Shown here: positions 1 to 23,915 of the stretch, one piece after another
How the letters are laid out: the number at the start of each line of letters is the position of its first letter
How positions within the stretch are numbered: position 1 is the first letter of the stretch
Virus record (IMG/VR): IMGVR_UViG_3300032223_001243
Coordinates: 1-23,915 of that record
Reading direction: 5' to 3' (one strand)
Source: a virus
DNA: 23,915 nucleotides
Made by a program: the position numbers and the translations under genes
The notes under the pieces: generated by a model
What the model saw: the letters and a program-made list of their open reading frames with translations, nothing else
What the model was told of the DNA's origin: nothing
Databases searched by the model: none

Positions 1-1
1 C

Positions 2-541
2 GAGCTTAAGCTTAAGAAGAACTTTAAACCTGATATCATCTTTGTCGATTACCTAAACATCTGTGCATCTTCAAGGGTTCGTGGTCTAGGTGGATCAATT
101 AATACATATTCCTATATCAAATCGATTGCAGAAGAGATGCGCGGATTTGCTGTTGAGAATAATTGTCCTGTAGTATCAGCTACACAGACTACTCGTTCTG
201 GTTTCTCAAACACAGACGTTGGTCTTGAAGATACTTCAGAATCATTTGGTTTACCAGCAACTGCTGACTTTATGTTTGCTGTTATTTCAACAGAAGAACT
301 TGAGAAACTTGGCCAACTTATGGTTAAGCAGCTTAAGAATCGCTACAACGATCCTACATTCCATAAGCGATTCATCATTGGTGTGGATAGAGCTCGTATG
401 AAGCTATACGATGTAGAACCTAGTGCTCAGTCATTGATTAATGATGCTGCACACGTACCAGATAAACCAGCAGACGATAAACCTCTTAACACGTTTGGTA
501 CAAAAGAAAAGAAAGATTTTGGAGGATTTAGTTATGAATGA
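2..541 (+). CDS. 41: Replicative DNA helicase gp41 (DnaB-like), C-terminal part
   Basis: This is the C-terminal 179 residues of a T4 gp41-type replicative helicase; the start lies upstream of the window. Such helicases form a hexamer on the lagging strand, unwind the fork 5'-3' with ATP and work with primase. The reading frame is open from base 2. A Walker B-like strand (IIFVDYL, with Asp near visible residue 16) comes first, followed by the SATQTTRSG strand that matches the DnaB-family Gln motif, the T4-like segment GLPATADFM, and VDRARMKLY near the expected arginine-finger strand. The tail is acidic and Lys-rich and ends FGGFSYE. The next gene overlaps its stop. Identification rests on remembered similarity to T4 gp41 and is firm; only the N-terminal domain cannot be judged. 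Confidence 0.93.
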   Translation, partial: ELKLKKNFKPDIIFVDYLNICASSRVRGLGGSINTYSYIKSIAEEMRGFAVENNCPVVSATQTTRSGFSNTDVGLEDTSESFGLPATADFMFAVISTEELEKLGQLMVKQLKNRYNDPTFHKRFIIGVDRARMKLYDVEPSAQSLINDAAHVPDKPADDKPLNTFGTKEKKDFGGFSYE

Positions 542-758
542 TGAAAAACTTTTAAAATTATCATATGAATTAGATGATACCTTAACGAAGCTATGCATAG
601 AGTATCAAATCTCTCCGTTGCTTCTATCATCTGTAACAGTTGCTAGGTTAATGTTGATGGCAGACCACTCTGAAGCGGGTGAAGATTTTAGAAAATTATT
701 GGATAGCTGTTCAAGCCAACCGCTTAGAAAGACATCACAACAAATAAAGGTGCACTGA
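534..758 (+). CDS. Small conserved phage protein of unknown function
   Basis: This is a 74-residue soluble protein beginning MNDEKLLKLSYELDD. I do not recognise a domain. It appears mostly helical, with a hydrophobic middle (SPLLLSSVTVARLMLMADHS) and a charged C-terminus. The start at 534 is chosen because a strong GGAGGA ribosome-binding site sits at 521-526, eight bases upstream; the open frame itself extends further back to 441 inside the helicase gene. The start overlaps the helicase stop by eight bases, and its own stop overlaps the next start (TGATG), so it is probably translated as part of the helicase transcript. The position suggests an early replication-associated accessory protein, but that is inference only. 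Confidence 0.75.
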   Translation: MNDEKLLKLSYELDDTLTKLCIEYQISPLLLSSVTVARLMLMADHSEAGEDFRKLLDSCSSQPLRKTSQQIKVH

Positions 759-994
759 TGGGAAGACTCAGTGAATACAGTAACGAAGAACTAGGATGGA
801 TGGGAATGTCTACGATAGAAGACAAATCAATGTATAAGGTAAGTTACTATATGAATGGCGACAGCGTTGCCTTCAAATGGTTTAAAACTTTAAAAGAAGC
901 CACAGATTTTTGTGTTTACAAAGTACCTTCTGGTAATGTAATCGAAATCAAACTATATAATGAACCAGAAAAGTACCACTATCATGGAAGTTAA
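758..994 (+). CDS. Small hypothetical protein
   Basis: This is a 78-residue protein with no family I recognise. It is rich in aromatic residues (MYKVSYYMNG, FKWFKTL, YHYHGS) and alternates beta-like and helical stretches, suggesting a small folded domain. AAAGG at 746-750 serves as ribosome-binding site, and the start overlaps the previous stop as TGATG. The last eleven bases overlap the start of thyX. Membership of the same transcript as helicase and thyX is clear from the spacing; function is unknown. Confidence 0.7.
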   Translation: MGRLSEYSNEELGWMGMSTIEDKSMYKVSYYMNGDSVAFKWFKTLKEATDFCVYKVPSGNVIEIKLYNEPEKYHYHGS

Positions 995-1670
995 ACTTGT
1001 TTCCTACAGTCAACCAACCGAATCGTTTAGATCTGTGGGTATCGAAGATGCGCAGGAACTCATTGCGTATTGCGCCCGTGTCTCCAATCCAACCAACCAA
1101 CTTAACACCGAGACATCAGCAAAACTCATCCAATACCTCATCAAACACCAGCACTGGTCACCACTCGAAATGGTCTCAGCATGCATGGAAATCACCACAA
1201 CCAGAGACATCGCAAGACAAATCCTTAGACACAGAAGCTTCAGCTTCCAAGAATTCAGTCAGCGATATGCTGACCCTACTAAAGATCTCTCGTTCGTACT
1301 TAGAGAAGCACGAAAGCAGGATCCCACAAATCGACAAAACAGTATAACGTTAAGCGGTCTTACTCTTACAGAGCAGAACTTGATGGAACAATGGAAGTGG
1401 AAGCAGCAAGAAGTTATCTCTGCTGCTGAACATGCATATGATTGGGCTGTCAACAATGGTATCGCTAAGGAACAAGCACGTGCAGTGTTGCCAGAAGGTT
1501 TGACTGTTAGTCGCTTATACATGAATGGTACACTGCGATCTTGGGTGCACTTCATTGAGTTACGTAGTGGACATGGTACTCAAAAGGAACACATGGAGGT
1601 AGCTCGAGGATGTGCTCAGGTCATCTCAAAGATCTTCCCCTTGATGGATACATTGGTTCAGAAGGATTGA
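984..1670 (+). CDS. thyX: Flavin-dependent thymidylate synthase ThyX
   Basis: ThyX converts dUMP to dTMP using methylene-tetrahydrofolate, FAD and NADPH. The protein has 228 residues, normal for the family. The ThyX signature RHR-x7-S is complete: R82-H83-R84, then SFSFQEF, then S92, followed by QRY. HQHWSPLEM upstream and the LRSWVHFIELR segment near the C-terminus also match the family. The start at 984 (MEVKLVSYSQ) is preferred because ThyX proteins usually begin right at this strand; an in-frame ATG at 960 would add eight residues. Neither has a clear Shine-Dalgarno, so coupling to the upstream gene is likely. Codons between about 1060 and 1260 are strikingly C-ended compared with the second half. 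It probably works with the nrd genes at 18-22 kb in making dNTPs. Confidence 0.95.
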   Translation: MEVKLVSYSQPTESFRSVGIEDAQELIAYCARVSNPTNQLNTETSAKLIQYLIKHQHWSPLEMVSACMEITTTRDIARQILRHRSFSFQEFSQRYADPTKDLSFVLREARKQDPTNRQNSITLSGLTLTEQNLMEQWKWKQQEVISAAEHAYDWAVNNGIAKEQARAVLPEGLTVSRLYMNGTLRSWVHFIELRSGHGTQKEHMEVARGCAQVISKIFPLMDTLVQKD

Positions 1671-1793
1671 CACAACCAGGAGCTTCTGGGCAGTAGTAAA
1701 AAGGTTAACAAAATCAAAGACTTGCCCAGGGGCCCTAAAATAATTCACTTTTTTCACATGGTGAAATGCTCCCAGATGACGAGCCGTCCGTGC

Positions 1794-1821
1794 AAGCCAA
1801 TGATTTCATTGGCTTTTTTTT
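1794..1821 (+). terminator. Rho-independent terminator after thyX
   Basis: The stem AAGCCAATG (1794-1802) pairs perfectly with CATTGGCTT (1807-1815) over a four-base loop, and the run of T continues to 1821. This is a textbook intrinsic terminator for the helicase-thyX transcript. Confidence 0.9.
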
Positions 1822-1846
1822 CTTGTACTTTTTTTAGGGGGCCCTA

Positions 1847-1875
1847 TGTACAAACTGCGGGATACAGGGTATAAT
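1847..1875 (+). promoter_or_regulatory. Sigma70-like (early) promoter
   Basis: TGTACA at 1847-1852 and TATAAT at 1870-1875 are separated by 17 bases, ideal for a host sigma70 promoter. The expected start near 1882 leaves a leader of about 29 bases with an AAAGGA ribosome-binding site at 1898-1903. It lies just after the terminator. The -35 hexamer is identical to that of the nrd promoter at 18092. Confidence 0.75.
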
Positions 1876-1910
1876 GGATCCATAAATTGAAAAAAGCAAA
1901 GGATTACAGT

Positions 1911-2192
1911 ATGTTAAAATTTGAGAAAGCAGCAAAAGTTGGTCAAGTTATTCGTGGCTATGATTTCAAACCGATGGCTGGTAGAAATGATTGCTTCGTT
2001 GAAGGTGTTGTTGAAGGCATCACAAACGAAGTTGGTTACAAAGCGTTCAAAGTTACTTGTACTAAAGACGTCTTTGACGGTGTAGAGAATAAAAAAGGCG
2101 ATAAAGGTTCACGCGTTGGTAAGATCGTATTCGTACCAATGGAAACTAGCTTTATGGAATTCGATGCACGTATCATTAACTTGTCAGAATAA
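1911..2192 (+). CDS. Conserved phage protein of unknown function (93 aa)
   Basis: This 93-residue protein begins MLKFEKAAKVGQVIRGYDFKP. It resembles a small beta-rich protein found in marine T4-like phages, with an early VGQVIRGYDFKPMAGR strand pair and the later segment VGKIVFVPMETSFMEFD. I know no biochemical function for it. The ATG at 1911 is chosen over a TTG at 1887 because AAAGGA (1898-1903) lies seven bases upstream of it. It is the first gene behind the promoter at 1847-1875, which suggests early expression and a role in takeover or DNA metabolism, though that is only positional inference. Confidence 0.8.
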   Translation: MLKFEKAAKVGQVIRGYDFKPMAGRNDCFVEGVVEGITNEVGYKAFKVTCTKDVFDGVENKKGDKGSRVGKIVFVPMETSFMEFDARIINLSE

Positions 2193-2202
2193 GGAGAGAC
2201 TC

Positions 2203-2541
2203 ATGACTAAACCACGCACATCCACCGGTTACATCTTCACTGCAGATCCTTTGTCCGCTGCAGACATGCAGCAGATTGACGTCATCAAAAAGACTGTCAA
2301 AGCTATCAACGATAGCGTCATGCAGTCTCACAAGTATGCAGTGATGCGTGCAGAGTATCAAGGTTTACCTGCACCTAAGAAACCAAATCGTCAACGCGTT
2401 CGTTTGATGGGACGTGGACCACGTCGTGTACATGCACAGACTCGTTACGGTGGACGTTATAACAGCGCTTATGACTCATACTTGCCACAGAAACATGCTA
2501 CACGCTTTGACGTTTACATTGCTACGGAGTACAATCGATGA
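2203..2541 (+). CDS. Hypothetical basic protein (112 aa)
   Basis: This 112-residue protein of unknown family begins MTKPRTSTGYIFTADPLSAAD. The N-terminal half is probably helical (a DMQQIDVIKKTVKAINDSVM stretch). The C-terminal half is arginine-rich (KKPNRQRVRLMGRGPRRVHA), which could bind nucleic acid. AAGGAGA at 2191-2197 sits five bases before the ATG, deciding this start over upstream in-frame codons. The stop overlaps the next start. Confidence 0.75.
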   Translation: MTKPRTSTGYIFTADPLSAADMQQIDVIKKTVKAINDSVMQSHKYAVMRAEYQGLPAPKKPNRQRVRLMGRGPRRVHAQTRYGGRYNSAYDSYLPQKHATRFDVYIATEYNR

Positions 2542-2711
2542 GATACAACGATACAGTAACTATGGTGGATGGTGTCAAATATACCATCTGTGAACCTCGC
2601 AAGGTGAAGGCAAGTCAAAAGACTTTCATCAACCGTACAGGTACAATTTGGAAGATTGGTGCTCGTAATGCCAATTTGATTAACAAGAACTTGAGAAAAG
2701 GAACAGCATGA
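2538..2711 (+). CDS. Small hypothetical protein (57 aa)
   Basis: This short basic protein starts at ATG 2538, overlapping the previous stop as ATGA, and its stop at 2709-2711 overlaps the next start in the same way. It begins MRYNDTVTMVDGVKYTICEP and ends NKNLRKGTA. Its size, its gap-free fit between two genes and its codon use like its neighbours support it as real. No domain is recognised. It is likely a beta-rich early accessory protein. Confidence 0.65.
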   Translation: MRYNDTVTMVDGVKYTICEPRKVKASQKTFINRTGTIWKIGARNANLINKNLRKGTA

Positions 2712-2878
2712 GTCGTATGAGTGAACTTGCTTTTGAGATTGAGGATCTTCTTCGTCAAGGATTTAAAGCTACAACTGTGGCAGCAATGCTATCATGTCCT
2801 TTAAAGCTTGTCCATGATGTGGAAGACAACTTGATGTCATTGACAGATCCACGTAGCTTTGGTCCAGATCAGGAATAG
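2708..2878 (+). CDS. Small helix-turn-helix-like protein (56 aa)
   Basis: This 56-residue protein begins MSRMSELAFEIEDLLRQGF and ends FGPDQE. The segment RQGFKATTVAAMLSCPLKLVHDVED has the spacing of a short helix-turn-helix (helix, VAAML, turn at CP, LKLVHDV recognition-like helix), a pattern I recall in tiny conserved proteins of marine T4-like phages. A transcriptional or DNA-binding role is therefore possible but unproven. ATGA overlap with the preceding gene indicates coupled translation. Confidence 0.68.
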   Translation: MSRMSELAFEIEDLLRQGFKATTVAAMLSCPLKLVHDVEDNLMSLTDPRSFGPDQE

Positions 2879-2883
2879 GAGAA

Positions 2884-3303
2884 GTGGTGCTGTATATTAA
2901 ACCTTCAAGGTATATCAATGCTCAGAAACGAGAAGAGCTTTACAAAGCTGCAACCTTATTTCTGAATGAACTCATGGATCCTGATGAGAAGACAAACGTC
3001 ATCATTGAGATCTCTGTCAAAGGTTCAGGTCTCCAGAAGTTTGTGGATGGCTACTGCCTTTGCACAGATGAGGATTCTAAAGGTAAACCTAAGGAGATCG
3101 CCATAGACATCAGGGGTGATCGAGGTTTAGACTATGCTATCAAGTGTATGGCACATGAGATTGTACACGCATGGCAGATGATTACAGGACGTATAGATCT
3201 TAATATGCATGCTGACCTAGAGGATCACTACAATGCTCCCTGGGAAGTCGAGGCCAGAGAGCTTGAAGAACCATTATACCAGATCTATTTGCAGCACAGC
3301 TGA
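2884..3303 (+). CDS. Putative zinc metalloprotease-like protein (HExxH)
   Basis: This 139-residue protein carries H91-E92-I-V-H95 in AHEIVHAWQM, followed about 26 residues later by Glu in PWEVEARELE. This HExxH...E layout is that of SprT-like and other gluzincin-type small metalloproteases, where the two His and the downstream Glu bind zinc. A conserved-looking strand EIAIDIRGD comes just before. The start is GTG; 2884 follows AGGAG (2877-2881) very closely, so the adjacent GTG at 2887 (better spacing) is equally possible. It is the last gene before a strong terminator. The substrate is unknown. Confidence is high for the motif and moderate for peptidase activity. Confidence 0.78.
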   Translation: MVLYIKPSRYINAQKREELYKAATLFLNELMDPDEKTNVIIEISVKGSGLQKFVDGYCLCTDEDSKGKPKEIAIDIRGDRGLDYAIKCMAHEIVHAWQMITGRIDLNMHADLEDHYNAPWEVEARELEEPLYQIYLQHS

Positions 3304-3330
3304 TGACAGGAACATACTGTAGTAGTTTTA

Positions 3331-3360
3331 AGGGGCGAGGTAACTTGCCCCTCTTTTTTT
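3331..3360 (+). terminator. Rho-independent terminator closing the early operon
   Basis: AGGGGCGAG (3331-3339) pairs with CTTGCCCCT (3344-3352) with one G-U pair and a GTAA tetraloop of the GNRA type, followed by CTTTTTTT to 3360. It separates the early genes from a late promoter only two bases further on. Confidence 0.93.
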
Positions 3361-3361
3361 A

Positions 3362-3369
3362 TATAAATA
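3362..3369 (+). promoter_or_regulatory. T4-type late promoter
   Basis: TATAAATA matches the T4 late -10 box recognised by the phage late sigma factor gp55 with gp33 and gp45. In T4 the box spans about -13 to -6, so transcription should start near 3375, which is the A of the following ATG. It lies immediately after a terminator, a strong positional argument for use. Confidence 0.8.
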
Positions 3370-3374
3370 GATCC

Positions 3375-4457
3375 ATGGCATATAACTTTTTCCCCAAGAC
3401 TCCTTCGGAAATCCAATCAAAACTCAATACTTGGCCGAAGAAGAAGGTCGATGAGTTGATGCATCTGCTTGCATGGTTATTGGATAAGTATCCAAGTCAT
3501 GAGACTCCTATCAATATAGATCCTACAAAACAAGGATTGATTAATGTTACTAGGCAGTTAGAAGGAGATGTAAAGTTAGATGCACTTAAAAGGTATGCTG
3601 GAATATCAGCATTCAACCTAAAGTTTGGTGAAGGTTCTTCTGGAAACCGTGGAGCAAATAACAGAGGGAATGCCTTCGAAGGTATTTTCCAAAAAGGATT
3701 AGAAGATTGGTGGGCAGGGATTCAGATTCCTGACGCTAAGATGATAGCAGCATTAGAAGATTTAAAGAAGACTTACAACCTTACTAAATACAAGAAGCTA
3801 ACTGTTAAGGCTGAAGGTGCGCTAAATAAGAAGCGTCCATTAGTTTATACGCCAGACGTTATCATCTCTGCACCAGGCGGAAAAGCCAATAACGATATCG
3901 GTGCATTGGTAACAGACTTAACTTTGATGGGCGATGGTAAGGTGGTTGCATACCTAAGCTTGAAGCTTGGTAACACAGCAACATTCTTCAACGTTGGTGT
4001 AAAAACTGTATTGACTACAGATGAAATTAAAAGCGGTAAGATTACTAACGTTAATGGTTTAAAATTATTAGGCATGTTTAACATCAAACCTCCAGTTTTC
4101 TGTGATGTGTTTAATGGTAAGCTAGCTAAAGGTTATAGCGAAGATGTTTGGCCTAACATGAGTGGTCAACAGAAGGATAACCTTAAGAAGTTATTGGCAT
4201 CAGGTGTAGGACAAGGGTATCATGTGATACACAAGCTTGCAGCAGGTATCAAGTCAATTAAGATTGATCCACATTATATGGAGCTTGCATCTACACCGAC
4301 CTCTTGCACAATATATTACGGTGGTAAAGGTGGTTTGGGTAAACGTATCGATATGGAAATTATAACTAAGAAGTATGTTTTAAAATTAAACATACGCGAC
4401 ACACAAGGACAAGGCGGGTATCCAACCCGCTTAATGGGAGATTTTACATACGTATGA
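3375..4457 (+). CDS. Late protein of unknown function, possible PD-(D/E)xK-like fold
   Basis: This 360-residue protein begins MAYNFFPKTPSEIQSKLNTW. I recognise no named family. The N-terminal third is helical. The centre has TPDVIISAPGG, then VTDLTLMGDGKVVAYLSLKLG: a PD, a later Asp and an SLK in a beta strand, reminiscent of PD-(D/E)xK nucleases with Ser in place of the usual Glu, but this is weak evidence. ATG 3375 is preferred because it coincides with the predicted late transcription start. An in-frame ATG at 3303 overlaps the previous stop but would translate through the terminator hairpin. No Shine-Dalgarno precedes either. Its stop overlaps the next start (ATGA), tying it to the internal-protein cluster. 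It lacks the N-terminal targeting-like peptide of its downstream neighbours. Confidence 0.75.
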   Translation: MAYNFFPKTPSEIQSKLNTWPKKKVDELMHLLAWLLDKYPSHETPINIDPTKQGLINVTRQLEGDVKLDALKRYAGISAFNLKFGEGSSGNRGANNRGNAFEGIFQKGLEDWWAGIQIPDAKMIAALEDLKKTYNLTKYKKLTVKAEGALNKKRPLVYTPDVIISAPGGKANNDIGALVTDLTLMGDGKVVAYLSLKLGNTATFFNVGVKTVLTTDEIKSGKITNVNGLKLLGMFNIKPPVFCDVFNGKLAKGYSEDVWPNMSGQQKDNLKKLLASGVGQGYHVIHKLAAGIKSIKIDPHYMELASTPTSCTIYYGGKGGLGKRIDMEIITKKYVLKLNIRDTQGQGGYPTRLMGDFTYV

Positions 4458-4855
4458 TTACTTTTAAAGAATACCTACAAGAAGAGCATGGAGCCGGGGA
4501 ATGGGGTACTCCTGAACTCACGAATAAATATAAGCATGACACACCTGGACAAGAGTGTGATTGTAAAGCCTGTAGTAAAAAAGAAATTAAAGAGTATGCG
4601 ATCGATGCTAAAGGGCATAAGTCATCTACTGGTGGATTAACACAGAAAGGCGTTGATGCATACAATAGAGAAAATCCTGGACATCATTTGAAAACTGCTG
4701 TAACAACTAAACCATCTAAGTTAAAACCTGGAAGTAAAGCTGCTAACCGTCGTAAATCATTTTGTGCTCGTATGAGTGGCGTCGATGGTCCTATGAAAGA
4801 TGAACACGGAAAACCAACGCGCAAAGCGCTAGCACTAAGAAAGTGGAACTGCTAA
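4454..4855 (+). CDS. DUF6321-like protein with capsid-targeting-like N-terminus
   Basis: This 133-residue protein starts MITFKEYLQE and then EHGAGEW, the first of a series in this region with a decapeptide ending in Glu like the T4 capsid-targeting sequence. A Cys pair (ECDCKACSKKE) near residues 35-45 could bind metal. The C-terminal part runs from SSTGGLTQKGVDAYN through RRKSFCARMSGVDGPMKD to ALRKWNC. I recognise it as the domain annotated DUF6321 in marine phages, where it often appears in virion-related proteins; its function is unknown. It overlaps the preceding gene as ATGA. My inference is a packaged internal head protein trimmed after residue 10. The family call is fairly sure, the role is not. 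Confidence 0.82.
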   Translation: MITFKEYLQEEHGAGEWGTPELTNKYKHDTPGQECDCKACSKKEIKEYAIDAKGHKSSTGGLTQKGVDAYNRENPGHHLKTAVTTKPSKLKPGSKAANRRKSFCARMSGVDGPMKDEHGKPTRKALALRKWNC

Positions 4856-4856
4856 A

Positions 4857-6056
4857 ATGAAATCATTTCAAACATATTTGACCGAATCTGCAGCAGCAGA
4901 AGGTACAAAGCTTAAGCATATTACTCATCCTGAAGATCGTCCATTGATGCACGGTCATGAAGGGTTTGAGCATGCACATGGAGCATTAACACATGCACAT
5001 GAACATATGAAAGCTGGTAAAAATAATGCAAATCTTACAACTAAATATGATGGTTCACCAGCAGTAGTTTTTGGTACACACCCAAAGAATAAGAAGTTCT
5101 TTGTTGCTTCTAAGTCAGCATTCAACAAAGATCCAAAGATTAATCATACTGAAGCAGATATCGACCGTAATCATGGTCATGCTCCAGGTCTTGCTACTAA
5201 ATTAAAGGCTGCATTAAAACACCTTCCTAAGGTTACACCAAAAGGCAAGGTATATCAAGGCGATATCATGCATTCTGAAGGTGATGTTAAGCATGATAAG
5301 AAATCAGGCAAAGCATCATTCACACCTAACACCATTACTTACACTGCACATGGCGATGAGGCTAAGAAGGCAGCTAAGGCAAAAGTTGGTGTTGCTGTAC
5401 ATACACAGTATCACGGTAATGATATCCATTCAATGTCTGCACACCATGAAGTTAATCATCACGAGTTTAAACAACATCCTGATGTACATCACCATGATGC
5501 TAGCTTCGATACCAGTACAGCACAGCATACACAAGCACATCAAGACGAGTTCCATAAACACATGAATGCAGCTAAGGCAATTCATGCTGAACATGGTACT
5601 AAGATGTACAACGCAATCCATCCTGCACACAGCGGTGAACATGGACATCTAGCAACATACATCAATCGTACTGTCAGAGATAACAGTACTCCAAGCGTTA
5701 AGGGTTTTAAAGAACATCTTAAGGCACACCACGATAAACAAGTTGCTGGTGTTAAGACAGAAAAATCACAGACAGCTAAACGCGAAGTTGGTAAGAAAGA
5801 ACTTGCACACGTTGAGAAGAACAAAGGTCATTACGAAAACTTGTTACATGCTCATAATCATCTAGCTGCTGCTAAGAATACTTTGGTAAAATCATTAGAA
5901 AGTGGTCATAGTAAATATGAACACCATATTGAAGGTAAGGCATCGAAGCCAGAAGGTTTCGTTATTAATCATGAACATAATGGTAAGACAGAACCATCCA
6001 AACTTGTAAATCGTGCAGAGTTTGCAAGATCAAACCTCCTTAAGGTAAGAAAATGA
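4857..6056 (+). CDS. Histidine-rich DUF6267-like protein, putative ligase-fold nucleotidyltransferase
   Basis: This 399-residue protein starts MKSFQTYLTE then SAAAEG, a capsid-targeting-like leader. It matches the marine-phage family I know as DUF6267. Motifs resemble covalent nucleotidyltransferases (DNA/RNA ligases): motif I K63-Y-D-G66, a FVASK strand at 82-86, a motif III-like VYQGDIM with Asp136, a motif IV-like EGFVI at 366-370 and a motif V-like SKLVN with Lys382. If real, Lys63 would accept AMP. Roughly one residue in eight is His (about 50), concentrated in residues 20-50 and 180-270, so metal binding or a disordered spacer between motifs III and IV is possible. The start directly follows the previous stop; the next gene overlaps by ATGA. 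Enzyme activity is inferred; gene reality is certain. Confidence 0.8.
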   Translation: MKSFQTYLTESAAAEGTKLKHITHPEDRPLMHGHEGFEHAHGALTHAHEHMKAGKNNANLTTKYDGSPAVVFGTHPKNKKFFVASKSAFNKDPKINHTEADIDRNHGHAPGLATKLKAALKHLPKVTPKGKVYQGDIMHSEGDVKHDKKSGKASFTPNTITYTAHGDEAKKAAKAKVGVAVHTQYHGNDIHSMSAHHEVNHHEFKQHPDVHHHDASFDTSTAQHTQAHQDEFHKHMNAAKAIHAEHGTKMYNAIHPAHSGEHGHLATYINRTVRDNSTPSVKGFKEHLKAHHDKQVAGVKTEKSQTAKREVGKKELAHVEKNKGHYENLLHAHNHLAAAKNTLVKSLESGHSKYEHHIEGKASKPEGFVINHEHNGKTEPSKLVNRAEFARSNLLKVRK

Positions 6057-6673
6057 AATCATTTGTAGACTTCCTAACAGAAGAAACCGATGCTAAGCAT
6101 GCTACTATTTCCTATGGTCGCATGAATCCTCCTACAACTGGTCACCTTAAAGTAGTTAAGAAGGTACAAGACGTTGCTAAGAAACACGGTGGAGAACACC
6201 ATGTTATCGTATCTCATTCGAATGACAAAGAAAAGAACCCTTTAACAGGTGAACAGAAGGTCAAGCACATGAAGCGTTATGCACCAGATGCAAATGTACG
6301 TGCTTCATCCAAAGAAAACCCTACACTGTTCTCACACGCTGCTGAGCTACACAAGAAAGGTGTAACACACCTACACGTTGTTGCTGGTTCAGATCGTGTA
6401 CCAGAATACAAGAAGAAGTTTAAAGAGTTGAACGGTAAAGCAAACAAAGATGGTAAAGTTCCATTCCACTTTAAGAAGATAACAGTACACTCAGCTGGTT
6501 CAAGGGATCCTGATGCAGAAGGCGATACAGGAATTTCTGGAACCAAGATGAGAGAGCATGCCAAAAATAAAGACTTTAAATCATTTAGAAAAGGTGTACC
6601 TAGCCATGTATCAGATGAACACGCACACGAACTAATGCATGATGTAAGAAAAGGTATGGGACATCACGATTAA
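6053..6673 (+). CDS. Cytidylyltransferase-like nucleotidyltransferase with capsid-targeting-like N-terminus
   Basis: This 206-residue protein starts MKSFVDFLTE then ETDAK, the closest match in the window to T4's targeting peptide. The rest is a Rossmann-like alpha/beta-phosphodiesterase nucleotidyltransferase: YGRMNPPTTGH has the T/HxGH catalytic motif at residues 28-31, and ISGTKMR at 161-167 is the second signature that binds triphosphate. HLHVVAGSDRV between them is the expected strand. The fold includes NMN adenylyltransferases (NadR/NadM type), glycerol-phosphate and pantetheine-phosphate enzymes; the substrate cannot be read here, though NAD-related chemistry fits the RMNPPTTGH form. 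Both motifs are intact, so it should be active. It forms a translationally coupled pair with the ligase-like gene and has a decayed relative at 7540. Confidence 0.87.
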   Translation: MKSFVDFLTEETDAKHATISYGRMNPPTTGHLKVVKKVQDVAKKHGGEHHVIVSHSNDKEKNPLTGEQKVKHMKRYAPDANVRASSKENPTLFSHAAELHKKGVTHLHVVAGSDRVPEYKKKFKELNGKANKDGKVPFHFKKITVHSAGSRDPDAEGDTGISGTKMREHAKNKDFKSFRKGVPSHVSDEHAHELMHDVRKGMGHHD

Positions 6674-6692
6674 CTAGATCAAAGACTACATC

Positions 6693-6968
6693 ATGAGCAC
6701 TAAGATGAAACCTCGAAAGAAGCCCCAGAGAACTGGGCTTTATGAGTTTGATCCAGATGTAATGGTCGATATTAAGACTGCACCTCCAAAGAAGAGAGGA
6801 GCAATCAGAAAATATTATCCAATGAAGGTAACTTATAATAGCTTGGAAAAAGAAGCTTACTTGGATATAGCAGATCAGATCATCAACTTAGATCCTGAGG
6901 CCAGTAGGATGACTATATTAACATCCGAAGGTCAACAAGAATGGGATCATGATGATGACGATATATAA
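6693..6968 (+). CDS. Hypothetical protein with acidic tail (91 aa)
   Basis: This 91-residue protein starts MSTKMKPRKKPQRTGLYEFD. The N-terminal 40 residues are basic and the end is strongly acidic (EWDHDDDDI). It has no leader like its neighbours and no domain I know. An alternative ATG at 6705 would drop four residues, and no good ribosome-binding site distinguishes them. It sits in the late cluster just before a second late promoter. Confidence 0.7.
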   Translation: MSTKMKPRKKPQRTGLYEFDPDVMVDIKTAPPKKRGAIRKYYPMKVTYNSLEKEAYLDIADQIINLDPEASRMTILTSEGQQEWDHDDDDI

Positions 6969-6973
6969 TTTAT

Positions 6974-6981
6974 TATAAATA
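6974..6981 (+). promoter_or_regulatory. T4-type late promoter
   Basis: TATAAATA, a perfect T4 late box, lies six bases after a stop codon. The predicted start is near 6987, giving an unusually long leader of about 107 bases before the next gene at 7094. Confidence 0.82.
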
Positions 6982-7014
6982 AGGGTATACCAGTTTATTG
7001 AACAAGTTAGTGCA

Positions 7015-7075
7015 AAGCTACTTAACTGGAAGTAGCTTACTAGCTTAACATATTATCAAAGGTTGGGAAACCAAC
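7015..7075 (+). other. Structured 5' leader of the 7094 gene
   Basis: Two hairpins are visible in the predicted late transcript leader: AAGCTACTT (7015-7023) with AAGTAGCTT (7030-7038), nine perfect pairs over a six-base loop, and GTTGG (7062-7066) with CCAAC (7071-7075) closed by a GAAA tetraloop. Neither is followed by a T run, so they are not terminators. They may stabilise the mRNA or regulate translation; no tRNA fold is apparent. Confidence 0.6.
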
Positions 7076-7093
7076 TGCGGTTAATGGGAAAAA

Positions 7094-7537
7094 ATGTTAA
7101 AGTTTAAAGAATATTCAGAGCAGTTTGATGAGCTTGCGGAATCCGTTGAATTAACGGAGGAAGAGCAGTCTGAACTCAATGAAGTGTTGAATACTTCTGC
7201 TAGACTTAAACGTAGGAATCAATTTATCAATCGCAGGGCTCGCTTAAAGATGCAGCGTAAAGTACAACGCATGCGCTTAGCTGATACGCCTCGCATTAAG
7301 AACAGATCGGTAAGAAGAGCCAAGGGCCTTATCATCAAACGTATCTATCAAGGTCGTTCACGTTCACAAATCCCATTAACACAAAGAAGTCAAGTCGACA
7401 AGAAGCTACAGCAGCTACGTCCAGCTGTGCAGCGCTTGTCGTTAAAGCTACAACGTCGTGTAAGACAAGAAGATCAGATGCGCCGTACACATGGAAAACT
7501 GAAGAAGTTTAATTTTGCTGGTCAAGTGAGTTATTGA
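7094..7537 (+). CDS. Highly basic internal-head-protein-like protein
   Basis: This 147-residue protein starts MLKFKEYSEQFDELAE, a variant of the targeting-like leader in which an (L/x)AE site falls at residue 16; a second acidic stretch ends at LNEVLN. The rest is very rich in Arg, Lys and Gln (for example RLKRRNQFINRRARLKMQRK), lacks hydrophobic membrane segments and is largely helical by appearance. I recall similar basic proteins in cyanophages as hypothetical or structural. DNA binding inside the head, like T4 internal proteins, is a reasonable inference: an acidic leader to reach the prohead, then a basic body to bind packaged DNA. It is the first gene after the late promoter at 6974. 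Confidence 0.8.
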   Translation: MLKFKEYSEQFDELAESVELTEEEQSELNEVLNTSARLKRRNQFINRRARLKMQRKVQRMRLADTPRIKNRSVRRAKGLIIKRIYQGRSRSQIPLTQRSQVDKKLQQLRPAVQRLSLKLQRRVRQEDQMRRTHGKLKKFNFAGQVSY

Positions 7538-7539
7538 TA

Positions 7540-8481
7540 ATGAAACAGTTTAAAGAGTTCTTGAGAGAGTCGAGTGGGCAGGTTACGGTTACATTTGGTA
7601 TGTTCAATCCGCCAAGTTCAGAGGATGAGAAGCTGATTAATAAGGTGCATGAAGTTGCACAAGGTGGTCCTTATAGGATCTACTCAGCACAAGAATGTAA
7701 TGAGAATTGTCCACTAGATTATAGCACGAAGATTAAGTTCATGCGCAAGACGTTTCCACGTCATGCAAGAAGTATCATCAGTGATGCTAAGATCGTAGAT
7801 CTATATGATGCATTAGATTCTTTGTATGAACAAGGTTATAGCAAAGTTAACTTGGTTATGCCCAATGTGCCTAAGCAGTTGACAGAATCAGTAGACAGAT
7901 ATAATGGTAATAAGAGAGGTAAGAAGTTATACAACTTTGAATCGATTAATATTATCTCTGTAGATTGTAAGAATGATGTAGAGTTAAAGATGGTTGAGGC
8001 TGTTAAGAATAATAGCTTTGAAGTCTTTAGCAAGAATTTACCAAGTACATTGAAGGAAGCACACAAGTTATACAACGCGCTTCGTTCAGCACTAGGTTTA
8101 AAAGAAACATTTAACTTTAGACAACATATCCAGCTTCCTACATTATCCAAAGAACGTGAAGCATATGTAAGCGGAGAGCTGTTTAAAATTGGTGATGTAG
8201 TTGAGGTGCGAGAGTCTAAAGAGATCGGACAGATCCAAAGACTAGGATCAAACTATGTAATCATTGAAACATATGAAGGCAACAAACAACGTAAATGGTT
8301 GAAAGACGTTGTTAAGGTCGAAGAAGCAGTCATCAATCAAATGCTTGAAAAAATGGGAGCTCCTTGTTGGTCTGGTTATACGATGGATAGTACAAAAGAA
8401 AGATCAGACAAAACGTCTATAAATAAGAAAAGTAAAATCAAGTCTTTCAAAGAAGACTTATCAACATTTAATGGGAAATAA
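7540..8481 (+). CDS. Degenerate nucleotidyltransferase paralogue with C-terminal KOW-like domain
   Basis: This 313-residue protein starts MKQFKEFLRE then SSGQV, the same type of decapeptide leader. Residues 15-200 align by eye with the cytidylyltransferase-like protein at 6053: FGMFNPPSSED corresponds to YGRMNPPTTGH, but the catalytic Gly-His is Glu28-Asp29, and the ISGTKMR signature has no equivalent (VELKMVEAV at that place). It is therefore probably catalytically dead. Residues 214-260 (FKIGDVVEVRESKEIGQI... to WLKDVVKVEE) resemble a KOW/SH3-like barrel, also found in the proteins at 11443 and 13792. The ATG at 7540 is used rather than a TTG six bases earlier because it places the leader in register. 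A late promoter for the next gene lies inside its 3' end. Confidence 0.8.
   Translation: MKQFKEFLRESSGQVTVTFGMFNPPSSEDEKLINKVHEVAQGGPYRIYSAQECNENCPLDYSTKIKFMRKTFPRHARSIISDAKIVDLYDALDSLYEQGYSKVNLVMPNVPKQLTESVDRYNGNKRGKKLYNFESINIISVDCKNDVELKMVEAVKNNSFEVFSKNLPSTLKEAHKLYNALRSALGLKETFNFRQHIQLPTLSKEREAYVSGELFKIGDVVEVRESKEIGQIQRLGSNYVIIETYEGNKQRKWLKDVVKVEEAVINQMLEKMGAPCWSGYTMDSTKERSDKTSINKKSKIKSFKEDLSTFNGK
8418..8425 (+). promoter_or_regulatory. T4-type late promoter inside the 3' end of the preceding gene
   Basis: A third perfect TATAAATA lies 59 bases before the ATG at 8484, with the predicted start near 8431 and a leader of about 53 bases. The context GTCTATAAATAAG resembles TTATAAATAAG at 6974. 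It would drive the small beta protein and the large modular proteins independently of upstream genes. Confidence 0.72.
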
Positions 8482-8483
8482 AA

Positions 8484-8747
8484 ATGTCAGACAGATTAAT
8501 CCAAGTTCTTGCAGCAGAAGAAACTCTAGCTGCTAATACAGCAACTAATGTATCACTAGCCCACGTTGTAAAGATACATATTGGTGGTACAGAAAGAAAG
8601 CTTACAGTTAAAGATGCTAGCGGAAATACAATAGGATCTACCACCGTTCACGCTAATGATACTGTTTTTATTCGTAAAAAAGCTACTGATACAGTAGAAG
8701 CTAATGGTACAGGTTGCTTAGCAACATCAATAGCATTCGGAGATTAA
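8484..8747 (+). CDS. Small beta-rich phage protein, probably virion-associated
   Basis: This 87-residue protein starts MSDRLIQVLAAEETLAANTAT. Alternating strands (VVKIHIGG, KLTVKDASGNTIG, DTVFIRKKATDTVEA) give an immunoglobulin-like or decoration-type beta appearance. Cyanophages encode proteins of the same pattern, which I know only as conserved hypotheticals. It sits alone behind the late promoter at 8418 and one base before the large modular protein, so a structural role is plausible. It lacks the targeting-like leader. Confidence 0.78.
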   Translation: MSDRLIQVLAAEETLAANTATNVSLAHVVKIHIGGTERKLTVKDASGNTIGSTTVHANDTVFIRKKATDTVEANGTGCLATSIAFGD

Positions 8748-8748
8748 G

Positions 8749-11094
8749 ATGTCTAAGACCTTAAAAGAGCTATTAGAAGCTCGCTTCGTTTCTTCAGGTG
8801 CATTTAGGATCTCTGCATCCGGCCGTAAGATTCGTCGTCGTATCAAGATTGGTGATGACGATTACAATAAAGAAGATGATCTTGACAAAGATGGTGATGT
8901 TGACAAACAAGATGCTAAGCTTGCGAAGAAAGTTAGATGGGAATCATTCTCTGAATTTGCAGAAGGTACTTCAAGCGCTAAGACCACTGTGAATAAAGCT
9001 AGCTATTCTTGGGGTAAGATGGTTACCGTACATCACGGAAAAGATACATCGTATCCTCTACATCCAGAACATCAAGAAGCTATCAAGAAATTGAAGGATG
9101 GCGAGAAGACTTCTTTTAAGGATGAAACAAATAGTACAGTACATGCCCACCGCGAAGGCGATAGCGTGCATCTGACAAGGCCAAAGACATCTTCAACGAA
9201 GACTACTGTTGCTCATAGCCATTTCAATGAAGAAACAATCAATGAGTATTCAATGGAAGATTTGCATAAAGATGCAGCTGCATCCTTAAAGAAATCCATT
9301 GATAAACAATCAGATGATCGCATTGCAGCATTAAAGAATCCTCCAAAGAAAAAGAGTTTCTTACAAAGAGTTGGTGAGAAGCAGATCAATATGGTTAAAG
9401 GTGCTTATCACGGTTTAACCAAAGAAGATACTGACAAAGACGAGTACATGAAAGAAGAAACACTAGAAGAAAAGATCAGTGTTGTTTCAGGTAATGCACC
9501 AAGAAAACAAGGAAGGTTTGCTTCTAACAATCAATCTACGACAGACAAGACACCAATCGGCCGAGTTGCTTCTGGTACTGTATATACTGGTAATAAAAAG
9601 CCAGCAGATACATCAGTGCATGATAAAGCAAAAGCACGTCTAGCAAAGATGAATGAAGAAATCGCAGGTGAATCATATGAAGCTGCAGAAGGCCATTTGT
9701 TGAAGGCAAAAGAATCAAAGGAAAATTCTAGAGAATACCATTTCCATATGGCTAATCATCACGAAGCTATGGGTCATTGGCATGCATCTAAAGGCCGTAG
9801 TATTGCTTCTGATAGAGAATTTAATAAAGCAGAAGGTCATCATGAACTCGGCATCAATATGAAAGAAGAAACAATTAAAGAAGATGCTGATAAGGGTGAG
9901 TATGACTATGAAGGTCAGATGGCTAGAACTCAACTACAAACTATTGTACGTAATGCAACAGATTTGGTTGACATGCTTGAAGATGATGAAAACATGCCTG
10001 AATGGGTTCAATCAAAGATTACTTTGGCACAAGACTATATTACTTGTGTAAGAGATTACCTACAATCTAAAGAAGAACTAGGCGAACAAGCCAACCTTGA
10101 AGAAGGTGTGTTTACAGATGATGAAGGCATTGCTAAAAAACTAGTTGCTAAGTATGGTAAGAACGTTCAATCTCATGATATTAAATTAGCATTACATTTA
10201 CATCCAGAGGGACATAAAACTACAGTAGATCGTGTAGCTGGTCATGTAAAAAAAATGCTATCTGTTAAAGAAGAAACTGAATTAGAAGAGAAGCGTGGAT
10301 TATGGGATAATATCCATGCTAAGCAAGAAAGAATCAAGAATGGTTCTGGAGAAAAGATGAGAAAACCTGGAAGTAAAGGAGCTCCAACAGCTGCTGACTT
10401 CAGGGCTTCACAAAGTGTTAAAGAAGAATCAATTGTTGAACATGAAGAGCATGGTCCAGATCATGTTGAGATTGCATTAGACCATCGTTTCCCACCTAAG
10501 AATCAGAAGACTGCAATGGCATCTCTTAAGGCACATGGTGCAGAGTATGTTGCTACTAGCGATAAGGCTACACACTTCAAAGTTCACAAAGATAAAGCAC
10601 GTAGCTTAGCGAAAGAATTAAAATCTAATGGTGTTGAGAGTGATATCAATGAAGGTTTAAAGCATCATATTGCAGCTGCAGCAATCGCGGTAGCAGGCGC
10701 ATTAGGTGGACATGCACATGCACAAAGCAACGATACACAAAAGACCGTTGAAAAACCTGCAGCTACAGCATCTGCAGATTCAGATAAGTCACCACACGAT
10801 GGCGGTTCTAAAGCAGATCATCAAACACGTATCGATAAAGCCGTTGCTGATGGCACGATGTCACGCGGTGAGGCTAATGTAGAAAAGATGAAACACGGTT
10901 TACGTCCTTCATTTGGTCGTGCTAGTAGGGTAACTCAAGAATCTACTGAACAAGATCCACCGTTTGATAAGCCATATAAGACAGTTCCACCAGTAACTAA
11001 AGATAAATCTGGTGCAGAACATACTGGCATGTCAAGAGCTCGTCATATCGCTCGCTTAGCTATGAAGCAAGCTGCGAAGAAGGCTAAGGCGTGA
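8749..11094 (+). CDS. Large modular protein with repeated prohead-protease-like sites (putative internal-head polyprotein)
   Basis: This 781-residue protein begins MSKTLKELLE then ARFVS, a targeting-like leader. Residues 44-55 (DLDKDGDVDKQD) form a canonical EF-hand/dockerin-type loop. Seven (L/I)xE sites follow at E166, E241, E378, E452, E514, E564 and E635, five of them inside a recurrent EET or EES context, dividing the chain into modules: a beta module around 85-160; a helical one; a His-rich helical module around 308-371; a conserved phage helical module starting at 379 (ARTQLQTIVRNATDLVDML); a short module; a cytosine-free-looking HG-rich module 565-635; and a final one that starts with a signal-peptide-like helix (636-658, ending AHA). 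The C-terminus SRARHIARLAMKQAAKK is basic. It may be cut into internal head peptides by the gp21-type protease; a prohead core role is the main alternative. Confidence 0.8.
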   Translation: MSKTLKELLEARFVSSGAFRISASGRKIRRRIKIGDDDYNKEDDLDKDGDVDKQDAKLAKKVRWESFSEFAEGTSSAKTTVNKASYSWGKMVTVHHGKDTSYPLHPEHQEAIKKLKDGEKTSFKDETNSTVHAHREGDSVHLTRPKTSSTKTTVAHSHFNEETINEYSMEDLHKDAAASLKKSIDKQSDDRIAALKNPPKKKSFLQRVGEKQINMVKGAYHGLTKEDTDKDEYMKEETLEEKISVVSGNAPRKQGRFASNNQSTTDKTPIGRVASGTVYTGNKKPADTSVHDKAKARLAKMNEEIAGESYEAAEGHLLKAKESKENSREYHFHMANHHEAMGHWHASKGRSIASDREFNKAEGHHELGINMKEETIKEDADKGEYDYEGQMARTQLQTIVRNATDLVDMLEDDENMPEWVQSKITLAQDYITCVRDYLQSKEELGEQANLEEGVFTDDEGIAKKLVAKYGKNVQSHDIKLALHLHPEGHKTTVDRVAGHVKKMLSVKEETELEEKRGLWDNIHAKQERIKNGSGEKMRKPGSKGAPTAADFRASQSVKEESIVEHEEHGPDHVEIALDHRFPPKNQKTAMASLKAHGAEYVATSDKATHFKVHKDKARSLAKELKSNGVESDINEGLKHHIAAAAIAVAGALGGHAHAQSNDTQKTVEKPAATASADSDKSPHDGGSKADHQTRIDKAVADGTMSRGEANVEKMKHGLRPSFGRASRVTQESTEQDPPFDKPYKTVPPVTKDKSGAEHTGMSRARHIARLAMKQAAKKAKA

Positions 11095-11095
11095 T

Positions 11096-11431
11096 ATGGT
11101 TCAAGAAATATTAGGCATAGAAAGAGTAGCTAAATTGGAAGCTCAAATGGAAGATTTAAAGGTTGACGTTGCAGATGTCAAGCATGACATCAAAGAGCTT
11201 CACTCGCGTATCACTACGACTACGCGTGAGATCACCGACCACATTGATAACAAGATCGATACATTAGCAGAAGCAGATAAGACACAGCATCAAGGTATGA
11301 TTAAGACCATGAATGAAATCAAGGATCGCGTGGATATATTAGAAAGATGGCGTTATATGATTGTTGGTGGAGCCATCGTATTAGGTTATTTAATTGGTCA
11401 CACTGACCTATTCAGCAAATTTATAAAGTAA
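11096..11431 (+). CDS. Coiled-coil protein with C-terminal membrane helix (XhlA-like)
   Basis: This 111-residue protein has a long heptad-rich region (about residues 10-88, LEAQMEDLKVDVADVKHDIK onward) followed by one hydrophobic segment, YMIVGGAIVLGYLIGH (about 87-102), and a short basic tail. That layout is typical of XhlA/hemolysin-type phage membrane accessory proteins and of some holin partners. It is unexpected between two modular internal-protein genes; it could take part in lysis or in membrane contact during injection. The start follows the preceding stop by one base. The topology is convincing, the function is not. Confidence 0.72.
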   Translation: MVQEILGIERVAKLEAQMEDLKVDVADVKHDIKELHSRITTTTREITDHIDNKIDTLAEADKTQHQGMIKTMNEIKDRVDILERWRYMIVGGAIVLGYLIGHTDLFSKFIK

Positions 11432-11442
11432 AGGAAACGAAA

Positions 11443-12762
11443 ATGACTTGGGGTATTTTCAAACACGACGCTATATCTGAGGCGTATACAAAGATGAAAT
11501 CAGAAGAGCTAAAGGGAAACCAGAAGAAGCTCGATAAGAACAAAAATGGTAAGCTTGATAAGCAAGATTTTGCTATACTACATAATGAAGATTATGATGA
11601 TGAGACAGCAGTTGATAAGTCTAAAGTTCCAGCATACCTTCGCAAGAATGATAAGCTAACTCTTAAAGATTTGGATAAAGAACGTACGAAGAATCGTAGC
11701 CATCCAGAAACTCTATTAAAGATTAATGGTACTCAACAGAAAGAAGAAACAGAAGCTACTGAAGAACTTCTTGAGTACGAATCAAAAGATGGTGTTTACA
11801 AACATCAAGCTAAAGCTGGTCGTTACGGCGGCACAGAGAAAGAAAGCGACTATGTGAAGGGTCCATCTGATGCTGCGCTGAAGAAGATCGAAGCTGAAAA
11901 GAAAAAGAAAGTTAATGAAGCTAAAGAAGGTGATACTGTAACTATTCATAAGCCAGGTCATCCATTACATGGTTTAAAGGGATATGTTTATCATAGCGGT
12001 AAGGAACATGCTACCGTAGAATTGCATGACAAACCTAAAGATTATGAATGGCAATCTGCTAAAAATGTTCAAGTAAAACACAATGAACTTAAGATACATG
12101 AATCAGTAAAAAAAGAAGGTTTAGAAATCTTCTCTGAGAAAGAGATAGATACTCTTATCAATGAAGTATTGTCAAAGAATGCATCTGCTGGTGAATGGAT
12201 CAGTGACTTCGTTAAGTCAGATAATCCTAAATTTGCTGGCAAATCAAAGGAGCAACGTAAGAAGCAAGCATTAGCTGCTTATTACGCAGCACAAAGGAAT
12301 GAATCTACTGACTATGATTCATTTTTAGATGAAGCAGTACAGAAGGGCATCGTTAGTATGGATGCCAAAGAAATTAAACATGCAAACATGAAGGATAAGC
12401 AAGATGATCAAGAAGTTATGGAACCTCATTCTGGGACAGAGCAAAAATTCCTCGACGCCCACTCAGTCATCGTCACAGACGAGCCAAACAAAGACGGAAC
12501 CCCAAACGGAGCCGACAAAGTTAAGCGAGCAGCCGAGCCAAAAGGAAAAGGTCCAGGCAGCTACGACGCCAAAGAAAAGCTCGGCAAGCAAGGCATCGTC
12601 AAAGAAGACTCCGTCAAAATCGGCACCACAGCCACGGGCGAAGAAGGCGAAACCATCATCACCAACCCGCAAGACAAGAAAACCTTCCGCGACTTAAAGG
12701 GTACGACTAAAGCTGCACGTAGCTTGACTAATAATAAAGCTGCAGCTGGAGAAGCTCAGTAA
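11443..12762 (+). CDS. Modular late protein with EF-hand-like loop and KOW-like module
   Basis: This 439-residue, very hydrophilic protein is preceded by AAGGA at 11431-11435. An ISE site at residues 11-13 could be a divergent leader. Residues 31-42 (DKNKNGKLDKQD) make a second EF-hand-type loop. Further hydrophobic-x-Glu sites at E111, E159, E220, E241 and E297 separate modules: 160-220 is KOW-like (EGDTVTIHKPGHPLHGLKGY), and 242-297 contains AGEWISDFVKSDNPKFAGKS, a segment I recall from several marine-phage structural or core proteins. The coding sequence from about 12451 to 12690 switches abruptly to C-ended, GC-richer codons, suggesting recombination. Probably another internal head or prohead-core protein. 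Confidence 0.77.
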   Translation: MTWGIFKHDAISEAYTKMKSEELKGNQKKLDKNKNGKLDKQDFAILHNEDYDDETAVDKSKVPAYLRKNDKLTLKDLDKERTKNRSHPETLLKINGTQQKEETEATEELLEYESKDGVYKHQAKAGRYGGTEKESDYVKGPSDAALKKIEAEKKKKVNEAKEGDTVTIHKPGHPLHGLKGYVYHSGKEHATVELHDKPKDYEWQSAKNVQVKHNELKIHESVKKEGLEIFSEKEIDTLINEVLSKNASAGEWISDFVKSDNPKFAGKSKEQRKKQALAAYYAAQRNESTDYDSFLDEAVQKGIVSMDAKEIKHANMKDKQDDQEVMEPHSGTEQKFLDAHSVIVTDEPNKDGTPNGADKVKRAAEPKGKGPGSYDAKEKLGKQGIVKEDSVKIGTTATGEEGETIITNPQDKKTFRDLKGTTKAARSLTNNKAAAGEAQ

Positions 12763-12773
12763 TAGTTGTGTAG

Positions 12774-12806
12774 ATAATAGGGAGAAACACTCCCTATTAT
12801 ATTTTG
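12774..12806 (+). terminator. Probable rho-independent terminator
   Basis: ATAATAGGGAG (12774-12784) pairs with CTCCCTATTAT (12790-12800) over a five-base loop, then ATTTTG. The stem is strong but the T run is short, so termination may be partial, or it may act as an mRNA 3'-end stabiliser. Confidence 0.7.
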
Positions 12807-12818
12807 TCATAGGATATT

Positions 12819-13187
12819 ATGCAAGGTTTTGAAAAATTAACCAACAAGAACTTCGCGCTGTTCGCAGCTAGGAATTATAATAACCCTCAGTGCATGACGA
12901 CTGAGGAATTCCAAGAAGATCTTCAGAAGTTCAAGTATATCAAGCGATTATTTAATCGTTATGAAACTACTGGTGAATTAAGCGAGAGACTGATCCTAAA
13001 CCACTTGATTGTTTTATATAATGTGTTTGGTATTGAGTCAGCTAATCACATGATGTTCTATAAGATTGATAAGAAGAACTGGCCTTTATTAAAGACTTTC
13101 TTAGTCTACTTGAATTATTTGCCAGAAGAACAATATATTGAGATACCTCTAGTTCCATCAGTGATAGAGGTATTAAGGAAGATTTAA
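12819..13187 (+). CDS. Conserved marine T4-like phage protein (DUF7207-like)
   Basis: This 122-residue protein starts MQGFEKLTNKNFALFAARNY. It strongly resembles a protein conserved across T4-like cyanophages, with the recognisable stretch ERLILNHLIVLYNVFGIESA and the ending VIEVLRKI. I believe databases call the family DUF7207; no function is known to me. The predicted fold is helical. AGGA at 12811-12814 precedes the ATG. In cyanophages, as here, it is directly followed by the MAI-RAADVYYTFRF protein, so the pair probably act together in virion assembly. Confidence 0.85.
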   Translation: MQGFEKLTNKNFALFAARNYNNPQCMTTEEFQEDLQKFKYIKRLFNRYETTGELSERLILNHLIVLYNVFGIESANHMMFYKIDKKNWPLLKTFLVYLNYLPEEQYIEIPLVPSVIEVLRKI

Positions 13188-13781
13188 ATGGCAATTGTAC
13201 AAAGAGCGGCAGATGTATACTATACATTTAGGTTTCTTAGACAATTAGTTACACCATGGAATGAGACTAAAGCATTTAAACTTGGCCTCATAGACGAGAA
13301 TGGTAAGAAACTAAAGAGTCCAGAAACTGCAGAAGAGAAGGATGCATATACACTATTCTTTAGGTTAGTGTATAACTTAAAACGTTTATTAAATAAGATT
13401 CCATTTGGTAAGTCGAAGCTTGCATCATACGCAGCTGCATTATGGCTTGTAAAAGAGAATACTAACATGAGTACAGAAGCGATACTTGAAGGCTTCGCTA
13501 AGTATGCTAAAGATAATGGCATAGAATTAGATAACACTATATCAGAGTCAAAAACTTGGATGGTTAAGGGAGACAACTTAACACCAGGAAAATATAAGCT
13601 CGCTGAGCATTGCATCTCATCAACTACTGGAGAACCAATAGCATTTAAAGGTTCTGTCATACTAGTTAATGAGATGAATTCAATTCCAGCTGGTAACATT
13701 GGTGGTGTAAACGTTTACTCTGTATACCATACATCCAGTAAGCAACACATTTATATAACTTTAGAAGACATCTACAGATAA
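13188..13781 (+). CDS. Conserved phage late protein with separable C-terminal beta domain
   Basis: This 197-residue protein starts MAIVQRAADVYYTFRFLRQL, matching a protein next to the DUF7207-like gene in cyanophages. Residues 1-115 are helical (LVYNLKRLLNK, KLASYAAALWLVKE). An ISE site at residues 118-120 then leads into a 77-residue beta-rich tail (LTPGKYKLAEH, GSVILVNEMNSIPAGNIG, QHIYITLEDIYR). The site matches the putative prohead-protease consensus, so the tail might be released. AAGGA at 13175-13179 is the ribosome-binding site, and the start directly abuts the previous stop. Confidence 0.83.
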   Translation: MAIVQRAADVYYTFRFLRQLVTPWNETKAFKLGLIDENGKKLKSPETAEEKDAYTLFFRLVYNLKRLLNKIPFGKSKLASYAAALWLVKENTNMSTEAILEGFAKYAKDNGIELDNTISESKTWMVKGDNLTPGKYKLAEHCISSTTGEPIAFKGSVILVNEMNSIPAGNIGGVNVYSVYHTSSKQHIYITLEDIYR

Positions 13782-13791
13782 GAATAAGAAC

Positions 13792-15642
13792 ATGCCAATA
13801 GATCCATCCATCCAACGTAAAGCAGATGCTATGAATGATGAGATTAAAAATCTCAATCAACAGCATAAAGATGCCATCGCTGCAGCTCAAGATCAACTCA
13901 AGAATAAAGTAGACATGCTTAAAGGCAAGAAGCAACAGATGCTTGATGCTGAGAAGAAGCGTGAAGATGCTACACATGCAACTTCAGCTAATGAAGAAGT
14001 TGATACTCGTGAAGACTTAACTCAACTAGTTGCTGAAGCTACTGGTCAAGGCGGATTTGATTACGAGAAGACTGTTAATGATAAGCTTAAGAAGCATGGT
14101 AAAGCAGACAAAGGTTCTAAGACAGCAGGTTCTTCAGCTGATGCACCAGATGCAAAGTTCAAGCATGATGGTAAAGAACACAACTTAGAGATTAAAGCAG
14201 ACCACAAAGCAATGTTTGGGCAGATCGAACTTCATCATGATGGTAAGAAGTGGGACATCTCTGACAACTCTAAGAAGAAGTATCCTCATACAGCAAAAGC
14301 AATCACTGATACTGGATTCCTCCATAAAGTTAATAAACAATGGAAGAAACCATCAGGCGATTATCACAAAGATCTGCAGATGGGTAATGTGTATCACACA
14401 CATGATGACGCAGAACCAATCAAACACCACTACGGTAAAGATCGCAAGACAAACTATATCCAAATTGGTGGACATGGTTTCTATCATACCGGAAAAGACG
14501 AAGCAAAACTTGGTAGTCCAGAATTACATGGCAAGACACAGCTTCGTGCACGCATGAAGAATCGTGGCACTGATAAGAAGACTGGTAAGACTAAGTATGG
14601 TGCACTAGTTGTGATGGGTTTAAAGGATGCAGATAAGTCTCATCATGACTTAGATGCTAAAGTTAAAAAAGAATCACACGAAGAATTGATTGGAGATATG
14701 TTGAACGAGTCTGATGCATCTTGGGCAGCATCTCTAGAAAAGAAGAAAGAAAATCGTTTAACTCCTAACGATAAAGACAAGCTAGATAAAGTACGTGCTA
14801 TGCTTGCTAAAGAAAAGAAACCAGTTAAAGAATCTGCACTAGATAGATTCAGAGCAGCAGCTGCTGAACGTATGAAGAAGCACGATGAGATTGAAGCTAA
14901 ACGCAAGGAAGAAGCTGAGAAAGGCAAAGAGAATATGTCTTCAGCAATCGATCGCCTAGCTAAGAAAGTAAACGAAGCACATAAGATCGGTGATAAGGTT
15001 GTAATCCATAAAGGTCCTAAGGATGTTGTTGGTAAAGTTGGTCACGTAGGAGAGATTCGTAAACGTTATGCTGGTGATACAAAGACATACACCATCGACC
15101 ACGACGAAGGTTCAATCCAATTAAAGCCTACACATTTTAAATCGGTCAAAGAAGATTTAGATGAAGCCCGCATGTCTGCTGCTGTTAAGTTACAGCGTGC
15201 ATTCGAACGCGAACGTATGAAGTCAGATGCATCTAAACGTCGAGGTGAGGAACTGTTAAATCCACCTAAGAAGCCTGAACCGGTTAAAGAAGCGTGGTAT
15301 ACTCAAGAGCTGATGGAAGATGCAGAATGCTTTACACATGGATACGAAGCTGCTCATACTGGTGCGGTTAAGAAAAACCCTTATGAGAAGGGGACAAAAG
15401 ATTATACAGAGTATGAGGATGGTTATGCTCAAGGTGAATTAGCTCGTCGTCGTATGCAGACAGAAGAAGCTATCTCAGAAGAAGGCGAAGGAGCAGTACC
15501 AGCTAATAATGCTGGTGATGGCAAGATTGCTGGATTTGCCGGTGATGCGGGTAAGAAAGCTGTGATGACTAAGAAACCTTTACAACGCAAGACGTTACAA
15601 GACTTTAAAAAGTATGTATCTCAAGAACACGAAGAGAATTAA
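13792..15642 (+). CDS. Modular late protein with PD-(D/E)xK nuclease-like and KOW-like modules
   Basis: This 616-residue protein opens with a coiled coil (about 5-60). Sites of the form hydrophobic-x-Glu at E82, E306, E347, E395, E458, E500, E509 and E563 delimit modules. Residues 83-306 resemble a PD-(D/E)xK nuclease: GFDYEKTVNDKLKK helix, P119-D120, L132-E133-I-K135, then FGQ142-144 and IEL. All three catalytic positions are present, so metal-dependent DNA cleavage is plausible. Residues 396-458 form a KOW-like module (KIGDKVVIHKGPKDVVGKVG). The C-terminus RKTLQDFKKYVSQE resembles the targeting peptides seen at N-termini elsewhere in this region. As with the other two large proteins, I infer a proteolytically processed internal or core protein carrying an enzyme. 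Confidence 0.78.
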   Translation: MPIDPSIQRKADAMNDEIKNLNQQHKDAIAAAQDQLKNKVDMLKGKKQQMLDAEKKREDATHATSANEEVDTREDLTQLVAEATGQGGFDYEKTVNDKLKKHGKADKGSKTAGSSADAPDAKFKHDGKEHNLEIKADHKAMFGQIELHHDGKKWDISDNSKKKYPHTAKAITDTGFLHKVNKQWKKPSGDYHKDLQMGNVYHTHDDAEPIKHHYGKDRKTNYIQIGGHGFYHTGKDEAKLGSPELHGKTQLRARMKNRGTDKKTGKTKYGALVVMGLKDADKSHHDLDAKVKKESHEELIGDMLNESDASWAASLEKKKENRLTPNDKDKLDKVRAMLAKEKKPVKESALDRFRAAAAERMKKHDEIEAKRKEEAEKGKENMSSAIDRLAKKVNEAHKIGDKVVIHKGPKDVVGKVGHVGEIRKRYAGDTKTYTIDHDEGSIQLKPTHFKSVKEDLDEARMSAAVKLQRAFERERMKSDASKRRGEELLNPPKKPEPVKEAWYTQELMEDAECFTHGYEAAHTGAVKKNPYEKGTKDYTEYEDGYAQGELARRRMQTEEAISEEGEGAVPANNAGDGKIAGFAGDAGKKAVMTKKPLQRKTLQDFKKYVSQEHEEN

Positions 15643-15645
15643 TAA

Positions 15646-16818
15646 ATGTCATCGACACATAAAATATTTAAAGATATAGAGTTTGCTTCTGAAGATAGGA
15701 TTCAGAGAAGCACGTCAGACACTGCATTCAAATTTTCTGCCAGAGAAGGCAGAAACATAGAAATAGTTACATCAAACGGCTCGGAAAAAACTTGGAAATT
15801 TGATGCGAATGGCAATCTCACTATACCTGTTGATGGAGATATAGTTGACAGCACAGGTACTTCGGTATTAGGTGGTGGTTCTGCAGAATCGATTGCATGG
15901 ACATCAATAACCGGTAAACCAACATTTGCAACTGTTGGTACACCGAGATTAACTATCCATGGTTATTTAGATGGAGTAACAGTACCTGGAACTGCTAAGA
16001 ACTATGTAACATTTACAACTGGTAGCCAACCAATTTCTGCATTATACTTAACAAAGTATATTAGTGTAGATAATAGAGGATTTTTTGCCATCCAAGTCGG
16101 ATCCACATGGACAGCTTCGCAAGTTGCTATCACATCTGATCATGTAGCTTATGGCCATTTTGGACCAGCAGCTACAGTAGTTAATCAAATAGGCGCAAAC
16201 TTATTATCCACCACTAACTATACATTACTTCCAAACACATCATACACGATGTGGATCCAACAGATTAATGCTATCACAGAGTATGTATTCTCTACATCTG
16301 CTAATGATCAGGGTGGAAGTACATATGAAACATACTCATCAACACCATCATCACCAACAGTAAAAACATTTTACGCGAGCGTCGGTCAAGGACAAAATGT
16401 ACTTACAGAAAATTCTCGATTAGATAACGTAGAATTAGGAAGTACAACAACTCACAGCCAATTAGTAGAAGTTATTAGAACTAAAACATCCGCAGGTTTA
16501 ACAGTTGTACATGATTTTAGAACAGCATCTACATGGTATCATAGTTCAATATCACAAGACTTTACTCCAAACTTTACAAACGTTCCAACTAATAATGAAA
16601 GAGCTATAGTCTGCAAGTTGATATTGAGTCAAGGCTCAACTCCATATATACCAAGCGCAGTACAAATTAATGGTACTTCACAAACAGTTAATTGGTTAGG
16701 ATCATCGTTACCATCAGGCACAGCTAATAAGAAAAGCATAGTTACGTTTACTATTATTAGAACAGACGCTACGTGGGTAGTATTGGGTAAATTAGAATCA
16801 TATGGCCCTGTAGCATAA
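15646..16818 (+). CDS. Tail-fibre-like / virion structural protein
   Basis: This 390-residue beta-rich, Ser/Thr/Asn-rich protein has features common in phage fibre and baseplate-associated proteins: an N-terminal segment KTWKFDANGNLTIPVDG followed by a Gly-rich linker (LGGGSAESIAW), WTSITGKPTF, and a C-terminal FTIIRTDATWVVLGKLESYG. No chaperone or peptidase domain is seen. It starts four bases after the preceding stop. It could be a fibre, a head fibre or a surface adhesin; similarity recalled from marine phages supports a virion protein, but which one is open. Confidence 0.75.
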   Translation: MSSTHKIFKDIEFASEDRIQRSTSDTAFKFSAREGRNIEIVTSNGSEKTWKFDANGNLTIPVDGDIVDSTGTSVLGGGSAESIAWTSITGKPTFATVGTPRLTIHGYLDGVTVPGTAKNYVTFTTGSQPISALYLTKYISVDNRGFFAIQVGSTWTASQVAITSDHVAYGHFGPAATVVNQIGANLLSTTNYTLLPNTSYTMWIQQINAITEYVFSTSANDQGGSTYETYSSTPSSPTVKTFYASVGQGQNVLTENSRLDNVELGSTTTHSQLVEVIRTKTSAGLTVVHDFRTASTWYHSSISQDFTPNFTNVPTNNERAIVCKLILSQGSTPYIPSAVQINGTSQTVNWLGSSLPSGTANKKSIVTFTIIRTDATWVVLGKLESYGPVA

Positions 16819-16834
16819 ATTTTAAGGATATACT

Positions 16835-17293
16835 ATGTGGTTACTTACATCATTTTTACCTGACTGGTTTGTCACTTACTTCGTACATTTAATATTTGTA
16901 CTAGGTCTTGTAGCCACATTTGCAAGTAGCATTATGCAAAGACTACCATTTATAAGTAACTATGGAAATTTAATTAAGCCTATCGGCATGATTATATTAG
17001 CCCTTGGTTTATTCCTTGAAGGAAGTTGGTGGAATCAACGAGGTTGGAATGAGAAGATAGCAGATCTCGAACAAAAGATTGTAGTAGCAGAAACAAAGTC
17101 TAAAGAAACAAACATACAGATACAAAAAGAGGTAATAGAAAAGATAAAGATAGTTAAGGAAAAAGTATATGAAAACAATCAAGCGATTGAAGCAAAGCGT
17201 TCTGCTATCAATGCTGAGTGTAAGTTGTCTGATGATGCTTGGGTGCTCTACAACCGTGCCACTCAAAATGGCGTGGCCTCAGGTTCCAAGTGA
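16835..17293 (+). CDS. Inner-membrane spanin (Rz-like)
   Basis: This 152-residue protein has hydrophobic segments at about 8-33 and 47-63, then a periplasm-type coiled coil (NEKIADLEQKIVVAETKSKE...) and a Cys-containing end (INAECKLSDDAWVLYNRAT) like many Rz-type i-spanins. I-spanins span the periplasm with an outer-membrane lipoprotein and fuse the two membranes in the last lysis step. AAGGA at 16824-16828 is the ribosome-binding site. The out-of-frame overlap with a lipoprotein gene inside its 3' part is the key support. Two hydrophobic segments rather than one is somewhat unusual, so holin-like activity is an alternative. Confidence 0.78.
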   Translation: MWLLTSFLPDWFVTYFVHLIFVLGLVATFASSIMQRLPFISNYGNLIKPIGMIILALGLFLEGSWWNQRGWNEKIADLEQKIVVAETKSKETNIQIQKEVIEKIKIVKEKVYENNQAIEAKRSAINAECKLSDDAWVLYNRATQNGVASGSK

Positions 17294-17468
17294 ACTACAA
17301 GAAAAGCCAGCAGATCTAAAGCAACTACCTGAAGATAAGAAGACATTAGCAGATCTCATTGAGAATGCTAATGAAAACTATGGTACGTACTACCAACTGA
17401 AGACTAAGTTGGAAGCATGGCAAGAGTGGTATAAATCTCAGAAAGACATATACGAAAGTGTGAAATGA
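17169..17468 (+). CDS. Outer-membrane spanin lipoprotein (Rz1-like), overlapping the i-spanin gene
   Basis: This 99-residue lipoprotein is read in a different frame; its first 125 bases lie within the i-spanin gene. It has a basic N-terminus, a hydrophobic stretch and a lipobox-like MLGC with Cys near residue 26, predicting signal peptidase II cleavage and lipidation. The mature part is Pro-rich at first (WPQVPSELQEKPADLKQLPE) and then helical. AAGGA at 17156-17160, eight bases before the ATG, shows a dedicated ribosome-binding site. The layout matches the overlapping Rz/Rz1 class of spanins and implies a Gram-negative host. Confidence 0.83.
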   Translation: MKTIKRLKQSVLLSMLSVSCLMMLGCSTTVPLKMAWPQVPSELQEKPADLKQLPEDKKTLADLIENANENYGTYYQLKTKLEAWQEWYKSQKDIYESVK

Positions 17469-17866
17469 AACGACTAGCCTTATTACTTTTGGTTTTATCC
17501 CTTAACGGATGTGCATTGATTGATGCATACTTCATGGCTGGTTATGATAACAACGAGTATGCTATCGTTAATAAGATTAGAACCACTGCTGAACTCTCAG
17601 TGGACAACTGTAAAGATCAAACACAAGCTAAGTTGACGTTTGAAAACTTATACATACTATCATACGAGTTTAAAAATTTTACCCAATATATCCCTCGTAA
17701 TCAGGAAGCACACAAGCTTTCTGAGCAGGTACTTGAGCTTTCCAAACAAGGAAAAGAACTCTACGCTAAAGGTAACGTAAGCGAAGTATTCTGTAAGTTA
17801 AAACTACAACAGGTTTCACGCAGTGCAGAGACCATCCAACAAGTACTAGGGAGTAAGCCACGATGA
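17465..17866 (+). CDS. Second predicted lipoprotein of the lysis cassette
   Basis: This 133-residue protein starts MKRLALLLLVLSLNGC, with a clear signal and lipobox LNGC (Cys16), so it should be lipidated. The mature part is helical with two further Cys residues (DNCKDQ, EVFCKLK) that could form a disulfide in the periplasm. I recognise no domain. It is translationally coupled to the o-spanin (ATGA overlap) and to the next gene. A lysis or host-envelope role is suggested by position. Confidence 0.78.
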   Translation: MKRLALLLLVLSLNGCALIDAYFMAGYDNNEYAIVNKIRTTAELSVDNCKDQTQAKLTFENLYILSYEFKNFTQYIPRNQEAHKLSEQVLELSKQGKELYAKGNVSEVFCKLKLQQVSRSAETIQQVLGSKPR

Positions 17867-18072
17867 ATTTAGCACAGATCCAAACAAATTATGCAGAGTA
17901 TACTCAACTATATGAGGCTCAGCAGATAACTAAGGATGAGTACTTAAATTTATTGCAAGGCTTAGAGGTAGAAAAGGCAGTAACTTCTACAGCAGAAGAA
18001 CTGCAGTTCAAAGAGCAACTAAACATTGCTATCAACGCTGCTATCAACATTGTTTCTATAGCAGCAGCTTAA
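17863..18072 (+). CDS. Small helical protein of unknown function (69 aa)
   Basis: This 69-residue protein starts MNLAQIQTNYAEYTQLYEAQ, contains ITKDEYLNLLQGLEVEKA, and ends in a mildly hydrophobic AINAAINIVSIAAA. Similar short helical proteins with an EYL-LL-L pattern occur in marine T4-like phages without known function. ATGA overlap with the lipoprotein gene makes it the last gene of this transcript. No terminator follows before the nrd promoter. Confidence 0.72.
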   Translation: MNLAQIQTNYAEYTQLYEAQQITKDEYLNLLQGLEVEKAVTSTAEELQFKEQLNIAINAAINIVSIAAA

Positions 18073-18091
18073 TCCCGCTTTAAAAAAACCA

Positions 18092-18120
18092 TGTACATGC
18101 GAGCTCGCATGTGGTATAAT
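18092..18120 (+). promoter_or_regulatory. Sigma70-like promoter of the nrd operon
   Basis: TGTACA (18092-18097) and TATAAT (18115-18120) are spaced by 17 bases, with an extended -10 TGTGG just before. The expected start near 18127 gives a leader of about 25 bases containing GGAG (18137-18140). The spacer is filled by an 18-bp perfect palindrome. Confidence 0.82.
18095..18112 (+). promoter_or_regulatory. 18-bp perfect palindrome within the nrd promoter spacer (candidate operator)
   Basis: ACATGCGAGCTCGCATGT is its own reverse complement and lies exactly between the -35 and -10 hexamers, overlapping the last three bases of the -35. A dimeric repressor bound here would block polymerase. It is not an obvious NrdR box. 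On the minus strand the hairpin is followed after six bases by seven T, so a weak reverse-strand terminator is an alternative. Confidence 0.6.
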
Positions 18121-18151
18121 ATACTTCTGATTTAATGGAGTTTGAATAATA

Positions 18152-20452
18152 ATGCAGAATATTAATGTAAGAAAAAGAGACGGTGAACAAGAACCGTTCG
18201 ACGTGAATAAGATCCATAAAGTTTTGGAATGGGCAACAGAAGGTATTAATGGTGTATCGATTAGTGAGATCGAGCTTAAAGCAAACATTCAAATTAATGA
18301 TGGTATGAAGACTGATGACATCCACGAGTTGCTCATCAAGTCAGCGTCAGAATTAATCTCCGAGCACACAGTAAATTATCAGTATGTTGCTGCTCGTTTA
18401 GTCAACTATAAGTTACGTAAACAAGTCTATGGTCAGTACGATCCATGGTCCTTGATAAGCATTACTACTCAGAACATCATGCGTGGTGTCTATGACGGTG
18501 AAGTACTAAGGGAATACACAGAGCAAGAGTTCGATATCCTTGACCGTTATATCAAACACGATCGTGACAATGAGTTTACGTATGTCGGCATGGAACAATT
18601 TAGAGGTAAGTACTTAGTTCAAGATCGCTTGACTAAAGTACCATATGAGACACCTCAGATTCTATACATGCTAATTGCGATGAACCTCTTTATGCAGTAT
18701 CCTAAAGAGAATCGCATGAGATATGTAAAGGAATATTACGATGCAATCTCTCAATTTTATATTAGCTTACCTACCCCAATCATGGCCGGAGTTCGTACGC
18801 CTACTCGTCAGTTTAGCAGCTGTGTGCTCATTGAGTCTGGTGATTCTCTCGATTCGATCAACTCAACGACGACGTCTATTGTCCGATATATTTCTAAGAA
18901 GGCTGGCATTGGTATCGGTGCTGGTTCTATTCGTGCTATCGGCAGTCGTATCGGTGATGGTTCCGTTATTCACACGGGGCTTATCCCTTTCTTAAAGTAT
19001 TTCCAAGCTGCAGTTAAATCATGTTCACAGGGCGGTGTACGTGGTGGTGCTGCAACTGTTTATCTTCCATTATGGCACCTCGAATTTGAAAACCTTATTG
19101 TACTGAAGAACAATAAAGGTACAGAGGAAAGTCGAGTACGTCATATGGATTACTGCTTCCAGTTTAATAAGACTATGTACGAACGTCTTCTAACTGGCGG
19201 TAACATTACATTGTTTTCTCCAGATGAAGTGCCTGATCTCTACGATGCATTCTATGCAGATCAGGACAAGTTTAAAGAGTTATATGTTCAGTATGAACAA
19301 AAAGAAGGTATTCGCAAGAAAGTTCTAACTGCTATGGAAGTGTTTACTCAGTTCATGAGTGAGCGCAAAGATACAGGTAGGATCTACTTGATGAACGTTG
19401 ACCATGCTAATAGTCATGGTGCATTCATCCCAGAATCTGCACCAATCCGCATGTCAAATCTATGTTGTGAAATCAATTTACCTACTAAACCTTTAACTTC
19501 AGCAGAGGATCAAGATGGAGAAATTAGTCTGTGCACTTTGTCGGCCATTAACTGGGGACTTATCAACGAACCAAAAGAATTCGAAAGATACTGTGACCTC
19601 ACCGTCAGAGCGCTTGATAGTTTGCTCGACTATCAGTGGTATCCCGTACGTGCGGCCGAAGCGTCCACAAAGAATCGCCGCCCTCTTGGAGTCGGCATCA
19701 TCAACCTCGCGTACTTCCTTGCAAAACGAGGCTTGCGATATGATGATGCAGCGTTATCAACCATAGATGAATATGCAGAAGCATGGTCATACTACTTGAT
19801 TAAAGCTTCTAACGATCTCGCTAAGGAGAAGGGCGCATGTCCTAAATCTTATGAGACTAAGTATTCTCTTGGAGAAACTCCAAACAATACATATAAGAAG
19901 GAAGTAGATGAACTAGTACCACACGTAGAACGTATGGATTGGTTTAGTTTACGTCAAGATCTAATTCATTTTGGTATACGTAACTCTACTCTCATGGCAT
20001 TAATGCCAGCAGAAACATCTGCACAGATTAGTAACTCAACTAATGGTATCGAACCACCACGAGCGCTTGTATCATTCAAGCAATCTAAGGATGGTGTGAT
20101 GGCACAAGTTGTACCTGGTTACCACAAGCTGAAGAATCAATACGATTTATTGTGGGATCAGAAATCTCCTGAAGGTTACCTAAAGATCTGTGCTGTACTA
20201 CAGAAGTATATCGATCAAGGTATCTCTGTCAATACATCTTATAATCCAGAAAACTACGAAGATCATAAAGTCTCTATGGCTGATATGATTAAGCATCTCG
20301 TAATGTTTTATAAGTATGGTGGTAAACAACTTTATTACTTCAACACCTACGATGGTGCTGGTGAGCTGCACGAAAAAGAATTTAAAGCAATTGAAGAACA
20401 GCTTGCTCAACCAGTTGATGGTGAGGATGACTGTGAATCGTGCAAAATTTAG
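18152..20452 (+). CDS. nrdA: Class Ia ribonucleotide reductase, large subunit
   Basis: NrdA reduces ribonucleoside diphosphates to deoxy forms with NrdB. The 766-residue length fits. The N-terminus VRKRDGEQEPFDVNKIHKVL is an ATP-cone, the usual allosteric activity site. Catalytic residues are complete: Cys224 (FSSCVL) and Cys461 (SLCTLSAIN) as the redox pair, and Asn436-x-Cys438-x-Glu440 (NLCCEIN) as the radical site. The C-terminal tail DCESCKI has the Cys761/Cys764 pair that passes electrons from glutaredoxin. The segment at about 19540-19745 has more C-ended and CpG-containing codons than the rest. It is the first gene behind a strong promoter with a palindrome and supplies dNTPs for phage replication. 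Confidence 0.97.
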   Translation: MQNINVRKRDGEQEPFDVNKIHKVLEWATEGINGVSISEIELKANIQINDGMKTDDIHELLIKSASELISEHTVNYQYVAARLVNYKLRKQVYGQYDPWSLISITTQNIMRGVYDGEVLREYTEQEFDILDRYIKHDRDNEFTYVGMEQFRGKYLVQDRLTKVPYETPQILYMLIAMNLFMQYPKENRMRYVKEYYDAISQFYISLPTPIMAGVRTPTRQFSSCVLIESGDSLDSINSTTTSIVRYISKKAGIGIGAGSIRAIGSRIGDGSVIHTGLIPFLKYFQAAVKSCSQGGVRGGAATVYLPLWHLEFENLIVLKNNKGTEESRVRHMDYCFQFNKTMYERLLTGGNITLFSPDEVPDLYDAFYADQDKFKELYVQYEQKEGIRKKVLTAMEVFTQFMSERKDTGRIYLMNVDHANSHGAFIPESAPIRMSNLCCEINLPTKPLTSAEDQDGEISLCTLSAINWGLINEPKEFERYCDLTVRALDSLLDYQWYPVRAAEASTKNRRPLGVGIINLAYFLAKRGLRYDDAALSTIDEYAEAWSYYLIKASNDLAKEKGACPKSYETKYSLGETPNNTYKKEVDELVPHVERMDWFSLRQDLIHFGIRNSTLMALMPAETSAQISNSTNGIEPPRALVSFKQSKDGVMAQVVPGYHKLKNQYDLLWDQKSPEGYLKICAVLQKYIDQGISVNTSYNPENYEDHKVSMADMIKHLVMFYKYGGKQLYYFNTYDGAGELHEKEFKAIEEQLAQPVDGEDDCESCKI

Positions 20453-20610
20453 AAGAAATTAAAGAGCTTGCTATCAAACGCTTCGACATCTGTATGGAAT
20501 GTCCAAGCAAGACTACGTTTTTAAAAGTAGATCGTTGTAAAGAATGTGGATGTATCTTACTCGCTAAGGTCATCATACCCAATGTAAAATGTCCGCTAGG
20601 AAAATGGTAA
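20440..20610 (+). CDS. Small zinc-ribbon protein between nrdA and nrdB (GTG start)
   Basis: This frame of 56 residues starts at GTG 20440, overlaps the end of nrdA by 13 bases and stops one base before the nrdB ATG. It reads MQNLEEIKELAIKRFDICME and then has Cys pairs in ICMEC, CKECGC and a late KCPLGKW. This is the pattern of a small treble-clef or zinc-ribbon protein that I recall from marine phages (DUF6171-like). The perfect filling of the nrdA-nrdB gap and the Cys spacing make it credible despite the GTG start and weak ribosome-binding site (GAGG at 20423-20426). Function is unknown; a link to ribonucleotide reductase is only positional. Confidence 0.8.
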   Translation: MQNLEEIKELAIKRFDICMECPSKTTFLKVDRCKECGCILLAKVIIPNVKCPLGKW

Positions 20611-21732
20611 ATGTCAGTATTCAAACTAAAAACAAAAAGTCATTTAGAATCACCGATGTTCTTCGGCGAATCAGTAGATATAGCAAGATACGATGCAGTT
20701 AGATACAGTCAGTTTGAAAAGATTACGGACAAACAGTTAGGATTCTTTTGGAGACCAGAGGAAGTAGACTTATCAGGTGATGGTAAAGATTTTGATGACT
20801 TAAACGAATTTGAACAACACATCTTCACATCAAACCTTAAACGACAAATCCTATTGGATTCTGTACAAGGTAGATCTCCAAACCTAGCATTCCTACCGAT
20901 GGCATCAGTGCCAGAACTAGAAGTAATGGTAGAAACGTGGGCATTCTTTGAAACGATTCATTCACGTTCATATACTCACATCATTAGGAACATCTATGCA
21001 AACCCTTCTAAAGTGTTTGATGAAATTAAAACAATCAAACCTATCCTTGACTGCGCTCACGATATCTCTGTTTATTACGATGATTTTATTCAGTATTCCA
21101 GATATTATGAGTTACTGGGTACGGGAACACATAAGGTTAACGATGAGACTGTAGTCATCGACATGTATGAGATGAAGAAGAAGTTATTCCTCTGTTTGAT
21201 GAGTGTATACATACTCGAGGGAATCCGCTTCTATGTTTCTTTCGCGTGTTCATGGGCATTCGCTGAGCTGAAGAAGATGGAAGGCAACGCAAAGATCATC
21301 AAGTTTATTGCACGCGATGAGAATACCCATCTTGCAGCATCTACATCCATCATCAAGAACTTAATCAAAGACGATCAGGACTTTGCAAAGATTAGGCAAG
21401 AGACTGAGAAAGAAGTTAATGACATGTTCGTATCAGCCATTGAACAAGAGAAAGAATGGGCAAAATACCTATTCAAAGATGGTTCGATGATAGGTTTGAA
21501 TGAGAAGCTGTTAGCTGACTACGTAGAGTGGATTGGTTGCCGTCGTATGCGTACGCTATCATATCACTGTCCATATACAGTATCACAGTCAAACCCATTG
21601 CCATGGACAGAGAAGTGGATCGGCGGTGGTAACGTTCAGGTTGCACCACAAGAAACAGAAATCACGTCATATATAACTGGCGGAGTAAAGCAAGATGCTA
21701 CATTGGAAACTATGAAAGGCTTATCGCTATGA
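20611..21732 (+). CDS. nrdB: Class Ia ribonucleotide reductase, small (radical) subunit
   Basis: NrdB holds the di-iron centre and tyrosyl radical that activates NrdA. In this 373-residue protein all ligands are visible at positions nearly identical to E. coli: Asp83 (LLDSVQGRSP), Glu114 and His117 (FFETIHSRSYTH), Glu203 (LEGIRFY), Glu237 and His240 (ARDENTH), with the radical Tyr121. It should be active. AGGA at 20598-20601 is the likely ribosome-binding site. Its stop overlaps the glutaredoxin start (ATGA). Confidence 0.97.
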   Translation: MSVFKLKTKSHLESPMFFGESVDIARYDAVRYSQFEKITDKQLGFFWRPEEVDLSGDGKDFDDLNEFEQHIFTSNLKRQILLDSVQGRSPNLAFLPMASVPELEVMVETWAFFETIHSRSYTHIIRNIYANPSKVFDEIKTIKPILDCAHDISVYYDDFIQYSRYYELLGTGTHKVNDETVVIDMYEMKKKLFLCLMSVYILEGIRFYVSFACSWAFAELKKMEGNAKIIKFIARDENTHLAASTSIIKNLIKDDQDFAKIRQETEKEVNDMFVSAIEQEKEWAKYLFKDGSMIGLNEKLLADYVEWIGCRRMRTLSYHCPYTVSQSNPLPWTEKWIGGGNVQVAPQETEITSYITGGVKQDATLETMKGLSL

Positions 21733-21986
21733 CACGTATTATAGTATACTCGAAGAATGTCTGTCCTTTCTGTGATCAAGCAAAGGCATTACTCAAGTCA
21801 AAGAACATTGACTTCAAAGAAGTTAACATAGAAACTAATGCAGCTGGTAGAGATGTATTAATAGAACGCGGTCTTCGTTCAGTACCTCAGGTATTTGACG
21901 GAGAACTCCTAATCGGTGGATTTGATAAACTCAAAGAATGGGTTTCAATCACCGAATTAACCTCACAACTAAAGTTATTTGAATAA
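21729..21986 (+). CDS. Glutaredoxin
   Basis: This 85-residue thioredoxin-fold protein has the dithiol active site Cys12-Pro-Phe-Cys15 (NVCPFCDQA), the cis-proline motif SVPQVF and the glutathione-binding GGFD. It is the likely electron donor to the NrdA C-terminal Cys pair, analogous in role to T4 NrdC. Translational coupling to nrdB supports that partnership. Confidence 0.95.
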   Translation: MTRIIVYSKNVCPFCDQAKALLKSKNIDFKEVNIETNAAGRDVLIERGLRSVPQVFDGELLIGGFDKLKEWVSITELTSQLKLFE

Positions 21987-21987
21987 C

Positions 21988-22179
21988 ATGACAAAAAATA
22001 CACATGAATGCCAAGATTGTGGAGCAGAAGCCGTTATCGAGTATGATCCAGATAATGTGAATCAAGAGCCACAGTATTGTCCGTTCTGCGGATCATCATA
22101 TATAGAAGAGGAATTAGAAGATGATATTGACCTCTTAAAGAATGGTGGTTTCGACGATGACATGGACATACAATGGTAA
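21988..22179 (+). CDS. Small zinc-ribbon protein
   Basis: This 63-residue protein has two CxxC knuckles, HECQDCGAE near the N-terminus and QYCPFCGSS about 26 residues later, typical of a rubredoxin-like zinc ribbon, then a very acidic tail (EEELEDDIDLL... DDDMDIQW). The ATG at 21988 is preferred over a TTG at 21979 that would overlap the glutaredoxin stop. Acidic zinc ribbons often act as DNA mimics or protein adaptors, but nothing here decides. The 3' end overlaps the GIY-YIG gene. Confidence 0.78.
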   Translation: MTKNTHECQDCGAEAVIEYDPDNVNQEPQYCPFCGSSYIEEELEDDIDLLKNGGFDDDMDIQW

Positions 22180-22585
22180 ACCTTACGAACTAGGCGAGCA
22201 GACTCATAAAGAAGTTTATGGTTTCGTTTACCTAATTACTTGCCTGAAGACACAAAGGAAGTATGTAGGTAAGAAACTATTTTGGTCTAACAAGACTAAA
22301 CAAGTTAAAGGTAAGAAGAAACGATTCAAGGTAGAATCCGATTGGAAAACCTACTTTGGTTCTAACAAGGTTTTAATTGAAGAGATAGCACAGAATGGTG
22401 CAGAAAATTACAAGCGAGAGATCCTATACTTATGTGCAGGAAAAGGAGAATGTAATTATTTAGAGGCATACGAACAGTTTACACGCAACGTATTGACCAG
22501 CGACCAATATTATAATGATTGGATAATGGTTAAGGTGCATAGAGCACACATTAAGGGTTTACAGCAGGCAAAAACTGTGGTATAA
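22157..22585 (+). CDS. SegE-like GIY-YIG domain protein
   Basis: This 142-residue protein (MTWTYNGKPYELG...) has a GIY-YIG-type signature: YGFVYLITCL followed by RKYVGKKLFW, then a conserved ESDWKTYFGSNKVL and a late NYLEAYEQF with a candidate catalytic Glu. The full set matches the T4-like phage family annotated as SegE-like GIY-YIG. It may be a nicking or homing-type endonuclease, though the family is widespread as a fixed gene and may have a housekeeping DNA role. The start at 22157 follows GGTGG by eight bases; an in-frame ATG at 22142 would add five residues. The first 23 bases overlap the zinc-ribbon gene. Confidence 0.88.
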   Translation: MTWTYNGKPYELGEQTHKEVYGFVYLITCLKTQRKYVGKKLFWSNKTKQVKGKKKRFKVESDWKTYFGSNKVLIEEIAQNGAENYKREILYLCAGKGECNYLEAYEQFTRNVLTSDQYYNDWIMVKVHRAHIKGLQQAKTVV

Positions 22586-22586
22586 T
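22558..22586 (+). promoter_or_regulatory. Sigma70-like promoter of the RNase H gene
   Basis: TTTACA (22558-22563), a 17-base spacer and TATAAT (22581-22586) lie inside the 3' end of the GIY-YIG gene. TGTGGTATAATATA is identical to the nrd promoter over 14 bases. The expected start (about 22593) coincides with the next ATG, implying a leaderless mRNA. Confidence 0.8.
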
Positions 22587-22593
22587 ATAGATT

Positions 22594-23445
22594 ATGATTA
22601 TTATTGATTACTCACAAATCTCCATCGCCTCTTTCTATGCTCAACCAAACGCTGAGCTTAGCGAAGAATTCTTAAGACACATGATCTTAAATACCATTCG
22701 TATGTACTCGCATAAGTATAAAGCAGAATACGGCGAAATCGTATTAGCTTGTGATGGCGGCAATTCTTGGAGGAAAGGTGTTTTCCCTCCATATAAAGCA
22801 CATCGTAAGAAAGCAAGAGAAGATAGCGGTATGGATTGGAAACTCTTCTTTACATACCTAAACCAGATACGTGAAGAGATTAAAGAAAACTTCCCGTATA
22901 AGGTTATCCATCTTGAGCACGTTGAAGCTGACGATGTCATCGCAACATTAGTTAAGGAAACTCAGGAGTTTGGTAAGAACGAACCTGTCATGATTATTTC
23001 TTCTGACAAAGATTTTATCCAACTTCAGAAATACAAGAATGTCAAACAATTCTCGCCAATCCAAAAGAAGTTGGTCACAGACTCCAACCCTCGCTTATAC
23101 CTGTTTGAGCACATCATTCGTGGCGATAGTGGGGATGGGATACCTAATATTCTTTCTGCTGATACTACTTTTGTGGACGGTAATAGACAAACTCCTGTTA
23201 GTAAAAAGAAAATTGACACATGGTTGGAGAAAGCAGAAGACCTCCAATCGGTGATGGACGCAGAGGTATATAGGAATTATCAACGTAATAAACTACTGAT
23301 TGATCTTGACATGATCCCTAAAGATTACACAGATTCAATCATGTATGCATATGAGCAACAACTAGTTGCACCTAGAGCACGCATCTTAGACTACCTAATT
23401 AAGAAGCGTTGTAAAATGTTAGTAGAATCCGTTAGCGAGTTTTAA
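22594..23445 (+). CDS. rnh: RNase H / 5'-3' flap exonuclease (T4 Rnh-like)
   Basis: This FEN-1 family nuclease removes RNA primers from Okazaki fragments. In 283 residues the acidic metal ligands are visible: Asp5 (MIIIDYSQ), Asp54 (ACDGGNSWRKG with PPYKAHRKK after it), Glu111, Asp113 and Asp114 (EADDVIA), Asp138 and Asp140 (SSDKDF), Asp178 and Asp181 (RGDSGDGIPN). All match T4 RNase H. No ribosome-binding site is present; the ATG sits at the predicted transcription start. It works with gp41 and the other replication proteins. Confidence 0.95.
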   Translation: MIIIDYSQISIASFYAQPNAELSEEFLRHMILNTIRMYSHKYKAEYGEIVLACDGGNSWRKGVFPPYKAHRKKAREDSGMDWKLFFTYLNQIREEIKENFPYKVIHLEHVEADDVIATLVKETQEFGKNEPVMIISSDKDFIQLQKYKNVKQFSPIQKKLVTDSNPRLYLFEHIIRGDSGDGIPNILSADTTFVDGNRQTPVSKKKIDTWLEKAEDLQSVMDAEVYRNYQRNKLLIDLDMIPKDYTDSIMYAYEQQLVAPRARILDYLIKKRCKMLVESVSEF

Positions 23446-23447
23446 AA

Positions 23448-23882
23448 ATGGCCAAAAGAATATTAGTTTGCGAGATCCTTGAGCAGGTAGCCAAGACAGA
23501 TTCACGTAAAGAGAAGATCGAGATCCTTCGCAAGTACAACTCATTAGAGCTACGTGATGTCCTCAAAGGTGCATTCGATGATACGGTACAATTCAATCTT
23601 CCAATTGGTGTACCTCCAATCGATGAGGATGAGAAGTCAAAGTATGATAAGACACGGTTGATGTCAGAGACCAAGAAGTTTAGGTACTTCGTTAAAGGCG
23701 GTCCAGGGGATCAGATCAATCGGGTAAGACGAGAACGCATGTTCATTGATATCCTATATAGGATTGACAGCAAGGAAGTACCTCTGCTATGTCATATGAA
23801 AGATAAGACACTCGATGGTGTATACAAAGGACTAACTAAAAAACTTGTTGCAGAGGCGTTCCCAGGACTCATAATTAAATAA
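23448..23882 (+). CDS. Conserved phage protein (DUF6433-like)
   Basis: This 144-residue protein starts MAKRILVCEILEQVAKTDSR. It matches a family common in marine T4-like phages (I believe DUF6433): a helical N-terminus, LRDVLKGAFDDTVQFNLPIGVPP, a central FVKGG and RRERMFIDILYRIDSKEV, and the ending YKGLTKKLVAEAFPGLI. It usually lies among replication genes, as here directly after RNase H (two-base gap). Function is unknown; a role in replication or late transcription is inferred from position only. Confidence 0.85.
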   Translation: MAKRILVCEILEQVAKTDSRKEKIEILRKYNSLELRDVLKGAFDDTVQFNLPIGVPPIDEDEKSKYDKTRLMSETKKFRYFVKGGPGDQINRVRRERMFIDILYRIDSKEVPLLCHMKDKTLDGVYKGLTKKLVAEAFPGLIIK

Positions 23883-23915
23883 ATAACAGTATGACCGACT
23901 TACTTAATTAACTAA

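Follow-up and report, generated by a model that had tools for sequence, protein, structure and literature searches.

A T4-type ten-residue leader very probably marks genes for virion-carried enzymes in a T4-like phage from water

Introduction

Several neighbouring genes of an uncultivated phage start with similar ten-residue peptides: Do these peptides act as a common signal which sends proteins into the phage head? The window analyzed here is the whole stretch of 23,915 nucleotides of the virus record IMGVR_UViG_3300032223_001243. The phage is T4-like and comes from water, and four neighbouring genes carry a tag of the T4 type. In T4, residues 4 and 7 of the capsid-targeting sequence (CTS) are used for targeting, residues 8 and 10 are needed for processing by gp21, and ten residues are sufficient (PMC9026906). 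A preliminary description of the window had listed six N-terminal peptides, and proposed that they are a shared T4-like capsid-targeting signal in a locus for packaged cargo.

Results

Leader peptides in the window

All six peptides are present (Table 1, where genes are named by their first nucleotide and a slash indicates a predicted cut). The motif M..[FY]..[FY][LI].E is matched exactly by 4454, 4857, 6053 and 7540, four of the 33 genes in the window. The chance of a match per gene is 6.4e-5 from composition, which gives P about 7e-13 for four genes; P is about 4e-10 when the rate at internal Met is taken as background. A matrix trained only on the leaders of DUF6267 proteins gives the other three exact leaders the scores shown in Table 1, and among 13,599 start points at internal Met residues just one scores above 15. 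These scores and P values rule out chance or composition as the source of the motif.

Table 1. Leaders, protein bodies and predicted protease sites at the cargo locus.
Feature	Position	Strand	Evidence
Leader MITFKEYLQE, 133-aa DUF6321 protein (gene 4454-4855)	4454..4483	+	exact motif, matrix 16.0 bits
Second predicted prohead-protease site, 4454 protein: CSKKEIKE/YAIDAKG, directly before DUF6321 module	4568..4594	+	
Leader MKSFQTYLTE, DUF6267 ligase-like protein (gene 4857-6056)	4857..4886	+	conserved in 40 sequences
DUF6267 body, nucleotidyltransferase/ligase-like	4887..6056	+	Pfam 8.3e-105
Leader MKSFVDFLTE, cytidylyltransferase (gene 6053-6673)	6053..6082	+	matrix 24.5 bits; leader-bearing orthologues in virions
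Cytidylyl/adenylyltransferase body, TxGH (PPTTGH) and ISGTKMR intact	6083..6673	+	CTP_transf_like 8.2e-7, motif census
Variant leader MLKFKEYSEQ, 147-aa basic protein	7094..7123	+	homologue alignment, T4 IPI sequence
Leader MKQFKEFLRE, second cytidylyltransferase-like protein (gene 7540-8481)	7540..7569	+	matrix 20.4 bits
Variant leader MSKTLKELLE/ARFVSSG, 781-aa polyprotein-like protein (gene 8749-11094)	8749..8778	+	junction conserved in relatives
8749 internal predicted protease site NEETINE/Y	9226..9246	+	
8749 internal predicted protease site KEETLEE/K	9451..9471	+	
8749 internal predicted protease site KEETIKE/D	9862..9882	+	
8749 internal predicted protease site KEETELEE/KRGLW	10267..10290	+	
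8749 internal predicted protease site KEESIVE/H	10420..10440	+	
8749 internal predicted protease site VESDINE/G	10633..10653	+	

Five of the peptides had been described as decapeptides with Glu10 in register, on unrelated proteins. The register is correct for the four exact leaders, not for 8749: Its hydrophobic residues are at positions 5 and 8, and LLE is present with a different spacing. The proteins are not all unrelated, either. 6053 and 7540 are paralogues which both match phrog_395 and phrog_3041, so the four exact leaders correspond to three families; paralogy alone accounts only for this pair. The late-promoter motif ATAAATA is not enriched: It is found five times, against 7.7 expected.

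The sixth peptide, 7094, had been called a looser case, and so it is: F4 and Y7 are retained, positions 8 and 10 are S and Q. S8 is conserved among its homologues. Since F4 and Y7 are kept and S8 is conserved, we liken this leader to that of T4 IPI, which has F4, F7 and T8 and is cut further downstream. SELNE/V is a possible downstream protease site in the 7094 protein.

Conservation among relatives

A search for further leader-bearing proteins had been proposed, and such proteins are present, clustered at the same locus: In eight related contigs the motif is found in 23 of 1437 genes and is confined to this locus. Cargo clusters which BLAST does not link, belonging to several unrelated families, share one leader, and the linker behind it is variable. 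The cargo of the relatives also includes HAD/kinase-like and nuclease-like proteins.

The alignment of leaders across related phages gives the pattern that T4 work requires. F4, F/Y7, L/I8 and E10 are each found in 50 of 50 sequences, figures inflated by the selection of these sequences by motif, and the remaining positions are free; the fixed positions are those needed in T4 mutagenesis, while the others drift. The four key residues are kept in the otherwise different leaders of Melnitz (MQGFKTFLSE), DLP_6 (MMKFTQFLAE) and S-SM1 (MKKFSAFLNE). In 40 sequences of DUF6267 leaders, E10 is invariant, F4 and L8 almost invariant. The leader is found in 54 of 55 distinct DUF6267 N-termini if small spacing shifts are tolerated; it is absent from the DUF6267 orthologues of several cyanophages, and the leader is degraded in roughly one in five of the cytidylyltransferase relatives. 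Synonymous change is frequent at codons 4 and 7, so the signal is unlikely to lie in the nucleotides themselves, for example as a translation enhancer.

Prohead protease and its sites

A gp21-type protease should be encoded by these phages if the leader is processed as in T4. The preliminary description had suggested a search for gp21 in the rest of the genome; in relatives, Peptidase_S77 is found in eight of 15 related contigs, among them each of the five that exceed 100 kb, and also in all six isolates. gp21 is absent from the window itself, a 24-kb fragment. At the position where T4 gp23 is cut (GSFLTE/A), gp23 of the relatives has ALFE/A, ALFE/T or MLQE/T. As far as these sites indicate, the specificity of the protease in the relatives agrees with the (L/I)xE site of the leader.

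Cargo proteins

The 4454 protein matches DUF6321 (6.6e-25). In 19 of 22 distinct contexts, [LI]xE is found directly before the DUF6321 module, against a background of 1.8%.

In the model of the 4857 protein, residues 1-20 have low confidence and are not part of the modelled fold. The DUF6267 motifs K63-x-D65-G66, E366-G367-x-V369 and K382 are invariant in 46 sequences; we take them to be motifs I (KxDG), IV (EGxV) and V (K) of the ATP-dependent ligase/nucleotidyltransferase superfamily. In a fold search of the PDB the best matches are RNA ligases, with E 0.3-0.5 and low TM-scores, and the matches to DNA ligases are weak as well, so the ligase-like label rests mostly on the motifs. A PDB sequence search gave no relevant match, and the viral structure library returned the family itself.

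The 6053 protein has only generic nucleotidyltransferase matches in NCBIfam. Its paralogue 7540 matches phrog_395 with 2.8e-54 and has lost the (T/H)xGH motif.

The 8749 protein appears to be a polyprotein. Its leader junction is recognized in relatives as MKTLKEFLE/ARMIA, MAKTLRQLLE/AKYV and MKTFKEILKELTE/ARYVSSG. Small modules (DUF6321, KRGLW) follow [LI]xE both behind leaders and inside polyproteins such as 8749: The KRGLW module, internal here, is found behind a leader in relatives (MISFKEYLEE/KRGLW). No enzymatic domain was detected in 8749 with Pfam or PHROGs. The proteins 11443 and 13792 show no clear enrichment of protease sites, so we restrict the polyprotein claim to 8749 and homologous modules.

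Orthologues in virions

Mass spectrometry has found orthologues of the cytidylyltransferase in the virion proteomes of S-SM1 (PMC3037559), S-SCSM1 (PMC9602691) and S-SZBM1 (PMC9146016). The S-SM1 orthologue starts with the leader given above, the other two with MKSFLQFLKE and MRFRQFIIE, respectively; the neighbouring SSCSM1_89, 90, 92 and 93 are likewise labelled as virion proteins. The authors of two cyanophage proteome papers allow that the enzyme may be carry-over after CsCl banding. We found no literature report of DUF6267 in virions. None of the papers we found on the virion cytidylyltransferase connects the enzyme to a targeting leader. It had been suggested that packaging of such enzymes would be novel: A virion-borne cytidylyltransferase has already been reported, while its link to the leader is not made in those papers.

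Discussion

The conservation of the leader, the presence of gp21 in relatives and the virion orthologues all support a shared T4-like signal, and we consider it very likely that the leader is a CTS of the kind found in T4 internal proteins, at a cargo locus. Given this tag, and the tagged cousins of one of the enzymes in purified particles, it is very probable that a group of virion-borne enzymes is encoded at the locus. The idea of a packaged-cargo locus is thus favoured, and those of its predictions which lent themselves to a test were borne out, with two corrections: 8749 and 7094 have mere variants of the leader, and two of the proteins are paralogous.

F4 and F/Y7 would bind the scaffold core of the prohead, and it is proposed that the tagged protein is incorporated in the core because of this binding. 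A gp21-type protease would then cleave after (L/I)-x-E10, releasing the cargo within the head, and the leader peptide could leave. The cargo with exact leaders would consist of the DUF6321 protein, the ligase-like DUF6267 protein, and one intact and one degenerate cytidylyl/adenylyltransferase; variant leaders would bring in the small basic protein and the 781-aa polyprotein, whose modules would be parted by further gp21-type sites. Once released, the proteins would remain associated with the DNA, and would probably be brought into the host along with it. For this phage, packaging, the cut after residue 10 and injection are what we infer. As infection starts, the cargo perhaps serves nucleic-acid end repair or NAD/nucleotide chemistry.

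Other explanations must be considered. The leader might bind the scaffold or another virion part and stay uncut, Glu10 being part of a binding helix. The 7094-type proteins, which have F4 and Y7 without L8 (the copy in the window also lacks E10), suggest that binding and cutting could be separate. On the other hand, the conservation of L/I8 and E10 equals that of F4 and F/Y7, [LI]xE also precedes the same modules in the interior of polyproteins, where there is no leader, and gp23 of the same phages has the same type of site; we regard an uncut leader as improbable. Still less probable is that the leader directs the proteins elsewhere (to the tail, the membrane or the nucleoid), or is simply an amphipathic helix, the proteins acting only in the infected cell. 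Short N-terminal helices do target proteins in other systems, and we found no virion report of DUF6267, but leader-bearing orthologues are found in purified virions of three phages, and the identical pattern in T4 is that of ipII and ipIII.

Shared descent of functionless gene starts, copied by recombination or duplication, would suit the paralogues 6053 and 7540, since recombination is conceivable between tandem genes whose starts are alike. We give it hardly any weight: Four amino acid positions are conserved despite strong synonymous change, the linkers vary, unrelated families carry the leader, and the distant phages Melnitz, DLP_6 and S-SM1 share four residues in different leaders.

Among the closest known systems are the T4 internal proteins IPI, IPII and IPIII (CTS MKTYQEFIAE). 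They share with the window variable cargo behind a leader of ten residues, in which positions 4 and 7 are aromatic and 8-10 read (I/L)xE, and the genomes of the relatives encode a gp21-type protease as T4 does; a search with our motif in 242 T4 ORFs matches ipII, ipIII and gp61.1. However, T4 internal proteins are small and basic, while in the window the leader is found on enzymes and domain proteins (ligase-like, nucleotidyltransferase), with four exact tags close together and a multi-site polyprotein. T4 Alt, an ADP-ribosyltransferase, is also a head-carried enzyme with an N-terminal propeptide cut by gp21, which acts on entry, but its leader (MELITELFDE) follows a different pattern, and the enzymes belong to unrelated families. 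The prohead core proteins gp22 and gp67 of T4 are cut by gp21 at L/I-x-E into small fragments, as predicted for 8749. Nevertheless, 8749 consists of distinct modules which recur elsewhere in other orders, and the searches run gave no homology to gp22 or gp67. Polyvalent proteins (Iyer et al. 2017, PMC5512222) are also multidomain and thought to be packaged and injected; they are characterized by several disparate enzymatic domains per polypeptide, whereas in 8749 predicted protease sites connect small modules, and Pfam and PHROGs show no enzymatic domain. The virion-detected cyanophage cytidylyltransferase/NMNAT (T4-GC190) is a homologue of 6053 and 7540; unlike our reading, the papers found do not describe its leader as a sequence for targeting.

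Three features are new here: the presence of the tag in phages other than T-even ones, enzymes as its predicted cargo, and a polyprotein with predicted protease sites. More tentatively, and with rather less than even confidence, we suggest that the CTS may be a general cargo code in Kyanoviridae-like phages and uncultivated relatives, for changing enzymes and head-cleaved polyproteins delivered as an entry toolkit. Such a toolkit would include ligase-like, NMNAT-like, nuclease-like and PNK-phosphatase-like enzymes from one dedicated locus; damage repair, or restoration of NAD against host defence, are examples of its possible use.

The proteomics papers left undecided whether the cytidylyltransferase is cargo or carry-over, and the leader offers a possible mechanism. 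It would also provide a simple rule to predict further cargo that abundant aquatic phages bring into their hosts. T4 internal proteins would then no longer be a speciality of T-even phages, they would be one case of a more widespread means of delivery whose cargo includes enzymes.

Leader peptides in the window

The window is a 23.9-kb fragment, from an uncultivated virus record. It runs from the end of a DnaB/gp41-type helicase, through a DUF6267/cytidyltransferase cluster, to NrdA and NrdB, and the corresponding region of T4-like cyanophages shows the same gene order. The six decapeptides which had been reported to resemble the capsid-targeting sequence (CTS) of T4 are all found in their places (see the Table), and four of them fit the motif M..[FY]..[FY][LI].E. 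The chance of four such starts in 33 genes is P ~ 7e-13 by composition and P ~ 4e-10 at the internal-Met rate. When the scoring matrix is built from DUF6267 leaders alone, 6053 reaches 24.5, 7540 reaches 20.4 and 4454 reaches 16.0; among internal Met residues taken as starts (13,599), a single one scores above 15.

The preliminary description spoke of five unrelated proteins with leaders in the same register. Two of the four exact leaders stand on members of the same cytidyltransferase families, 6053 and 7540, which leaves three protein families in all. The register holds for the exact leaders but not for 8749, whose hydrophobic residues are shifted one place later. Its relatives start with MKTLKEFLE/ARMIA and MAKTLRQLLE/AKYV (slashes mark the predicted prohead-protease cut). 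The 7094 leader has F4 and Y7, but S8, which its homologues keep. T4 IPI resembles it in this (MKTFKEFTST...ITE/A).

Coordinates of the genes and regions discussed (window genes are named by their start)
Sequence	Position	Description
Window	3303-4457	gene, true start probably 3375 (MAYNFF...), not 3303
Window	4454	DUF6321 protein
Window	4857	DUF6267, ligase-like
Window	6053	cytidylyltransferase-like
Window	7094	small basic protein
Window	7540-8481	cytidylyltransferase-like
Window	8749	polyprotein-like, 781 aa
Window	8749-8940	EF-hand-like stretch, DLDKDGDVDKQD
Window	11443-11580	EF-hand-like stretch, DKNKNGKLDKQD
L089	2125-2859	leader-bearing HAD-like protein
L155	7150-8196	350-aa leader-bearing family
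S-PM2 (L163)	7995-9770	DUF6267 homologue, 591 aa, leaderless
T4 (L167, NC_000866)	18966-19130	gp61.1, hypothetical, 54 aa
S-SCSM1 (L180)	1358-8307	region around cytidyltransferase

The later start of gene 3303-4457 is preferred because its Met is shared by a homologue, and the similarity extends from this point.

Conservation and distribution of the leader

Among 55 distinct DUF6267 N-termini from relatives' contigs, 50 have the canonical leader, four have a spacing variant, and the single leaderless one probably has a misplaced start. F4 and E10 are found in 50/50, position 7 is F or Y and position 8 is L or I, in leaders chosen by a motif permitting more residues than actually occurred. Positions 2, 5, 6 and 9 vary, with synonymous changes at codons 4 and 7. 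According to amber-suppressor work in T4, targeting needs residues 4 and 7, and processing needs 8 and 10 (PMC9026906). This coincidence of conserved and required positions is the strongest argument that the sequences offer. The linker following the leader is variable in length and sequence. AlphaFold models 4857 with a mean pLDDT of 86.9; residues 1-20 have low confidence and lie outside the fold. DUF6267 orthologues in several cyanophages have no leader.

The preliminary description proposed to search the rest of the genome for more leader-bearing proteins and for gp21, the T4 prohead protease; both are found in related contigs. A wider motif is present at 23 gene starts among the 1437 genes of eight related contigs, every one inside this cluster (internal Met controls: 12/6682). 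Considering all loci, leaders are found on cytidyltransferases, DUF6267, DUF6321/KRGLW, the 350-aa family, a HAD-like family, a 78-aa protein and others. BLAST does not connect these families, apart from a DUF6321-cytidyltransferase connection via multi-domain proteins only. In the T4 control (242 ORFs), the exact motif detects ipII, ipIII and gp61.1. The last of these starts with an exact CTS-like leader, MKTFKEFIKE, and is possibly an internal protein of T4 that has gone unrecognised.

Peptidase_S77, the gp21 family, is found in 5/5 related contigs above 100 kb, in three shorter contigs and in six isolates (S-SM1, S-SCSM1, S-SZBM1, HTVC008M, Melnitz and DLP_6). All eight relatives examined contain gp23, which reads ALFE/A, ALFE/T or MLQE/T at the position of T4 GSFLTE/A.

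Internal sites in module proteins

In 8749, linkers with [LI]xE ends are found at residues 166, 241, 378, 514, 564 and 635, and EE[STV].?[LI].E occurs five times, versus 0.04 in shuffled copies. For 11443 and 13792 the site counts show no clear excess. The KRGLW module is preceded by ELEE within 8749; in L073, where it forms a free protein, it is preceded by MISFKEYLEE. In its 22 distinct contexts, the DUF6321 module is always preceded by E (22/22) and usually by [LI]xE (19/22, background 1.8%). Since these modules follow [LI]xE in both contexts, leader and linker appear to share one type of terminal cut site. Two module proteins contain EF-hand-like stretches.

Cytidylyltransferases in virions

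T4-GC190, the group of SSM1_190 (MKKFSAFLNE/AERSF), is reported among the proteins of the purified S-SM1 virion (Sullivan et al., PMC3037559). S-SCSM1 ORF91 (MKSFLQFLKE/AAESG) was detected in CsCl-purified virions (PMC9602691), and the GenBank record labels its neighbours SSCSM1_89, 90, 92 and 93 as virion proteins. Virion detection gave two peptides for S-SZBM1_140 (MRFRQFIIE/AVAAA) and four for the adjacent gene product, _139 (PMC9146016). The cytidylyltransferase of S-CREM2, ORF154, was also detected in the virion. The proteome authors left the possibility of carry-over for the cytidylyltransferase, but the presence of a targeting leader argues that it is real cargo. Most genes around the S-SCSM1 cytidyltransferase carry the virion protein label in GenBank; among them, SSCSM1_92 has a KEEVELDE-type linker.

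Possible roles of the cargo

The 6053 protein is probably an active nucleotidyltransferase, since PPTTGH and ISGTKMR are kept. The sequence of 7540 has lost the (T/H)xGH motif (FNPPSSED) and retains the leader; to judge from this, the protein may be a non-catalytic partner. KxDG, EGxV and K are invariant in DUF6267, whose model shows only weak matches to ligase folds. The model of the 350-aa family finds its best PDB match in restriction enzyme HinP1I (E 2.5e-3, probability 0.97, low TM-score), which makes this family a possible packaged nuclease; an SD...SLK pattern is conserved in this family. The HAD-like protein of L089 matches the polynucleotide-kinase family phrog_415 (2.3e-6) and is another candidate packaged nucleic-acid enzyme. 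The S-PM2 homologue of DUF6267 is labelled cytidyltransferase-like by the fold library, which suggests a fusion of both activities.

The mechanism is very probably that of T4. To judge from the open-access papers searched, it is new to recognise the tag in Kyanoviridae-like phages, and new too are enzymes as cargo and a module protein with several sites. That the cargo would form an entry toolkit acting on nucleic-acid ends or on NAD is reasonable, but only a guess.

Follow-up and report, generated by a model that had tools for sequence, protein, structure and literature searches.

Sequence analysis of P0001, a putative modular head-internal polyprotein of a T4-like phage

The window analysed here, a 23.9-kb virus record, carries T4-like genes, which we take to be the end of a gp41-like helicase gene, thyX, ribonucleotide reductase genes and a glutaredoxin gene, among others. 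The open reading frame at 8749–11094 on the plus strand, designated P0001, encodes a protein of 781 amino acids (aa) from an ATG start codon, with GGAG a few bases 5' of it, and sits between the helicase and nrdA genes, where its neighbours form a gene block mostly without known function. No family was found for P0001 in a Pfam search at E ≤ 1, its PHROGs match is limited to aa 507–572, and neither database gave a match to gp22. P0001 contains no recognised peptidase, and no gp21 was seen within the window.

In the ten-residue capsid-targeting sequence (CTS) of T4 IPIII, targeting depends mainly on residues 4 and 7 and processing on residues 8 and 10, and an Asp in position 10 prevents processing, according to the available part of the source (PMC9026906). 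Four plus-strand genes in the block 4454–8481 of the window start with the strict pattern M..(F/Y)..(F/Y)(L/I).E (a dot represents any amino acid), all with aromatic residues 4 and 7, Leu 8 and Glu 10. The first (4454–4855; MITFKEYLQE/E, where the slash marks the predicted cut) encodes a DUF6321 module (Pfam PF19846), the second (4857–6056; MKSFQTYLTE/S) a DUF6267 protein (Pfam PF19782) and the third (6053–6673; MKSFVDFLTE/E) a cytidylyltransferase-like protein (PF01467) with homologues in virions, while the fourth (7534–8481; MKQFKEFLRE/S, from the Met codon at 7540) encodes a second cytidylyltransferase-like protein. The literature covered by the search included no papers on DUF6267 or DUF6321. 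Downstream of P0001, also on the plus strand, lie the genes of a second modular protein of 439 aa (11443–12762), with modules common to P0001 orthologues, and of a third of 616 aa (13792–15642), with junctions of the types KEDLDE/A and KKVNE/A.

Cutting P0001 at the proposed sites gives ten segments (m0–m9), all on the plus strand, whose relatives were sought in 68 loci obtained by scanning viral contigs with P0001. Relatives were found for eight of the ten, in 67 ORFs for m5, 13 for m7, 4 for m4, 3 each for m2 and m9, 2 each for m0 and m1, and 1 for m8; these loci held none for m3 (aa 242–302) or m6. The chain starts with a CTS-like propeptide of 10 aa, MSKTLKELLE (8749–8778), with a predicted cut at E10 before Ala. 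This is followed by m0 (aa 11–72; 8779–8964), which ends in SFSEFAE/G at E72, by m1 (aa 73–166; 8965–9246), a beta-rich domain with site E166 that was found in 30 loci by a scan of its own, and by m2 (aa 167–241; 9247–9471), a helical segment with site E241 and relatives in L002/L003 (L087/L088), L014 and L089, each preceded by a KEE-type site or by EINEL or QIDEL. A low-confidence stretch and m4 (about aa 303–376) together occupy aa 242–378 (9472–9882) and end at site E378; relatives of m4 occur in L005, L013 and L002, and a later tblastn on the collected loci gave five distinct ones. The helical domain m5 (aa 379–452; 9883–10104), with sites E446 and E452, also stands alone or heads genes after a CTS-like N-terminus (L065, L041, L043, L051 and L063). 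Next come m6 (aa 453–514; 10105–10290; site E514), m7 (aa 515–564; 10291–10440), a basic 50-aa module (RGLWDNIHAKQERIKNGSGEKMRKPGSKGAPTAADF) with site E564 that corresponds to PHROG 16028, and m8 (aa 565–635; 10441–10653), an alpha/beta domain with site E635. The last segment, m9 (aa 636–781; 10654–11091), contains a hydrophobic signal-like helix and then a basic C-terminal tail. The viral-contig scan for m8–m9 confirmed no relatives; tblastn on the loci already collected gave one for m8, in the orthologue L098, and five for m9, its C-terminal part (about aa 713–780) being present in L088, L097, L105 and L112 and aa 692–727 in L068.

An earlier note on this DNA had proposed seven (L/I)xE sites (x represents any amino acid) in P0001, at E166, E241, E378, E452, E514, E564 and E635. 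All seven are real, and the list was incomplete, as E7, E10 and E446 match the motif too; E72, in the CTS-like SFSEFAE/G, is a further candidate outside it. The weightiest of the unlisted sites is E10, whose position is the one expected for the cut of a T4-type N-terminal propeptide (MSKTLKELLE/A). The bare (L/I)xE count of P0001 (10, with a mean of 6.35 in 5000 shuffles; P = 0.086) is at chance level and was dropped as evidence; for (L/I/V)xE the count is 13 against 10.0 by shuffling (P = 0.18), and the bare motif also occurs inside folded modules (MIEDDENMPEW in m5 relatives). The chance-level count is in keeping with a multidomain head protein that is left whole, like polyvalent proteins, with its Glu-rich linkers as flexible spacers and the motifs incidental, a reading that we consider rather unlikely. 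The repeated context pointed out earlier, EE(T/S) followed by (L/I)xE at a distance of 0–2 residues, is real: this composite motif occurs five times in P0001, compared with a mean of 0.024, and none of 5000 shuffles reaches five. A linker peptide of P0001 is KEETELEEKRGLW. The segments between the sites do differ in composition, as had been claimed, with fragments of 50–146 aa and pI values from 4.1 to 9.9.

Such KEE(T/S) linkers might be retained as short DNA homology for the recombination of modules, with protein cleavage irrelevant. The DNA of the four KEE(T/S) codons in four linkers is 0.917 identical, compared with 0.813 expected from codon usage (P = 0.02), and the shuffling of modules is real. 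However, the identical stretch spans 12 bases only, conservation across phages is seen in the protein pattern and not in a single DNA word, and many junctions are built from other residues (DLNEKR, QIDEKR and SLKEAR), and we regard this explanation as very improbable. It would be compatible with cleavage.

The order and company of the modules vary among relatives, and some modules are separate genes elsewhere. The 1185-aa chain of L005 has a cytidylyltransferase-like domain first and includes m4, m7 and m5, the chain of L014 also starts with a cytidylyltransferase-like domain, L001 has m7, m5 and DUF6321 within 263 aa, and m5 is alone in the 75 aa of L065. CDS 29 of S-SCSM1 shares 37% identity over 595 columns with a DSL-LC02 protein, in which, as judged by eye, m5 is inserted between two modules that are contiguous in S-SCSM1. 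An orthologue of P0001 lies in the same gene neighbourhood at four loci (557, 364, 357 and 340 aa), adjoining a coiled-coil gene and, at three of the four, following an 84–86-aa gene; all four retain m0 and three retain m1, the remaining modules being gained or lost. A module of the L103 orthologue (YEAKDGVYRHQARPGRYGG) is found in the window's adjacent modular protein (11443–12762) and not in P0001. The independent domains postulated earlier are supported by this exchange of modules between proteins and phages, and the postulated rapid recombination is borne out by the syntenic orthologues, which retain the first module and exchange others; this recombination and the polyprotein reading are compatible and not competing. 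Loss of sites in close homologues was looked for and is mostly absent, the orthologue junctions having the motif, with exceptions such as the L098 junction HFNE/SVNKSD, where Phe is at P3.

In podoviruses (P-GSP1, S-RIP1, HTVC109P, P-SCSP1u and others), m7 has a gene to itself of about 50 aa, which starts with MAK(R/K)GLY and, in some annotated records, adjoins head genes (scaffold and capsid in HTVC109P, capsid and tail tube in P-SCSP1u). In T4-like contigs the residues before GLW are FLEE/KR, FIDE/GKR, YIKE/GKR, DLNE/KR, QIDE/KR or SLKE/AR, with ELEE/KR in P0001. The site of the fused form occupies the place of the podoviral start codon, so that a cut after Glu would give a nearly podoviral N-terminus. 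The motif lies within 10 residues before the module in 26 of 43 distinct m7 contexts not near a start; the other 17 comprise seven without the motif (L157, L161, L172, L174, L176, L181 and L046) and ten set aside for having a Met within 8 residues and no motif (including L128 and L167), and 33 further contexts start within 9 residues. Most of the m7 contexts outside the 43 are stand-alone genes beginning with MAK(R/K/P)GLY. By hand reading, only one of the 17 motif-less contexts, L046, is in a T4-like phage, and L128, L157, L167, L172, L176 and L181 are non-T4-like. The neighbours scanned for five of these six match other head or virion families or share phrog_12985, and PF03420 and PF07068 are absent from all six records. 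The remaining motif-less contexts resemble stand-alone genes.

Across 12 module anchors, 140 of the 172 distinct module starts (81%) have an (L/I/V/M)xE that ends within the preceding 8 residues, compared with 17% of random places in the same proteins, a figure that pools N-terminal and internal starts, uses anchor offsets set by eye after examples had been seen, and follows the removal of the ten m7 contexts by a one-sided rule that dropped only motif-less ones. At the same starts the reversed motif reaches 46% (16% at random places) and (L/I/V/M)xD 11% (10%). With BLAST-defined boundaries in 81 modular proteins, the motif is enriched 1.6–2.4 fold and the reversed motif 1.5–2.0 fold. Automatic block boundaries across all ORFs gave a weak signal, diluted by spurious frames and Glu-rich linkers, and were rejected. 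Since the reversed motif is enriched as well, part of the junction signal is the Glu-rich linker, which is certain to be present at junctions, while the exact (L/I)xE-type motif there is favoured to a degree that varies with the test.

The enrichment of the reversed motif speaks for a chain left whole, as does the N4 virion RNA polymerase, a polyvalent protein packaged unprocessed according to the available part of PMC5512222. However, modules with no relation to one another are preceded at a constant position by a hydrophobic P3 and a P1 Glu, frequently followed by a P1' Ala, and this position is taken by the CTS in module-headed genes and by the start codon in podoviruses. Ala is at P1' in 42 of 116 internal sites, and hydrophobic-x-Glu-Ala stands at a fixed place before m1 in most of 11 contexts, P1' having been no criterion of selection or search in either case. 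Ala is the usual P1' of T4 sites. Junctions without a site exist, in the DUF6267–cytidylyltransferase fusions of L124 and L127 and before m7 in L046. In the earlier interpretation of P0001 as a polyprotein cut during head maturation or a recombining scaffold, the former gains from the sites at most junctions in relatives, while "scaffold" is without support beyond the shared motif.

The strict CTS pattern starts 58 of 924 distinct genes in T4-type loci, compared with 0.1 expected by shuffling. The predicted N-terminal propeptide of P0001 ends in (L/I)xE at about ten residues and has varied forms in orthologues (MAKTLRQLLEA, MAKTLKQFLEA, MKSLTEILGEA and, in L103, MKSFKEIAEA); in P0001 itself, T and E stand in the places of the targeting aromatics at residues 4 and 7, with L5 and L8 one place further on. 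Of 30 N-terminal sites, 24 have an aromatic at residue 4 and 18 have one at residue 7, whereas for internal sites the counts are 8 of 115 and 4 of 116, respectively. On these sequences, the internal junctions look like a CTS that has lost its targeting half and kept its processing half. A whole CTS-like stretch is found at internal junctions of L014 (SMKTFKELIEM), L007 (MMSFKSFLEIN), L001 (KKTYKTFIEQ), L005 (GLKSFKTLVKEG) and S-SZBM1_194 (ITYREFIAEGN), as would be expected of recent fusions. The protease putatively concerned, Peptidase_S77/gp21, is encoded in all six relative records of at least 140 kb that were searched (G007, G014, G019, G020, G021 and G049), with gp23 in all four tested among them, and in one set of 50 records gp21 occurs in five, every one T4-like. 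The gp21 of S-SCSM1 is CDS 40. In L011, a modular gene lies 3' of gp21-gp22-gp23, the separate gp22-like gene after gp21 being assigned by position.

The AlphaFold2 model of the whole P0001 (67 rows, mean pLDDT 66, pTM 0.36) consists of folded islands with low-confidence stretches between them. Sites E166, E241, E452 and E564 lie in stretches of pLDDT below 50, while E378, E514 and E635 lie outside such stretches, E514 within a predicted helix. Fold searches gave no match at E ≤ 0.001 for the whole model and none in the PDB at E ≤ 0.001 for m1, whose search in BFVD returned two matches only, both phage proteins; no credible match to m1 or m7 was found by sequence search of solved structures. 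P0001 might be a gp22- or gp67-like core or scaffold part, cut to peptides and mostly expelled, with only volume and charge mattering. The gp22 of S-SCSM1 (CDS 41) is the richest of 264 proteins in the composite motif, with 10, and the T4 core is degraded by gp21. Against this reading, which appears improbable, m1 modelled alone is a beta-rich domain (pLDDT 83) and the m8 block of the P0001 model reaches about 89–97, so that both are predicted to be folded, many module relatives are 50–90% identical across phages, and enzyme domains occur within the same chains (L005 and L014). With folded modules, conservation and enzyme domains, cargo fits better than filler.

Proteins with modules or a gene position in common with P0001, though linked to it by these and not by end-to-end homology, have been found in purified virions of cyanophages, among them the Synechococcus phages S-CREM2, S-SZBM1 and S-SCSM1. 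In S-CREM2, the virion proteins include ORF154, ORF160, ORF137 and ORF136, as given in the available part of PMC10665884. ORF154 is a cytidylyltransferase with the N-terminus MKNFSSFLTE/A, ORF136 starts with MQTFSMFFSE/D, ORF160 (297 aa) has the junctions ENLEE/KK and EETEISE/GK, and ORF137 has a DUF6321-like end. In S-SZBM1, the available part of PMC9146016 places 140, with the CTS-like N-terminus MRFRQFIIE/A, and the modular 139 in the virion, while the modular 194 (707 aa) is absent among the 30 virion proteins found there. The virion proteins of S-SCSM1 include CDS 29, 89, 90, 91, 92 and 93 (available part of PMC9602691, and record labels), CDS 91 having the CTS-like N-terminus MKSFLQFLKE/A and CDS 92 the candidate site EEVELDE, and the available part of PMC3037559 reports a cytidylyltransferase in the virion of S-SM1. 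The parts of these proteome papers that were available report no processing of these proteins. Within S-SCSM1 the composite motif did not serve to tell virion proteins from others, since the 46 proteins labelled as virion and the 218 other ORFs have it at the same density (0.68 per 1000 aa), which again favours a chain left whole; the strict CTS is present in 1 of the 46 and 0 of the 218.

P0001 could also be an intracellular non-virion protein, involved in host take-over or linked to replication, with a CTS likeness due to chance. Its genomic place among replication genes agrees with this, as does the warning of the S-CREM2 and S-SCSM1 authors, in the available parts of PMC10665884 and PMC9602691, that carry-over in CsCl preparations is possible. 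However, the CTS pattern is far more frequent than the 0.1 genes expected by shuffling, and CDS 89–93 of S-SCSM1, a contiguous block at the corresponding place, are labelled virion protein, and this explanation is hardly probable at all. Indirect support for a head location of P0001 comes from the CTS-like N-termini in its gene cluster and from the published virion proteomes with related proteins.

We regard P0001 as probably a polyprotein of the head interior (core) in a T4-like phage, of the CTS/gp21 type and with exchangeable modules. The comparisons made here show its modularity and shuffling, where the motifs lie, the CTS-like N-termini and the gp21 of the more complete relatives, and published work shows related proteins in virions; within this account, we infer the cleavage, the ejection and the function of the products. 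Its N-terminus would bring the chain into the prohead core alongside the CTS-headed sibling proteins, where the activated gp21-type prohead protease would cleave on the C-terminal side of the (L/I)xE sites, both the N-terminal one and those of the Glu-rich linkers, yielding about 7–10 products of 50–146 aa that would remain with the DNA or exit, some being ejected into the host. The modules are the units of gain, loss and exchange, and at most junctions the site moves with the module, so that a module would give a similar product whether it forms a separate CTS-headed gene or part of a chain.

More generally, and tentatively, T4-like phages infecting aquatic bacteria may possess an exchangeable pool of cargo, made up of small modules and enzymes and encoded as CTS-headed genes or as polyproteins with gp21 sites between the modules, which would be cut in the prohead and delivered to the host at the start of infection. 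In T4, a ten-residue tag directs a protein into the phage head, where the protease frees it. If the suggestion is true, lake and sea T4-like phages use a modular delivery chain with many products per tag, and fusion to a cargo gene with a linker of six to eight residues suffices for a new delivered product. Such cargo by fusion would explain both the module shuffling and the recurrence of NMNAT-like enzymes in cyanophage virions, would provide a sequence rule to predict injected proteins in uncultured phages, and would give a testable answer to whether the NMNAT-like enzymes of cyanophage virions are packaged or carried over, which papers on cyanophage proteomes have asked.

A literature search, with most subscription journals outside its scope, found no module-by-module prohead-protease polyprotein in T4-like phages, while several known systems share features with P0001. 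The polyvalent proteins (available part of PMC5512222) also combine unlike domains in one chain (2–15 there) and are thought to be injected, and DdrB and DarA of phage P1 are processed; they contain known domains, many of them enzymes, and sometimes an internal metallopeptidase, whereas P0001 has no Pfam match at E ≤ 1 and no recognised peptidase, and would need gp21. The virion NMNAT/cytidylyltransferases of cyanophages (S-SM1, S-CREM2, S-SZBM1 and S-SCSM1) are encoded in a comparable gene block, three with CTS-like N-termini (MKNFSSFLTEA, MRFRQFIIEA and MKSFLQFLKEA), and are enzymes, unlike P0001; the available parts of those papers do not mention a targeting sequence. The T4 internal proteins (IPI, IPII, IPIII and Alt) have a short N-terminal CTS cut after Glu 10, which the CTS-like N-terminus of P0001 resembles in its predicted cut, and are small, divergent products packed with DNA, as P0001 products may be. 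However, in T4 every internal protein has a gene and a CTS to itself, whereas P0001 joins many modules by internal processing-only sites and has an N-terminus without the two CTS aromatics. Several protease motifs per protein are likewise present in phiKZ gp93 and SPN3US gp53, gp54 and gp81, which are ejection or inner-body proteins of giant phages. Their prohead protease cuts on the C-terminal side of the Glu that ends a short motif, AxE or SxE in place of the (L/I)xE of P0001; according to the available parts of PMC5694885 and PMC10052503, the repeated sites there clear an N-terminal propeptide, whereas those of P0001 lie between conserved modules throughout the chain.

One block of the window holds two cytidylyltransferase-like genes (6053-6673 and 7534-8481), each headed by a T4-type capsid-targeting sequence (CTS). 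The C-terminal extension of the 7534-8481 product matches phrog_4808, which PHROGs label ribonucleotide reductase alpha subunit; this family is probably a small domain that has been given the wrong name. Two loci from other viruses, L124 and L127, encode DUF6267-cytidylyltransferase fusions in which the junction contains neither a cleavage site nor a CTS, while the window counterparts of the two halves are separate, CTS-headed genes. These fusions are the clearest exception to the rule that a CTS or an (L/I)xE-type site lies ahead of each module.

Module m7, the basic 50-aa segment at residues 515-564 of the modular protein P0001 (8749-11094, plus strand), is represented by at least 575 confirmed stretches in hundreds of viral contigs, and its carriers comprise podoviruses, T4-like phages and other phages (podovirus or other examples: L079, L081, L082 and L084). 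L084 is Limnohabitans phage DC33 (PQ492659.1), a 39 kb genome classified in its record as Inoviridae. The usual inovirus genome is much shorter, and this assignment looks wrong.

The scaffold protein of cyanophage S-SCSM1 (CDS 41; MK867354.2, 53437-54579) contains 10 composite EE..(L/I/V/M)xE motifs, the highest count among the 264 proteins examined.

Directly C-terminal to E635 of P0001 lies the stretch GLKHHIAAAAIAVAGALGGHAHA-Q (10654-10740; about residues 636-664), which resembles a Sec signal peptide and has an end of the AxA type. Cleavage at E635 would make this signal-like stretch the new N-terminus. A scan of viral contigs confirmed no relatives of it.

Elsewhere in the window, two ORFs overlap in different reading frames (16835-17468). 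The first (16835-17293) encodes a coiled protein with a membrane anchor, and the second (17169-17468) is small and lipoprotein-like; judged by eye, the two resemble an Rz/Rz1 spanin pair.
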